From positions 212,136 to 276,135 of the forward strand of contig JABHDY010000003.1 of assembly GCA_018676855.1 (NCBI GenBank): DNA of 64,000 bases, given 5' to 3'. Below are positions 1 through 64,000 of the stretch, piece by piece (the first letter of the stretch is position 1; every line of letters begins with the position of its first letter). The stretch is from Candidatus Woesearchaeota archaeon. GTDB taxonomy: Archaea; Nanobdellota; Nanobdellia; Woesearchaeales; GW2011-AR9. Position numbers and translations under genes: made by a program. The notes beneath the pieces were generated by a model. It was not told where the DNA came from. It worked only from the letters and a program-made list of their open reading frames with translations, and made no database searches.

Positions 1-849
1 ACTATAAAACTACTAACCCACACAAAAATACCACTTCCAAACAAAACTGTAAGGTACGCAAACAAAAAACTTGGAACAAAAGGAATTCCTATCTTAATCA
101 TAATATGTTTTAATTTATTTTTTTTAAAAAGTTCATGCAATGTAATAATATCCTTCTTTTCAAGTGTTCGACGTAATCGTACTTTCTCGCCACTAACAAT
201 AACATCTTTTGCAAGCCAATCACCCTCAGTAACTTCTTTCACAGATATTTTTTGTACAAACAAGTTTTCTTCAACAACCGTAACGAAAACAAATATGTAA
301 AAAATAAATAATGGAAACAATATAATTATCCATAGTGAAGGGAGAATAAATAATAAACTTAATAGTACAACAGTAACGCCGAGAAGAATATAATGTACAA
401 TTTTTTGTTTTTTCAATTTATCAACAAATTTCGTACTAAAAACGTGCCAATTTCGTAATGCCATAATACACATCCATACTAAACCGTACAACGCACCAAC
501 GAAAAGTAATGATATAAAGAACCACAATAATGTAAAACTAGTATTGTCAAAAGGATACGTTATTCCTATAACTGCACCCATACCCATTAATAATTTACTA
601 TCACCACCACCCCATTGATGTGTGTAATATAATAAGTATGCAATGCCAAAACATACAATAAATCCGAGGATTCCGCTTAACAAAATGTTCCATCCACCAG
701 AAAATGAAAATAGTACTCGCACACCAAGTGCAGCAAAGATTAAACCATAATCAAGCCAATCTGGTACTTCTCGCGTTTTTATATCAGTAAATGATGCTAT
801 AGATAGTACAAGAAGAGTAATGCCACTTATAACAAATTCGAAGAGCATA
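1..849 (-). CDS. Archaeal type IV prepilin/preflagellin peptidase (A24 family), 3' end off the left edge
   Basis: Own translation from ATG at 849: MLFEFVISGITLLVLSIASFTDIKTREVPDWLDYG...YYTHQWGGGDSKLLMGMGAV; DxKxREVPxW and GxGDxK motifs of A24 aspartic peptidases. Absent from the ORF track because it runs off the window. Confidence 0.85.
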
Positions 850-920
850 CACTAAGGAAACGAAGAAACTTTTATAAACGTATTTGCGTTCATAACTATA
901 AAAAAGACGTGGTGATTCAC

Positions 921-1454
921 ATGACTGATAATGAATATGAAATTCTTCCTCATAAATTGTTAGAGGATTTAAAATATGACGTTGAAGCGTTAAAAAAGAA
1001 ACTGACACAGCCAGATGCAAAGTCAAACGAACTAATTTTAGAAATTGAAAGTCTTAAGGATTCAGTTCATGAACTGACAGACATTTTCAAAAAAGCATTA
1101 GGAGAGATAAAAGATGAAGATGATACGGGTAAAACTATGCTTTTTTTGAGAAAAAAAGTTGACGTTATTGCTAGTCAGAACGAAACAATTGCTCGCGGTA
1201 TGATTGCTATCTCTGAAAAGGTTGAAGATTGGATGAGTAAACAGGGAACAGGATCAATGAAACCGCCAACATATCAACCTGGACCGCGACCGCAACATGT
1301 CATGGGCCCATCACCATCATTTTCAGGACCAGGAAGAACTGCACCACGTCCATCAATGCCATCATCATTAGATGATAGTGGAAAAGATAATCATGAATTA
1401 TCGTTTCCGCCACCGCCACCTAATCCAATTAAAAAAAAGGGATTGTTTTCCTAA
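921..1454 (+). CDS. Hypothetical coiled-coil protein with proline-rich C-terminus
   Basis: ORF track; start moved to ATG 921, which is preceded by GGTGATT. C-terminus SFPPPPPNPIKKKGLFS. Confidence 0.7.
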   Translation: MTDNEYEILPHKLLEDLKYDVEALKKKLTQPDAKSNELILEIESLKDSVHELTDIFKKALGEIKDEDDTGKTMLFLRKKVDVIASQNETIARGMIAISEKVEDWMSKQGTGSMKPPTYQPGPRPQHVMGPSPSFSGPGRTAPRPSMPSSLDDSGKDNHELSFPPPPPNPIKKKGLFS

Positions 1455-1463
1455 AATAAATAA

Positions 1464-2291
1464 ATGAACAGACACAAAACGCGTGAGCTGCTTGTTAAAG
1501 TAGCGAGAGAGTATAAGCAAGAAAAACAATCGTTTTCTAAAGCTGGACTTAAAAAGAAGTTAAAGGAAATAAAAGACCTTTCGTCACAAAAAAAAGTTCC
1601 AAAATTAACGTTACGTAAGGAAATTGTACATCTTGAAAATCAGTTACAAGGAATTTTTGATCTTGAACGTTCTCTTCTTGTACAAAAAAAACGTGAATCT
1701 CGTAAAGTTTCTGCGCTAAAGAGAAAAATTAAACATCTTCAACAGAACTTAGCTGTTGCAGGTGATGTCAATGTTCAACAGAAGGTTAACAAATTAACGT
1801 TTTTGTTAGGTGAATGTCTTGCAACAAAAAATACAACTGACGATGTTACGCTTAAAAAACATAATGTACGAAGAGGAAGAGTGAAACCGACCGCAAATAT
1901 TCCTATAACACAAACGAGTCACGTACTACAAGAAGACACAATTGCAAAATTTCATTTATTTCAAAAGCGTGTAGAATTATTAAAACATGAGTTAGAAATA
2001 ACTAAACAGCTTGAAACAAAAGATCCAACAAAAGTTAAAGTGATAGAACAAAGTATTGTAACGTTTGAACAAGCAATTCAGAAGTATGTTACTGCACACC
2101 CTGAACTTGAAGGCATTTCTAGTGATCAAAAAAAACATGACATTGTACAATCACCACTTTCAGTTTCAGAAACTAAACATACGGTGCTTTTCAATAAGGA
2201 TATTCCAACTGCGGTCATTGAACATAGAAAGATGGATATTGAACTTGAGAAGGAGTTGCCTTTACCACCACCACCAAAGATGTCACGATAG
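1464..2291 (+). CDS. Hypothetical Lys-rich coiled-coil protein with proline-rich C-terminus
   Basis: ORF directly downstream of the previous gene; heptad-like Lys/Leu/Glu content; C-terminus LPLPPPPKMSR. Confidence 0.7.
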   Translation: MNRHKTRELLVKVAREYKQEKQSFSKAGLKKKLKEIKDLSSQKKVPKLTLRKEIVHLENQLQGIFDLERSLLVQKKRESRKVSALKRKIKHLQQNLAVAGDVNVQQKVNKLTFLLGECLATKNTTDDVTLKKHNVRRGRVKPTANIPITQTSHVLQEDTIAKFHLFQKRVELLKHELEITKQLETKDPTKVKVIEQSIVTFEQAIQKYVTAHPELEGISSDQKKHDIVQSPLSVSETKHTVLFNKDIPTAVIEHRKMDIELEKELPLPPPPKMSR

Positions 2292-2312
2292 TATATAATT
2301 CTATAAGAAAAA

Positions 2313-2489
2313 TTAAACGTCTTTTCCCATAACTGTTCGCCTACTATTTTCCTTTGCACGTGTTGCTGCGTCAAGAATAAGTTGTTTAACTTTATGATCT
2401 AACGTTTCTATAAAGTCGGCAGATAGGTTCTCTACACCTAAACCAGAATCTTTAAGAATTTCTTTAATTTGTGTTCGTACGGTAAGCAT
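2313..2489 (-). CDS. Small histone-fold-like protein (DUF1931-like), 58 aa
   Basis: Own translation: MLTVRTQIKEILKDSGLGVENLSADFIETLDHKVKQLILDAATRAKENSRRTVMGKDV*; the RAKxNxRRTVMxKDV end resembles the archaeal histone fold. Below the ORF-track length cutoff. Confidence 0.7.
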   Translation of the reverse strand: MLTVRTQIKEILKDSGLGVENLSADFIETLDHKVKQLILDAATRAKENSRRTVMGKDV

Positions 2490-2539
2490 ATGAATATTAT
2501 TTTGTTTGATATTTTTAAAGATTGTGTTTTAAAATAAAA

Positions 2540-2761
2540 TTATTTGAGTTTTGCTTCTTCTTTCGCAATTTCTATTTCAACTTTATCAAGAATTGTTTCT
2601 ATTTTTGCTTTATTCAAAGCTTTTACTAATTGGACATCATTTTCTTTTGATAACTTTATTGATACATCCATAGCATCAAGTATAAACTTCTTTCTTGTTC
2701 TAAACGATTCAGCAACCAATGCTAATTTAAATTCGGGGGTTTCTTTTCTATCAAAATCCAT
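2540..2761 (-). CDS. Small hypothetical protein
   Basis: ORF with AGGTGATAC upstream of ATG; charged helical composition. Confidence 0.5.
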   Translation of the reverse strand: MDFDRKETPEFKLALVAESFRTRKKFILDAMDVSIKLSKENDVQLVKALNKAKIETILDKVEIEIAKEEAKLK

Positions 2762-2861
2762 TTTCTTGTATCACCTATCTATTGAGAAATCAATTTATTA
2801 TATAATAATTGCGGAATTGCAGAAATCTTTATATAAAGAACACCATCATTCTTGTGTGGAA

Positions 2862-2987
2862 GGCGGTGTAGCTAAGCCTGGTTATAGCGCTACGCTCATA
2901 TGCTTGAGCAATGAGAGCTTTGCTCGATGATTAACTTGATATAACTGAGGTACGTAGAGGCCGGGGGCTCAAATCCCCCCACCGCCA
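2862..2987 (+). tRNA. tRNA-Met(CAT), probably elongator, with ~51-nt intron at 37/38
   Basis: Acceptor GGCGGTG/CACCGCC; T arm GGGGG-CTCAAAT-CCCCC; anticodon stem CTACG/CGTAG; anticodon CAT at 2897-2899; intron ~2901-2951. Central helix CTCA(2895-2898)/TGAG(2946-2949) flanked by 3-nt bulges TA^T and GT^A matches a bulge-helix-bulge. Confidence 0.88.
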
Positions 2988-2999
2988 TCTTCCATTAAT

Positions 3000-3097
3000 G
3001 CCAGCGTCGCATAATTCGGTATTGCGCGGGTCTTGAACGAAAGACCAAAGCAAACCCGTGGCTTCGGCCATTCCCGGTTCAAATCCGGGCGCTGGCG
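3000..3097 (+). tRNA. tRNA-Ser(TGA), type II, with a short intron (~15 nt) at 37/38
   Basis: Acceptor GCCAGCG/CGCTGGC, discriminator G; T arm CCCGG-TTCAAAT-CCGGG; anticodon stem CGGGT/ACCCG; variable arm TGGC-TTCG-GCCA; anticodon TGA at 3034-3036; extra sequence ~3038-3052. Confidence 0.8.
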
Positions 3098-3154
3098 CAT
3101 TTTATTCTAGAAAAAAAGAAATGGAAAAAAATAAATTAAAAAAAGTCTAAAAAA

Positions 3155-3601
3155 CTATTCAACAGTTATCGTTCCTTTTATTCCGTATCCAACTGTCCAG
3201 AAATCAAACGTTCCTGCTGTTGTAAAAACATGTTCATACGTTTCACCCAATGAAAGCTTTCCAGAATGTTCAGTTAACCGTGTATATTTATTTTGGATAA
3301 CTAAAACGATGTCTTTATAATTATCTATTTCGGACGGATTATTATTTGTAAAGGAAACTGAACTTCCTGCACGTACTGTAAGACTATCAGGTTCTAATCC
3401 TCGAGCACCAAGAATTGAAATGTCTCCACTTGATACAACAACATTCGTTTCATCTTGAGGTTGATCAACTACTTGAACTGGTTCTGATTCTGCAACTACT
3501 GGTACAGGTACTGGTTCAGGGACATCTTCAACTGGCGTAGAACAACCAGCAACAACTAATACTACTAAACATAACATTAACACAACTATATAATTTCTCA
3601 T
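3155..3601 (-). CDS. Secreted lipoprotein with cupredoxin-like C-terminal domain
   Basis: Signal/lipobox LVVAGCS, Pro/Val-rich linker, then LEPDSLTVRAGSSVSFTNNN...GTFDFWTVGYGIKGTITVE. Confidence 0.65.
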   Translation of the reverse strand: MRNYIVVLMLCLVVLVVAGCSTPVEDVPEPVPVPVVAESEPVQVVDQPQDETNVVVSSGDISILGARGLEPDSLTVRAGSSVSFTNNNPSEIDNYKDIVLVIQNKYTRLTEHSGKLSLGETYEHVFTTAGTFDFWTVGYGIKGTITVE

Positions 3602-3629
3602 TTTTTACTACCTCCAGGTATTATTTTCT

Positions 3630-3929
3630 TTATTCTGAATCGTCTTTTCCTTCTTTAACTTTCTTTACTGTATCTTTAAACGCAGAAATTTGCTTTGCTG
3701 TAAGGTTCTTATACATCAAATATGCTTGACGGATATTTCGTAAGAATCGAGACTGTTCATATAATCTCTTACTAATATTTAGAAATTCATATTTTTTAGC
3801 TGTTATTTCTTCAGAAAAAATTTGCTTCATATGACATTTTGTACAAATAGTATACTCACGTGGGTGAACAATGACCCATTCATCTTTGCATATGTTACAC
3901 TTCTTTTTAAACTTTAATCTCGCCATCAA
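3630..3929 (-). CDS. Small zinc-ribbon protein
   Basis: CNICKDEW...CTKCHM: two CxxC knuckles. Confidence 0.6.
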   Translation of the reverse strand: MMARLKFKKKCNICKDEWVIVHPREYTICTKCHMKQIFSEEITAKKYEFLNISKRLYEQSRFLRNIRQAYLMYKNLTAKQISAFKDTVKKVKEGKDDSE

Positions 3930-3990
3930 TATGATATATTTGAATAAGACTTTATAAAACTTTATATATTATAGGGGAATAACTAAATGT

Positions 3991-4746
3991 ATGAAAATTC
4001 TCTCTTGGAACGTAAACGGTATAAGAGCAGCTTTAAAAAAAGATTTTCTTACATTTGTTGAGAAAGAAAATCCTGACATTTTATGTATTCAAGAAACGAA
4101 AGCGCACTTGAATCAGGTAGACAAAATACTTGATGAGTATCCACACCATTATTGGAACGAAGCGCAAAAGAAAGGCTATGCTGGAACAGCAATCTTTAGT
4201 AAACATCAACCATTATCAACAATAAATGGTATTGGAAAAGAAGAACATGATAAGGAAGGAAGAGTCATAACGTTAGAATTTGAGAAGTATTTTGTAGTCA
4301 CTGTATATGTTCCAAATTCTGGGAGGGGCTTACCACGATTAGACTACAGAAAAGATTGGGACAAAGACTTTTTACATTACCTTACATTATTGGAAAAGAA
4401 AAAGCCGGTCATTGTCTGTGGAGATTTTAATGTTGCCCATACAGACATAGATTTAGCAAATCCAAAAAGTAATTATAACAAAACTGCAGGATATACAAAA
4501 ATAGAAATTGATGGATTTCAACAATTTATTGACCACGGTTTCATTGATACATTTCGAGAATTTAATACTAAACCAGAACAGTATAGTTATTGGACCTACA
4601 TGTTTAATGCACGGAAAAGAAATGTTGGATGGCGAATTGATTATTTTTTAATCTCAAAAAAACTACGGCCAAAATTGAAGAAAGCGTTTATTCTTCCTAG
4701 TGTAATGGGTTCTGACCATTGTCCTGTTGGGATTGAGATTGTGTAA
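3991..4746 (+). CDS. xthA: Exodeoxyribonuclease III (AP endonuclease)
   Basis: MKILSWNVNGIRAALKK, DILCIQETKA, VVCGDFNVAHTDIDLANPKSN, GWRIDYFLIS, GSDHCPVGIEI: full ExoIII motif set. Confidence 0.96.
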   Translation: MKILSWNVNGIRAALKKDFLTFVEKENPDILCIQETKAHLNQVDKILDEYPHHYWNEAQKKGYAGTAIFSKHQPLSTINGIGKEEHDKEGRVITLEFEKYFVVTVYVPNSGRGLPRLDYRKDWDKDFLHYLTLLEKKKPVIVCGDFNVAHTDIDLANPKSNYNKTAGYTKIEIDGFQQFIDHGFIDTFREFNTKPEQYSYWTYMFNARKRNVGWRIDYFLISKKLRPKLKKAFILPSVMGSDHCPVGIEIV

Positions 4747-5332
4747 CGCGTATTTCTTCTAATAATTCTTCTGCTCTCTGTACATCTTCTTTCGTAAGAA
4801 CAGCAAGATACGTTTTTGCTAATTCAATACTTTTTTCGCACTCAGAACTACACGGAAAGTGTGATATTAATACTGCGTCTTTATCCCTTTTTGTAATATT
4901 AGTAAAATGGTTTGTGGGAACATGTTCAGGATTAGAATTATGTTCATTAAACTGAGTGCTGAAAAATTTGACGCAACATTCTGGATACCCTAACAATAAT
5001 CCTAAATCCGTATGATTATTTATCAGTTCATAATATGCTGCTAACCACGCTTTTTCTTCATCTCGTGAAATGTACACAAAATACATTCCCTGACGAGCAT
5101 CTTGTTCTGGAACTCGAAACCCTTTGTTTGAATATCCTGTATCGTCTGCAAGAACAATCTTAAACTTTGACCGAATACAGAAAAGATTCTTTTTTTTACA
5201 ATATTGTTCAACTTTTAACAATTCTTGTTCATAAAATCCCTGGCGAACAACATCTTTGACATTTTTTTGTATTAAAAGTATTTCTTGTGCCTTTGTTTTT
5301 GAACCAAAAATGGATATAAGTGTAGTGATCAC
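4697..5332 (-). CDS. DUF483-like archaeal protein
   Basis: LLLGYPECCVKFF and LISHFPCSSECEKSIELAKTY typical of DUF483. Confidence 0.7.
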   Translation of the reverse strand: MITTLISIFGSKTKAQEILLIQKNVKDVVRQGFYEQELLKVEQYCKKKNLFCIRSKFKIVLADDTGYSNKGFRVPEQDARQGMYFVYISRDEEKAWLAAYYELINNHTDLGLLLGYPECCVKFFSTQFNEHNSNPEHVPTNHFTNITKRDKDAVLISHFPCSSECEKSIELAKTYLAVLTKEDVQRAEELLEEIRVTQSQSQQDNGQNPLH

Positions 5333-5467
5333 GATATTTCTTAAGATAATGAGTTATATAATAATTATGGTTTATAAATATCATAAAAACAAGCACAAAC
5401 CAAAAATAGTCACTCTTGAGTAAAAAATAAGAGAAATGTTTATATATTCCATTAAAAAAAATATCAT

Positions 5468-6658
5468 ATGGTTTTGAAAAACACAATCGCATCACTTATT
5501 TTTGCTGGTTCTCTTGCGCTTGCAGGTTCAACCGTTGCTCAGTCACAGAAACCAATTTCTTTTTCACCACAATCTTGTAAATCTACTTTAGAAACTCTTG
5601 TAAAATCTGGAATCACGGCAGGATTGCAGCACGATTCTCTCCTAACTGTAGGAGTTATACCACAGAAAGCACATATTGTTTCTCATATAACTGGAGGAAA
5701 TGATGTTGTAACAACTTGTGCAGATCAAAAACCAAAATATGCAACTATCGATAATGCTGTTGAAATGTATGTAGTTGTTGAAGCGTTACAATTTGGAAAA
5801 AAAGTGTATTTTACGGATGCACCATGTATAAACGTAAAAGGAAAAAGAAAAAGAGACATTGTTAAACCATGGCCATCAGAAGAAAAACCAGAAGTAAAAT
5901 GGTTTAAGGTTGAAGCATTAGAAAATGAGTATAGATATGTTTCAAAAAGGAATCCAATAACATACAAAGAAACGCAATGGCAGAACGGATGGAAAACCAG
6001 TGCTGACGTCCATCCAACATCGTTTGAAGATAAGTTTCCAATTGAACCAACAGGATTTGGCGTAATGAGATATAAAGTTGTAGTAGATATTAATGAAACG
6101 GAACTAGAAAGTCCAGGAAGTGAATCTATTAAACACGGAGCTATAAGTACAAAAGTTCATCAAGTTTCGTTCCGTCCAAATACGGGGTCGTGGGTAGATT
6201 ACCTTTTTGAGTTATTTAATACACCATACATATGGGGAAGTAACACTTCACAAATAGACGGCTTAATAGGATCTGACTGTGCAGACTTTGCAACGTACGG
6301 ATGGCGAAGAGCAGGGCACAAGAACCCATACACGTGGTCATATGGACTGCGAAAAAAACAACACACAGAAAGAATTGTGAAAATATCTTTTGATGTTGAT
6401 GATCAAGAAAGATTATTAGATTCTCAGAAAAAACTTATTCCATATGGAACGGATGAAAAAACTGTTACGGAAGGAGACATTATTTTTTTCCCACGACATA
6501 TTGCTGTTCTTTACAAAGACAATGGTAATGGTTATTTAGATTGTTCTGATCTTGTTCTTCACACATTATTTCATGAACCGACAATTGTTCCTCTTTGTGA
6601 AGCGTTTGGTATGCCTGACGAAGTTCTTCGGTGGAAAGAACTACTGCGCAGTAAGTAA
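5468..6658 (+). CDS. Secreted NlpC/P60-like cysteine peptidase/amidase
   Basis: N-terminal signal peptide; YIWGSNTSQIDGLIGSDCADFATYGWRRAG (Cys) and GDIIFFPRHIAVLY (His). Confidence 0.7.
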   Translation: MVLKNTIASLIFAGSLALAGSTVAQSQKPISFSPQSCKSTLETLVKSGITAGLQHDSLLTVGVIPQKAHIVSHITGGNDVVTTCADQKPKYATIDNAVEMYVVVEALQFGKKVYFTDAPCINVKGKRKRDIVKPWPSEEKPEVKWFKVEALENEYRYVSKRNPITYKETQWQNGWKTSADVHPTSFEDKFPIEPTGFGVMRYKVVVDINETELESPGSESIKHGAISTKVHQVSFRPNTGSWVDYLFELFNTPYIWGSNTSQIDGLIGSDCADFATYGWRRAGHKNPYTWSYGLRKKQHTERIVKISFDVDDQERLLDSQKKLIPYGTDEKTVTEGDIIFFPRHIAVLYKDNGNGYLDCSDLVLHTLFHEPTIVPLCEAFGMPDEVLRWKELLRSK

Positions 6659-6721
6659 TTCTGGAAAGATTTATAAATCAAAGTGCATTCACTCTTAAAA
6701 TCACATAAGGTTTTGATACGA

Positions 6722-7285
6722 ATGTCACAAAATATACGAAAAGTTATTTCAACAATTGGTCTTGCTGGTGTTCTTGCACTATCATCTGGGTATGATGTAC
6801 CTACAACATGTTTAACCAAAACAAAACTTCACCATTCTACACCACAACCTGATACAACATCTTCTGAGAGTACTGACCATGTAAAAAAAAGTAAGAAAAA
6901 AGATGAAAAAACTATTGAGGATTATCTTAATGTTCCAGAAAGTGTCCGTGAATTTAGAAAAAGATTAGACCATTCTCCGAATGCAGATGATTATGTTCTT
7001 GTCGAACTTGCACCAAGGATGGGGATATATATTCTAACACAAAAAGACGGATCAGACATTAAACATTTTGCAAAAACGTATTTACAATTCAATGACAAGA
7101 AATGCGATACCCTCATCCATAAACCGAAACTAGGATATGACGATTATATCACGTTTGCGTTTAATACGGTACATACACAAGTTCTTTATGGAAGAATAAA
7201 ATCATTAGCAGAAAGGATGGATCATGAGGGAGATAAAGTATTAACGCCGCTTAACATGATCAGTCCGTTACAAAAAAGAAAATAA
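6722..7285 (+). CDS. Secreted hypothetical protein
   Basis: Start moved from GTG 6683 to ATG 6722 (AAGG upstream; TATA at ~6671 is too close to 6683); signal peptide IRKVISTIGLAGVLALSSG. Confidence 0.6.
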   Translation: MSQNIRKVISTIGLAGVLALSSGYDVPTTCLTKTKLHHSTPQPDTTSSESTDHVKKSKKKDEKTIEDYLNVPESVREFRKRLDHSPNADDYVLVELAPRMGIYILTQKDGSDIKHFAKTYLQFNDKKCDTLIHKPKLGYDDYITFAFNTVHTQVLYGRIKSLAERMDHEGDKVLTPLNMISPLQKRK

Positions 7286-7300
7286 AGTAAAGGTAATTAC

Positions 7301-10102
7301 TTATTTTGCTACTGCCACAACATCATTAGGTTTTCTAAATTTCCATCTAAATATTGAAACTAGTTCTTTCTTGTCCTTAAAACCAATCCGTTCAGATTTA
7401 AGTTGTTCAATACTTTTTAATCCTCCATGTTCGGACGAAGTTTGATAAATATGAGCGTCTATAGCAGGCATTGAACCGGCAAATTGTCGAATATATTTCG
7501 TTCCGCTTCCAGGTGGAATCTCAAGAACTTCTTTCACACCAATTGCATGACCATTATACAACAAAACATCGCCTGGTTGGATATCATCATACTCATCAAC
7601 AGAGAGAATATCAATTTGATCATCCCACACGCCACCTTTTCCACGTTCAATTCGTTTTGTCGCTAATTCATATGAACGTGTATTAAGATCATGCATCCAA
7701 TCTTCTACAAATATTTGTGGTTGTTCTGTATAATCACTTAAACATTTTGGCTTTGAACCGTAACATATGTCTTGACCTGTTTCTAATGCATGTTGATATG
7801 CCATCGCAAACTGTACGTCAATACATTGCTGATCGCCATTGATGAAATCTAACTGGAGCCTGTCAGTGTTTGAAATAAAAATGTCTGGGATATCAAGTTC
7901 TTCTCCACTAACAGTCTGGCCTGCACGTAATCGTAACACTTCATCTGTCCATTGAAAAATGTCAGTATTTTTTATAACTGGAAATCCCTCGACTCGTTCT
8001 TGATAACTTACAAACGAGTCACCATCTTCTGAACTTACAATTTGGCCCCATATACCAGACTTATGCTCACCAATATTCCCCACAAGACGATGATTAATAT
8101 CATCAAGATCATTCTGTTTAAATTCAAGATCGTCACGTTTTGGCTTGAATTCAGAATATTCTGGCATTTGTTCTAGAGACTTAATTTGTTCATCTACTTT
8201 TTTTATCTGTGATTCGAACTGTTCTACATCTCTAAAAGTGGATTTCTTTTCGGCATCTGTCCCATGCTGTTCTGCCCGACGCCATAATTGTAAAGCTTTT
8301 TCAAGTTCACCTTGCAAGTTATTAAGATCTTTCTCTAATGGTTCAAGTTTCCTTATGATTCTTCGTATTGCTGGCTTACTTTTAAGTTCTTCTTTATAGT
8401 CGTCTAAAAACACCATTACAGAAGCTCGTTCTTGTAACAATCCTTCTCTCTCTTCTGAAGTAAGTTCAAGATGATATTCGCCATCTACATTTAAGTCGTA
8501 TATTTTTGTTTCGCCTAAATCAGCTTTGTAATTGAAACGCATATCTGACGAAACTAATTCTTCAGAAGCAAATGTGTCAGCAGGGGAAATCAAGACATCT
8601 TCACCATCTGCTCGAAAAAGATATTTACCATTTGTTACAACACCTTCTCCAGACATTGTTACTTCAAGTGCAAGGGGCCGTCGTTGCGGCGACATTTTAA
8701 CGGCATCTATTGTTCCTCCTTTAGGTTCAAATTCTAACTGACTTTTTCTCTCTCGTGTTATCCATCCTTCATAGGAAAGTGTAAATTCTGGAAAAATTGG
8801 ATTTCCATCTTCCGCATTTGACGAGAAACCATCTCCACCTAACCAAATATGTTCATCTCCATAAATAAAATAATTACCATCTGGAATCATTCCAGGAATA
8901 ACAGAAATATATTCTTTTTCCCTCTGCTCTTTATAACGTAAATGAACGCCTTCACTACTGATAATGGTTGGCACATACGATTCTGTTATGGTACGTAATT
9001 TTGTTGATTCTGTTGTAATTTGTGGAACAATCTGTTTCAGTTCTTCTGTTATTTCTGCAATTCTTTCTGTTGTACCACTCTGTTTTGTTAATTTTCGTAA
9101 TTCTGTTTCAAGTTCTTTTTGACGTGATTTGAGTTCAGACACAATACTAAACTGATCTTTCCATTCCTGTTCAAACTCATCTGCTTGAGGAATCTTTGCC
9201 AATGCTTCTTGTTCATTAAAATCAATCTCGTCCAATTCAGCACTTTCAGCATATAATAATTGTACTGTTTTCCCTTTCTTTGTCTTATGTGTAAATCCTT
9301 TTACCGTTACTTCAGAACCACTTCCAACAAGAACTGGACGACCTTTTTCAAATGTTAACCTTCCTTTATGCAACATATCTCCATCAGGAAGAGACACAGA
9401 ATTTCCATAAATCATAATATCAGTATCAAAATCTACGCCAACAACATTTGCTTTAACAAGTTTTATTGTGTTAGTATCTTTTACAAATTCAAACGACGTA
9501 TCTTCATCAAAATGAAGACCGCCAAAACTTTCCATAATTCCCTTCATTTTTCCATTACCAAGAATAAACTTCCCATTTTGAATCATTTGACCAGCAAATT
9601 CTCCATCATCAAGCGTGAATTTTCCTTGAGAAAAACCAAGTGTACCAGAGAATGGCCATTCTCTTTTATCCCTATCAATGATAACAATATTTCCATCACC
9701 ATCAATTTGTAAACTTTCTTCAGTATTAGAAAAATCATAAATATTTACTTCTTCACCGCCGGCACCAACAAGAGTTCCAATAGAATTGTAGTTAAAAACT
9801 GAAGATGGCGCTGTAGAATCTATAGAGATTGTTATCCCTAAAGAATACATGAATCGTTCAAATGCGTCAGGAGCAGACATGATATTGAGAGAATTTGAAA
9901 AGTAATCGTATGCAATTTCATAATTTCCTCCAGAAAAATCTTGCATGTCTGAAACATAAGATGCTTGATTTTCTGGAGTAAAAAGAATAAAATCTTCTGG
10001 AGGAACAATTGGAACATGATTTTGTGCAATAACTAAAGATGTACTTAATACAATGATTACAAGTACCAAAACCATATTTATTTTTGTCAGTTTCATTTTC
10101 AT
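7301..10102 (-). CDS. Large secreted coiled-coil protein with C-terminal NlpC/P60-like domain
   Basis: Signal peptide INMVLVLVIIVLSTSLVIAQ; coiled-coil segments; C-terminal DQQCIDVQFAMAYQHAL and DIQPGDVLLYNGHAIGVKEV. Confidence 0.65.
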   Translation of the reverse strand: MKMKLTKINMVLVLVIIVLSTSLVIAQNHVPIVPPEDFILFTPENQASYVSDMQDFSGGNYEIAYDYFSNSLNIMSAPDAFERFMYSLGITISIDSTAPSSVFNYNSIGTLVGAGGEEVNIYDFSNTEESLQIDGDGNIVIIDRDKREWPFSGTLGFSQGKFTLDDGEFAGQMIQNGKFILGNGKMKGIMESFGGLHFDEDTSFEFVKDTNTIKLVKANVVGVDFDTDIMIYGNSVSLPDGDMLHKGRLTFEKGRPVLVGSGSEVTVKGFTHKTKKGKTVQLLYAESAELDEIDFNEQEALAKIPQADEFEQEWKDQFSIVSELKSRQKELETELRKLTKQSGTTERIAEITEELKQIVPQITTESTKLRTITESYVPTIISSEGVHLRYKEQREKEYISVIPGMIPDGNYFIYGDEHIWLGGDGFSSNAEDGNPIFPEFTLSYEGWITRERKSQLEFEPKGGTIDAVKMSPQRRPLALEVTMSGEGVVTNGKYLFRADGEDVLISPADTFASEELVSSDMRFNYKADLGETKIYDLNVDGEYHLELTSEEREGLLQERASVMVFLDDYKEELKSKPAIRRIIRKLEPLEKDLNNLQGELEKALQLWRRAEQHGTDAEKKSTFRDVEQFESQIKKVDEQIKSLEQMPEYSEFKPKRDDLEFKQNDLDDINHRLVGNIGEHKSGIWGQIVSSEDGDSFVSYQERVEGFPVIKNTDIFQWTDEVLRLRAGQTVSGEELDIPDIFISNTDRLQLDFINGDQQCIDVQFAMAYQHALETGQDICYGSKPKCLSDYTEQPQIFVEDWMHDLNTRSYELATKRIERGKGGVWDDQIDILSVDEYDDIQPGDVLLYNGHAIGVKEVLEIPPGSGTKYIRQFAGSMPAIDAHIYQTSSEHGGLKSIEQLKSERIGFKDKKELVSIFRWKFRKPNDVVAVAK

Positions 10103-10104
10103 GT

Positions 10105-11154
10105 TTATGATATTGTTAATAATAACAATTCTGAATCTGTATTACCATTTTTATCTTCCGCTTCAATTTCAACAAAATGTGATCCCTGTTGATCTTCTGA
10201 AGGAATAAATTGAATTAATCCTTTGTCATCAATATCGAACAAATCTGTATCATCATAGAATATAACATCATCTTTGTTTGTTTCTATTTGGTATTCAAAG
10301 AACACACCTGACAAAATATCAAAACTAACGATGTCTTCCATTTCTAGTTCTTCTTCATCAATCCGTGGAATTGATTCAAGAACAAATTCAAACGTAAAGT
10401 TCCTGTTTCTAATTTCTTTATTATTTTTGTCCCATAACGTGAACCATAAGATATCGTTTTCAAATGGACCTGTGTCATAAATAGGAAAAACTGTAATAAT
10501 AACATCTTCCTCGGAAGCCCATTCATCAATACATGTCAAACAGATATATCCATCTGTTTCTTGATGTTTCTCAACTATTTTATGTGCAACATCAAAAAAT
10601 TTGCGCATATTAACATCAAGAATATGAACAAAATCGTTTAGTTCTAATACAGTTATACCCTTTTGTATTGTAAGTGGATACTGTAGTTCAACAAGTATCT
10701 GATTACCAAAATTAACATTAACATCTATCGAACTTGCAATTATTTCATAACCTTCATCTTCATAAATAGAAAAGTCTTGAACACATTCAGGAAGTCTTTC
10801 TTTAATATAATTTTCTAATTCATGTTCCGCATTTTCTTCTGAGATAACCATTGAAGTTTCATCGGCATAATAATAGGGAAGAGTATCATCAAAGAATAAT
10901 ATTGAATAATCTAAGGGTGATTCCCAATATCCTCCCTGATGACCCGTCCGAATAACTCCTAGTTCTGTTACCTGTTCAAAACACGACTGGACAAAATTTT
11001 GGACTGAAGAACTGTAAGGGATACTGACAAGATCTTTATTAATAAAAACTGATTTTGTTGTATCTTGTCCTTTTTGAAAAAATATTAGACCAACAATTAA
11101 CAATAATACTATACCAACTATAATAAACACCGTTACTTGTCCCTTTTTTTTCAT
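10105..11154 (-). CDS. Membrane-anchored extracellular protein (MKKKGQVTVFIIVGIVLLL N-terminus)
   Basis: The ORF-track N-terminus is antisense to the next gene; natural start MKKKGQVTVFIIVGIVLLLIVGLIFF at 11154. This N-terminus is common in Woesearchaeota-type proteins. Confidence 0.7.
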   Translation of the reverse strand: MKKKGQVTVFIIVGIVLLLIVGLIFFQKGQDTTKSVFINKDLVSIPYSSSVQNFVQSCFEQVTELGVIRTGHQGGYWESPLDYSILFFDDTLPYYYADETSMVISEENAEHELENYIKERLPECVQDFSIYEDEGYEIIASSIDVNVNFGNQILVELQYPLTIQKGITVLELNDFVHILDVNMRKFFDVAHKIVEKHQETDGYICLTCIDEWASEEDVIITVFPIYDTGPFENDILWFTLWDKNNKEIRNRNFTFEFVLESIPRIDEEELEMEDIVSFDILSGVFFEYQIETNKDDVIFYDDTDLFDIDDKGLIQFIPSEDQQGSHFVEIEAEDKNGNTDSELLLLTIS

Positions 11155-11227
11155 ACTTCTATTTAAAAGAATAGGGAGGTATAAAAATGTTGCTGATAAA
11201 TGTGCTTTGTTCTGGAACATAATAAAC

Positions 11228-11263
11228 TTTATAAACGACCCACCATTTTGAAGCCCAGAGGGC
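11228..11263 (+). promoter_or_regulatory. TATA promoter of the AglB gene, element TTTATAAACgACCCACCaTTTTGAA
   Basis: TATA box centred ~32 nt before the GTG start, followed by a block shared with the promoter at 14867. Confidence 0.55.
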
Positions 11264-14200
11264 GTGCAAGTGGAAGAAGACAAACAAGAACGTAAAAAAG
11301 AAGAACAGGACAGTAATGATGACATTCTAGAAGGATTTTCAACCGAACCAACAACTGAAGAACAGAAACCTACTGAAGAACCTAAAGAAGAACATTCTGA
11401 AGACACTCATGATTCTGAAGAAGAAAAAGAAAAAGAACCTGTTGAAGAACAACCGGAAGAAGAGCAACAAGATCAACCAGAAAAGAAAGACGTTCCTCAA
11501 GAAGTTGAAGAAAAAAAAGAAAAAGTTGTTGAAATTGACGAACCACACCATACAAAAAAAGAACGTGACGACATTTTTAGTGAAGAAGAAACCGAAAAGG
11601 ACGTTTCATTTAGTTTCGCTGATGTCAAACATAAAACAACATCATTCTTTAAAAATTTAAAATCAAAAGAAAAGTCAAAAAATAAATCAACAGAATCTCA
11701 CACAAAAAAGAAAGATGATTTTGCAATAGATACAAAAAAAGTTGTTGCATGGACACAAAAAAACAAGAAATGGTTAATTCCACTTGCGCTTATCCTTCTG
11801 ACCATATTCATTTCATCATATTTTAGAATGGCTCCAGCATATCTTCCGATTACAGATGATTGGGCAGAAAGTCAGGTTCACTCTTTTTATAGAAATCAAA
11901 TAACACAAAGTGTTAATCAACAATATCCAAACCTACCACAACAAAATAGGGATGCGTTGATTGAAAAAGAATTTCAATCATTATTGCAGAATAATAAAGA
12001 TCAAATAAAAGTGGATAAAGAACAAATGTCTGCACAATTTAAATCGCGATTACAAGACGAAAATGGTGACACATATTTACTCGCAATAGACCCATATTAC
12101 TGGTTTGCTGAAGCACGGAATTATGTAGAATATGGAGAGTTGGGAGATAGTTATAATGAGGAAGGAGAACGGATATTTAGTTTACGAAATGGAAGAGAAG
12201 GACGAGGAACAACAAACATTCCGTTTCATACAGTGTTTGGTGCATGGGTATACAAAATAACGAGCATTTTCAATAGAGACGTTTCACTAATGAGAGTTAT
12301 GTTTTTCATACCCGTTATTATTATTGGCTTATCGCTTATTCCCGCATTTCTTTTAGGAAGAAAAGTTGGTGGAAATGTAGGAGGATTTTTTGCCTCAACA
12401 ATTATAGCTATAAATGCTGCACTTTTAGGTAGAACGCCAGCAGGTTTTTCTGATACTGATGCATATAACATATTATTTCCATTATTCATTGTATGGCTAT
12501 TCTTTGAAGCTTTTGACGCAAAAACGATAAAGAAAAAGATTATGTTTGGTAGTCTTGCAGGTTTTATCAGTGGTTTGTATGCAGTAACATGGTTAGGATA
12601 CTGGTACATAGTTATGTTTATCGTTGCAACCATCATCGCATTTTTGACATATAACATTCTAAAAAACATACAAAATAAAGAAAAAAAACCATTATTCAAA
12701 AAAAATGTTAAAGATACAGTCATCGTTGGAGGAATTTATTTTATTACTTCAGCAATATTTGTTTCAATTTTTGCAGGATTCTCAAAGTTTAAGATACTAT
12801 TTACGGCACCGTTCAAAGCAACGGCAATAAAAGAAGTTGCAGTTGCAAAAATATGGCCAAATGTTCTTACAACAGTTGCAGAATTTAACGAAACGGATTT
12901 AAGTGGAATTATTGCGCAAATGGGTGGAAAATTATTATTTTGGATCGGACTCATAGGAATTGTTATATTATTGTTTAACACAAAAAAAGAAAAAATGAAA
13001 AATGTGTGGTACTTAATTGGATCGGGCGTATATTACGTTATCATACTTTCACTTAAAAGTTCGCTTAATAATCCGATAACGTTTATTATTCTAATAAGCA
13101 TTCCCGTACTTGTTGGCATTATGAAAGTGTTATACTTCAAAGAGAATAATACAAACATAAAGTATGCATTACTTCTTATCATTTGGATCGCGGGAACTGC
13201 ATATGGTTTCACAAAGGGAATGAGATTTTCAATCCTAATGGTCCCTGCATTTGCTATTGCATTTGGTATCACGATAGGAGTTTCATATAAAGCTGCAAGC
13301 GAATGGCTTTCAAAAGCTATCCATATTGATAAAACAATTTCAAAAGTTATTCTTATTATTGTGTTCTGTTTACTTTTAATAACACCATTAAACGATGCAA
13401 AAAATACGTCATTTAACGAAATACCAACAATGAACGACGCATGGTATGATAGCCTAACTAAAATTAAAGATAGTACACAAGAAGCAATTATAACGTCATG
13501 GTGGGACTTTGGTCATTGGTTCTATTCAATAAGTGGTCAACATGTTACGTTTGATGGTGCTGATCAGGGAGAAAGAATACATTGGGTTGGAAAGACGTTG
13601 CTTACGGATGATGAACAAGTTTCCGTGGGTTTATTACGTATGCTTAATTGTGGACAACAAAAACCTGTGCACGTTCTTGAAGAGTTCCTTAACGGAGATG
13701 CTGTTCGTGCAGTTGATATCATGAATGATATGATGGTTGTTAATGATAAGACAAAAGCTGTTAAAATTCTACAAGATGAGGGCCTTACTACTGCACAAAT
13801 TGCTGATATTATCGCAATAACATACTGTGATGATCTTCTTGACCAATTTTACATTACGTCAGAAGATATGGTTGGGAAAGGTGGTGTATGGGGCCATTTT
13901 GGTAGTTGGGATTTTGAAAAAGCTGCAATGTATCAAGCAGTAAAGCGTGACGAACAAAATGGAAAACAAACACTTATGGACAAGTTTGGTTTAACAAGCA
14001 GTGAAGCAGACCAGCAGTATTATGAAATAACTACCACAGGTGCAGACCAATGGGTTGCACCATGGCCAAGTTACCAGGGCCAGTTTGGATGCGACAATCT
14101 GGGAAACAAACTTGAATGCATTGTTGGTGTTGGTGGCGGAAATGCCCTTATAGAAATTGATAAAGGAACGCATGAAGCATTTATCCAAGGAAGTAACGGA

Positions 14201-14836
14201 CAAAAAATTTATCCAGACAGTATAGTGTATGCAACTGAAAATGATGGTATTGTTGAAAAAAAGTTTACTGGCGAATTAATGGGCTTATCCATCGTCCTTA
14301 TTGATGATAGTACAATCCTGTTAACTCATCCATTACAAGCAAACAGTATGTTTACAAAGTTATACTTTTTTGATGGTCACGGCTTAGAATGTTTTAGTAA
14401 GTTTGACGATCGTCAACAATTAACAGGTGCAAGAATAGCAACATGGAAAGTAGATTTTGACTGTCAGCAAAAAAATAATATTTTTGAACAGAAAGAAGTT
14501 GTAGAAGTAGTAGAACCAACAGTTCTAAACGATATTGAAGAAGTTCACGCAGCACACATATTAATTTCAACTGAAGGACGAAGTGAAGAGAAAGCACTTG
14601 TAGTAATCACAGAAATACGGAAATTGGTTGATGCAACTAACTTCCAAGAATTGGCAAAAGAAACGTCTGAAGATCCTGGAAGTGCAGTTAACGGTGGAGA
14701 TTTAGGGTGGTTTGGAAGAAACCGTATGGTCCCCGAATTTGAAACGACAGCATTTTCACTTAACCCAGGAGAGATTTCTGACCCAATACAAACAAAGTTT
14801 GGGTACCATTTAATTTACGTTATTGAAAATCGGTAA
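11264..14836 (+). CDS. aglB: STT3/AglB oligosaccharyltransferase with Glu/Lys-rich N-terminal tail and C-terminal parvulin (PpiC-type PPIase) domain
   Basis: Multi-TM protein with DPYYWFAEARNYVEYG, TPAGFSDTDAYNILFP and catalytic WWDFGHW; C-terminus HAAHILISTEG...FQELAKETSEDPGSAVNGGDLGWFGRNRMVPEFETTAFSLNPGEISDPIQTKFGYHLIYV is a classic parvulin. Confidence 0.93.
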   Translation: MQVEEDKQERKKEEQDSNDDILEGFSTEPTTEEQKPTEEPKEEHSEDTHDSEEEKEKEPVEEQPEEEQQDQPEKKDVPQEVEEKKEKVVEIDEPHHTKKERDDIFSEEETEKDVSFSFADVKHKTTSFFKNLKSKEKSKNKSTESHTKKKDDFAIDTKKVVAWTQKNKKWLIPLALILLTIFISSYFRMAPAYLPITDDWAESQVHSFYRNQITQSVNQQYPNLPQQNRDALIEKEFQSLLQNNKDQIKVDKEQMSAQFKSRLQDENGDTYLLAIDPYYWFAEARNYVEYGELGDSYNEEGERIFSLRNGREGRGTTNIPFHTVFGAWVYKITSIFNRDVSLMRVMFFIPVIIIGLSLIPAFLLGRKVGGNVGGFFASTIIAINAALLGRTPAGFSDTDAYNILFPLFIVWLFFEAFDAKTIKKKIMFGSLAGFISGLYAVTWLGYWYIVMFIVATIIAFLTYNILKNIQNKEKKPLFKKNVKDTVIVGGIYFITSAIFVSIFAGFSKFKILFTAPFKATAIKEVAVAKIWPNVLTTVAEFNETDLSGIIAQMGGKLLFWIGLIGIVILLFNTKKEKMKNVWYLIGSGVYYVIILSLKSSLNNPITFIILISIPVLVGIMKVLYFKENNTNIKYALLLIIWIAGTAYGFTKGMRFSILMVPAFAIAFGITIGVSYKAASEWLSKAIHIDKTISKVILIIVFCLLLITPLNDAKNTSFNEIPTMNDAWYDSLTKIKDSTQEAIITSWWDFGHWFYSISGQHVTFDGADQGERIHWVGKTLLTDDEQVSVGLLRMLNCGQQKPVHVLEEFLNGDAVRAVDIMNDMMVVNDKTKAVKILQDEGLTTAQIADIIAITYCDDLLDQFYITSEDMVGKGGVWGHFGSWDFEKAAMYQAVKRDEQNGKQTLMDKFGLTSSEADQQYYEITTTGADQWVAPWPSYQGQFGCDNLGNKLECIVGVGGGNALIEIDKGTHEAFIQGSNGQKIYPDSIVYATENDGIVEKKFTGELMGLSIVLIDDSTILLTHPLQANSMFTKLYFFDGHGLECFSKFDDRQQLTGARIATWKVDFDCQQKNNIFEQKEVVEVVEPTVLNDIEEVHAAHILISTEGRSEEKALVVITEIRKLVDATNFQELAKETSEDPGSAVNGGDLGWFGRNRMVPEFETTAFSLNPGEISDPIQTKFGYHLIYVIENR

Positions 14837-14866
14837 GTTAGAACTTAGTGTCAATGTATAATAAAA

Positions 14867-14900
14867 TTTATAAACCACTTACCGTTTTGAAAAACGGAGC
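14867..14900 (+). promoter_or_regulatory. TATA promoter of the radical SAM gene, element TTTATAAACcACTTACCgTTTTGAA plus hairpin CCGTTT-TGAA-AAACGG
   Basis: TATA box at 14867-14875; palindrome at 14882-14897; block shared with 11228. Confidence 0.5.
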
Positions 14901-14907
14901 GTGAACA

Positions 14908-15972
14908 ATGTTTAAAGATATACAAAAAGAAGAAGTAATGATGCACGACGACATTCTTGAGCACACCTCACAAGATGATACAAGAACATTAATACGAGAT
15001 AAAAAAGTACAAATGTGGGGAAAAGAAAATGAACTTTCTGTCGAAGCTGAATATCCCAAAACCATTATGTTTGAAGTAACAAACGCATGCAATTTAGCAT
15101 GTAAGATGTGTTATCATAAGGACATGAAACGGAAAGTAGGTTTCATGACGGAAGAGTTGTATAGAAAAGTTATTACTGAAGCAAAGGAATTAGGAATAGA
15201 AAACGTTGCGTTATATACAACTGGTGAAGCGTTCATCCATCCAAAGATTTTTGAGTTTATTACCATTGCAAAAGAAGCTGGCATGAAGTATGTGTACATA
15301 ACAACAAACGGTCAACTATTAAATGAAGATAAAATCATGAAGTTACTTAATTCTGGATTGGATTCAATAAAATTTTCTATTGACTCAGGAGCGAAAGAAA
15401 GTTACGAATTTATTCGTGTAAATGCGAAGTGGGACACGTTAGTTAAAAACATGCAACTATTACGAAAATTGCGTGATGAACGAAAAGCGAAGTTGGGAAT
15501 ATTTGCATCGTTTGTTATCATGAAAGAAAATTATGATGACCTTTTAAATTATAATAACGTATTTGGTAAGTTGGTTGATCAAACATTGTTTAACATTGTA
15601 TCAAATCAGGGAAGTCAAGTTGACGACAGTTCACTCCCGCCAGAAATTGATTCTAAATTAGAAGATATAAGACTTCCAAAAGAAAAATGGAAGCCATGCA
15701 ACCTTCTCTGGAATAGGTTCATTGTTAATTATGATGGAACGTTAACTGTATGTTGTGTAGATTTCGAAGCTAAATTAACGTATGGAGATTTGAATACAAG
15801 TACACTTAAAGAATGTTGGAACAACGATAAACTGAAAAGTTTACGAAAGATTCATTTAGAAAAGAATTTTGGTATGTTACCCATGTGCCACGATTGTGAT
15901 AGAATAAAAATGGACACAGAATTACGAAAATCTCTTCTTTCTGAAGTGTTACGGTTGAATAATTTATCGTAG
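14908..15972 (+). CDS. Radical SAM/SPASM enzyme
   Basis: FEVTNACNLACKMCYHKDM (CxxxCxxC); C-terminal CVDFEAKLTYGDLN...PMCHDCD SPASM-type cysteines. Confidence 0.85.
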   Translation: MFKDIQKEEVMMHDDILEHTSQDDTRTLIRDKKVQMWGKENELSVEAEYPKTIMFEVTNACNLACKMCYHKDMKRKVGFMTEELYRKVITEAKELGIENVALYTTGEAFIHPKIFEFITIAKEAGMKYVYITTNGQLLNEDKIMKLLNSGLDSIKFSIDSGAKESYEFIRVNAKWDTLVKNMQLLRKLRDERKAKLGIFASFVIMKENYDDLLNYNNVFGKLVDQTLFNIVSNQGSQVDDSSLPPEIDSKLEDIRLPKEKWKPCNLLWNRFIVNYDGTLTVCCVDFEAKLTYGDLNTSTLKECWNNDKLKSLRKIHLEKNFGMLPMCHDCDRIKMDTELRKSLLSEVLRLNNLS

Positions 15973-16031
15973 ACTTCTATTTATGTATTCTTGCATAACT
16001 CTTATAAATCATTTTCTATGATATTCTTGAT

Positions 16032-16685
16032 ATGAACACTGCAGTTGTCATTCCGGCATATAATGAAGAAAAAACGTTACGAGACGTCATCCATGCTGTT
16101 AAAAAATATGTTCAGAACATTATTGTTGTGGATGATGGAAGTCATGATACAACAGAATCAATTGCACAGGAAGAAGATGTTACGTTCCTTAAACATGCTG
16201 TCAATCTAGGAAAGGGTGCCGCGCTTAAAACTGGTTGTGATTATGCTGTAACACAAAACATTCACAAGATTATTGTTTTGGACGCCGATGGTCAGCATGA
16301 CCCTGAAAAAATTCCAGAATTTATTGAAAAGTTGAAACATGTTGACCTTGTGTTTGGTCATCGAACTCTTGGAACTGCAATGCCGTTTGTGTTACGGTTC
16401 GGAAATGCGTTCATAAACAAAACAACAAAAATATTATATGGAATTAATATTAAGGATACACAGTGTGGATATCGTGGATTTACAACAGATACCTACAAAA
16501 AAATTCGATGGAATGCATCTGACTATAGTATGGAATCGGAAATGATTGCGCTTGCAGGAAGACATAAAGTGTCATATGCACAGATACCAATACAAACAAT
16601 ATATGCAGACAAATATAAAGGAACAACAGTTCTTGACGGCGTTAGTATTGTCATGAAAATGTTCTTATGGAGGTTTTTCAAATGA
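16032..16685 (+). CDS. Family 2 glycosyltransferase (DPM1-like)
   Basis: VVIPAYNEEKTLRDVI, IIVVDDGSHDTT, VLDADGQHDPEKIPE, GYRGFTTDTYKKI. Confidence 0.93.
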   Translation: MNTAVVIPAYNEEKTLRDVIHAVKKYVQNIIVVDDGSHDTTESIAQEEDVTFLKHAVNLGKGAALKTGCDYAVTQNIHKIIVLDADGQHDPEKIPEFIEKLKHVDLVFGHRTLGTAMPFVLRFGNAFINKTTKILYGINIKDTQCGYRGFTTDTYKKIRWNASDYSMESEMIALAGRHKVSYAQIPIQTIYADKYKGTTVLDGVSIVMKMFLWRFFK

Positions 16686-17047
16686 ATACAACACTTTGGA
16701 TACAATTACTAGGAATAATTTTTGGAATTGCTATGATGTACTTTACATTCGTAAAATATAAACGGAAGGAACTTACCTCTGGAGAATATATTGTATGGAC
16801 ACTTGGTTGGATAATCCTTGCCATTACTGCAATATCTCCTAGTATTCTTGATCCGATTATCGACCCTCTTAATTTCTATAGGAGGCTTGATTTTTTTGTC
16901 GTTGTTGGATTTTTTGTCCTTCTCGCACTTGGATTTTATAATTATAGTAAAACCAAGAAACTTGAACACAAACTTAAAACATTTGTACGAAAACAAGCGT
17001 TACAGAATACCGAGCATACTAAACGCGAGCATGACCATACGAAATGA
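16667..17047 (+). CDS. DUF2304 membrane protein
   Basis: Three TM helices, GEYIVWTLGWIILAI; downstream of a DPM1-like GT2, as usual for DUF2304. Confidence 0.75.
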   Translation: MEVFQMNTTLWIQLLGIIFGIAMMYFTFVKYKRKELTSGEYIVWTLGWIILAITAISPSILDPIIDPLNFYRRLDFFVVVGFFVLLALGFYNYSKTKKLEHKLKTFVRKQALQNTEHTKREHDHTK

Positions 17048-18195
17048 AAGATACAATGAAAATTCTTTTTATCTGTGAGAATTATATCCCACATTATGGT
17101 GGTGCAGAAGTAGTGTTTAAAAACCTTGCAGAAGGATATGTTAAACAAAAAGAAAGAGTTTCATTATTAACGCACCAACTAAGAGGCACAAAAAAGAATG
17201 AAGTTTTGAATGGCGTACAGGTTCATAGAGTTCCATCATTATATTCTCGCTACATTTTTTCATTCGCTGCAATTCCTAAAGCGATCAAGATGGCACGGCA
17301 TGCAGACATTATCCAAACAACAACATTTAATGGTGCTGTACCTGCATGGATCGCTGCTAAACTAACAGGAAAGAAAGTTGTTCTTACAGTTCATGAAGTA
17401 TGGATTGGAAAATGGAATAAAGTAACCGGATTTTCGTGGTTAAAATCGTTCGTTCATGAATGTTTAGAACGATTAATCTATGCTTTACCATTTGACAAAT
17501 ATGTGTGCGTATCAAATGCAACACGTCATGATTTGTACAAAGCTGGTATAAAAAAGAATAAAGCTGTAACAATTCATAACGGTCTTGATTACACGTTTTG
17601 GAATTCAAAGAACTTTAATCTCAAAAATGCAGAAAACATACGAAATAAGTTGAACATTGACAACAAGTTTGTATATTTTTCATGGGGACGGCCAGGACCG
17701 TCAAAGGGATTTGAAATTGCATTGAAAGCAGTCCCACATATCAAAGAAAAATTGCCAGATTCAATATTCTTGTTGATGTTAGGATCAATTGACAAGTATA
17801 AAGATAAATATCATGAACTGCAAGAATTGGTCAGAAAACTGAAAATAGACGATTATGTAAAAATAATTCCATCGGTGCCCTATGAAAAATTAGGAGATTA
17901 TATGAACGCAGCTGACTGTATTGTTGTTCCCTCATTAGCAGAAGGGTTTGGATATACAACAACAGAATCTATTGCAATGAACAAACCGGTTATCGTAAGT
18001 GATGCAGGTTCCATCCCAGAAGTTGTTTCTGGAAAACATCTTATGTTTAAGAGTAAGAACTATAGAGAACTAGCTGAAAAAGTCATAGAGGGAGCACAGG
18101 GCAAATATAATGAAACGCCAGTAAAGAAGTTCGAATGGGCACCAAGCATTGAACAGTACTTGAAGTTGTATAGAGATTTGATTCAAAACAATTGA
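17044..18195 (+). CDS. Family 4 glycosyltransferase
   Basis: ENYIPHYGGAEVVFKNLAEGY...VPSLAEGFGYTTTESIAMNKPVIVSDAGSIPEVV; ATGA overlap with upstream gene. Confidence 0.9.
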   Translation: MKDTMKILFICENYIPHYGGAEVVFKNLAEGYVKQKERVSLLTHQLRGTKKNEVLNGVQVHRVPSLYSRYIFSFAAIPKAIKMARHADIIQTTTFNGAVPAWIAAKLTGKKVVLTVHEVWIGKWNKVTGFSWLKSFVHECLERLIYALPFDKYVCVSNATRHDLYKAGIKKNKAVTIHNGLDYTFWNSKNFNLKNAENIRNKLNIDNKFVYFSWGRPGPSKGFEIALKAVPHIKEKLPDSIFLLMLGSIDKYKDKYHELQELVRKLKIDDYVKIIPSVPYEKLGDYMNAADCIVVPSLAEGFGYTTTESIAMNKPVIVSDAGSIPEVVSGKHLMFKSKNYRELAEKVIEGAQGKYNETPVKKFEWAPSIEQYLKLYRDLIQNN

Positions 18196-18242
18196 ACCCT
18201 TCTCCATAACCATTATAAAGCCATTTTTATCACAAATTAAGT

Positions 18243-19499
18243 ATGAACGTTCTTTTTGTTTCAGAATATTTTCCACCAAAAATAATGGGTGGTGGTGAGA
18301 TTAACCTTACCCTTCTTGCAAAAGCTCTCGTGAAACGGGGAGTAGACGTATCTGTAGTAACATCGTACCATAAAGGTCTTCAGAGATATGAGACTGTTGA
18401 TGGAATACGTGTGTACAGAACCCTTACAACGGGCGATTCTCCAAGTGGTATTCGGAGTAATGTAACGCGAAGCACAACATTTCCTCGGTCTGTTGTTAAA
18501 GAAGTACAACGTATAGTTACAAAAAAGAATTTTGATTGTATACATTTCATTGGAACAAGTTGTATCGCAGCACCAAAGTTGAAACATCTAAATATTCCTC
18601 TTTTTGTAACTGTTGAAAGTTATCCAACGTTATGTCCTAAAGGAGATAGAATATATCATGGTAAGAAAGAGTGTACAGTACGATGTTCACCAGCAAAGTT
18701 TGTTTCGTGTCAGAATGATTCAGCAGAATTTGGTAAGATGAAGAACAAATGGTATTTCAAATATAATCCTTTTTTCTTATGGTATGTCTATAGATATTAT
18801 ACAAGACTAAACAAATCATTACGTTACTGTAATATCATTTCGATAAGTAAATACATCCAGGGAGTTTTGCAACAACATAGAATACAAAGTACAGTTATTC
18901 CGAATGCCCTTGCGATAGAAGATTTTACAGTAAAGAAAGATAATATAATAAAAAAAGAAAATAATGATAAGAATGTTGAAGTGGCATACCTTGGCGCATT
19001 AATTAAATCGAAGGGCCCACATGTTCTTATAAAATCGTTACAAGGACTTAACTGTCATTGTACATTATATGGAGATGGTGTTCTTAAAAAGGACATTCAA
19101 CGAATGATTACGACAAAAAATATCAATGCAACAATTCATGAACCAGTTTCATATACAGAAATTCCACAAGTATATGCACAATCTGACATCATTGTCTTTC
19201 CTTCAGTATGGCCAGAACCTTTCGGAAGAATTTCTATCGAATCAATGGCAGCAGGTAAACCGGTTATTGGATCAGCAATAGGTGGAATAAAAGAAACTAT
19301 TGAACAAGGTGCAGGCATACTTGTTATTCCGGGAGATGTAAGAGAATTACATGCTGTACTTCAGACCCTTATTGATAAACCAGAATTACGTGACATGATG
19401 GGCAGAGTAGGAAAGAAAAAAGTAATGAAGTATAGTGAGGATATAGTTATACAAAAACTCATTAGTATGTATAAAATTCAAATTATAAATAAACAATGA
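18243..19499 (+). CDS. Family 4 glycosyltransferase
   Basis: SEYFPPKIMGGGEINLTLLAKAL...FPSVWPEPFGRISIESMAAGKPVIGSAIGGI. Confidence 0.9.
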   Translation: MNVLFVSEYFPPKIMGGGEINLTLLAKALVKRGVDVSVVTSYHKGLQRYETVDGIRVYRTLTTGDSPSGIRSNVTRSTTFPRSVVKEVQRIVTKKNFDCIHFIGTSCIAAPKLKHLNIPLFVTVESYPTLCPKGDRIYHGKKECTVRCSPAKFVSCQNDSAEFGKMKNKWYFKYNPFFLWYVYRYYTRLNKSLRYCNIISISKYIQGVLQQHRIQSTVIPNALAIEDFTVKKDNIIKKENNDKNVEVAYLGALIKSKGPHVLIKSLQGLNCHCTLYGDGVLKKDIQRMITTKNINATIHEPVSYTEIPQVYAQSDIIVFPSVWPEPFGRISIESMAAGKPVIGSAIGGIKETIEQGAGILVIPGDVRELHAVLQTLIDKPELRDMMGRVGKKKVMKYSEDIVIQKLISMYKIQIINKQ

Positions 19500-20740
19500 A
19501 AGTCGCTATAATTGCAACATTCCTAGGACAAAAGACGTCAGGAGCAGAAATTAGTAGTTTTCTTCTCGCAACAAGTTTTAACACTAGTAAAGAGAACGAT
19601 TCAGCGTTTGTCATAACAACTAAAGTAACACACAAAATGCCGTTCCGATGTTATTCTGTTCCCTCATTAAAACGTGTTCCAAATTCTGTTCTTCTTATAG
19701 GCCACAGAATTATTGATACGCAAATGGAAAAAAGAATATATTCAATTTTTGTAAAGGAAAAGCCCGACATTGTTCACATACAGGATTCGTCAATGATGAT
19801 TGCTGCGATACGTGCAGCACGAAGATTACGTATTCCAACAGTCTTTACTGTCCGCGATTACCGTTTCTCATGCAACCTATCAATTCCATTAGAACAGGGA
19901 ATCATTCCGTTCCACTATTCAAAGAAAACGTACAAGAAATGGCTTTACCAATCATTTGTGCAAGGATATAATAAAGGGTGGATAAGCACTTATACACTTC
20001 CATGGTTCTATACACAAAATAATAGGTTACTTCAATATTTTAAAAATATTGATTATTATGTTACCGTTTCAGATTTTGTAAAGAATAAAGTTATTGAATC
20101 AGGAATTGAGGAAGACAAAGTAAAGACTATCAAAGTACAAAAAGAAGAATGGGAACCGATTAGTCTTAAACAAGCACCAAAGACCATCCAGATATTTACT
20201 GCTGGCGGACTGAAGAAAACGAAGGGGTTTGATTATTTGATACGTTCGTTCAGGCACGTTGTCGACATATATCCACACGCACAATTACGTATTGCGGGCG
20301 ACGGTTCTTCACGAGAAGCGTTAGGGAAATTAACACAACAATTACATCTGAAACATAATGTAACGTTCTTAGGCAATATAAATCATGATACAATGAAAAA
20401 TGAGTATGCCCAATCAAGTTTTGTTATATCTCCATCATTATGGCCAGAACCATTAACAAGAATTATCTTTGAGTCTTTTACAATGAAAAAAACTATCGTT
20501 GCAACGAATGTTGGCGGTAGTGCAGAATTGGTTATTAATGGAAAGACGGGCCTTACTGTTGAAGCGAGAGACATTAATGGAATGGCAAACGCAATTATAA
20601 AACTCATAAAAGAACCAAACACAAGAAATAAACTTGCATCTAGTGGCCATACCCTTATTACTAAAGTATCGAATGCGTCTGCCGTATTTCAACATCATAG
20701 AAATGTATATGAGAAATTAGTAAATATAGAGAAAAGATAA
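19496..20740 (+). CDS. Family 4 glycosyltransferase
   Basis: SPSLWPEPLTRIIFESFTMKKTIVATNVGG; ATGA overlap with upstream GT4. Confidence 0.88.
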   Translation: MKVAIIATFLGQKTSGAEISSFLLATSFNTSKENDSAFVITTKVTHKMPFRCYSVPSLKRVPNSVLLIGHRIIDTQMEKRIYSIFVKEKPDIVHIQDSSMMIAAIRAARRLRIPTVFTVRDYRFSCNLSIPLEQGIIPFHYSKKTYKKWLYQSFVQGYNKGWISTYTLPWFYTQNNRLLQYFKNIDYYVTVSDFVKNKVIESGIEEDKVKTIKVQKEEWEPISLKQAPKTIQIFTAGGLKKTKGFDYLIRSFRHVVDIYPHAQLRIAGDGSSREALGKLTQQLHLKHNVTFLGNINHDTMKNEYAQSSFVISPSLWPEPLTRIIFESFTMKKTIVATNVGGSAELVINGKTGLTVEARDINGMANAIIKLIKEPNTRNKLASSGHTLITKVSNASAVFQHHRNVYEKLVNIEKR

Positions 20741-20765
20741 ATAGGAAAAAATAAAGGAATAAAAG

Positions 20766-21911
20766 TTAATTGATTTTCACCATGTTCAAACACGTTTCAC
20801 AGATCGGCATAAGGTTATGGTTTAACAAGTTCATTCTAAACTCTTTATACTCTATACTGTTCCATATCTCCTTAAAACTTTTTTCTTTAAGATTACCAAA
20901 CGATTTACGTAACTGTCCACAATGAATAACATTTCCGTACGGGTCTATCCGTGCTCGATTAATGAACCTACACATGTATCGTCCATTTCTTCGAAGTGTT
21001 CGAGCATGACACTCTTCAACTTTTGTAAGTAAATATTCTGGATAAAAGAAAACGTTAACTCCATTATTGTTTCCATACTCTTGAACTTCTTCAAGAGATT
21101 TCTTTAATTCATCTAAAGAATATTCTCGTTTATATTCATCAATTATCATTAAAGGAAAAACGTCGTCTTTATCTTCATCAGACACTTTAAGTAATGATTG
21201 AGTTTGTGCAATTTCATCTTTAATGTAATATCGTTCAATTTCAAACCAAACAGATTTAATATTATTTTCCTTCGCAATCTTTACAATATCTTTCATATAG
21301 GGAAGATTTTCTTTCATAACAACAGACACAATATTGGTAAGAATACCTCTTTCATGTAACATCTTAAAAGAGTTTATTGTTTGTTGAAACGCAACGGGAG
21401 AACCACGTATTTCGTTATGCATCTCTTGATTACCGTCTAATGACATACCAACACTTACAAGACCTTTCATGGCACTCAGAGTATCAATATTCATCTTGTT
21501 AATTAGGGTACCGTTCGTTGCAAGATCATATTTCATGTCAAGAGAATCAAATAGGTGCATAGTGTCCAATATGTTCCCATGCATCATCGGTTCACCACCA
21601 ATAATATTAACTTTTTTGAATGTATTCTTTGTAAATATCTCTTTAATTTCGTCCATTGTAAGTTCTGGAACATCCTTCTTAACCTGAGCTAAACGATTAA
21701 AGAAACACATTTTACATTTCAGATTACATCGTGCAGTTGGTTCAAAAATAACCATCTCTGGAAATGGTGCATCGCCAGACTTTAATGTCTGTGTATATAT
21801 CTCTTTAAGACGTTTTAATTCTCTATTGTAATAGACTTTTCGTGCAATGGTATAAACCGGTTTAATTTTGGTTACTGCCACTCTTGTTTTATGTAATACT
21901 TTATTTAACAT
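20766..21911 (-). CDS. Radical SAM/SPASM enzyme
   Basis: FEPTARCNLKCKMCFFNRL; IIGGEPMMH; C-terminal CRFINRARIDPYGNVIHCGQLRKSFGNL...PICETC. Confidence 0.87.
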   Translation of the reverse strand: MLNKVLHKTRVAVTKIKPVYTIARKVYYNRELKRLKEIYTQTLKSGDAPFPEMVIFEPTARCNLKCKMCFFNRLAQVKKDVPELTMDEIKEIFTKNTFKKVNIIGGEPMMHGNILDTMHLFDSLDMKYDLATNGTLINKMNIDTLSAMKGLVSVGMSLDGNQEMHNEIRGSPVAFQQTINSFKMLHERGILTNIVSVVMKENLPYMKDIVKIAKENNIKSVWFEIERYYIKDEIAQTQSLLKVSDEDKDDVFPLMIIDEYKREYSLDELKKSLEEVQEYGNNNGVNVFFYPEYLLTKVEECHARTLRRNGRYMCRFINRARIDPYGNVIHCGQLRKSFGNLKEKSFKEIWNSIEYKEFRMNLLNHNLMPICETCLNMVKIN

Positions 21912-22908
21912 TTTGATATAATTTTCTACACAGTTTTAATGTGTCTAATCCCTCTGATCCAGGAATGAAAACTTTTCCCCCATTTTGTATTGTTGAAACG
22001 AAATTTGTTATTTGGTCAGCAATATGACCTTTTTTTAACGGAATAAAAGACATTAACTTTGAATACATTTTTGATTTAAGTGCGTTAGTAAAAGAATACT
22101 CACCAAAATGAAATTCTACAAATTTATTATTTTGTATAACGATTGAACCTTTCGTTCCATGAACTTCAATGACGTTAGGAAGGTTTCGACATGTTGCCGT
22201 TGTAGCTTCTATTACTCCTAACGCATTATTGTTAAATTTTATTGTACCAACGAACGTATCTTCTATCGGCAGATCATATTTGAACGTCTCCTTAAATGAT
22301 GAAACATCTTTGTACGGGCCACCTAGCCATCGTAATAAGTCTAGAAAATGAATTCCTTGGTTAATTAAGACTCCACCACCAGACTTTTGTGGATCTGTTA
22401 CCCAGGAAGTTGAGTTGTAATAATTCTTACTTCTATTCCATTTCATAGAAACGCGAAGAAGAACTAATTTTCCTAGTTTTCCACTATCAATCAACTTTTT
22501 TGTTTTCTGGACAGCTTTCCCAAACCTCATTTGTGAAATAACACTAACGATAACATTATTTTTTTCTGCTTCTTCTAATAACTCTTGCGCTTTTATTTCA
22601 TCAATATCGAGAGGTTTCTCAATAAGAAGATGTTTACCTGCCCTGACAACTTGTAATCCAATATCCGCATGAGCATATGGTGGTGTAAGAACAATGATAG
22701 CGTCAATGTCTGGGTTTAGTACCATCTCGTCAACTGTCCGATACGCTTTAATTCCTAACTTTTGTGATTCTTTGTGAAGTTTATCTTCAGACCGTGAGCA
22801 TAAAGCAACCAATTCTGCTCCTTTCATGGTAGTTATAGCTTTATAATGAGTTTTAAAAATAGAACCAATGCCTACTACTCCCAACATAATCTTCTTATTT
22901 GAACCCAT
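21901..22908 (-). CDS. Gfo/Idh/MocA family oxidoreductase
   Basis: LGVVGIGSIFKTHYKAI, GKHLLIEKPLD, GGGVLINQGIHFLDLLRWLGG. Confidence 0.93.
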   Translation of the reverse strand: MGSNKKIMLGVVGIGSIFKTHYKAITTMKGAELVALCSRSEDKLHKESQKLGIKAYRTVDEMVLNPDIDAIIVLTPPYAHADIGLQVVRAGKHLLIEKPLDIDEIKAQELLEEAEKNNVIVSVISQMRFGKAVQKTKKLIDSGKLGKLVLLRVSMKWNRSKNYYNSTSWVTDPQKSGGGVLINQGIHFLDLLRWLGGPYKDVSSFKETFKYDLPIEDTFVGTIKFNNNALGVIEATTATCRNLPNVIEVHGTKGSIVIQNNKFVEFHFGEYSFTNALKSKMYSKLMSFIPLKKGHIADQITNFVSTIQNGGKVFIPGSEGLDTLKLCRKLYQNVK

Positions 22909-23067
22909 TTTTGTTATTAATCACGAGGCGATTATTTAAAGATTTCTGACTTTAGTTCTATATAAATGTGCTTAAATGAATATGTTGTACTAAAAATAAC
23001 TTTGATATATCTGAGATAATCTTATCATACACAAATTATATAAAGAAAAAATAACAAATTTTTGAAT

Positions 23068-24651
23068 ATGAAAAGAACTAATGTCATTATTGTTTTGATG
23101 GTACTTGTTTTTTTATCTTTATCATGGTACTTTTCATGGTTCATAATGGACGATGCTTATTTTACTTACAGATACTCAGAAAATCTTATTGACAGTTTTG
23201 GTTTGAATTGGAACACAGATGGAAAACCAGTAGAAGCCTATACAACTTTTGGATGGGCAATAATAAATACTATCCCAATAAAATTCAATATTCCTCCAGA
23301 AATATTTTCACAAATTATTTCTATAATTTCTGCTTTAGGCATAGCCACAACTCTATTGTTTTTGTTCGAACGAAAACAAAAAATTTATATTTTTCCCGCC
23401 CTTGGAATTTTGTTATTAAATCCTGCTTTTGTCGTTATAACAATTCAAGGCATGGAAACAACGTTTACTGCGTTATTTGTTTTAATATCCGCCGTTTCTT
23501 TATATAAAAGTAGATTAAAATTGTCATTAATTTCATCAACAGTATCAATGCTACTTCGACCAGACACATTAATATTTTTCTTGTTTATGTACGGGTTCTA
23601 CATAAGAAAAAATAAGATAAAAGAATTATTATATAATGGATTTTTTCTTACAATATTACCCCTATCAATATGGTTTATATGGAGAGTTTCATATTACGGT
23701 TATATTCTTCCAAACGCTTTTTATGTGAAATCAGCTACAAGTATAATGTACTATTTTCAATCAATGGTAACATTGAGTTCTTTCATAGCTTTTTTACTTC
23801 CAATAATAATTTTTACATTACCATTTCTATTTTATGTTGATAAATCTATTATGAAGAGAACGATGCCATTAGTACTTGGCACTGTTTTTTTCTTAATATT
23901 ACATTTATTTATAAGACCCGTACAGGGATACTTCTGGCGTTTTCAAACACCTGTTCTTGGAGTAATATTGGCAATATTGATCATCATAATTTCGGAGTCT
24001 TCATTTAGTTTTAATGTAAATATGAATTGGAAAAAGTATTTACTTTTAACTTTGATATTTATAATAACTATATCACCATTAAACCTAATTGATGATGCCA
24101 TTCATCAGACTGATACGAAAAGTCAACATGATAGAGCAGAAATGGGTAAAGTTTTGGGAAATTATAAAGGATACTCAATGTTTATTTCTGAATCTGGTGC
24201 AGTGCCATATTATTCTAAATGGAAATCTGCTGATAGTTGGGGATTAACAAACGAAGACATTGCTCATAATGGTTTGGATTATGATTTTCTTGAAGAATTT
24301 AATCCAGATATGATTATGTATCTACACAGAACAAAATATAGACCCCAGAAATATTATGGGACCCCAGATGATTTTCCGTTCGAATATCTACAAAAGAAAG
24401 GATTTGTTTTAGTTGCAGTTACTATTAAAGATCCCTATAAAGAACATCATTATTTTGTCAATAAGAAATTGGCAAACAACAATCAACTAATTTGTGATAT
24501 GCAAAATATTAAAAGTATTAATTACAATTTGGAAAGACATTACGAAATTGAAAGAAAATTTGGGATTAAAGAGGTAATATGTAATAAAGGGGAAAGTTCA
24601 AACGACACAATTGAAAGTAATTCAAATATCTTTGAGATTCCGTTCCATTAA
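23068..24651 (+). CDS. GT-C membrane glycosyltransferase, AftB/mannosyltransferase-like
   Basis: MDDAYFTYRYSENLIDSFGLNWNTDGKPVEAYTTFGW near the N-terminus; many TM helices. Confidence 0.65.
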   Translation: MKRTNVIIVLMVLVFLSLSWYFSWFIMDDAYFTYRYSENLIDSFGLNWNTDGKPVEAYTTFGWAIINTIPIKFNIPPEIFSQIISIISALGIATTLLFLFERKQKIYIFPALGILLLNPAFVVITIQGMETTFTALFVLISAVSLYKSRLKLSLISSTVSMLLRPDTLIFFLFMYGFYIRKNKIKELLYNGFFLTILPLSIWFIWRVSYYGYILPNAFYVKSATSIMYYFQSMVTLSSFIAFLLPIIIFTLPFLFYVDKSIMKRTMPLVLGTVFFLILHLFIRPVQGYFWRFQTPVLGVILAILIIIISESSFSFNVNMNWKKYLLLTLIFIITISPLNLIDDAIHQTDTKSQHDRAEMGKVLGNYKGYSMFISESGAVPYYSKWKSADSWGLTNEDIAHNGLDYDFLEEFNPDMIMYLHRTKYRPQKYYGTPDDFPFEYLQKKGFVLVAVTIKDPYKEHHYFVNKKLANNNQLICDMQNIKSINYNLERHYEIERKFGIKEVICNKGESSNDTIESNSNIFEIPFH

Positions 24652-24761
24652 TACTCTAAAATGATTATCTTAACTTCTTCTTTTCGATAAACAACATAAA
24701 TAATTCCGCAGAAGTGGTAAAAACTGTAAAGTTTATAAAAGAATAAGCTTAAAAGTTCTTT

Positions 24762-25451
24762 ATGATTGGTAAAAAAGATATTGTAGTTCTTGCAAGAAGT
24801 TTAATAGATCAAAATCCCAATACTCTTAGACGTCCTGAAAGTTATTTACAACATATTGAAATGACATATGATATAGCAGAACAAATCGTGAAGAATGTTT
24901 TAGGACACTACCCAGTCATAGGTCTTCATCCAAGAGAGGTTGCAGGAGCGGCAGGATTGCACGATATTGGAAGACCAATGCAAGGAGATCAGACATTCCA
25001 TGAATTACGTGGAGCCCAGTATATTGAAGACCACGGTGTTGAAAAAGGAGTTGCGCCGTCTGAAAGACAAGTATCTGTTATTGCACAGATGGTACGACCA
25101 CATGCATTTGTGTATGAATTTTGGCAAGATCAAGCATGTAGAGAAAAAAGAAAAGAGTTTGAACCATTTGATTCGGTCCTTCTTCTTCCACGAACATGGC
25201 AAGAATCTATTGTTGCATATGCTGATTTATCAATTGGAAAAGGAGATAAAGATGGACAGAGAATTAGTGTTCAAGAAAGAATGAGAGTACTAATAGACTC
25301 TTATACAAGAAATCCAGAGCGTGCAGATCCAGCTGTCGCAAGATCCGTTATAAAATCTGAAGAAAGAATATTCAGATTAGCTAAACGAGTAGAAGCATTA
25401 GAACAAGGAAGATTAAGTGACAGACAAATTGATAGATACGGATTCTTATAA
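24762..25451 (+). CDS. HD-domain phosphohydrolase-like protein
   Basis: QHIEMTYDIAEQI...GAAGLHDIGRP...VRPHAF...AYADLS. Confidence 0.75.
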   Translation: MIGKKDIVVLARSLIDQNPNTLRRPESYLQHIEMTYDIAEQIVKNVLGHYPVIGLHPREVAGAAGLHDIGRPMQGDQTFHELRGAQYIEDHGVEKGVAPSERQVSVIAQMVRPHAFVYEFWQDQACREKRKEFEPFDSVLLLPRTWQESIVAYADLSIGKGDKDGQRISVQERMRVLIDSYTRNPERADPAVARSVIKSEERIFRLAKRVEALEQGRLSDRQIDRYGFL

Positions 25452-25453
25452 CC

Positions 25454-26869
25454 CTACTCATCAGGTAACATATTAAACCTAACAAGGCCCCATGCACCAA
25501 TACAATATTTCTTAAATGTACTCCAAGACCGTAAATCTTTTGCTTTCTTAAAAACGAACCGTGGCCGAAGATAAAATGACCTATACGCTTTCTTAATCCA
25601 CTCTTCTGCATCAGGAATTAAGTATGGCATCCTACCAACTTCTTTTCCTAACGTAAAATTCCTCCAATAATCAGCATCTATAAGACCATTCTCAACACTA
25701 AGAGTATGAAGTGGTGTTTTAGGGTACGGAGTCGCAATAGTAAACATAACAAAGTCTGGATTGATTTTCTTCGCAAGGTCAATCGTTCCCTGCATTGTAA
25801 GGGGCGTTTCTGTTGCGTAGCCAATAATAAAATAAGCAAACGATTCCATTCCAATTTTCCGTGTTAATGCAAATACTTCTTGAACTTTCTCAAGTGTAAT
25901 TCTTTTATTCATCAATTTTAATATTCGTGGATCGCCAGATTCTACGCCGTACCGTAATCTTATACAACCCGCTTTTTTCATTAACCGTAACATTTCTTCA
26001 TCAACAAGATTAACACGGGTAGGAGACTCCCACTTAACTTTCAATCCACGTTTAAGAATTTCGTTACATATTCCCACTACATGTTCACGCCGTACAGTAA
26101 TAGTATCATCATAAAACATGATTTCTTTAACACCATATTTCTCAACAAGCATTTCCATTTCGTCAACAACGCTTTGAGGATTACGTGTTCTAAATCGCCT
26201 ATCAGAAGGTTGTTTAAAACAGAAACCGCACTGGTAGGGACATCCACGAGTAGAAATCATTGTTGATACGGGATGAAGACCAATAACAGAAGAATATTTT
26301 TTCATGGGTAACAAATGAAACGCTGGAAATGGAAGGGAATCGACATCTTTTACTATTCTTGCTTGATTAACAACAATTTCTTCACCATTTTTGTATCCGA
26401 GACCTTTAATATTAGAATAGTCAGTATTATTTTCAAGTGCATCAACCAATTCTGCCATTGTATATTCACCCTCACCAACAATACAAAAATCAACAAATTC
26501 TGACTGTAACGATTCTTTTGGATACACAGAAATGTGTGACCCACCCAAAACAACAGTTAAACCTAATTCTTTACATATTTGTGCTGCTTCTAAAGCTCCA
26601 TGAAAAGTTGGCGTCATGCACGTTATTGCGACAATGTCTGCGTGTTCTTTTTGTATTGCATCTCTAAAATCAGACGCGGTATAATTAGAACCCTGGGCAT
26701 CAACAATGGAAACGTTAACACCTTTCGTTTCAAGAACTGCAGCGACGTATGCAATTCCTAACGGTGGAAGAACGCCCTGTACCCTATTCAAACTTTCAGG
26801 AAGACGAGTATTAATATTACCTTTGTCATGGTACCGTACAAGAACAACTTTTTTTGATCTACCAACCAT
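25454..26869 (-). CDS. B12-binding-domain radical SAM protein
   Basis: PPLGIAYVAAVLETKGVNVSIVDAQ, VVLGGSHISVYPKESL, STRGCPYQCGFCFKQ. Confidence 0.92.
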   Translation of the reverse strand: MVGRSKKVVLVRYHDKGNINTRLPESLNRVQGVLPPLGIAYVAAVLETKGVNVSIVDAQGSNYTASDFRDAIQKEHADIVAITCMTPTFHGALEAAQICKELGLTVVLGGSHISVYPKESLQSEFVDFCIVGEGEYTMAELVDALENNTDYSNIKGLGYKNGEEIVVNQARIVKDVDSLPFPAFHLLPMKKYSSVIGLHPVSTMISTRGCPYQCGFCFKQPSDRRFRTRNPQSVVDEMEMLVEKYGVKEIMFYDDTITVRREHVVGICNEILKRGLKVKWESPTRVNLVDEEMLRLMKKAGCIRLRYGVESGDPRILKLMNKRITLEKVQEVFALTRKIGMESFAYFIIGYATETPLTMQGTIDLAKKINPDFVMFTIATPYPKTPLHTLSVENGLIDADYWRNFTLGKEVGRMPYLIPDAEEWIKKAYRSFYLRPRFVFKKAKDLRSWSTFKKYCIGAWGLVRFNMLPDE

Positions 26870-27046
26870 TATAGAGCTTTTCGTTATAGTCCTATAAAAA
26901 CTTTATCGTTTTCTGATACTATTTACAAGATAATTAAGTTTACTTAAGCAAAAATGAACCTAAATAGACATATAAATCATAAGATTTAAAAGCTATTTTT
27001 GACGTTAATGAAAGATAAATAAGGAAAGATAGATAGCATAATAATA

Positions 27047-28639
27047 ATGAAATTAGATATCTACCATTATATTGACGATTGGGCCAATAACCCATTATGT
27101 ATGCAAAAGAGTTTTAATGAATTGTTTACAATAGATGGATTTCCGTTAGAATTTTTTTACAATAGAAGTTTTCGTAAATATCTTATTCCATCTCAAATTA
27201 ATCCATACAAGTTTCTTGATAAAGGGAAAAGAATAGATTTTATATCTACAACTAAATTTGCGTTATTTTCAAAAGTTCTTGCACAATACTTACGTAGTAA
27301 AGAATTGCGTAAGATAAAGCACATTAAGAATGTTAAAAAGGAAAAGAGTAAGGAATCAAACAAAAAGAAGGTATTATTTCTAACATTTCCTCATCACGTT
27401 TCTGATGATAACAAAATATTTAGAATTGAAGGAATTGTACAAAAAACTGAAAAAGATCCGACACTTCAAAAATTTGTTTTATTTGTTGATCCCCTATCAA
27501 GAAACGAGTATAAACGTGTTTTAGAAAAAAACGTTCTCTATTCATACTATGATGATAATGTTAATACAAAAGCAAAGAATATATCGCAAAAATTATCAGC
27601 ACAATGGAAACGGATAAGTGAAAAAACAAAACACGATTTTTTAACAAGTGGAGATACATCATATTGGCCTTTTTACAAGCACACGTTTAATTTATACCTC
27701 TCACAAGATTTTTTGTATGTTGTCGCGTTATATTATGAAATGTATACAAAAGTTCTTATTGATGAAAATATTAAAGCCGTTGTTCTTACTGGATCAAGTT
27801 CTATTGTTGAACGTTGTTTATTAGCGGCTGCAGAAAAAATGAACATCCCAACAATTGTTATTGCGCACGGACTTGGAAAGAAATCAAAAAATAAAAACCT
27901 TATGAAATCAACAAAGATTGCTGTATTTAGTGATGCTGAAAAGGAGGGGTACATAAAAAATGGTAATAAAAATGATATTCGTGTTGTTGGTCCCGTTGTA
28001 TACGATGATATTGCTCAATATATCTCTGAAAAGAAAAGTACATGTAAACGTGTTTTAATTGCAATTGATTCTAAAGTTGATGGAGGATCTGCAACAAAAG
28101 AAAATTATTTTCCAAGAATTGAACGTATTCTTAGAGAAATAAAGAAAATGTCGAACGTTCAAATTGATTTAAAGTTACATCCAAAGAATACGTTGTATGA
28201 AACGTACAATAAACTTATAGAGAATAATGGATTTACCAATGTACGAGTTTTTAAACCAAATATTTCAAGGAACGATTTTTATCAGCTAATAAAAGAATGT
28301 GATATCTTTATGCACTTTGGATCAAATGCTGCATTAGAAGCAATGATAATTGGGAGGCCAGTTATAACTATTGATTTATTATACAAAGGGAGGGAACATT
28401 GGATTAAAAACAATGATGTCACAGTAGAGGTTGCGTACACAGGAGATATTAAAGAAGCTATTGAAAAAGCTATTCAGGAACAAGATATCCTTAAACAAAG
28501 AATGAAAGAAACTGTCATTGAACATTGTGGTGTTGTTGATGGAAATGCACAGGAACGTGTCGTTAATCTCATTCATGAAGTTATAGGAGAAAAGGAAAAA
28601 AGAAAAGAAGAAACAAAACAAGAAGAGGTACTAGTATAA
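27047..28639 (+). CDS. GT-B-fold glycosyltransferase / epimerase-like capsule protein
   Basis: VIAHGLGKKS, RVVGPVVYDDI, LKLHPKN, IFMHFGSNAALEAMIIGRPVITID. Confidence 0.55.
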   Translation: MKLDIYHYIDDWANNPLCMQKSFNELFTIDGFPLEFFYNRSFRKYLIPSQINPYKFLDKGKRIDFISTTKFALFSKVLAQYLRSKELRKIKHIKNVKKEKSKESNKKKVLFLTFPHHVSDDNKIFRIEGIVQKTEKDPTLQKFVLFVDPLSRNEYKRVLEKNVLYSYYDDNVNTKAKNISQKLSAQWKRISEKTKHDFLTSGDTSYWPFYKHTFNLYLSQDFLYVVALYYEMYTKVLIDENIKAVVLTGSSSIVERCLLAAAEKMNIPTIVIAHGLGKKSKNKNLMKSTKIAVFSDAEKEGYIKNGNKNDIRVVGPVVYDDIAQYISEKKSTCKRVLIAIDSKVDGGSATKENYFPRIERILREIKKMSNVQIDLKLHPKNTLYETYNKLIENNGFTNVRVFKPNISRNDFYQLIKECDIFMHFGSNAALEAMIIGRPVITIDLLYKGREHWIKNNDVTVEVAYTGDIKEAIEKAIQEQDILKQRMKETVIEHCGVVDGNAQERVVNLIHEVIGEKEKRKEETKQEEVLV

Positions 28640-29493
28640 TGGTACTAAAAGAGTATATCAGCCTTATGCGAGTGCGCCAATGGTACAAAAATCTGCTTGT
28701 TTTTCTTGCCCTCATCTTTGTTGGAAGTGCAGCACAACCAGGATGGTTCTACCTCACATGTCTAGGATTCATTTCTCTTTCATGTATGTCGTCAGTTGGG
28801 TACATAATAAACGACATTGTTGATCTAAATGCTGATAGGGCTCATCCAGAGAAGAGGTCAAGACCTCTCGCATCTGGAAAGATAAAGAAAGGTGGAGCAA
28901 TAATTCTCATGTTGATACTTTTTACTATATCATTATATTTGGCACAATATTTAGGAATAAACTTTTTATATGCAGTGATATCATTATTTGTTTTGACACA
29001 GTTCTACTCATTTTTTTTCAAAAGGATAGTTTTTGCAGACATTCTCGTTATTGCCATTTTGTTTGTCATTAGAGCAGTTTCTGGTGTATACATAATTAAT
29101 GTTGAGATTAGTATGTGGCTAATTCTTTGTCCGTTTTTCTTATCATTATTTTTGTCAACTGGAAAGAGACGGTCTAACCTTGTTCTCTTAAAAGAAAAAG
29201 CGGCAGAAACGAAAAAAGTTTTACAATATTATACTGTCGAACTTACAGATAGCCTTATCCTTATCTCTACAACGTTATTTATCATTTCATATACATTATA
29301 TTGTTTTTTGAGTGACCATAACCATTTAATATATACTTTACCATTTGCATTGTATGTAATATTCAGATACTTTTATTTAATAAAATCGGGATCGATTATT
29401 GCTCGACATCCAGAAAAGATTAGAAAAGACATACCAATAGTGTTAGGTATATTATTATGGATCATTTCTGTCATCGTCATATTATACATTTAA
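28639..29493 (+). CDS. UbiA-family prenyltransferase, decaprenyl-phosphate phosphoribosyltransferase-like
   Basis: MRVRQWYKNLLVFLAL, NDIVDLNADRAHPEKRSRPLASGKI, SMWLILCPFFLSLFLSTGKRRSNL; stop/start overlap with upstream gene. Confidence 0.82.
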   Translation: MVLKEYISLMRVRQWYKNLLVFLALIFVGSAAQPGWFYLTCLGFISLSCMSSVGYIINDIVDLNADRAHPEKRSRPLASGKIKKGGAIILMLILFTISLYLAQYLGINFLYAVISLFVLTQFYSFFFKRIVFADILVIAILFVIRAVSGVYIINVEISMWLILCPFFLSLFLSTGKRRSNLVLLKEKAAETKKVLQYYTVELTDSLILISTTLFIISYTLYCFLSDHNHLIYTLPFALYVIFRYFYLIKSGSIIARHPEKIRKDIPIVLGILLWIISVIVILYI

Positions 29494-29532
29494 ACAAAAG
29501 TTTATAAAAACTATAAATTCAAATTAAAAAAA

Positions 29533-31074
29533 ATGACATTAATTATACTTGGCATAGACGCGTTACATCATCAACTTATTAAGAAATGTAAAGATGAAAT
29601 GCCTACGTTGTATACACATCTTCAAAAAGATACACAAGGAATTCTACGAACAACAATCCCATACTTCACCGGACCGACGTGGACATCGTTCCAAACAGGT
29701 AAAAAAATTGGAAATCACGGAATTGCAAATTTTTTCAAATATGATGACAAACTTCAAATTGATGTAGTGTCAAGTAAGGATATAAAAGAAAAAACGTTCT
29801 ATGAACTTGCAGATTCTCAGGGTAAAAAGTGTTTCATTATGAACCTTCCATTTTCATATCCTGCAAAAATTGATGGAGATATTGTCTTCTCGTGGTTGCA
29901 CCTTTACAAGAATATTGAAGACTTGTTTCATCCAACATCATTACAAGAAACGTATCCTTCATTACAAAAGTACGTTTGTCGAGCAGATCGATCACGAAGT
30001 GTTATAAGATACTTAAATTCTGCTCTTGACGTTGCTAAATCGCAGAATAATGTTGTGAAAGACGTATTGAAACGAAAAGAACATGATGTATATTTTTTCC
30101 TTCTTAACGCAGCAGACATGGTACAGCATAAAGCGTTTGACGATTTAATGCATGATAAAAATAATAAAAAAACAAAAATAAGTAGAAAGATATTACAAGA
30201 ATTAGATTCAGTTGTTGAATGGATTGATAAGAACAAAGATGATAACACAACTGTTTTGATTGCAAGTGATCACGGGTTTCAAGTATATGATGGAAAGTTT
30301 TTTTGTAACAGCTGGTTAAAGAAGAACGGATATTTAACAACGTCGATCAAAGAGGGAGAAGGAACGTCACTACAAGACGTCATAATTCGTGGGCAGAAAA
30401 AAAAGAAACGGAACATTGACATTTCAAAGTTTATTATCTTTGTAAAGAAACGTCCAAAACTGTTTCGGTCCCTTGAACCATTTTACGATTTTTGTATAAA
30501 AATATTACCATTTAATGTAGTAAAACAACCAAAGATAAATTTTGATAAAACACAAGCTTTCTGCAGGTCACTTTTTGAAGGAACAATTCTTCTTAACAAA
30601 AATCTTTCTGATACTGAAAAAGAAAAGTTAAAGAAAGAACTTATTGAAAAACTTAACGAGATAAAAGACATTGAAGCTCATGATTGTGAAGAGTTCTTTA
30701 AAGGAAAATACAGCAAAAAGTTAGGAGACATTATTGTCACGTCAACAAAGTATGAAATTGATACCACTATTGGTGATACAGAATTTATGCACATTAAACG
30801 AGAAATGCATTCGCTTGACGGAATATTTATGGCATATGGTAAGGATATTAAAAAGGAGTATACTACACAAGGAGCAAACATTGTTGACGTTGCACCAACA
30901 ATTCTTCATAAGTTAGGTGTTCCCATTCCAAAAGATATGGATGGGAAAGTGTTACAAAATATTTTTGTTGATAGTTCAGAGTTACAAAAAAAAGAAATAG
31001 TCTTTGAAACAGAGAATAACACTGAAAAGGAAAAGGATCTTCTTAAATCAAGTATTAAGAACTTACGATTGTGA
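29533..31074 (+). CDS. Alkaline phosphatase-superfamily phosphodiesterase
   Basis: LIILGIDALHHQLI, TGPTWTSFQTGKKIGNHGI, VLIASDHGFQV, NIVDVAPTILHKLGVPIPKDMDGK. Confidence 0.87.
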   Translation: MTLIILGIDALHHQLIKKCKDEMPTLYTHLQKDTQGILRTTIPYFTGPTWTSFQTGKKIGNHGIANFFKYDDKLQIDVVSSKDIKEKTFYELADSQGKKCFIMNLPFSYPAKIDGDIVFSWLHLYKNIEDLFHPTSLQETYPSLQKYVCRADRSRSVIRYLNSALDVAKSQNNVVKDVLKRKEHDVYFFLLNAADMVQHKAFDDLMHDKNNKKTKISRKILQELDSVVEWIDKNKDDNTTVLIASDHGFQVYDGKFFCNSWLKKNGYLTTSIKEGEGTSLQDVIIRGQKKKKRNIDISKFIIFVKKRPKLFRSLEPFYDFCIKILPFNVVKQPKINFDKTQAFCRSLFEGTILLNKNLSDTEKEKLKKELIEKLNEIKDIEAHDCEEFFKGKYSKKLGDIIVTSTKYEIDTTIGDTEFMHIKREMHSLDGIFMAYGKDIKKEYTTQGANIVDVAPTILHKLGVPIPKDMDGKVLQNIFVDSSELQKKEIVFETENNTEKEKDLLKSSIKNLRL

Positions 31075-31932
31075 TGTACTTCTAATCTTCTCAAGAACAC
31101 TGTATGGAATATCAAGTTCTCCCAATACGACAGGTTTCCGTTTAGGACCATGAAAGTCAGACCCGCCAGACTGAAGAAGACCATGTTGTTCTGCATAGTC
31201 TCTAAACTGTGTGTTACGTTTTGTAGAATCATCTTCAGGGATACGATTAATCTTTGTATAAGAATAGGACGTTTCAAGACCCTGACCACCACGAGAGACA
31301 AAGTAATCCAGTAGTTCAAACACGCGCGTTTCATCATATATGCCTGGATGTGCAAGTATTGCAACACCACCCGCGTTTTTAATGAGAGTAATAGCCTCTC
31401 CTATTGTCGGATAAAATGCTCGTGCAACAAAGCCAGGCTTATCATTACCAAGATACTGATCAAAAACACTTTTCATGTCAGGAAATTTGTCAGGATACTT
31501 TTCCATTAGAATTGCGGCAACATGTGGCCTGCCAAACGAATAGTTTGTTATCTTCACAACTTCATCAAACGTTATATCAAACCCAAGTTCTTGCAACTTT
31601 TCAATCATTTGTCTTTTTTGGTTAATACGTTCATCGTGAACCTTTTCAGAAAATGCAATGAGGTTTTTATTAGTATAATCCACAAATAAACCTACTACAT
31701 GAATTTCGGTAAAACCTTTATCTTTATCACTGCAACTAATTTCTATTCCGGGAACAATTTCTATACCTTTTCCCTGAGCATACTCAACAGCTTCTTTACA
31801 ACCAGAAATAGTATCATGGTCAGTTATTGCAACTGCTTTTAATCCACTTGCTATTGCTTGATCAACAAAATCTTCAGGGGACAATTCTCCATCAGATTTG
31901 TTTGTATGTGCATGTAAATCTACTTTATCCAT
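31063..31932 (-). CDS. PHP-domain phosphoesterase
   Basis: VDLHAHTNKSDGELSPEDFVDQAIASGLKAVAITDHDTISG...GGVAILAHPG...GSDFHG. Confidence 0.93.
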   Translation of the reverse strand: MDKVDLHAHTNKSDGELSPEDFVDQAIASGLKAVAITDHDTISGCKEAVEYAQGKGIEIVPGIEISCSDKDKGFTEIHVVGLFVDYTNKNLIAFSEKVHDERINQKRQMIEKLQELGFDITFDEVVKITNYSFGRPHVAAILMEKYPDKFPDMKSVFDQYLGNDKPGFVARAFYPTIGEAITLIKNAGGVAILAHPGIYDETRVFELLDYFVSRGGQGLETSYSYTKINRIPEDDSTKRNTQFRDYAEQHGLLQSGGSDFHGPKRKPVVLGELDIPYSVLEKIRSTSQS

Positions 31933-31942
31933 TTTCTTTAGT

Positions 31943-32536
31943 TTATTCGTTCAATAACAATATAAGTGTATCTTTTAATGTTGTAAACAATTCAGATTTA
32001 ATCATTGTCTTTTCTACTACATCCATCTTCACAAACTTTTCATTCGTTTCAGTGTCAGTATGAACTTCTTTCCTTCCAAAAGATGAGTCAACAGTATACG
32101 GTTGACCTATATTATTTCTAAAAGGAAAAATCTTAATATGTAAATGTTCTTTCTTTTCGTTCCATGTTGTCCATTTACCGTACGATGCTATGGAAATTGA
32201 CGATTCTCGTGTCGGAGAAGGATCTGTAAACTCAGAATCTTGATCTTTCATAACCTGAAACAGTGCATTACTTACTTTTGCAAATAGAAGACCGTAGTTC
32301 TTTGCAAGTTCTGAATTAGTATTAACTTCTGTAAAATTTGTATAATGATGATGTGGCATAAGTTGTATTGTACAATCGTTTTCTGGATCACCACCAGTTT
32401 TAGGCGAAAGAGTTGCTAACCACATATTATCAGTTTCTGAACCCACTTTACAAATAACAACTGCCCCATATGAAGAGGATTCTCCTACATCTAACGATGT
32501 TTCTTGACAAAGGTTACACTTCTCATCATGTTCCAT
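31943..32536 (-). CDS. HIT/GalT-superfamily-like protein
   Basis: CNLCQE and EHLHIKIFP (HxHxK). Confidence 0.5.
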   Translation of the reverse strand: MEHDEKCNLCQETSLDVGESSSYGAVVICKVGSETDNMWLATLSPKTGGDPENDCTIQLMPHHHYTNFTEVNTNSELAKNYGLLFAKVSNALFQVMKDQDSEFTDPSPTRESSISIASYGKWTTWNEKKEHLHIKIFPFRNNIGQPYTVDSSFGRKEVHTDTETNEKFVKMDVVEKTMIKSELFTTLKDTLILLLNE

Positions 32537-32630
32537 ATTATTCTATTCAAAAACTGCCCATTAATAAATGTTATTAATAAAAGATTTATTTCATAATATT
32601 TATAAACAGACTTGGTAAATTTTAAGCACT

Positions 32631-33287
32631 ATGTCCAGTTCACAATTAGAAAGGTTGTTACAAGGTCCAATAATACGTAAAGCAGAGTGCGGATTTTGCG
32701 ATTTTGGTCAGAAAAATATTGGAGATGAAGATGCAAGGGGAGCTATCATCATTCATCAAACGGGAAAAAATCCAGAAGTTGATTGGTATGCAACCTTACA
32801 AGATACGGTAACGTCGGATCCAGAAACAGGATTTAGAATACTTCTTCTTCCTACGGGGCATGTACGAACTTTTGCTCAAATTGGAATGAGCAACAAAATG
32901 GTTGCTAAATATGGGGCGTCAATGGCAACCCTCAGCATTGCGATACAGAAGGTCCGTGCAGCAGAAGCTGAAAAACATGAAATGAAATACGTACCAATGG
33001 AACGAATTGATGGTAAATGCTATGCAAACGGAAACTCACAAGCGCATGTGCACATTAAGTTTGATGAACCTTCTAAAGGATTGGCACAACCTTTTCCGGC
33101 CGATACGGGCCCATGGACAAATAAAGATATGTTTTACCTTCGAAAAAATGGTTCTACAGAACTTACCCCTTATGTTGTCGCAGAACCTATTGAAAAACAA
33201 AGACATTCACCTGAAAGAATGCAATTTCTTGCAGAACAATTAATTGAACAATGTGCAAGAACGTACATATTCTTAGAACGACTATAA
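32631..33287 (+). CDS. HIT/GalT-superfamily-like protein, paralog of the divergent neighbour
   Basis: CGFCDF, AHVHIKF (HxHxK), and similar WxATL / GQPY-AQPF segments to 31943..32536. Confidence 0.5.
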   Translation: MSSSQLERLLQGPIIRKAECGFCDFGQKNIGDEDARGAIIIHQTGKNPEVDWYATLQDTVTSDPETGFRILLLPTGHVRTFAQIGMSNKMVAKYGASMATLSIAIQKVRAAEAEKHEMKYVPMERIDGKCYANGNSQAHVHIKFDEPSKGLAQPFPADTGPWTNKDMFYLRKNGSTELTPYVVAEPIEKQRHSPERMQFLAEQLIEQCARTYIFLERL

Positions 33288-34361
33288 AAGTACTTTAATA
33301 TATTCTTTCTCTCTTCTATCATCCATGTAGGCATCAAAGTATCCAACAACAATCCTATAATAAACACTACCATCCTTACAATCAACTCGTTCTAGAACAC
33401 CACACGTTTGAATCTTCTCACCAGGATATGCCATCATGCAATAATCGCGTGAATAAAAAGCAACTTTTGTAATATCACCTGGAACAGAACCACTAACAAC
33501 ACTAACATCTTTAATATCGTAACATCCTGGTCGTACAACAGAACTAAAATTGTCTGTAACAGTACCTTCAACAGTTACATTTCCTAATGATGTATATGTT
33601 TCCTCACCCCATTGAAACCACGTTTCTTCTTCCTTTTCTGCAGCAAAGATAACAAATAATCGTTCGTTAAAGAATCCTTCAGATTTCTTCCTGTTCATAA
33701 GGTAATAAAAGTCATCTTCAGAAAATGTATTGTACCTATTTCGTCGTTTATGAAATGAAATCCATTCGTCTTTAGTTTTCCATCGTAACAATTCGTGCTG
33801 TGCAGTTTCCAAATATTTCATTAATTTCCAGAAATTTTCCTTTCCGTACACAACAATGTTAATATCTGATATAGTTGGATTGTAATGGCCCATAAGTGTT
33901 GAATATGTTATTCCTAAATCTTTAACACGTAACCCACTTTGAAGAAGGAACGTAGCAAATTTATGCACAAGTTTAAGATAATCGTCAAGTGATCCTTCAG
34001 GCATACTAATCAATTCTGAGAAACCTTTTCGCGGATAATAAATTCGTTCAATATTATCTATTGGAACGGAAAAGAAAAGTCTATCATCAGTATGAACGGG
34101 ACTGTTTAAAACATATTGTGGATACTTAATCTTGAAATTGGTAAGATATTGTCTAAGTTTTTCTTTATCTGACCACATGTTAAGCCTATTCATTTTCTTT
34201 CCAGAAATGAACCTATATTGTAAGCCATCAGATTCAACTTTATCAGTAGGAATATATTTAGGTTTTACTAAGATAGAATTAAACGGATGTTCATTTCCAT
34301 ATACTTGACATTGTAACCCATCTTTGGTTGTTATGATGGATGATTCATAAAAATGTACCAT
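33282..34361 (-). CDS. Predicted nucleotidyltransferase-like protein (degenerate paralog)
   Basis: Start set to MVHFYES at 34361; co-linear with 34363..35433; active-site-like MGHYNPTISDINIVVYG. Confidence 0.65.
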   Translation of the reverse strand: MVHFYESSIITTKDGLQCQVYGNEHPFNSILVKPKYIPTDKVESDGLQYRFISGKKMNRLNMWSDKEKLRQYLTNFKIKYPQYVLNSPVHTDDRLFFSVPIDNIERIYYPRKGFSELISMPEGSLDDYLKLVHKFATFLLQSGLRVKDLGITYSTLMGHYNPTISDINIVVYGKENFWKLMKYLETAQHELLRWKTKDEWISFHKRRNRYNTFSEDDFYYLMNRKKSEGFFNERLFVIFAAEKEEETWFQWGEETYTSLGNVTVEGTVTDNFSSVVRPGCYDIKDVSVVSGSVPGDITKVAFYSRDYCMMAYPGEKIQTCGVLERVDCKDGSVYYRIVVGYFDAYMDDRREKEYIKVLL

Positions 34362-34362
34362 T

Positions 34363-35433
34363 TTAGTCAACAAGTACCTTAAGGTACTCCTCCTTTCCTC
34401 TATCAGTTGTATACGTATCAAAATATCCAATAACAATTTGATAATATGGTTCTCCTTCTTGTGGTGTAACTTTTTCAAGAAGACCGCACGCTTCAACTTG
34501 TTCTCCCTCCCGAGCTTGAAGAACAAACGGTCGTGACCATGTGACAATACGTTTCACAGGAATGTTCTCATGACCTTCAATAACTTCAGATTTTTGTAAG
34601 TCATAATATCCTGGCCGTACAATAGAATTGTATACATTTCCTACAGTTCCACGAAGTTTGACCGTGCCAAGAGGTTCATGATTATCATTCCAGTTATACC
34701 ATAATTCGTCAGGTTCCTCAACACAAAATATGGAGAAAACATTGCCGTCAAAAAGCCCATCATCTTTTTTCTTCACCATATTGTACACATATTCTTTTTC
34801 ACTATATTGTGTGGATATGACTCTGTCACGATAATATTTTGCCCAATCTTCTTCAGATTTCCATTTAAGTAATGGATGTTCAGCAGTTTCAAGAAAATTA
34901 AGAACTTTCCATCCATTATCCTTCCCAAATACTAATATGTCAATGTCAGACTTACCATAAGTATAATTTCCAAGAAGCGTTGAATGTGTAATTCCAATAT
35001 CGTCAATACGTATACCGCTCTTAAGCATAAGTTCAATAAAACCTTGCGTTGCTTTTAGATAGGGGTCTACATTATCAACGGGAACTTTCATTAATTCTTT
35101 AACTCCTTCACGCGTATCGTACGTTTTTTTAATTTTATCTTTTGGAACTACTAAAAACCAGTTCTTATGAAGAGGACATTCATAGAAGTAATACGCAAAG
35201 GTACTTTTTAACCGTGCAAGGTTCTCTTCAACAATTTCTTTTTTATTAAAAAGGTTAAACCGAGTCATACATTTACCAAAAAGAAAACGTTTTTTTAACC
35301 CAGTAAAATCCAGAACAGATTCTGGAATATATTTTGGTTTAACAATAACAAACCCTTCAGGGTGAGAGTTTGCGTATACTTTACACTGAATACCGTCAAT
35401 GGTATCGATCAAAACAGATTCATAAAAATGCAT
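34363..35433 (-). CDS. Predicted nucleotidyltransferase (COG1665-like)
   Basis: STLLGNYTYGKSDIDILVFGKDNG (GxSDxD); tandem with paralog, 1-bp gap. Confidence 0.68.
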   Translation of the reverse strand: MHFYESVLIDTIDGIQCKVYANSHPEGFVIVKPKYIPESVLDFTGLKKRFLFGKCMTRFNLFNKKEIVEENLARLKSTFAYYFYECPLHKNWFLVVPKDKIKKTYDTREGVKELMKVPVDNVDPYLKATQGFIELMLKSGIRIDDIGITHSTLLGNYTYGKSDIDILVFGKDNGWKVLNFLETAEHPLLKWKSEEDWAKYYRDRVISTQYSEKEYVYNMVKKKDDGLFDGNVFSIFCVEEPDELWYNWNDNHEPLGTVKLRGTVGNVYNSIVRPGYYDLQKSEVIEGHENIPVKRIVTWSRPFVLQAREGEQVEACGLLEKVTPQEGEPYYQIVIGYFDTYTTDRGKEEYLKVLVD

Positions 35434-35497
35434 TGGAGTTCACCTTTTCATTTGATTGTAATTTTATCATTATTGTATATATTTTATTATTTTTTTA

Positions 35498-36883
35498 TTA
35501 TTGTAATATAATTGGTTTAACGGTTATTGTATCAGGAATTGGTACGTCAAGTAATTGTAATACTGTTGGTGCTACTTGCCGAATATCAATGTCTGCAATA
35601 CGTTCTTGTTTTTGTACAGTATCTCCCGCAATGATAAATATGCCCTGACGTGCATGACCAGCACTATCAGCTCCAACAGCCGTTTGCCACGAATATAATC
35701 CCTCCTGACCTAAATCAGGATTTGATGCCCATCGTAAATCGTCAAAATAGACAGTAATGTCAGGACATTCAGGATGGTCAGGGTTATTGTACACTTCTTT
35801 TGTATAGACTTTTGTGTCAAGAAGATTGCCCGTATCGTCAGGAATAGATTTCAATTCTTCTACTAATTTTTCTTGAAATTGTTGATACTCTTCATCGAGA
35901 ACATTTTTATTCAAGAAGATTCGTGCATTGTACGCACCAGCACCAAACGCTTTACTCTTAGACAAGTCAACATATTCAAATTTGAACCTTACTTTTCCCT
36001 CTTTAATTGTATTCTTTGCATCATCAGTAAGGACAAGATATCCTTTGTCAATAAGCCAATTATTAATGTTAATTTTCCCTTTTTGTCCAACCATTCCATG
36101 ATCAGATACAACTATAGTAGTTGTTCCTTCAGGAAGTAGTGTGATTAATTCTGCTAACTTGGTATCAAGATATTTATAATAATTCTTTAACGCATCTTTG
36201 TATAGTGAATCTTTGATAAATTTTCGATGACCTTCATCAAAATGGTGCCATAACATATGTTGTAACCTATCAGTTCCAATCATAACAGAATGAAAAAAGT
36301 CCCATTCGTTATTAATAAGAAAATCTTTCAATAATGTTAATTGCATGTCTGTCATTGTATACACACGTTTAATTAATTCACCGGTGTCAAGCGCTTTATG
36401 TCTTCCTAATCCAACAGCAACATCAAAAAACATGTCAGGATGGTCAAACTGTTTGATTTTATCTGTAATATCTTGAGAAGATGTACTTTTGCTATCAGGG
36501 CCAAGAGCAAGGAAACCAGAGACCATAACTCCGTTGATTGGCGTAACAGGATATGTTAACGGATTGTACAAGACAATACTTTTCTTTCCATGCTGAGTAA
36601 GAATGTCCCAAACTCTATCACATTGAATTGTGTTTGAGTTTACAATTTGTGTTTGACCATCTTTATCTTTATAGGTAAAACTAAAAACTCCCAATTCACT
36701 TGTATCTCTTCCAGACATCATAGAATTCCATGCAGTAATGGTTGATGGTGGAATGGTACTATTTAATTTTGCAGATATGCCTGTAGTAATAAGTCGTTTA
36801 ATTGTTGGCAAATCATCTAACCATTCATCAAATAATAAACGTGGTGCAGCACCATCAATTCCAAACACAAACACTTTTGACAT
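35498..36883 (-). CDS. Alkaline phosphatase-superfamily phosphodiesterase
   Basis: VFVFGIDGAAPRLL, TITAWNSMMSGRD, TIVVSDHGMVGQKG, IRQVAPTVLQLLDVPIPDT. Confidence 0.9.
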   Translation of the reverse strand: MSKVFVFGIDGAAPRLLFDEWLDDLPTIKRLITTGISAKLNSTIPPSTITAWNSMMSGRDTSELGVFSFTYKDKDGQTQIVNSNTIQCDRVWDILTQHGKKSIVLYNPLTYPVTPINGVMVSGFLALGPDSKSTSSQDITDKIKQFDHPDMFFDVAVGLGRHKALDTGELIKRVYTMTDMQLTLLKDFLINNEWDFFHSVMIGTDRLQHMLWHHFDEGHRKFIKDSLYKDALKNYYKYLDTKLAELITLLPEGTTTIVVSDHGMVGQKGKININNWLIDKGYLVLTDDAKNTIKEGKVRFKFEYVDLSKSKAFGAGAYNARIFLNKNVLDEEYQQFQEKLVEELKSIPDDTGNLLDTKVYTKEVYNNPDHPECPDITVYFDDLRWASNPDLGQEGLYSWQTAVGADSAGHARQGIFIIAGDTVQKQERIADIDIRQVAPTVLQLLDVPIPDTITVKPIILQ

Positions 36884-36911
36884 TTTTAATTATATAATTA
36901 TAATACAAGAT

Positions 36912-37169
36912 TTAATCGAGATATCCTAAACTTTCTAACCGTTTAAGTCGTTCTTGTACTTGCTCTTGCGAGGGAGCTGGATCTTCTTCAGGAACTTTGC
37001 TTTCAGGTTGATCTTGTTCTTCAACATTTGAAAGAACTTCTTGAAGAACGTATGAAACATAACTTGATGCATCAAAATCCGTATTTTCTATCCTCTTTTC
37101 AATTATCTGTGCTATCTCGTGCGGTATCTTGACCGTAAGTGTATTTTCTTTAACAATATCGTCTGACAT
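36912..37169 (-). CDS. Ribbon-helix-helix-like small protein with C-terminal LESLGYLD tail
   Basis: LTVKIPHEIAQIIEKRIENTDFDASSYVSYVLQEVLSN; start at 37169 behind GGAGG. Confidence 0.6.
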   Translation of the reverse strand: MSDDIVKENTLTVKIPHEIAQIIEKRIENTDFDASSYVSYVLQEVLSNVEEQDQPESKVPEEDPAPSQEQVQERLKRLESLGYLD

Positions 37170-37330
37170 CTTCTGTTCCTCCATATACTCTTCAAAATCC
37201 CATAACCTTTTATTAAGTTAATGAATTAATGGTCATGAGACACGTACAATTAGCTCTAAATTGGGTCTCTCTTTCAGAACATTTAAAAAAGGGAAAAGAA
37301 CATGAAGAACGTGAAAAATGGTGAAAACAG

Positions 37331-38755
37331 ATGATAGAAATTAATTCATTTCTTGTTATGAACAATTTTTCCATTAAAGATACAATGCGTATCATTGGAA
37401 ATAATGGGTTAGGAATAGCATTCGTGACAAATAATGAAGGAACATTATTGGGAACTGTTACTGATGGCGATATACGAAAAGCGTTAGGAAACGGTACAAG
37501 TATCAGTACTGATGTTGAACAAATTATGAATACAAATCCGATAACCGTTCAAGAAGAATTTACGTCACACGATTTGAAGAATAACGTTCATCAAAGAATT
37601 AAAGGATTCTCACGATATTATACATTAAAAGTTCCAGTCGTAGATAATAACAAAAAAGTTGTCAATATTGTTATGTATAACCTTCACGATAATACGTACG
37701 AACTTTTGAAAGAATTTAACTCGCATCAAACAAAAGATGTTAAGAAAGTTCTTGTTGTTGGCGGAGCAGGATATATCGGTTCAACGCTATGTCATCAACT
37801 TATTGAGAAGGGATACGATGTTCGTGTGCTTGATAAAATGACGTTTGGCCATGGTTCCATTTCAGAATTACAAAAATTGCCTAACTTTGAATTACTTGAA
37901 GGAGATTTACGTAACATTACAACTATAACGTCTGCTTTAGAAAATATTGATGCAGTTATTCTGTTAGCAGGAATTGTTGGCGATCCAGCAAGTTCAAAAA
38001 TTCCAAAAGAAACTATTGAAACAAATTATTTTGCAACACTTGCATTAGCGAACGCATGTAAATATTATCAAATTAACAGGTTTGTATTTGCGTCAACATG
38101 TAGTGTCTATGGATCAAGTTCAGGTATTGTAACGGAAGAAGATGCATTGAACCCATTATCGTTATATGCTCGGTCAAAGATTGATTCTGAACAAAGTATT
38201 CTTAATCTTAAAGATACAAACTTTGCACCAACTATGTTACGAATGGCAACAGTGTACGGTCTTTCACGACGAATGAGGTTCGACCTTGTTGTTAACATTT
38301 TTGCGTTAAAAGCGGCAACGGGCGATACAATTTCAATTTTTGGTGGCGATCAATGGCGACCATTTGTTCACGTGGAAGATGCAGCATCAGCATACATTAA
38401 ATGTTTAGAAGCGCCATTAAAAGATATTGCAGGTGAAACGTTTAACATTGGAGCAGAAAATTATACAATTAATCAATTGGGAGAATTTGCGAAAGAATTA
38501 TTTCCTGAAGCAACAATAGAAAAAACTGATAAGCAAGTTATTAAGGGAGCGTTAGACTCACGAGATTATAAAGTATCGTTTGCAAAAGCAAAACGTATTA
38601 TTAAGTTTGAACCACAACGTACCGTTAAGAAAGCGATGTTAGACATAAAAAACGCTATCGAACAAGGATCTCTTGACAATTTTAACGATAAAGCGTATTA
38701 TAATGTTGAAATGGCAGAGAAAAAAAGTGTGCCAGATAATTCAAAGGAGATATAA
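37331..38755 (+). CDS. CBS-pair domain fused to NAD-dependent epimerase/dehydratase (SDR)
   Basis: TNNEGTLLGTVTDGDIRKAL...VVDNNKKVVNIV (CBS) then KKVLVVGGAGYIGSTLCHQLIEKGYDVRVLDK...ASTCSVYGSS...LYARSKIDSE. Confidence 0.88.
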   Translation: MIEINSFLVMNNFSIKDTMRIIGNNGLGIAFVTNNEGTLLGTVTDGDIRKALGNGTSISTDVEQIMNTNPITVQEEFTSHDLKNNVHQRIKGFSRYYTLKVPVVDNNKKVVNIVMYNLHDNTYELLKEFNSHQTKDVKKVLVVGGAGYIGSTLCHQLIEKGYDVRVLDKMTFGHGSISELQKLPNFELLEGDLRNITTITSALENIDAVILLAGIVGDPASSKIPKETIETNYFATLALANACKYYQINRFVFASTCSVYGSSSGIVTEEDALNPLSLYARSKIDSEQSILNLKDTNFAPTMLRMATVYGLSRRMRFDLVVNIFALKAATGDTISIFGGDQWRPFVHVEDAASAYIKCLEAPLKDIAGETFNIGAENYTINQLGEFAKELFPEATIEKTDKQVIKGALDSRDYKVSFAKAKRIIKFEPQRTVKKAMLDIKNAIEQGSLDNFNDKAYYNVEMAEKKSVPDNSKEI

Positions 38756-38757
38756 CA

Positions 38758-39273
38758 ATGATAATTTGGATAACTGGCATGTCAGCATCGGGAAAAACTG
38801 CAATAGCAAACGAATTATACCCATTACTTAAAAACAAACATAAACATACAATTCTTCTTGACGGCGACGTTTTTAGGGATATGCATAAAAATGATGTTGA
38901 CCATTCAATGGAAGGACGAAAAAAAAACGGTGACAGAATTTGTCAGATGTGTAAGTTCTTAGACAAACAAGAAATTAACGTTATTTGTGCGTCCCTTGCT
39001 CCGTTTCACGAGATTAGAGAATGGAACAAAGCTAATTATAATAAATATTTTGAAGTTTTTTTAGATGTACCACTTAACGTTCTTGTACAACGAGATCCTA
39101 AAGGATTGTACAAAATGGCACTTAATGGAGAAATGAAAAATATGGTTGGAATAGATTTACCATTTCCACCACCACGAAATCCAGATTTAGTAATTAATAA
39201 TATTGGTGATAGGACGCCAAAATCTATTGCAGAAGAAATATTTTCTACTGTCGAACCTAATTTAGAAAACTAA
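38758..39273 (+). CDS. Adenylylsulfate (APS) kinase-like protein
   Basis: IIWITGMSASGKTAIA, LLDGDVFRD, NVICASLAPFHEIREWNK, DVPLNVLVQRDPKGLYKMALNGEMKNMVGID. Confidence 0.85.
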   Translation: MIIWITGMSASGKTAIANELYPLLKNKHKHTILLDGDVFRDMHKNDVDHSMEGRKKNGDRICQMCKFLDKQEINVICASLAPFHEIREWNKANYNKYFEVFLDVPLNVLVQRDPKGLYKMALNGEMKNMVGIDLPFPPPRNPDLVINNIGDRTPKSIAEEIFSTVEPNLEN

Positions 39274-40283
39274 CCATAAATATGTTTAATTCTTTTCTCA
39301 TACTCTTCTACAAGATCTTCCATGATTGAAATACATTCTGGAGATGCTTTTGACCGAATGTCTTGTTCTTTCTTCTCTCTATCTTCAGGTTTGATAATTC
39401 GTGGGATTCTCCCCTTTGTCAATGCTTTGCGTAATGATCCTGTTCTTGTTCGTCCAATAAAATTTTCCATTTTAACAACGTCTGGTTCAGGATTCGTTGC
39501 AAATGTATCAAATCCAATAAATAACACTTGTTTCTTCTGTTCATCTGAAAGACTCTCATAACCTTCCCACATTCTTTGTAATCGTACAGCACACATTTTA
39601 ATAACCTTATCAGTTGGAGATTTACATGCCAGGTATTCTTCTTCCCAGCCGTAACAGTACCATGGAACAAGTTTTTTTCCGTGAAGAATGTTTAATGAAA
39701 ATATTCGTGGATCGTCGGCTTCTCTTTTTCCATATCCTCTTCGACAGTTGCCAAAAATTGAATCGATTGGATGCCGTAACATTTCTATGATACGTAAACT
39801 TTTACCGAACGCGTCAAAGTAAATACTATTAATGCCAAGTATGTCATGTGTTTGAACTTGAAATATTGGTTTTTCTTTTAGAATTTTTTCAACAACAACG
39901 TCTCCCTCAGGAGCAAATAATCGTTTGAGGTATTTGAAAGGTTTTATTTGGTTAAACACACCAGAGTTGTCACTTTTTCTAAAATTGATACTTCGAGATA
40001 TCATTGATTCGTACAACTTTGTTTCCATTTCTAAACGAAGGCAGGCAACTGCTGCATCTCGTGTAATTTTTTTTAGTTTGTATAACCGTGGTATTCTATC
40101 AAAATTAGTTTCTATCCGGTGTAGTTCAACATTTTCAAGACTTGTTAAAATGGGACTTAACATCGTTTTTCCAGTCCGCGTAATACCATCTATTAACACA
40201 ACGGGTTGTGTGTAAAAATTCTGTCTGTAGAGTTTTACTCGTTTTGTATCTGGTTCTTTTGATGTTGTTTTCGATATTGTCAT
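39270..40283 (-). CDS. Sulfotransferase-like protein
   Basis: P-loop LIDGITRTGKTML; EMLRHPIDSIFGN; related to 53086..54081. Confidence 0.65.
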   Translation of the reverse strand: MTISKTTSKEPDTKRVKLYRQNFYTQPVVLIDGITRTGKTMLSPILTSLENVELHRIETNFDRIPRLYKLKKITRDAAVACLRLEMETKLYESMISRSINFRKSDNSGVFNQIKPFKYLKRLFAPEGDVVVEKILKEKPIFQVQTHDILGINSIYFDAFGKSLRIIEMLRHPIDSIFGNCRRGYGKREADDPRIFSLNILHGKKLVPWYCYGWEEEYLACKSPTDKVIKMCAVRLQRMWEGYESLSDEQKKQVLFIGFDTFATNPEPDVVKMENFIGRTRTGSLRKALTKGRIPRIIKPEDREKKEQDIRSKASPECISIMEDLVEEYEKRIKHIYG

Positions 40284-40308
40284 GTTATTTATTTATTAGT
40301 TTATTAGT

Positions 40309-41361
40309 TTATTTATTTACCAATTCCCAATTCAGTGGCGTTCCTTTCGTTACGTCTTGTGTAAACGTTTTACCAAGAATTTCTGGAAGATGTTGAGGAT
40401 GTAATCCCTGGCCAGGCCGAATGGACCGAACATTTTCTTCTGTAATAATTTCTCCCTCAGAAACGTCCTTAACAATGAATAATGAACGTAAGAAAATTCG
40501 TTCTGTTTGCATTTTGTCTGTTAATTTGTACGTTCTTTCACCTAACGCTTTCTCTACGTCACGAACAGCATTGACCATAGTTTTAAATTCAGTATAATCT
40601 AACGAAAATGCAGAGTCTGGACTTTCCATTTCTTTATTGAGGATGAAATGTTTCTCAACAACCTTCGCGCCAAGAGGAATGGATGCAATGGGAACAGTTG
40701 TACCCAAAGAATGATCGGAGACTCCAAGTATAACATCGAACAGTTCTGCTAAATGTTCCATTGACCGTAAATGAACATCTTCAAGAGGTGTCGGATATGC
40801 AGACACACATTTTAAAAGAATGATTTGATCATTACCAACCCTCTTGCATGCGTTAAGTGCTTTTTCAATATCGTCTAATGTTGCTGCACCCGTTGCAATA
40901 ATCATCGGTTTTCCTTTTGATGCCATATATTCAATCAATGGAATGTCGGTTATCTCTAACGATGCAAGTTTGTACGCAGGAACATTCATTTTTTCTAAAA
41001 AGTCAACTGCAGTTTTATCAAACGGTGATGAGAAACAAATTAATCCTATACTTTCTGCATACTCCTTAAGTTTAGGTTGCCAGTCCCATGGTGTGTACGC
41101 TTTCTGAAACAAACTGTACAATGTTTCTCCATCCCATAACGTCCCATGTTTAATTTTAAAATACCCTTTATCAGAATTCATAGTAAGGGTATCTGCTGTG
41201 TACGTCTGAAATTTAATAGCGTCTGCTCCCGCGTCCTTTGCTGCTTTAATTGTCCTCATTGCAAGGTCATAGTCTTGGTTATGATTAGCAGATAATTCAG
41301 CAATGATAAATGCTGGCTGTCCTTCACCAATTTCACGTCTTGCAATGGTAACTTTTTTCAT
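40309..41361 (-). CDS. pseI: Nonulosonic acid synthase (PseI/NeuB family) with C-terminal SAF domain
   Basis: PAFIIAELSANHNQDYDLAMRTIKAAKDAGADAIKFQTY, GVSDHSLGTTVPIASIPLGAKVVEKHF, IRPGQGLHPQHLPEILGK. Confidence 0.93.
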   Translation of the reverse strand: MKKVTIARREIGEGQPAFIIAELSANHNQDYDLAMRTIKAAKDAGADAIKFQTYTADTLTMNSDKGYFKIKHGTLWDGETLYSLFQKAYTPWDWQPKLKEYAESIGLICFSSPFDKTAVDFLEKMNVPAYKLASLEITDIPLIEYMASKGKPMIIATGAATLDDIEKALNACKRVGNDQIILLKCVSAYPTPLEDVHLRSMEHLAELFDVILGVSDHSLGTTVPIASIPLGAKVVEKHFILNKEMESPDSAFSLDYTEFKTMVNAVRDVEKALGERTYKLTDKMQTERIFLRSLFIVKDVSEGEIITEENVRSIRPGQGLHPQHLPEILGKTFTQDVTKGTPLNWELVNK

Positions 41362-41365
41362 GTTC

Positions 41366-42430
41366 TTATTTTCCTCTCGAGATACGCTCTGCCGCCATAT
41401 GGTTTACCAAATCATAGAACCTGTTCGTCGAAGCCTCGTTATCAAAGTATCCAGGAAGATGAACATCATTTCCTCGAACTTGAATAGTATCTTCAGTAAA
41501 AACTGTTGAACTTGGTGTACAAAGATACCTATTTGAATCTCCAACATCAACTTCTTCAATCCCATATAATCCTTGAAGCTGTCCACCATGCACTGCATTT
41601 CTTAATGCTCCAATAAACGCATTACGATCAACTGGGTCTTTCAAGCCGAATCGGAACTTTATAGCCGAGACATTTGTCATTGGGCAAACAACATAATCAA
41701 CAAGAAATCTATCTGGAGCAAGGAAAGATAACAAGTTTGGTGCTACCACTTCAAGTGTACACTCTTTTCTATACAGAACCTGATTTTTTGGATCTTGTAA
41801 TTTATATTCAGGCATGTTATGAGCAACACTAACATCTGCATCCTCAACACCAAATGTATCATTCATCCATTTGGCTAATGGAACAAACGCGTTTACAGTA
41901 CAAGAACCATACGACGTCACCAAATCTGTATCAAGATTAAAGTCTTTATGATTAAATCCAAATACTAATGTTTTATCTGCCTGAGGAGCAGTTGCAGAGA
42001 TAACTAAGTGTTTAGTTCTTCCTGTAAGAAATTTGTGTCGTGCTTCATCTGAATATTCAGCATGTCCACCTGAACATTCAAACACCATGTCTGGCTGACC
42101 AATCCATGGAATTTCATCAAGAGATTTTGCACCAGTTCTTGTAAATAAGATTTGTCTGTTACTTGTTCCATGAGGTGTTGAGATGAGAAGTCTGTCCCCT
42201 TCAACTTTAAATTTGTATTGAAAGAAATTAACAGCAGGATCTTTTTTAATCATTCTTGCCGCATCATCAATAGTGAGAACCGGATCATTAATATATTGTA
42301 TATCAAAAAATGCACTGTCTCGACGGTCAAGCCAATGTTTCAACATGTGTAATCCAAATCGTCCAAAGCCATTCATACCTGCTACTAATTTTCCTTCTAA
42401 TCCCGTTGTTGGGTTTTCTGTATCTGTCAT
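41366..42430 (-). CDS. Type I glyceraldehyde-3-phosphate dehydrogenase-like protein
   Basis: GMNGFGRFGLHML; SYGSCTVNAFVPLAKWMNDTFGV around the catalytic Cys; SD GGAGGAG. Confidence 0.85.
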   Translation of the reverse strand: MTDTENPTTGLEGKLVAGMNGFGRFGLHMLKHWLDRRDSAFFDIQYINDPVLTIDDAARMIKKDPAVNFFQYKFKVEGDRLLISTPHGTSNRQILFTRTGAKSLDEIPWIGQPDMVFECSGGHAEYSDEARHKFLTGRTKHLVISATAPQADKTLVFGFNHKDFNLDTDLVTSYGSCTVNAFVPLAKWMNDTFGVEDADVSVAHNMPEYKLQDPKNQVLYRKECTLEVVAPNLLSFLAPDRFLVDYVVCPMTNVSAIKFRFGLKDPVDRNAFIGALRNAVHGGQLQGLYGIEEVDVGDSNRYLCTPSSTVFTEDTIQVRGNDVHLPGYFDNEASTNRFYDLVNHMAAERISRGK

Positions 42431-42451
42431 AATATCTCCTCCAGGGTATAA

Positions 42452-45004
42452 TTATTGATGTACATTACCGATAGGTTCAGTTTCTATCTGTAACGTTTCG
42501 TGTACTTTATCTTCAAGTTTGTTAAGTTCGTCAAACGTATCCGCGACGATAATAATATGATTAATTCTACTTGCACAGTTTCTATAATCTTTCACTTCAT
42601 CACCTATTTTCATTGAATGAAAGATATTTCTCACACCAGGCATATTTTCTATTTCTTCTAACCCTTTTATATTTCTAATGATTCCCGGTTCTGGAAAAAC
42701 TGATGTTGTCTTTGACCATTTCATCCATCTGGAAACTAAATCTCTAGGGTCCATTTCTTTCCCAGCAGCTATGTCTATTGTTGCTTTAACGATATCTATA
42801 CCTAATGAATACGGTTTACGATATTGAGAGTCAAAACCGCCAGATGTTCGTGCAGTTACTTCAATAATTCGCGGTTTCCCGTCAACAATGATTAAGTCTC
42901 CTTTAAACGCACCATTGTCAACACCTAACGCAGTTGCTGCTTTTTCCATTAATGTGTACATGTCTGCCTGCATTTTCTCAGGTAACAATGATGGTGTTAA
43001 TGAACCTACTTGTACAGAATATTCTTGCACGGGACGAAATTGTCTGTCTGAAACGCCTGCAGGAAACAGTTTTCCTTTATACATAACAGTATCAACACTA
43101 TATTCGTCACCTTCAAAGAATTGTTCAATAATTGCTTCTTTCCTCATGAAACAAAATTTCATTGCATCGTCAAACGCAGCAACAATTTCTTGATCAGTTG
43201 TTCCGTCCCGTAAAACTTTCACGCCACGACTTGCAGAATTGTCTAACGGTTTAATGATGCACGGATATCCAACTTTCTGTACAGCGTTTAATGCTTCCTC
43301 AACAGTTTTTGCGGATCCAAACTTAACATAATCAACATTCTTTTCGTTAAGAACAGTTCTCATCTTAACTTTATCATTACAATTTAATGCAGCTTCAGGA
43401 TCAATTCCTGGTAAGCCAGCAGCATGAGCAGCCATTGCAACGGTATATTCAACATCGCACCCTTGTGTATAGACAGCAACAATCTTATTTTCAGCTTTCA
43501 ATCGTTTCGCTAACTCAACATGCGCACCAATATCTTTTGTGCTAATAGCAAATGCTTCGTCCGCTAATTTTGCAGCCTCAGATTCTATGTTCATGTCTGT
43601 TATATATACATAATATCCTAATTCTTTTGCTTTTTCGACAGCAACTTTTTGTAAAACTCCTGCCCCAACAATTAAAATTCCTTTTTGTTCCATTATAATC
43701 TCCTCTTTATTATTTTTAGTATGAATATCATTATCTGGATGTTGTATAAAGTACTGTTCTATTTCTTTATAGGAACGTACAATACCATCTACAACGTGAG
43801 AATGAAGCAAATCTTTATCATTATTAATATTATGAAAGTCTAATAGGATGGTTGAAAACCCAGCATTTTTTGCTCCAAATAAATCAATATCAATATCGTG
43901 ACTTATGTACACACAATCGTGTGGAAAAACTCCTAATTGTGCAGCACAATCAAGATATGGTTGTTTGTTTGGTTTTGGTGTTTCATACGCACAAACAATG
44001 ACATCAAAATACGTGTTAATTCCTACATTCTTTATTCTATCAAGTTGAATATCATGTTTTCCGTTCGTTACTATCCCTAATTTATATTTTCCATGTACTG
44101 ATTGAAGATATTCTAGAACGCCAGGTAACAATTTCTCATCAACTTTCTGTGTAAGAAAATTGTCAACTATTGATTTAACATAACTTTGATCTTGGTTTAA
44201 CTTTGTCAGGACATCATTAACATGAAATTTGTATTTTGAACCTTTATCAGTATAGACTTGCCAGAAAAATTTTCCAAAGTTAGTTAATCCTAACTCTTCC
44301 TCAGCAAAAATGATTGTTTTTTCCCACCGTTTATGAATCCAGGATTCTTCATCAACTAACGCATCATCAAAATCAAATATGATAGCTTTAATGCATTGTA
44401 TGTCATCTTTTATATTTCTTATTTCTTTTACAATTTCACTTTTTTCCTGAGAATAATATTCTTCTCGCAGTACAGAATGAAGTATCGAATCATGAAATTT
44501 GTTCTTCTTGTACACATGATTACGTAATACACCTTCCTTCACAAATCCTACTTTTTCAAGAACCGCAAGATGTTTATCTCTAAAACAATGTGTTTCAGAA
44601 ACAAGTCTATTATGATGTAATCGTTCAAATCCATACTGAAGTAACATGCGTAGTACATCTTCAAATAGTGTAAGATACTCTTCTGACCCCTCAATTATTT
44701 CTGTATCAAGTAAAAATGATAATTCTGCCCGTGCAGAGATAGAGTCAATATTGGTAAAACCACAATATCCAATAAACTTACCATCCACATTTACAATTGA
44801 AAATAGTATTTCTTTGTTTGAGTTTGAAATTCGTTTCCAATACTCCTCCTGATTGTGTGAGGTTAACGGCTTAGACTGTCGTAAAACTGCAATCTGTTCG
44901 TTACGCCATTTCTTAATCAGTTCCATATCAGAATACTCTAACGAAGAAAGGTAACATGATGATGATGAGATTATCTTTTCTCTCATGGTGTTATTATCTC
45001 TCAT
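42452..45004 (-). CDS. Three-domain fusion: GNAT acetyltransferase / HAD hydrolase / ATP-grasp ligase
   Basis: SLEYSDMELIKKWRNEQ...RLVSETHCFRDKHLAVLEKVGFVKEGVLRNHVY (GNAT); KAIIFDFDDALVDEESW...PKPNKQPYL (HAD); GILIVGAGVLQKVAVEKAKELG...PCIIKPLDNSASRGVKVLRD (ATP-grasp). Start at 45004 behind GGAGGT. Confidence 0.88.
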   Translation of the reverse strand: MRDNNTMREKIISSSSCYLSSLEYSDMELIKKWRNEQIAVLRQSKPLTSHNQEEYWKRISNSNKEILFSIVNVDGKFIGYCGFTNIDSISARAELSFLLDTEIIEGSEEYLTLFEDVLRMLLQYGFERLHHNRLVSETHCFRDKHLAVLEKVGFVKEGVLRNHVYKKNKFHDSILHSVLREEYYSQEKSEIVKEIRNIKDDIQCIKAIIFDFDDALVDEESWIHKRWEKTIIFAEEELGLTNFGKFFWQVYTDKGSKYKFHVNDVLTKLNQDQSYVKSIVDNFLTQKVDEKLLPGVLEYLQSVHGKYKLGIVTNGKHDIQLDRIKNVGINTYFDVIVCAYETPKPNKQPYLDCAAQLGVFPHDCVYISHDIDIDLFGAKNAGFSTILLDFHNINNDKDLLHSHVVDGIVRSYKEIEQYFIQHPDNDIHTKNNKEEIIMEQKGILIVGAGVLQKVAVEKAKELGYYVYITDMNIESEAAKLADEAFAISTKDIGAHVELAKRLKAENKIVAVYTQGCDVEYTVAMAAHAAGLPGIDPEAALNCNDKVKMRTVLNEKNVDYVKFGSAKTVEEALNAVQKVGYPCIIKPLDNSASRGVKVLRDGTTDQEIVAAFDDAMKFCFMRKEAIIEQFFEGDEYSVDTVMYKGKLFPAGVSDRQFRPVQEYSVQVGSLTPSLLPEKMQADMYTLMEKAATALGVDNGAFKGDLIIVDGKPRIIEVTARTSGGFDSQYRKPYSLGIDIVKATIDIAAGKEMDPRDLVSRWMKWSKTTSVFPEPGIIRNIKGLEEIENMPGVRNIFHSMKIGDEVKDYRNCASRINHIIIVADTFDELNKLEDKVHETLQIETEPIGNVHQ

Positions 45005-45792
45005 TGTATACCTCCAACTTTCTTTGCCCATGTCGTTAGATGTTGAGGGAACCCCGTCTTTGTTACATATCCCATTGATAACAAAAGACGTTCAACTCCA
45101 ATAAATGTTATAGCACCATCAACCTTATGATAAGAAGCAATTGCAACATGAACATTGCTATCTGAAAGGTTACGTGAACATCCTTTAAGTGCTTCAATCT
45201 CTGCACCTTCAATATCCATTTTAATAAAATTAACATGTTGAATTTTTAATTCTTTCAACCGACTATCAAGTTTGATAACGGACGTTAGAGGAAGGTGTGG
45301 TTCTTCTTCTGGATCAAGAATAAATGATGATTCGCCACCCTGCATCTTGAATCGTAATTGTGTATTGGTACTCCATAATCCCTCAGAAAAAACATCTACG
45401 TTTGTAATACAATTCAGTGCAATAAGGTCAAGCAATTCTTCACGACCATTTGTATCTGGTTCAAACGCTAACACTTGGCCAGTATCACCAACAAACTTTG
45501 ATGCTATCAATGAAAACACACCGCCAGATGCACCAGCATCAATAACAACATCATTTTTTTGTGGCCGATGATATTTCAAGTAACCCTTAAGAACCGTTGC
45601 AAGACTTCCACACGGATTTTTTCTAAATTTGAGAGTAAAGTTTGGAAATGTAACATAGTACATATTCTCTTTAAAAGAAATGGTGTACACATTTTTTCCA
45701 AAAATATTCTGATACACACATCGTACTTTATGTTTAAAAACTGAGTCTGGAACAAGTTGTCCGTACAATTTAGCAAGCCTGAATTTTGTCAT
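45001..45792 (-). CDS. FkbM family methyltransferase
   Basis: DVVIDAGASGGVFSLIASKFVGDTGQVLAFEPD; VNFIKMDIEGAEIEALKGC. Confidence 0.9.
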   Translation of the reverse strand: MTKFRLAKLYGQLVPDSVFKHKVRCVYQNIFGKNVYTISFKENMYYVTFPNFTLKFRKNPCGSLATVLKGYLKYHRPQKNDVVIDAGASGGVFSLIASKFVGDTGQVLAFEPDTNGREELLDLIALNCITNVDVFSEGLWSTNTQLRFKMQGGESSFILDPEEEPHLPLTSVIKLDSRLKELKIQHVNFIKMDIEGAEIEALKGCSRNLSDSNVHVAIASYHKVDGAITFIGVERLLLSMGYVTKTGFPQHLTTWAKKVGGIQ

Positions 45793-47888
45793 GTTAACCT
45801 CTTAAAACCAGAATGGCACACAGGACCTTTGAGATATTTATCAGGATTACCTTCACTGATAGCCTTTGAAATAAAACTAAATGTATCATCAACTGCACGA
45901 AGATATTGAGTTATATGGTCTTCTTTATGCGCATAGGATGCGAAGTACGCAGTCGTTGCCAAGAATCCTTTTTCCAACATTAATTGTGTAAACAATGTTT
46001 TAAGAACAAGAGGATTATCATACTCAAACGAAAAACTGCTTAATGGATAAATTCCTGAAACTTTAATTTTTATACCATACTTCTCTGCTAACATTGCCCA
46101 CCCTTCCTGTACTTGTTTTCCATTTTGTTTAAGATGAGACGCAACATTATTTTCTTCTAATTTCTTGATTGTAGCAAGTGCTGCAGTAAACCCTATCCGT
46201 TCTGTCCAAAATGAACTGCTAATGAATGACCCTTGTGCAGCTTCCATAACGTTCCTTGTTCCAATGATAGCAGCGATTGGATACCCATTTCCCATGGCCT
46301 TTGCAAACACTGCAACGTCAGGATTGATTCCCAAATTTAAATGTGCACCACCTAACGCTAACCTAAACCCAGAAGACACTTCATCAAATACTAACACAAT
46401 ACTTTGTTCTTTGGTAACTGCACGAATTTTTTCCAAAAATCCGGGCGCAGGATAACGGCCACGTAACGGCTCCATAACAACTGCAGCAATATTTCCTTGA
46501 TGTTTCTGAACTAATTGTAAAAATTCGTCAATATCATTATAATGAAACGGAACGGCTGTTCCCTGTAATGCACGAGGAACTCCCCTGGGTTCTAATCCTG
46601 GAAGAAGATGCCCATCTAATGCAGCATCGTCCGCTAAATTTGTTGCAATGTACCAATCATGCCATCCATGATATCCGCAGAAAAGTATAAGGTCCTTGCC
46701 CGTTTTTGCACGTGCTATCCGTACCGCAACGGCAACCGCTTCGCCACCCGTTCGTGCAAACCGTACATTGTCTGCCCAAGGGTGAAGTTGTACCATCTTT
46801 TCTGCAAGTTCAACTTCTTCTGGACAGTTTAATGTCGTCTTTGTAGAATTGGTAATTGCGTTTGTAACGGCAGTATCAATATCATTATCTGCATATCCTA
46901 AAATTGACGTACCAATGCCCATGTAACACAAATCTAAATATTCATTATCATCTAAATCCCAAACGGAACATCCCTTTGCTTTCTTGTAATATGCTGGCCA
47001 CAAGTCCGGCAAATGTAATTCTGGTCTCTTTGATAATAATTGTGTTCCGCCAGGAATGAGCCGTTTTGCTTTTTCATAGAGTTGTTGTGATTTTCCAAGA
47101 GGAATTTTTAGTGAAGGTACTTTTTCTTGCACAACCGTATCTTCCTGTAACGATTTAGCATAGCCTTCATTCATTGATAAGTGTGCATTAATTTTTAGTA
47201 AGTCAGGATTATCTTTTACTACACGTACAATATCATGTAATCGTGAATCTTGTGAAGTAATCTTTTTCAACAGTTCATTCAGAAGTTCTACATCTTCTTT
47301 CTCATCAACGGTTAATCGAATATGTGATACGTCTTCATGATGTTGAAGATTAGTATGTTTGAAAAGTTCTTTATTTTTCCATATATAGGGTGTTACATGT
47401 TCCCTCTCTGATGGTAGGGTTGCTTCATGCCATGCCTTTTCTAACGCAGAAAAAGTAAACATGTCAAAGTCCATCCCATCAGGAAATGATGGTGGATGTG
47501 CATTCGACCCATAATCAGCACTATCCCGTATAAACAATTCAATTGTTTTATCAATAATCTCAGGATCAATTAAAGGACAATCGCCCGTAATCCGTACAAT
47601 GATATCCGCATTAAAACGTTTTGCACACTGATAATACCTATCAAGAACGTCATTTTCATTTCCAACAAAGTAATTGAATCCTTTCTTTTTTACTTCTTCA
47701 ATAAGAGAAAGGTTATTCAGATGATCGCTCGTAGCAAGAACAACATCGTCAACACGTTGCGCTTTCCTGACACGTTCAAGAACATGATGTACTAACGGTT
47801 TGCCTGCAAGTAAACTTAACATTTTTCCAGGAAATCGTGTGGAACCCATCCGAGCTTGAATAATTGCAATTACTTTTTGTTTTGCCAT
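45789..47888 (-). CDS. Fusion: SpsF/PseF-like cytidylyltransferase + class III (glutamate-1-semialdehyde) aminotransferase
   Basis: VIAIIQARMGSTRFPGKMLSLLAGKPLVHHVLERV; then IPGGTQLLSKRPELH...WDLDDNEYLDLCYMGIG...LVFDEVSSGFRLALGGAHLNLGINPDVAVFAKAMGNGYPIAAI. Confidence 0.93.
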   Translation of the reverse strand: MAKQKVIAIIQARMGSTRFPGKMLSLLAGKPLVHHVLERVRKAQRVDDVVLATSDHLNNLSLIEEVKKKGFNYFVGNENDVLDRYYQCAKRFNADIIVRITGDCPLIDPEIIDKTIELFIRDSADYGSNAHPPSFPDGMDFDMFTFSALEKAWHEATLPSEREHVTPYIWKNKELFKHTNLQHHEDVSHIRLTVDEKEDVELLNELLKKITSQDSRLHDIVRVVKDNPDLLKINAHLSMNEGYAKSLQEDTVVQEKVPSLKIPLGKSQQLYEKAKRLIPGGTQLLSKRPELHLPDLWPAYYKKAKGCSVWDLDDNEYLDLCYMGIGTSILGYADNDIDTAVTNAITNSTKTTLNCPEEVELAEKMVQLHPWADNVRFARTGGEAVAVAVRIARAKTGKDLILFCGYHGWHDWYIATNLADDAALDGHLLPGLEPRGVPRALQGTAVPFHYNDIDEFLQLVQKHQGNIAAVVMEPLRGRYPAPGFLEKIRAVTKEQSIVLVFDEVSSGFRLALGGAHLNLGINPDVAVFAKAMGNGYPIAAIIGTRNVMEAAQGSFISSSFWTERIGFTAALATIKKLEENNVASHLKQNGKQVQEGWAMLAEKYGIKIKVSGIYPLSSFSFEYDNPLVLKTLFTQLMLEKGFLATTAYFASYAHKEDHITQYLRAVDDTFSFISKAISEGNPDKYLKGPVCHSGFKRLT

Positions 47889-47916
47889 TTTATGTATTTT
47901 AATTTATTTTAAATTA

Positions 47917-50034
47917 TTATTTCTGTGGCCAATGTATTGGCAAGATAACTTTTTCATTATCTTCTTTCATTCCCTCTAAAATGCCATAGATGTTTTGTAT
48001 TCTTTCACTGTACTGTAAAGAACCCACATTTTCTTGAATATTTGCAAGACCATCAATTCCAAGAATAACTTTATCAATATGTTTGTTCAACATCGCAAAA
48101 TTAATACAGAATGACGATAAAGGAATGTTCGTTTCCTTTGCCAAGTTTTGAAGTTGTCGAACTTTATCCTTAACATGTACAAACTCACCAGTTAATTCGT
48201 CAGGGTTCTTAAACAATAATCCCTGTAAGAATACTGATCGAACATAAATCTCAATACCACGTTCTTTAAGTTTTGGTAACAAGTACGAAAACCGTTGATC
48301 AAAAATGCTAAATGGAAGTTGGATAATGTCAACATTAATATTATGCTCAAGAATATACTCAGCTTCGTGCGGATGATATAATGACAATCCAATTTTTTGT
48401 ATTTTCCCTTCACGCTTCAGTTTCTGTAATTCATCCCACATCTCAGGATGTTCTAAAAACTTATTAAAATGATGAATAAGATACCCATACACGTGCGAAG
48501 AATTCAATCGTACTAACGATTCAGTAAAATGTCGTTCAATTTCTTCATTGTGAAACTTTGAAATGACTTGTAATCCAGATTGTGGATTATTCTTAATATA
48601 TTCACCAATGACACCCTCGCTATCTTGATACCCATACGCAGTATCTAATACCGTAATACCCGAATCAAGAGCATACTGTAAAATCTGAAACACTTCTTCT
48701 TTGGGAATTTTACCACGTACATTATTAATACCATAATCATACCCAAACTGTGCCGTCCCTAACGCAATATTTGACGTTGTTGGAATTGAAAACGATTGTT
48801 CTTTTTGATGCATGTTTGGTACATTTTTTCTATAATGCGTAATAACTTTTGTTACTGCAGTAATAACATCTTCCACATCATTATCATCCATCTTAGGAAA
48901 TAATGGAATGGTAATAAGACCATTATACACTTTTTCAGTAATGGGAAAATCTCCCGGTTTTAATCCATAATTATGTTGATAATATGAATGAAGATGTATT
49001 GGAATATAATGAACATTAACGCCAATATTTTCTGCTTTTAACGCTTTAATTATTTGGTTTCTGTCAACCGTTAATAGAGTTTCATCAACATGAATTGTAT
49101 ACAAATGCCATGCACTTTGAATGTCTGGATGAACAGTTTGTACAGTAATTTCTGGAAATTGTGAAAAAGCTTCATTATATCTAGTAACAATCACTTCCCT
49201 TCTTTTCTGAAACAGGGGCAATTTTTTCAGTTGTGCAATGCCAAGTGCAGCTTGAAATTCTGTCATGTTATACCGATGACCAAGACGTTGCATGTCATAC
49301 ATCCAGTCAGCTTTTTTTCCGTACCGTTCCATAGCTTCTTTGGTAATACCATGTGTCCGATGCATCACACACAATTTTGCCAGTTCTTCATTATCCGTTG
49401 TAATGATACCACCTTCGGCCGTTGTCATATTTTTAACGGGATGAAAACTAAATATTGACAAATCGCCAATAGACCCAATTTTTTGATCTTTATACTTTGC
49501 TGATAAAGCATGTGCTGCATCTTCAATAATTTTAATGTCATAATCCTGTGCAATTTTTTGTATCTCATCCATATTGCATGGATTACCACCATAATGTACA
49601 GGAATGATTGCTTTTGTTCTAGGCGTTATTTTTTTTCTGATTTGATCTGGATCAATATTGTACGTTTTCGGATCTATATCTACAAGAACGGGAGTTGCTC
49701 CACAATAGACAATACAATTTGCTGTTGCTAAAAATGTTAAGGGTGTTGTAATAACTTCGTCACCAGGACCAATGTCAAGTGCACCGACACAACAGTGAAG
49801 GGCAGCAGTTCCAGAATTTACTGCAACTGCATATTTTGCTCCAACAAACGCTGCAATATCTTTTTCAAACTGTGTACATTTAGGGCCGGTCGTAAGCCAA
49901 TTAGAATCTAATACTGATAAGACTTCCCGTCGTTCTTCCTCACCTATCCACTGTGTTGCGTAGGGTAAAAAGTTTTCTCTGACAGGTTTCCCACCATCAA
50001 TTGCAAGTTGTATTTTTTGAGTATCTGTAGTCAT
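47917..50034 (-). CDS. Fusion: DegT/DnrJ/EryC1 aminotransferase (PseC-like) + aldo/keto reductase
   Basis: AVAVNSGTAALHCCVGALDIGPGDEVITTPLTFLATANCI...SIFSFHPVKNMTTAEGG; then NIALGTAQFGYDYGINN...LDTAYGYQDSEGVIGEY (AKR). ATG 50034 behind AGGTGAT. Confidence 0.93.
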   Translation of the reverse strand: MTTDTQKIQLAIDGGKPVRENFLPYATQWIGEEERREVLSVLDSNWLTTGPKCTQFEKDIAAFVGAKYAVAVNSGTAALHCCVGALDIGPGDEVITTPLTFLATANCIVYCGATPVLVDIDPKTYNIDPDQIRKKITPRTKAIIPVHYGGNPCNMDEIQKIAQDYDIKIIEDAAHALSAKYKDQKIGSIGDLSIFSFHPVKNMTTAEGGIITTDNEELAKLCVMHRTHGITKEAMERYGKKADWMYDMQRLGHRYNMTEFQAALGIAQLKKLPLFQKRREVIVTRYNEAFSQFPEITVQTVHPDIQSAWHLYTIHVDETLLTVDRNQIIKALKAENIGVNVHYIPIHLHSYYQHNYGLKPGDFPITEKVYNGLITIPLFPKMDDNDVEDVITAVTKVITHYRKNVPNMHQKEQSFSIPTTSNIALGTAQFGYDYGINNVRGKIPKEEVFQILQYALDSGITVLDTAYGYQDSEGVIGEYIKNNPQSGLQVISKFHNEEIERHFTESLVRLNSSHVYGYLIHHFNKFLEHPEMWDELQKLKREGKIQKIGLSLYHPHEAEYILEHNINVDIIQLPFSIFDQRFSYLLPKLKERGIEIYVRSVFLQGLLFKNPDELTGEFVHVKDKVRQLQNLAKETNIPLSSFCINFAMLNKHIDKVILGIDGLANIQENVGSLQYSERIQNIYGILEGMKEDNEKVILPIHWPQK

Positions 50035-50042
50035 AATGTTAA

Positions 50043-50492
50043 TCACCTATTTTTTGTATTCCATATTTCTTTTCCAAAGAAATCCCATGCGAACCGAAAG
50101 TCGTCACCTTTTGACTCTTCCAGTGAACTTGATGAGAAAAAAATGATTGTTGTATTATCTTCAAGAGCTTTAAAACCGTTAGCATACCCAGCAGGAATTT
50201 TAAGAATTGACGGTTTTGCACTGTGTAAAATATATGTTGTGGGAAGGCCAGTAAGCTGTCTGTTGTCCATTTTTGAACAAATTATTTTTACACAGCCCTG
50301 TGGAACAAAAACGTACTTTGTTTCTTTTTCATGGCCATGAAATGCTCGAACAACATTATTTGCCACATTTTTTACTTGATAAAACCGTTTTATACCGCTC
50401 GATATAAAGTCAAAATCGTTCACAAAAGAAACACTTCCCCTATCATCGTACGCAATGCCACCTTCAAATAATTGTATCTCGTCATGCATCAT
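50043..50492 (-). CDS. RmlC/WxcM-like cupin (sugar epimerase/isomerase family)
   Basis: DDRGSVSFVNDFD...IKRFYQVKN...RAFHGHEKETKYVFVPQGCVKI...IPAGYANGFKAL. Confidence 0.83.
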   Translation of the reverse strand: MMHDEIQLFEGGIAYDDRGSVSFVNDFDFISSGIKRFYQVKNVANNVVRAFHGHEKETKYVFVPQGCVKIICSKMDNRQLTGLPTTYILHSAKPSILKIPAGYANGFKALEDNTTIIFFSSSSLEESKGDDFRFAWDFFGKEIWNTKNR

Positions 50493-50734
50493 TGTATTAT
50501 TTGGTTATGTGAATAAAAGCCATTAACCAACCTCATTTTTTAGTCTTAATTTTTATATGTTTTTGTACTTGTTATATACATTTTCTGGCCATTTGTCAGT
50601 ATATAAAGTTTCTGAAATAGAGGTAAAGATGAAAGACTTGAAACGGAGCATGAAAAAAAGAATGATTTATAAATTCATTACATTTAAAAAAGAAAAACAC
50701 TGAATCACATTAAAAATTAAAAAATGGTGAATAT

Positions 50735-51472
50735 ATGAGTCAATCAGAAGAATTCTGGAAAACGAGGTCTGAGAAATATAATAATCTTAACTGGGTCACT
50801 GACGATTCTTATTTGAACGCTATCATTGAAGCGGGCAATTTTACGAAAGACGATAAAATTCTTGATGTGGGAACGGGAACTGGCGTTATTGCGCATACAG
50901 TTGCTCCACTCGCGAAGGAAATTATTGGTGTTGACATCTCACAAGATATGTTACAGCACAGTAATTGGAAAGATAACAAATATTTTTTACGAAGAGATAT
51001 CAGAGACAGAATCTTTCATGAAGGCGTTTTTGATAAGGTAACGGCACGAATGGTCTTTCATCACATTATTGAAGATACACAAAAAGCAATGGACGAATGT
51101 TATCATGTTTTACGGCCAGGAGGTAAGATGATCCTTGCTGAAGGCGTTCCACCAACTAAAGAGTTAAAGGATGCGTACGAAGAAATTTTTAAATTGAAAG
51201 AGGAAAGGATAGTTTTCCTTGAAGAAGATCTTGTTCAAATGTTTGAAAAAGCAGGATTTAAAGATGTTAATGTTATTACTCACCTTCAAAAAGGGTTCAG
51301 TGTTACAAACTGGATCGAAAATGCTGGCGGTTTGTCTGATGATGTAAAGAAAAAAATTCTTGACCTTCATATTAACGGAACTGACGAATTTAAAAGAATT
51401 TATAACCTTCGTATTGTTGATAATGAATGTCTTATTGATACTAAAAGTTTAATTGTGGTAGGAACAAAATAA
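50735..51472 (+). CDS. SAM-dependent methyltransferase
   Basis: KILDVGTGTGVIAHTVAPLAKEIIGVDISQDML...HVLRPGGKMILAEG. Confidence 0.9.
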   Translation: MSQSEEFWKTRSEKYNNLNWVTDDSYLNAIIEAGNFTKDDKILDVGTGTGVIAHTVAPLAKEIIGVDISQDMLQHSNWKDNKYFLRRDIRDRIFHEGVFDKVTARMVFHHIIEDTQKAMDECYHVLRPGGKMILAEGVPPTKELKDAYEEIFKLKEERIVFLEEDLVQMFEKAGFKDVNVITHLQKGFSVTNWIENAGGLSDDVKKKILDLHINGTDEFKRIYNLRIVDNECLIDTKSLIVVGTK

Positions 51473-51473
51473 A

Positions 51474-52967
51474 TCATTTCTTGACAAGTTTTATCAAATT
51501 ATTTATTTCTTGAATGTTAAACGCTTTTATAATAGAAAGAATTATGAGATATAATATACTACTGATACAAATTGATACAAGTGCACCGAGCCATCCTATA
51601 AGAATGGTTGACGAGAGTATAAGCAGTATAGCCGTAAAGACAAATCCTGCTCCCACAATTTTCATCCATATTTTCCATGGCGATGGCATTGCAATAAATT
51701 TTGTAACATAGTTAGTTGATAATATCAACATACATCCATAACTTATTGCAGTAGAAAGAGCTGCCCCAACAATGCCAAGTGCAGGAATTAACAGAATGTT
51801 AAGAATAATGTTAATAGCCGCAGCAAAAAGTACAATTTTCATAACAATTGCCGGTTTACCAATAGCAGTAATGATTGCATGATTATTTGCAGCAATAACA
51901 TATCCAAGAACGCCCACCAAAATAATTCTGAATGCAAGAATTCCTGAAAGATATTCAGGTCCGAACAAAGTTTCAATAAACAATGGTGCAAAAACAAATA
52001 TTGAAATGATTAATGGAAGTGTAATCATAAATGTATATTTGTACAATAACTGTACTCCTGCAAAAAGTCGTTTATGATCTTTACGTGCCCACAATTCAGA
52101 TACCATTGGTAAAAGAATTTTAGAATTTGCCTTTGCAAAGAAAAGGAATAGAAGTGCTGTTGGAAGAACAACGTTGTACACACCTACCTTCTCTAACGAC
52201 ACAAAATATGTTAAAATTAAAACGTCCAACCACGCAATAACTTTATTTCCGACACCGGTAAAGATAACGGGAGCCGAAAAAGTAAAAAGTTCTTTAATTG
52301 CAATTTTGAGATCTGTTATTTTAGCTTTCCAGATGTCTGTAAACTGAACAACTTTAATCATAAGTACAAGAAAAGCTGTCGTACTTCCAATAACGAATGC
52401 AATGGCTGCAGATAGAATTCCATATCCTAAACTGTACAGAATGAAAAAACTTACAATTGTCATTCCTAACCTAATCAGTTCTTCTGACCCGTACCATTTA
52501 ACTTTTTGAAATCCTTGCAATATACTATACGCAACATTACATAATAAAGAAACAAAAACGTAGATGGCAAAGAGTATAAGTAACGTTGCTGCTCGTGGAT
52601 CTTTGAAATAATTGTCTGCTAAATATGATGAAGATAGTATGAAGAAAACAATAAGGATTGTTGATGATATTAATTGAAACACAAATGATGCTACAATAAG
52701 CGTTTTTATCTTAGAATAATTCTTTTCAACTGCATAATGTGCAATAAATTTTACAAGGCCACTTCGTAACCCAAAATCTCTAAATAAGAGAAGAAACATC
52801 ATAAATGCTAGAACTGCGTAGAACAAACCAAAATCTGTTGGAGAAAGTTTTCGTGCAAGAACTACTCGTAAGATGTATGCCAGTAATGACGTAATGGCCA
52901 TAAGTATGGCAACAATTCCTACACCCTTGACAGCTTTTCGCGTATAATTCGTATGAGGAAGTTTCAT
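51474..52967 (-). CDS. Wzx-type polysaccharide flippase
   Basis: 12-14 TM pattern; RVVLARKLSPTDFGLFYAVLAFM; AAINIILNILLIPALGIVGAALSTAISY. Confidence 0.9.
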   Translation of the reverse strand: MKLPHTNYTRKAVKGVGIVAILMAITSLLAYILRVVLARKLSPTDFGLFYAVLAFMMFLLLFRDFGLRSGLVKFIAHYAVEKNYSKIKTLIVASFVFQLISSTILIVFFILSSSYLADNYFKDPRAATLLILFAIYVFVSLLCNVAYSILQGFQKVKWYGSEELIRLGMTIVSFFILYSLGYGILSAAIAFVIGSTTAFLVLMIKVVQFTDIWKAKITDLKIAIKELFTFSAPVIFTGVGNKVIAWLDVLILTYFVSLEKVGVYNVVLPTALLFLFFAKANSKILLPMVSELWARKDHKRLFAGVQLLYKYTFMITLPLIISIFVFAPLFIETLFGPEYLSGILAFRIILVGVLGYVIAANNHAIITAIGKPAIVMKIVLFAAAINIILNILLIPALGIVGAALSTAISYGCMLILSTNYVTKFIAMPSPWKIWMKIVGAGFVFTAILLILSSTILIGWLGALVSICISSILYLIILSIIKAFNIQEINNLIKLVKK

Positions 52968-53085
52968 TTATGAATATAAAAATGGAAGAAGTATGTTTTT
53001 AAATATGATGAGTTATGGTTCTAGTGATACCGTATTATACTCTTAATCCATAAACTATTTAAACCACTTTTTTTCTTAGTTTCAG

Positions 53086-54081
53086 ATGGACGAAAAGAAA
53101 GTGTTAAACTTGTACCGGCCAGATCATTTCGGTAATGAGATTATTCTTGCTGATGGTACAGCAAGAGCAGGAAAGTCTAAACTTCACCAATTATTGTCAG
53201 GATTTGAAGGGGTAGAATTACCTTCCCTAGAATTACTGCCTGAGAGATTATCATTCTTTTACTATCACAACCTTATTGATAAGAAAGCTGCAATTGCATT
53301 GTTAAAAACAGCATTACAATTCCGTTTGTTTTATAACATGCAAGCACGAAACGTCAATTTTAAACCTGGCGATTATTCGGGCGTCTTCGGAAACGCCAAT
53401 TGGATAAAATATATCAAACGTCTTTTCCTTAAAGATTCGTCCGTTGCCATGGAAAATCTGCACAAGGAAAGAGCAATACTTCAATTGATGGTACATGATA
53501 CTCTTGGATATCCAAACTTATTCTTTGATGCGTACGGTGATAAAGTATACTGGTTAGAAATGGTATGTCATCCAATAGATTTAATCAATTCTAAGTATAG
53601 AAAGAAACATGATTTAAGGGAAGACAGTTCTTCTTCATACACGTTAACATTGAAAGAGGGAGAGAATATTGTTCCTTGGTGGCACATTTATGATAAAGAT
53701 GGAGAGTATTTGAAGTTGTCACACATGGACAGAGTTATCTGGTCAACATACCACCGTCTGAAACATATCATGGAAGAATATAATAAATTGTCTGATTCAC
53801 AAAAGAAACAAATATTATGGATTCCGCTTGAAAAAATGATGATCGATCCTTGGACGTATATTGCAAAGATTGAAAAGTTGATAAAGCGTAAACCTGCAAA
53901 ATATATGAAAAAGAATCTTAAGAGATATAATTTTCCTGATACGATGGAACGTATTCTAGAAAGTAGGAAGAAAAAAGAAGAGTTGATCAGAAGTAAAGCA
54001 TCGCCAAAATATATTGCTCTTATGGAAAAAATGGTTACAGAGTACGAAACAACTGATTGGCACGCACTGAATCCATTATAA
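53086..54081 (+). CDS. Sulfotransferase-like protein, paralog of 39270..40283
   Basis: ILADGTARAGKSKLHQLLSGFEGVELP...MVCHPIDLINSKYRKK...EELIRSKASPKYIALMEKMV; co-linear with the other copy. Confidence 0.65.
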   Translation: MDEKKVLNLYRPDHFGNEIILADGTARAGKSKLHQLLSGFEGVELPSLELLPERLSFFYYHNLIDKKAAIALLKTALQFRLFYNMQARNVNFKPGDYSGVFGNANWIKYIKRLFLKDSSVAMENLHKERAILQLMVHDTLGYPNLFFDAYGDKVYWLEMVCHPIDLINSKYRKKHDLREDSSSSYTLTLKEGENIVPWWHIYDKDGEYLKLSHMDRVIWSTYHRLKHIMEEYNKLSDSQKKQILWIPLEKMMIDPWTYIAKIEKLIKRKPAKYMKKNLKRYNFPDTMERILESRKKKEELIRSKASPKYIALMEKMVTEYETTDWHALNPL

Positions 54082-54084
54082 GTC

Positions 54085-54210
54085 ATTTCTTGAATAACCT
54101 GATTATGTATACTAGCGCCCTGACCTCAGTCGAGGCACATGAGGTGAATCGCAGATAAAACTCATAATCGTGCCGTGCCCAAGTATACAAATCTTTTCTA
54201 TTCAAGAAAT
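54085..54210. repeat. Nested inverted repeat / putative structured element between convergent genes
   Basis: Outer arms ATTTCTTGAATA (54085-54096)/TATTCAAGAAAT (54199-54210); GATT (54101-54104)/AATC (54190-54193); TGTATACT (54106-54113)/AGTATACA (54182-54189); GC-richer 68-nt core with GGCAC/GTGCC and ATGAG/CTCAT. Confidence 0.85.
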
Positions 54211-55566
54211 TTATTTCTTCATTGTATCTACTTGATATTTAAGATATTCTTTAACACTACGCGCTTCATACATATAATTAATTATCTCGTCAATCTCTTG
54301 ATCAATCTCTTGAATAAAACCTTCATTATGAGCAATCTCTTCCTGAACAGAAACATCTTCAATATAATGTTGAACATCAACAGGTGCGCCCTTTTCTAAC
54401 TTGTTTAATGGAAGGTCCATATCATCGATTTTACGGAAGGGAAAGAAATGTCTGGTTGTCCTTGGAGAAAAGATATTGCCCGTTAAACCACGTTCAACAA
54501 CTTCAGATTTTGAAATGTTCGTTTTATCAATTATTAAATGTCTGTGCATTAATCGTGTTCCTACCCGAATATTTTCATTATTATAATCAACGTACTGAAC
54601 GGGAACGGTTTTATATCCATGCATTAAAAAGAAAATGTATCGATGACTACCATCTAATACAATTCCAGTATTTTTATCAACAAGAAGTGGTGCTTTAACA
54701 AATCCATCTTTTAATAGAAGGTTGTTTAAATTGTTAAGATGGTTCGGAAATACTTTTTCTAACGGTTTAATTGTGTTTATAGAAACAATTTCGTACTTGC
54801 TAGATGTTGTTTCTAGTTGTTTAATTGGTTTATCTGTAAATAATTCATTTGCTTTGTGTAAATCGTTATGATCATCAATTTCAAACCATTTCATACCATG
54901 AACGGGACATACAAACAACGGTGTTGAACCGTTGATATGTTCTGCAATGACAAGATCGTAGTACACATTTGTGTTTCCTTTCTGTACTTCAATGTCTAAC
55001 CATTGAGAGAATTGTTTACCAAATTCTGCCGTTATCTTTAAAATTCCTACAGATTTATGATAATTGTCATTATATTCTGTGAGTGGCTCTCTGACAATTT
55101 GTATTTTTTGTACATGATGTCCGTCTCCCGTTGTTAACATACACCCTTCTTTAAATAAACTAAACCTGTCACCTGCCCAATACGAAAGGGTATGATTCGT
55201 ATTCATGATTCGTGTAAGAACGTTTTTGTCAAAGAACGAATCTCCTTCAATTAAGAGTGAACCTTGTTCTAAATGATCTCGTACTAACCATAACGAATAC
55301 ATGTTATTCGTTGTTGCATACTCTTTACTTTCAATATATGTGATGTTCATATTTTTGTATGATGTTCCAATGGTGTTTTGTATTACATTTGCAAGATGAC
55401 CAACAACAAGGACAACATCTTTGATACCTTCATCTGCTAAGTGATTAAGTGTATTGATAAGAATCGGTGTACCGTTAACTTCAACCAAACATTTTGGGAT
55501 AGTATCCGTAATTGGTTTTAACCTATTACCAAGTCCCGCAACTAAAAGTATTGCTTTCTGTATCAT
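54211..55566 (-). CDS. Fusion: LicC/RmlA-like nucleotidyltransferase + ParB/SerK-like (free-serine kinase-type) domain
   Basis: AILLVAGLGNRLKPITDTIPKCLVEVNGTPILINTL...; then VSINTIKPLEKVFPNHLNNLNNLLLKDGFVKAPLLVDKNTGIVLDGSHRYIFFLMHGYKTVPVQYVDYNN. Confidence 0.8.
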   Translation of the reverse strand: MIQKAILLVAGLGNRLKPITDTIPKCLVEVNGTPILINTLNHLADEGIKDVVLVVGHLANVIQNTIGTSYKNMNITYIESKEYATTNNMYSLWLVRDHLEQGSLLIEGDSFFDKNVLTRIMNTNHTLSYWAGDRFSLFKEGCMLTTGDGHHVQKIQIVREPLTEYNDNYHKSVGILKITAEFGKQFSQWLDIEVQKGNTNVYYDLVIAEHINGSTPLFVCPVHGMKWFEIDDHNDLHKANELFTDKPIKQLETTSSKYEIVSINTIKPLEKVFPNHLNNLNNLLLKDGFVKAPLLVDKNTGIVLDGSHRYIFFLMHGYKTVPVQYVDYNNENIRVGTRLMHRHLIIDKTNISKSEVVERGLTGNIFSPRTTRHFFPFRKIDDMDLPLNKLEKGAPVDVQHYIEDVSVQEEIAHNEGFIQEIDQEIDEIINYMYEARSVKEYLKYQVDTMKK

Positions 55567-56513
55567 TGTAATAACTCTTTTAATCTTTCATAATTCTCAT
55601 TATACGCAACCCTGTAATAAGTTCCGTCCAAGCCCGTTTTATTATCACACGACTTAACATTAAAATGCGTTATTGGTTTGGTTGATTGTACCATGACAAA
55701 ATTAGCTTTCGTTGGAAAGACTTTGAGGTATGGAATCTGTTTTAGTAAATCAACCATTTTACGTGTTCCTTGTATGATACGTATTCGTGATTGTTCATAC
55801 TCTTCTTTATGATCTAACAGGAGGTCAATAAGAGCTTCCGTCACAGAATTAATGTTCCAAATAGGAATCTTTTTGACAAAATCGTTTATCAGATCTTCAT
55901 CTTCAGATGCAATATATCCTAACCTAATACCACAAATCCCATAATTTTTTCCTAAGCTTTTGATAAGTATGACGTTTGTTCCTTTTGGTAGTTCTGGAAT
56001 AGTTTCCGCGACAAAATCTATAAAACTAATATCAATTGCAAATTTAACATGTGGAAATTCGTTCACTAATTGTTGAATGTCATCTCTGTAAAGTCCAGTA
56101 GGATTATTAGGATTACAGAAACAAACAGTATCTACTTCATGCTGTTGTATTGCTTGTCTTATTTCATCTGTTGTTGCATTGTATGGTATAGGAACATGGT
56201 TTGATATTTCCCATTCGTTAAAATTAGGAACAGTTACTAACGCTTTTGTTGAATAGTTTTGTAATAGAATTCTAATAGCTTCACAACTACCGTTAACAGT
56301 TAGAAGTGGTATGGTAACATTTTCTAATCGTTTTACTTTTTCAGAGATAACTTTTTGGTTAGATGGATAGTATCTTATTAGATGAAGTAAATCATTTTTT
56401 AATTGGTTCATAATTTCGTCTGTTGGAAAGTACGGATTAATCATAAAATAGAAATTGTCTGAACTATCTTTCATTCTTGTTACGAGTTGTTTTTGCATAA
56501 GATTACCTACCAT
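55563..56513 (-). CDS. PLP-dependent aminotransferase/decarboxylase, CobD/HisC-like
   Basis: YYPSNQ, VCFCNPNNPTGLY, IKSLGKNYGICGIRLGYIAS (Schiff-base Lys), TYYRVAYN; ATGA overlap with the nucleotidyltransferase gene. Confidence 0.85.
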   Translation of the reverse strand: MVGNLMQKQLVTRMKDSSDNFYFMINPYFPTDEIMNQLKNDLLHLIRYYPSNQKVISEKVKRLENVTIPLLTVNGSCEAIRILLQNYSTKALVTVPNFNEWEISNHVPIPYNATTDEIRQAIQQHEVDTVCFCNPNNPTGLYRDDIQQLVNEFPHVKFAIDISFIDFVAETIPELPKGTNVILIKSLGKNYGICGIRLGYIASEDEDLINDFVKKIPIWNINSVTEALIDLLLDHKEEYEQSRIRIIQGTRKMVDLLKQIPYLKVFPTKANFVMVQSTKPITHFNVKSCDNKTGLDGTYYRVAYNENYERLKELLQ

Positions 56514-56613
56514 TGAATCATAATTGTTCGTATATAAAGGTTATTGACTTTGGTTCTATAGAAATATATATAAATCGATTAATCTTACTTAACTCATAAA
56601 TGAGGTGTTTATT

Positions 56614-57444
56614 ATGAAAAAAGTAATTATTTGTGGAGTTTTACTTGTTGCAGTTCTGTTTGTTATAGGTTGTGGAACAGGTAAGGCTATAGACTTTGGA
56701 GAAGATATGAAAGGACCATCTGAAGAAGATGTTATGGAAATGAAGAGTTATTTCCAATGTGGAAGTGTTTGTTCAGAGTTAGATAATAAAGAAATGTTTA
56801 TAGAATGTGTTGATGTTTGTGAAACTGAATTTGGTCATGATGATGAAATGGAAGGACCAAGAATGGAAGGACCAAGGGAAGAAGATACGTCAACAGATCC
56901 AAGTCAATTTTGTGATGAAAAAACACCATATTATGATGCTAAACTTAATGAATGTTACGGAGATCAAGAAACGTGCACAGATAGTGATGGTGGATTAATG
57001 AGAGAATTAAAAGGAGTTGTCAATGACGACCCAGCGTTAACTGATGAATGTGAAGGAACAACTGATGTAAGAGAATGGTACTGTGATGAGAATGGTTTGC
57101 CCCAAGATATGAGTCTTGCATGTGACAATGGTTGTGTAGATGGTGCGTGTTTAGTAGCAGCTCAATTAGAATGTAACTCTGTTTACCAAGATGAAGATCA
57201 ATTTTACATAGGAGAAACGTTATGGCAGTACAAAGGAGCAGATAACCGGTTTAAGACTGACGGAATGGTTAAGTTCAAAAATTGGAACACAGGAGAAACT
57301 TTAGATCAGAGATTTTGGAGTTATTCTGATTTCAGCAACTTTAGTATAGCTATTTCGCCAGGTGTTTTTCCTTTTGAGGCCTTTATGAACGCCTCACCAA
57401 CAGATGTAGATGATTGGGCGATCATGTATACAACTTGTAATTAA
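56614..57444 (+). CDS. Cys-rich secreted lipoprotein
   Basis: Lipobox VLFVIGCGTG; CTDSDGG...EWYCDENGLPQDMSLACDNGCVDGAC; start behind GAGGTG. Confidence 0.72.
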   Translation: MKKVIICGVLLVAVLFVIGCGTGKAIDFGEDMKGPSEEDVMEMKSYFQCGSVCSELDNKEMFIECVDVCETEFGHDDEMEGPRMEGPREEDTSTDPSQFCDEKTPYYDAKLNECYGDQETCTDSDGGLMRELKGVVNDDPALTDECEGTTDVREWYCDENGLPQDMSLACDNGCVDGACLVAAQLECNSVYQDEDQFYIGETLWQYKGADNRFKTDGMVKFKNWNTGETLDQRFWSYSDFSNFSIAISPGVFPFEAFMNASPTDVDDWAIMYTTCN

Positions 57445-57470
57445 TTTCTTTCTTTTCTTTTTTTCTTTTC
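57445..57470 (+). terminator. Pyrimidine-tract terminator
   Basis: TTTCTTTCTTTTCTTTTTTTCTTTTC directly after the stop codon. Confidence 0.5.
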
Positions 57471-57506
57471 ATAATCTTTAAATAGCACACATTTCTCAAA
57501 ACCAGC

Positions 57507-58295
57507 ATGGTTGAGTCTATCAAAGAATTACGCGTCATATGTCAGAAGAAAGCACAATTGTATAACAAGAAAGGAGAAAAGAATACGTCCGAACCAATAC
57601 AAGAATACATTTATGATAGGTTTCTAAGAGCAGTGTCAATATACATTACAAAAATAGTATTATACACACCCTTAACAAGTAACCAAGTGTCAGTCATATC
57701 AATGATCGTTGGATTGTTTGCTGGTTTCTTATTCAGTTTTGCTCATCCATTGTACTGGATAGCAGGTTTTGTAGGATTACAATTCTTTCATTTCTTAGAT
57801 GCAGTTGATGGTGAAGTTGCACGGTACAGAAAAGTTGCCAGTCCAATTGGCAAATATTTTGATTTGTTAGCACATGGTATTGTCATTGCAGCGTTTTATA
57901 CGGGGATGACGTTTGGAATATTTAAAGCCACACAACACAAACTAGTTTTCATAATAGGATTCGTTTGTTTAGCATCATTTTTGTTAACGTCATTATCCGT
58001 TGCACTCAGAAAGTTTTTATTTTATCAATATGCAATTGTTGAAAAGAAATATGATTTAATGAATAAATCGTCTAAAACTACGAACGTTCATTCTTTAAAG
58101 TATTTTGTACGAAGATTGTTTGGCTTTGACGGTTTTGCGTTCATTGTCCTATTCGTTACAATACTTGACATGATACTTACAAACACAATAAGTTTCAGAT
58201 ACCTATTCTTAATAATATCTGCTATAGCAGGACCTTTACTATTTATCAAAAGTATGTGGGACACAAGTAAGATGAAAAAACTATTTCTTTCGTAA
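57507..58295 (+). CDS. CDP-alcohol phosphatidyltransferase family protein
   Basis: DAVDGEVARYRKVASPIGKYFDLLAH matches D-x2-DG-x2-AR-x8-G-x3-D-x3-(D), with His at the last position; multiple TM helices. Confidence 0.88.
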   Translation: MVESIKELRVICQKKAQLYNKKGEKNTSEPIQEYIYDRFLRAVSIYITKIVLYTPLTSNQVSVISMIVGLFAGFLFSFAHPLYWIAGFVGLQFFHFLDAVDGEVARYRKVASPIGKYFDLLAHGIVIAAFYTGMTFGIFKATQHKLVFIIGFVCLASFLLTSLSVALRKFLFYQYAIVEKKYDLMNKSSKTTNVHSLKYFVRRLFGFDGFAFIVLFVTILDMILTNTISFRYLFLIISAIAGPLLFIKSMWDTSKMKKLFLS

Positions 58296-59042
58296 CAATC
58301 CCAGATAATAATATTTTGGTAAGAACACATCTAAAAAGCTAACAAGCCAATAGGGAAGTTTAAACTTAAGTAACATTGGCAGCCTCAACACATTTATCAA
58401 CTTTTTAGATTCAACAAGTGTAAAGTCTGGAAATATTGTTTTAATAATTCTATCGTCAAACGTTGGCAATTTACGTTTTTTCCGTACACTACCATACACT
58501 AACCTATTACAAAAATTGATAAATGGTGAATTATAAAAATCAAAAAATAGTACGTACCCGCCACGTTTAACCTTTGAAGAAATGTTCTGTGCAATTTGTA
58601 CAACATCATCATGCGGAATAGCATTAAACAAATAGTTGCATAACACAACATCAAAATGGTTATCTTTGAACGGCATGTCGTACACATCTCCCTGGACAAA
58701 CGTAATGCCAGGATTGTACTGCTTTGCAACGGTAATCGAATCCTGAATAAAGTCCATACCGTACACTTCTAAAGAAGATTTCTTTACATATGCTAAACAG
58801 TTAGTAAAAAAGCCGTGATGGCAGCCAACATCTAAAATGGCAGATTTTTGTAATTGAACCTTATGCTTATTTAACAATTGTATAAATTCCTGTGCTCTTC
58901 GATAATCCCACCATAAACCGTGATGATTACGTTGTGAGAATTTGTTTGATACTGTTTGATCAAAATTGTCAGCACCAGAATTGTATCCTGTAGGATCATG
59001 AATGTACCGTTCTTTTCTCTTCTGACGTACAGAAACCATCAT
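58281..59042 (-). CDS. SAM-dependent methyltransferase
   Basis: AILDVGCHHGFFTNCLAYVKKSSLEVYGMDF...FVQGDVYDMPFKDNHFDVVLCNYLFNAI. Confidence 0.88.
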   Translation of the reverse strand: MMVSVRQKRKERYIHDPTGYNSGADNFDQTVSNKFSQRNHHGLWWDYRRAQEFIQLLNKHKVQLQKSAILDVGCHHGFFTNCLAYVKKSSLEVYGMDFIQDSITVAKQYNPGITFVQGDVYDMPFKDNHFDVVLCNYLFNAIPHDDVVQIAQNISSKVKRGGYVLFFDFYNSPFINFCNRLVYGSVRKKRKLPTFDDRIIKTIFPDFTLVESKKLINVLRLPMLLKFKLPYWLVSFLDVFLPKYYYLGLLRKK

Positions 59043-60979
59043 GCGACCCTAAACAAAATAAAACCGTCAAATTGTTGAACAAGGACAAACCTAAACGGTA
59101 ATGCTGCTGCATCATTAATCCTTTCTGTGATAAGTCCGCTAACCATTTCATTGGTCCACGAATCATCGTCCCTATACGAATCAGCCTTAACGGACTTAAT
59201 ATCGCCGTATGTAAATGCTAAGTACTCGTATTCATGATCTTTTAAGAATTTGTATACTATGTTAATATCCTTTTCTACAATGCCCTGCCTGAACTCACGT
59301 TCATCTTCACACCAGACACATGCGTCCATATTAACGCCAAGGACAAACCTGTTTGCTCTTTCACCGTACATGAAAACTTTACTGTTTAACGGTAAATTAT
59401 CTTTCATCCATACTAAACCTGAAACTTCGCTAGGAATTAACCGTCCGCCTGGTGGCCAGCCAGGATTAGTATTATGAAAATATTTTGCATGGCCAGACGT
59501 TGCAAAGATTCCGCCAACGAGTAAAAGTAAAACGACTATCCAAAGAACTTTTTGTTTCTTAAACAAGTTAGCTACTGTTAACATACCAAAGCCGACAAGG
59601 ATAGAGAACGGAATGGCAAGGAGCATCCACATTCTAAACGCGCCAAAACCTATTGGAAGGTTAAATGTCATTGAATTGACAAACAAAAAAGTAAACAGGA
59701 ACCATACAAGAACAACCATTAACCAATAATTTTTTGCTTTGAAAACTTTTTTATATTTTGCAAAGATAAATACAAGAACGATAACTAATAAAATTGAGAC
59801 AACAATTCCCCATCCAATCGGTTGGTTAATCATGTTCGTTTTCTGTGCCGTAAAAAAATCTGCAAACGTGTAAACACGGGTTGCACTTCCACCGTCAGGA
59901 CTAAACGTTCGCATGAACGCTGAACCAAACTGTGACAGAACAGAGGCGCTACCTGACGCTGCACCTTCAATAGCTGTTCCTGGCCGTGCCTGCATACGTA
60001 TCATATCTTTATACTTAAATGCCCACCAAAATAATGATAAAATTATTCCGTAGAGTGCAGATAATGCAATATGTTTCTGAAATTTTTTGGTATATATCCA
60101 TTTGACAATAAAATAAATTGCTGCCATAATGCCCAACTTAATTGCTTGGTACGGATGTGTTAAAAGTATTGCACCTGTCGCAATTCCTGTAATGTACGTC
60201 CATTTGGTATCTTTCGAAATCATTTCATAACAATAAATGAGTATAAAGAACAGTCCAGGGATAAGACTATGTGACCAGACAAAATGGCTCAGATAAGCAG
60301 GAATCATAGATAAAATGAACGTTGACGCTAATGCCACGTACGAACTTTTTGTTAACACCTTTACCATAAAGAAGAAAAATAAGAAGCCGAGAGCAATGAC
60401 AAGCGCGTTAAAGAATTTTATTGTCCATTGTGCATCGGGACTTGTTTGATGAAGGACACCCATCATCATTGAATATGCTGGCGGGTACGGGTCAAGATAA
60501 TTTACTTGCCTAAAATAATCAACATCTAACGTTTTTTCCGTTGCAACATATTTCATCTCTCGGACATATACCCACGGATCGTCATCTTCCATATACGAAT
60601 ATGCTAAACTTCCCGATGCGTACGTGTACAAGTTAAATGCGAAAAGTAATAAGAGTATAACGTATATTATTTGTTTCTTATTAATTTTTGACGGAAGTTT
60701 GAAATCTGAAATTATATTTTTTCTCCTTTTGATTACTGTGTAGAGGACTGTTATGATTGACAGTATAAGAAATACCCACCAATACAATGGAACATGTAAC
60801 GTGTTAAGAATAACGCCAACAACGGTAAATGTACACATTCCAATACCAACATGCATAATGTTCTTTTCAAAATTGTCTCTCGTATCTTTTATCTTTAATA
60901 TATGAGATACTGAATACCCAAAACCCCACATATACACAAAAAACAGAATAATTGTTACAATGTTCATTAGTGAGCCCAT
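59039..60979 (-). CDS. GT-C-type multi-TM glycosyltransferase-like protein
   Basis: MEDDDPWVYVREMKYVATEK acidic loop, about 12 TM helices, soluble C-terminal domain; ATGA overlap with the methyltransferase. Confidence 0.65.
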   Translation of the reverse strand: MGSLMNIVTIILFFVYMWGFGYSVSHILKIKDTRDNFEKNIMHVGIGMCTFTVVGVILNTLHVPLYWWVFLILSIITVLYTVIKRRKNIISDFKLPSKINKKQIIYVILLLLFAFNLYTYASGSLAYSYMEDDDPWVYVREMKYVATEKTLDVDYFRQVNYLDPYPPAYSMMMGVLHQTSPDAQWTIKFFNALVIALGFLFFFFMVKVLTKSSYVALASTFILSMIPAYLSHFVWSHSLIPGLFFILIYCYEMISKDTKWTYITGIATGAILLTHPYQAIKLGIMAAIYFIVKWIYTKKFQKHIALSALYGIILSLFWWAFKYKDMIRMQARPGTAIEGAASGSASVLSQFGSAFMRTFSPDGGSATRVYTFADFFTAQKTNMINQPIGWGIVVSILLVIVLVFIFAKYKKVFKAKNYWLMVVLVWFLFTFLFVNSMTFNLPIGFGAFRMWMLLAIPFSILVGFGMLTVANLFKKQKVLWIVVLLLLVGGIFATSGHAKYFHNTNPGWPPGGRLIPSEVSGLVWMKDNLPLNSKVFMYGERANRFVLGVNMDACVWCEDEREFRQGIVEKDINIVYKFLKDHEYEYLAFTYGDIKSVKADSYRDDDSWTNEMVSGLITERINDAAALPFRFVLVQQFDGFILFRVA

Positions 60980-61020
60980 AATTACTAAAATTTATAAATA
61001 TTGTGATTGCTGAGTCATGT

Positions 61021-61731
61021 ATGGACGATATAAATTATGACCATATTGAAAAGATGGAAGCCCATAATTGGTGGTATAAGGGAAAGAGAGACATATTTGA
61101 CAATATATTGTCTAAAAAGAAAAAGAAATTTACTTCTGCACTTGATATTGGCTGTGGTGTTGGTTCCCATTTAGGTGTTCTTAAGAAACATGCAGAAAAT
61201 GTTGAGGGTATTGACTTTTCTGCAAAGGCAGTATCGTACTGTAAAGCAAAAGGATGGAACACTGTTTCTAAAGGCGATGTCTGTAACCTTTCTCGAAATA
61301 CGAAATATGACGTGGTCTTATGCTCAGAATTGTTGGAACATGTTGATGATGTAAAGGCTGTTACAGAAATTTCGTCAGTGATGACAAAAGGTGGAGTGTT
61401 TATCTTTTCCGTTCCTGCCCATTCATATTTATGGAACGATAATGATATATTGAGTCATCATAAAAGAAGGTATGAAAAGAAACGGTTACGGAAGTTGTTA
61501 GAAAAAGATTTTACCATTCGCCGATTAAGTTACTGGAATTCTGTACTGTTCCTACCAACATGGCTATTTTATAAATTTAAACGAAAAGGTACGATGACTA
61601 ACAATCTTAATTTGGTACCAAAAGGGTTAAATGGATTATTGTACAAAATATTAAAGTTTGAGAATATGTTATTTCATAAAATTATGATGCCACAGGGAAT
61701 AACTCTTATTGGAGTGTGTACAAAAAAATGA
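61021..61731 (+). CDS. SAM-dependent methyltransferase
   Basis: ALDIGCGVGSHLGVLKKHAENVEGIDFSAKAV; start moved to ATG 61021, about 26 nt after the TATA centre. Confidence 0.87.
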   Translation: MDDINYDHIEKMEAHNWWYKGKRDIFDNILSKKKKKFTSALDIGCGVGSHLGVLKKHAENVEGIDFSAKAVSYCKAKGWNTVSKGDVCNLSRNTKYDVVLCSELLEHVDDVKAVTEISSVMTKGGVFIFSVPAHSYLWNDNDILSHHKRRYEKKRLRKLLEKDFTIRRLSYWNSVLFLPTWLFYKFKRKGTMTNNLNLVPKGLNGLLYKILKFENMLFHKIMMPQGITLIGVCTKK

Positions 61732-62342
61732 ACTTTACGCAGAACGTTATGAAACTGATAATAAGGAATATTAAAGGGAAGGCAGTATTAGATATTGGCA
61801 GTGCCGGCCAGGGAAATGTTAATTCCGATACGTGGATATTTGGCACATTACAAAAGTATGCGTCGTCACTTAAAGGCATTGATATTGAACCGTGTAATGA
61901 TCCTAATGTTACGGTTGGAAGTGCAGAAACATTTTCTTTCCGTGAAAAGTTTGACGTGATAACACTATTTGACGTTATTGAACATGTAGATAATGTTGGT
62001 ATTGCGTTAGAGAACATGAAAAAACATTTGAATGACGGTGGGAAGGTTATTATGACAACACCGAACATGACAAGTATTGGTCCATTTCTTGACGTGTTGT
62101 TATTGCGTGGAATTAAAAGTAATAAGACCCATACACTTGGGTATAACGCAAAGATGTTACATTATATGTTACGGAAACACGGATTTAAAGATATTAAGAT
62201 TAAATTTGATAAGTATCCACTTGCGGGAAACCATACTGGTGTAAAGAAACTATTTTCTGTTTTGAGATGTGTGTGTACATATCCTATAACTAGTATTTGG
62301 AAAGAATTTTCTCCCACATTATATGTAAGTGCTAAAGTATAA
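61728..62342 (+). CDS. SAM-dependent methyltransferase
   Basis: AVLDIGSAGQGNVNSDTWIFGTLQ...DVITLFDVIEHVDNVGIALENMKKHLNDGGKVIMTTPN; ATGA overlap upstream. Confidence 0.82.
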   Translation: MNFTQNVMKLIIRNIKGKAVLDIGSAGQGNVNSDTWIFGTLQKYASSLKGIDIEPCNDPNVTVGSAETFSFREKFDVITLFDVIEHVDNVGIALENMKKHLNDGGKVIMTTPNMTSIGPFLDVLLLRGIKSNKTHTLGYNAKMLHYMLRKHGFKDIKIKFDKYPLAGNHTGVKKLFSVLRCVCTYPITSIWKEFSPTLYVSAKV

Positions 62343-64000
62343 CGTTATCTTGTTCAATAAACTGTTTGTACCACATATGAAAATTTATCAATGTCCACAT
62401 TTGCCTACTGTAAAATAACGGCGACTTTTTGTAATTTTTTGTTATGGTCTGTATGTACTGTTTGTTAAAGTATGGATTTTTCATGAGTTCTTCTGTAAGA
62501 GGTTGCAGTTCTTTCAACCAATGATCGATAGGAACAAAGAACCGTTGTTTCTTTTGCGTGTGCCGTTTATGTGGCAACCTATTTTTCATAGTATTTCTAA
62601 GAATGTACTTATCTTTCATTCCCTGCAACTTTTGTTTTTCTGGCAGTTTAGATGCAAACTCAACAACACGGTGGTCCAGGAAGGGTACTCTTGCTTCAAT
62701 TCCGTGCGCCATGGTATTCTTATCAACTTTCATTAACAAATTTTCTGTTAGCAACTCTTTATTTTCAAACAATAATTGTTGGTTTAATGTATGGTTCTTA
62801 TATGTTTGATGAATACGTTTTCCCACAGGATTTGTTTGAACTTCTTTCAATAAATCGTTCTTTGTTGCTTTTTGTTTTTCTTTATCCGTAAAGATTGAAA
62901 TCATGCTTAAGAGAGCTTCCGTATCATTATTGGTTGAGATGAATTCTATCATTCGTTTCTTACCTTCCTCTCCAAGAGATTCCATATACGAAAAGAATGG
63001 TTTATAGTATTTGGACGGAATTCTTTGTAGAATTTTTCCTACTGACTTTCTTAATGAGAGAGGTATCTTTTGTATGTACTTCTTATGTAACATCATAAAT
63101 TTTTCTTGTTCATACCCTGCAAACTGTTCGTCCGCACCCTCTCCCGTTAACACAACTGTAACACTCTTTTTGGCTTCCTTAGATAATAAATATGTTGGGA
63201 TAGATGTCGGATCTCCCATAGGTTCATCTTGATGATACACAATTTGTGGTAAATGTTTAATAGAATTCATACCAATATGAAGTTCTGTATGGTCAGTATT
63301 GAAATGGTTCGCCATAATTTTTGCTCGTGACAGTTCAGATTCAGCATTTTCAAACCCAACAGAAAAAGTTTTGATATTATTTGAGAAATGTGTCATGAGT
63401 GAAACTATTGCTGACGAATCAACACCGCCCGATAAATAGACGCCTAACGGCACGTCAGACATTAATCTTTTTCCGACAGAATCTTTCAGTAACGGATAAA
63501 GTTGATTATTATGTTTTGGAACGGGATTCATCACAATGTTCCAATATTTTTTAATAGTAATTTTGTTATTTTTTAGGGTTAACGTATGTCCAGGTTGTAA
63601 TTTAAATATGTTTTTGAACATTGTTTCTGGTAATGGATTGGTATAGAACGAAAGGTAATTGTTAAGTGCTTTTACATTAACAGTTCTTTTTACTTCGTCA
63701 GATACTAAGATAGCTTTAATCTCTGACGCAAAATAAAAGTTATTTTTTATTTTTGTATAGTATAATGGTTTAATTCCCATCCTGTCTCGTGCAAGGAATA
63801 AAGATTTAGTTTTTGTATTGTAAATGGCAAACGCAAAACAACCGTTAAATTTTGTTACGCATTTCTCACCGTACTCTTCATACGCATGAACAATAACTTC
63901 CGTATCAGTTTTAGATTTGAAACGGTGACCTTTCCGTTGTAATTCCGTTTTTAACTCTTTATAATTATATATTTCACCGTTAAAAATGAGTTGTAATGAA
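62332..64000 (-). CDS. asnB: Asparagine synthase (glutamine-hydrolysing), N-terminus beyond the right edge
   Basis: Frame is open to the window end: LQLIFNGEIYNYKELKTELQRKGHRFKSKTDTEVIVHAYEEYG...ARDRMGIKPLYY; synthase motif VYLSGGVDSSAIV. Confidence 0.95.
   Translation of the reverse strand, partial: SLQLIFNGEIYNYKELKTELQRKGHRFKSKTDTEVIVHAYEEYGEKCVTKFNGCFAFAIYNTKTKSLFLARDRMGIKPLYYTKIKNNFYFASEIKAILVSDEVKRTVNVKALNNYLSFYTNPLPETMFKNIFKLQPGHTLTLKNNKITIKKYWNIVMNPVPKHNNQLYPLLKDSVGKRLMSDVPLGVYLSGGVDSSAIVSLMTHFSNNIKTFSVGFENAESELSRAKIMANHFNTDHTELHIGMNSIKHLPQIVYHQDEPMGDPTSIPTYLLSKEAKKSVTVVLTGEGADEQFAGYEQEKFMMLHKKYIQKIPLSLRKSVGKILQRIPSKYYKPFFSYMESLGEEGKKRMIEFISTNNDTEALLSMISIFTDKEKQKATKNDLLKEVQTNPVGKRIHQTYKNHTLNQQLLFENKELLTENLLMKVDKNTMAHGIEARVPFLDHRVVEFASKLPEKQKLQGMKDKYILRNTMKNRLPHKRHTQKKQRFFVPIDHWLKELQPLTEELMKNPYFNKQYIQTITKNYKKSPLFYSRQMWTLINFHMWYKQFIEQDNVIL

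Follow-up and report, generated by a model that had tools for sequence, protein, structure and literature searches.

Why would a DPANN archaeon place a nucleotidyltransferase and a ParB/SerK-like domain on one polypeptide, next to a PLP enzyme and a CDP-alcohol phosphotransferase? This arrangement is found in a 64,000-nucleotide stretch of a Candidatus Woesearchaeota genome (the window; contig JABHDY010000003.1). The initial annotation had described there a nucleotidyltransferase (approximately residues 1–245) fused to a ParB/SerK-like domain, a fusion start that overlaps the stop of a CobD/HisC-like PLP gene and a CDP-alcohol phosphotransferase 1 kb away, and had proposed that the three turn serine into a CDP-ethanolamine-type headgroup. 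As checks it had suggested a structural comparison of the C-terminal domain with SerK, a search for co-occurrence of the genes in DPANN genomes and a comparison of the PLP enzyme with HisC. The open reading frames all lie where it placed them. The genes for the 451-residue fusion protein (54211–55566, minus strand) and the 316-residue PLP enzyme (55563–56513, minus strand) have 4 bp (ATGA) in common at the PLP stop and the fusion start, and a TATA-like box is located upstream of the PLP gene. The gene for the 262-residue CDP-alcohol phosphotransferase (57507–58295, plus strand) lies ~1 kb from this pair; the Cys-rich lipoprotein-like ORF in between (56605–57444, plus strand) is not kept in the other loci with these three genes and is probably outside the pathway. 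An unbroken fusion with 61% identity in a genome from another family (G063) shows that the fusion did not arise by misassembly. Our preferred reading, to which we assign a probability of roughly 60%, is that these genes specify a pathway from serine to a CDP-activated headgroup, CDP-ethanolamine, as predicted from sequence and modelled structure.

The N-terminal domain of the fusion (residues 1–245; 54832–55566, minus strand) is, by sequence, a LicC-like cytidylyltransferase and is predicted to use CTP. Residues 4–116 match the NTP_transferase profile PF00483 (E = 1.7e-10), and similarity to the LicC structure (1jyk) is full-length, spanning residues 4–243 (E = 1.5e-20). The PntC signature, GXG(T/S)RX4-8PK with catalytic Arg15 and Lys25 (PMC6697681), appears here as GLGNR(X8)PK, in which R15 and K25 are identical and Asn replaces T/S at one position. 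The domain also carries the motif NNMYSL (NNxYSL), as does LicC; the PEP-mutase-linked enzymes of Bradyrhizobium and of the DPANN genome G027 have TGSxYSL instead.

The adjoining ParB-fold domain (residues 252–390; 54397–54813, minus strand) is a compact SerK-like domain, and we predict that it is a free-serine kinase. The SerK profile NF053625 matches residues 252–338 and 351–389 with 47.3 bits (E = 1.4e-12), a score that does not reach the equivalog cut-off of 380 bits; SerK structures are matched by the same segments. An AlphaFold (AF2) model of residues 252–451 (pLDDT 91, pTM 0.84), which takes in the C-terminal helical tail (residues 391–451; 54214–54396, minus strand), was compared with the PDB by Foldseek, and the best nine matches were all free serine kinases of the SerK/SbnI type (E = 1e-7 to 7e-6, probability 1.00, TMq 0.55–0.59). 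ParB and sulfiredoxin entered the list only from E ~1e-2, and with the kinases ahead by approximately four orders of magnitude a chromosome-segregation ParB was rejected. The catalytic Glu30 of SerK, which is the residue mutated in 5x0e and 5x0j, aligns with E270 of the fusion, and the DGxHR and TRH motifs of SerK are present (D305-G-S-H308-R309 and R372-H373). In an alignment of 34 homologues, E270, D305, G306, H308, R309 and H373 are invariant. The domain therefore shares its fold, catalytic Glu and both motifs with SerK/SbnI (PMC5120207; PDB 5x0b, 5ujd), but differs from these enzymes in missing ~100 central residues (SerK ~102–202; SerK 101–203 is bridged by ~13 residues), in its fused cytidylyltransferase, in its extra helical tail and in its context, which is a headgroup locus and not cysteine or siderophore synthesis. 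Most compact homologues likewise lack the central region, and some of them are found close to CysK-like genes. Elsewhere too, compact SerK-like domains are near or adjoin CysK-like genes, neighbours that fit a phosphoserine maker (PMC5120207). The helical tail is kept in every headgroup-type SerK protein found and is missing from the compact standalone proteins. A scan of viral contigs for the kinase domain gave no match.

The fusion is rare. We found it in four archaeal genomes, all DPANN and from two families, and in all four (4/4) it occurs together with the PLP enzyme and the CDP-alcohol phosphotransferase. The same kinase domain and tail, at 52–56% identity, are also encoded on two bacterial MAG contigs (L040 and L041), where they are paired with a non-homologous CTP_transf_like domain, which is fused in L040 and encoded by the next gene in L041. 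This fold swap indicates that the kinase–cytidylyltransferase pairing outlasts replacement of the second enzyme. Both contigs encode a racemase instead of a decarboxylase, and L040 also a CDP-alcohol phosphotransferase, indicating that decarboxylation is not universal to the pair.

These observations bear on a different role for the ParB/SerK-like domain, namely that of a nucleotide-binding regulatory module (a CTP/ATP sensor), with the PLP enzyme making phosphoethanolamine from phosphoserine supplied by the ordinary pathway. A SerK-like archaeal protein bound CTP, the domain here lacks the central part of SerK, and the genomes encode 2-hydroxyacid dehydrogenase relatives that may include SerA, so that the SerK-like domain is perhaps not the sole source of phosphoserine and a SerA route is possible. 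However, the invariant catalytic Glu and motif residues, the CysK-like neighbours of compact relatives, the best structural matches, which are kinases only, and the retention of the same domain where the cytidylyltransferase fold has been replaced all argue for an enzyme, and we consider a regulatory role unlikely.

The PLP enzyme scores higher against the CobD profile TIGR01140 (133.6 bits) than against the HisC profile TIGR01141 (103.5 bits), but although CobD is its best family it does not reach the CobD equivalog cut-off of 290.55 bits; we therefore refer to it as CobD-like and not as CobD. Its best solved relative is 6oux, a "threonine phosphate decarboxylase-like enzyme", which has a product name identical to that of SMUL_1544 and which we take to be SMUL_1544. 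K189 (SLGKNYG) and R301 (YYRVAY) align with their CobD equivalents and are the candidate Schiff-base Lys and carboxylate-binding Arg, respectively. In a tree of 16 rows, the enzyme joins nucleotidyltransferase-linked CobD-like PLP enzymes with support of 100/99, apart from both CobD and HisC; these neighbours, none of which is biochemically characterised, are mostly fused or adjacent to cytidylyltransferases elsewhere. A structure prediction for the enzyme from three sequences (pLDDT 57) was too poor for use. The data are consistent with a fold-type I PLP enzyme predicted to decarboxylate phosphoserine or CDP-serine. Cj1436, encoded in a surface glycan cluster for the C. jejuni capsule, has been shown to be a PLP-dependent L-serine-phosphate decarboxylase that yields ethanolamine phosphate (PMC11800397), and the SMUL_1544-type PLP enzyme of norcobamide synthesis is a proposed ethanolamine phosphate maker (PMC4585668). 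In those systems, by contrast, ethanolamine phosphate is amidated or enters a cobamide and is not CMP-coupled and passed to a CDP-alcohol phosphotransferase.

Could the PLP enzyme instead be an aminotransferase for another amino-alcohol phosphate, for instance one that, like Cj1437, converts dihydroxyacetone phosphate to serinol phosphate, in which case the donor would be CDP-serinol, or phosphoserine would be transferred? Both activities lie within this fold family, the enzyme falls under the CobD equivalog cut-off, and Cj1437 and Cj1436 place both chemistries in one glycan cluster. Yet the sequence is nearer to CobD and 6oux than to HisC, the tree places it with the nucleotidyltransferase-linked CobD-like enzymes, and a serine kinase would be purposeless if serinol phosphate came from dihydroxyacetone phosphate; we regard this scheme as quite unlikely.

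The substrate could also be a hydroxy amino acid other than serine; with threonine, for instance, the product would be CDP-1-amino-2-propanol or CDP-threonine. CobD itself uses threonine phosphate, and for the C. difficile type A flagellar glycan (CD0241–CD0244) a route has been proposed in which a hydroxy amino acid is phosphorylated (phosphothreonine) and CMP-coupled by a LicC-like enzyme to give CDP-L-threonine, with transfer to a sugar and N-methylation as the further steps (PMC10714395). The likeness is one of pathway logic, by which alone the two systems were compared, and the bacterial route differs in its phosphoserine-phosphatase-like phosphorylation, its TagF-like transferase, its separate genes and in having no decarboxylase. 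A threonine substrate is very unlikely here, as SerK is reported to be specific for free serine, with threonine not phosphorylated (PMC5120207), and the best relative of the PLP enzyme is of the SMUL_1544 type.

A phosphonate (Pnt) headgroup cluster is a highly improbable identity for the locus. Cytidylyltransferases, CobD-like PLP enzymes and CDP-alcohol phosphotransferases of these classes occur alongside PEP mutase on Bradyrhizobium and Sinorhizobium plasmids, but PEP mutase was found in none of the six genomes that encode the SerK-type headgroup domain (0/6), with G027 recovered as positive control, and the cytidylyltransferase here has the LicC-like NNxYSL. The phosphonate pathway was rejected accordingly. 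The Pnt module of PEP mutase and PntC (PMC6697681) too yields a CMP-activated headgroup, fuses the cytidylyltransferase to the maker of the phosphorus compound and, in a swap that the SerK-type units also show, employs a cytidylyltransferase of one of two unrelated folds (PF12804/PF00483-like or PF01467); its C–P bond comes from PEP mutase, whereas here a serine kinase would furnish a phosphate ester. A further reading, based on the 103-bit HisC match, makes the PLP enzyme an aminotransferase of histidine synthesis that happens to neighbour a sugar nucleotidyltransferase of unrelated function; it has negligible probability and was rejected given the higher CobD score, the tree, the conserved linkage with the fusion and the CDP-alcohol phosphotransferase and the lack of any HisD match in family searches of the 92.8%-complete assembly, in which the PLP enzyme is the sole PF00155 match besides a DegT-fold protein.

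The serine-to-CDP-ethanolamine reading withstood the checks of fold and of co-occurrence, and the PLP enzyme did not group with HisC. From the domain identities, the retained catalytic residues and the conserved gene neighbourhood, all supported by sequence or fold, we infer each activity as follows. The SerK-like domain would make O-phosphoserine from free L-serine, its LicC-like fusion partner would join the phosphate to CMP from CTP, and the CobD-like enzyme would strip the carboxylate to give CDP-ethanolamine. Decarboxylation might come before cytidylylation, acting on phosphoserine as in Cj1436 (and as proposed for SMUL_1544), or afterwards on CDP-serine, as FrbH acts on a CMP-phosphonate. 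The membrane CDP-alcohol phosphotransferase would then pass phosphoethanolamine to its acceptor, either a lipid or a glycan linked to a lipid, made by the surrounding surface-glycan cluster, and the adjacent methyltransferase would probably N-methylate the aminoethyl group.

There is precedent for each step, and cytidylyl-activated surface tagging is known and is varied here. FrbH of FR-900098 biosynthesis (PMC8976061) also combines a cytidylyltransferase with PLP-dependent decarboxylation of a CMP-linked amino acid, but its substrate is a phosphonate, both functions reside in a single protein and the pathway makes an antibiotic. LicC and the Kennedy pathway (CEPT1-type CDP-choline/CDP-ethanolamine transfer) share the logic of a cytidylyltransferase with a CDP-alcohol phosphotransferase; they depend on choline or ethanolamine uptake and choline/ethanolamine kinase, while here the headgroup is predicted to arise from serine in the same cluster. 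Phosphatidylserine decarboxylase is the usual archaeal step to an ethanolamine headgroup. A family search of the same 92.8%-complete assembly gave no match to this enzyme. A search of the open-access literature found no published description of this pairing of a kinase domain with an activating enzyme.

If correct, ~4 kb of DPANN DNA would encode a complete route from serine to a CDP-headgroup, and a single polypeptide would carry the serine kinase and cytidylyltransferase that catalyse the first steps committed to it. These reduced archaea would need neither phosphatidylserine decarboxylase nor host ethanolamine for zwitterionic surface tags of the ethanolamine or choline type, and SerK-type kinases would gain a role beyond cysteine and siderophore synthesis. 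CDP-serine or CDP-ethanolamine should then be detectable, and phosphoethanolamine would be expected on DPANN glycans or lipids. More tentatively, CDP-serine may be the shared activated intermediate of kinase–cytidylyltransferase units built on two unrelated folds, tailored by decarboxylation and possible N-methylation in DPANN archaea (a CDP-ethanolamine/choline-type, Kennedy-like route without phosphatidylserine decarboxylase or ethanolamine kinase) or by racemisation in bacteria (a phospho-D-serine tag).

The CDP-alcohol phosphotransferase matches PF01066 with 33.2 bits (gathering score 22), and the family signature, D1xxD2GxxAR...GxxxD3xxxD4 with four Asp residues (PMC10156783), reads DxxDGxxAR...GxxxDxxxH, in which D1–D3 are kept and His stands for D4. 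This His is present in all four triad homologues, and D4 is kept in the three other PF01066 proteins of the same genome; because of the His, the catalysis or acceptor of the triad enzymes may be different. The three genes of the initial annotation are real, but it had overlooked the class I SAM methyltransferase gene that adjoins them (58281–59042, minus strand), a candidate headgroup methyltransferase that probably belongs to the module. Members of the same methyltransferase subfamily also neighbour the triad in G001 and G034, and one is encoded inside the phosphonate-headgroup cluster of G027, where it lies directly between a cytidylyltransferase/AEP-transaminase fusion and a CDP-alcohol phosphotransferase.

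The three open reading frames that the initial annotation joined into a serine-to-CDP-aminoalcohol route were all found in the window at the coordinates given. The 451-residue fusion (54211-55566, minus strand) combines a match to PF00483 and to LicC and PntC structures with one to the NF053625 profile and SerK structures. Its start shares four bases with the gene for a 316-residue PLP enzyme (55563-56513, minus strand), CobD-like by profile and structure match, and a 262-residue CDP-alcohol phosphotransferase (PF01066) is encoded at 57507-58295 (plus strand). Both transcripts at the locus are preceded by a TATA-like box ~25 nt ahead of the start codon, a spacing that would be expected of short-leadered archaeal genes. 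The nucleotidyltransferase part is indeed LicC-like: PF00483 covers residues 4-116, and the best solved full-length relative is the phosphocholine cytidylyltransferase LicC (1jyk; residues 4-243, E = 1.5e-20). Next comes PntC (6pd1), which activates 2-aminoethylphosphonate as a cytidylyltransferase and whose catalytic R15 and K25 both recur at the same positions in the window protein.

SerK matches the C-terminal part of the fusion in two stretches (NF053625, 47 bits; also SerK structures). An AlphaFold2 model of residues 252-451, built from 34 homologues, has a mean pLDDT of 91 and a pTM of 0.84. Its nine top PDB matches are all free serine kinases (E values of 1e-7 to 7e-6), namely T. kodakarensis SerK, its P. 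furiosus relative and SbnI, while ParB, Noc and sulfiredoxin follow only from near 1e-2. The predicted fold indicates that the domain is of the serine-kinase type. E270 aligns with the SerK glutamate mutated in 5x0j (E30Q) and 5x0e (E30A) and, with D305, G306, H308, R309 and H373, is invariant in 34/34 aligned sequences. SerK residues ~102-202 are missing from the domain, as they are from most of the compact standalone relatives (135-185 residues). A CysK-like gene is present in five loci with SerK-like matches, directly adjoining in L053, L063 and L079, and SerK, as described in PMC5120207, supplies phosphoserine for cysteine synthesis; loss of the central region alone is therefore no argument against kinase function. 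Taken with a score of 47 against a cut-off of 380 bits, it does place the domain outside the SerK equivalog family. Since one archaeal SerK-like protein bound CTP but not ATP (PMC12704722), the fusion domain could, by analogy, use an unusual nucleotide as phosphate donor or be a sensor. Compact SerK-like proteins of 135-185 residues are widespread in Poseidoniales, other archaea and bacteria (L042-L086), several near CysK-like genes; kinases of the SerK type, reported for Thermococcales and Desulfurococcales, may therefore be much more common than those reports suggest.

A search of 99 relatives placed the fusion in four genomes: the window's own; Woesearchaeota CG10_36_11 (G001; same genus), where a run of N breaks it; G034 (same family), where contig ends split it; and Nanoarchaeota RS_12_52 (G063; other family, same order), where it is unbroken. 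The three genes occur together in all four, with the PLP gene immediately upstream and the CDP-alcohol phosphotransferase gene divergent and at most ~2.5 kb away; identities to the window proteins are 68-89% and 63-85%, respectively. No further member bearing the C-terminal helical tail was found in 382 genomes of the phylum, indicating that the system is rare. Next to the fusion, both G063 (L021 11031-11792) and G034 (L023 8711-9286) have a TIM-barrel-like gene that is absent from the window; the two copies resemble each other at 138 bits.

The same kinase domain and tail (52-56% identity) occur in two bacterial MAG contigs, L040 and L041, for which mis-binning is possible; searches of the two phyla concerned (247 and 399 genomes) revealed no second copy. 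These loci lack the LicC domain. Instead, a HIGH-type cytidylyltransferase (PF01467) is fused to the kinase domain in L040 and encoded by the next gene in L041. Fusions of PEP mutase likewise exist with both of these unrelated cytidylyltransferase folds (PMC6697681). Retention of a cytidylyltransferase despite replacement of its fold would be hard to explain unless the kinase-like domain and cytidylyltransferase act sequentially. An Asp/Glu-racemase-family gene in both loci, directly followed in L040 by a CDP-alcohol phosphotransferase gene, suggests that the substrate is an amino acid; these bacteria may make a D-serine tag.

That the PLP enzyme is a HisC is the weakest alternative: it scores 133.6 bits for CobD and 103.5 for HisC, falls apart from HisC in a 16-row tree, and family searches of its genome revealed no HisD and no other PF00155 protein save a DegT-fold one. 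In that tree the triad enzymes, separate also from CobD, join PLP enzymes fused or adjacent to cytidylyltransferases (support 100/99) from Erwinia pERA53 (with a CDP-alcohol phosphotransferase), Pseudonocardia, and Sinorhizobium and Bradyrhizobium (with PEP mutase and a CDP-alcohol phosphotransferase); one Spirosoma protein in the cluster has no cytidylyltransferase neighbours. We therefore prefer "NTase-linked CobD-like PLP enzyme" to CobD. Judged by its sequence relatives, it is probably a decarboxylase. Its best solved relative, 6oux, is titled "threonine phosphate decarboxylase-like enzyme", which is the product name of Sulfurospirillum SMUL_1544, a proposed ethanolamine phosphate maker (PMC4585668); name is the link between the two. 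LicC-like nucleotidyltransferases with an NNIYSL/NNIFSM motif resembling that of the window protein are fused to CobD-like enzymes in Erwinia rhapontici pERA53 (L109 6179-8657; then a CDP-alcohol phosphotransferase) and Pseudonocardia (L114 4200-6044). No PEP mutase is annotated within ~7 kb, and these fusions may represent a phosphoserine-fed bacterial version.

Two orders of reaction appear about equally probable. Serine would be converted on the fusion to phosphoserine and CDP-serine and decarboxylated afterwards, an order favoured by the kinase-cytidylyltransferase fusion and by the bacterial loci without a decarboxylase; alternatively, decarboxylation would precede cytidylylation, with phosphoethanolamine formed first, as favoured by the NNxYSL motif common with LicC and by the relationship to 6oux. 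Each reaction has precedent: Cj1436 is a serine phosphate decarboxylase inside a capsule cluster (PMC11800397), FrbH removes the carboxylate from a CMP-linked amino acid (PMC8976061), and the C. difficile type A glycan pathway, which has N-methylation and for which CDP-threonine is proposed (PMC10714395), is nearest in logic. In the open-access literature we found neither a SerK-cytidylyltransferase fusion nor a dedicated serine-to-CDP-ethanolamine cluster described. A family search of the genome gave no phosphatidylserine decarboxylase match.

The acceptor is probably assembled by the surface-glycan genes around the locus (NeuB, cytidylyltransferase, DegT, flippase, STT3), or is a lipid. In the predicted transferase, the fourth signature Asp is replaced by His in 4/4 triad homologues and kept in the genome's three other PF01066 proteins, which marks a subclass whose acceptor and mechanism may differ. 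A fourth gene, missed initially, encodes a methyltransferase (58281-59042, minus strand). Among the compared loci, its close relatives occur only at the triads of G001 (484 bits) and G034 (237 bits) and in a phosphonate cluster of another genome, G027 (219 bits), the next match being 31 bits. In G027 the gene lies between a cytidylyltransferase/2-aminoethylphosphonate-transaminase fusion and a CDP-alcohol phosphotransferase. Because aminoethylphosphonate and ethanolamine phosphate share an aminoethyl group, N-methylation would be the simplest common role; the gene is not adjacent to the triad in G063 and hence may be optional.

The G027 locus (L025; G027:C3:78000-97900) is a DPANN phosphonate-headgroup cluster with a PEP mutase-nucleotidyltransferase, a TPP decarboxylase-like gene, the methyltransferase, two CDP-alcohol phosphotransferase genes and a 1164-residue Fe-ADH, CTP_transf_like, LicC-like and AEP-transaminase fusion (TIGR03301 above cut-off). 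In L027 (G065; 5167-9848), a LicC-like nucleotidyltransferase overlaps a 445-residue gene, glycerate-kinase-like by eye, ~3 kb from a CDP-alcohol phosphotransferase, possibly another kinase, cytidylyltransferase and phosphotransferase set.

Elsewhere in the window, the glycan cluster holds two further two-domain fusions, a CMP-sugar-type cytidylyltransferase with a class III aminotransferase (45789-47888, minus strand) and a DegT aminotransferase with an aldo/keto reductase (47917-50046, minus strand). An APS kinase (38758-39273, plus strand) adjoins one of two paralogous ~330-residue P-loop proteins (39270-40283, minus strand; 53086-54081, plus strand), sulfotransferase-like by eye (GTARAGKSKLHQ / GITRTGKTMLSP); the one at 53086-54081 has no Pfam match. 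Homologues occur next to the G001 triad and on the G034 contig that bears the fusion's C-terminal half, and glycan sulfation is a possible role for the APS kinase and P-loop proteins. The STT3/AglB oligosaccharyltransferase (PF02516; 11264-14836, plus strand) carries a C-terminal PpiC-type parvulin isomerase domain (PF13616/PF00639, residues 1092-1189). At 2862-3097 (plus strand) a tRNA gene of 126 nt, long enough to suggest an intron, is followed directly by a second one of 98 nt.
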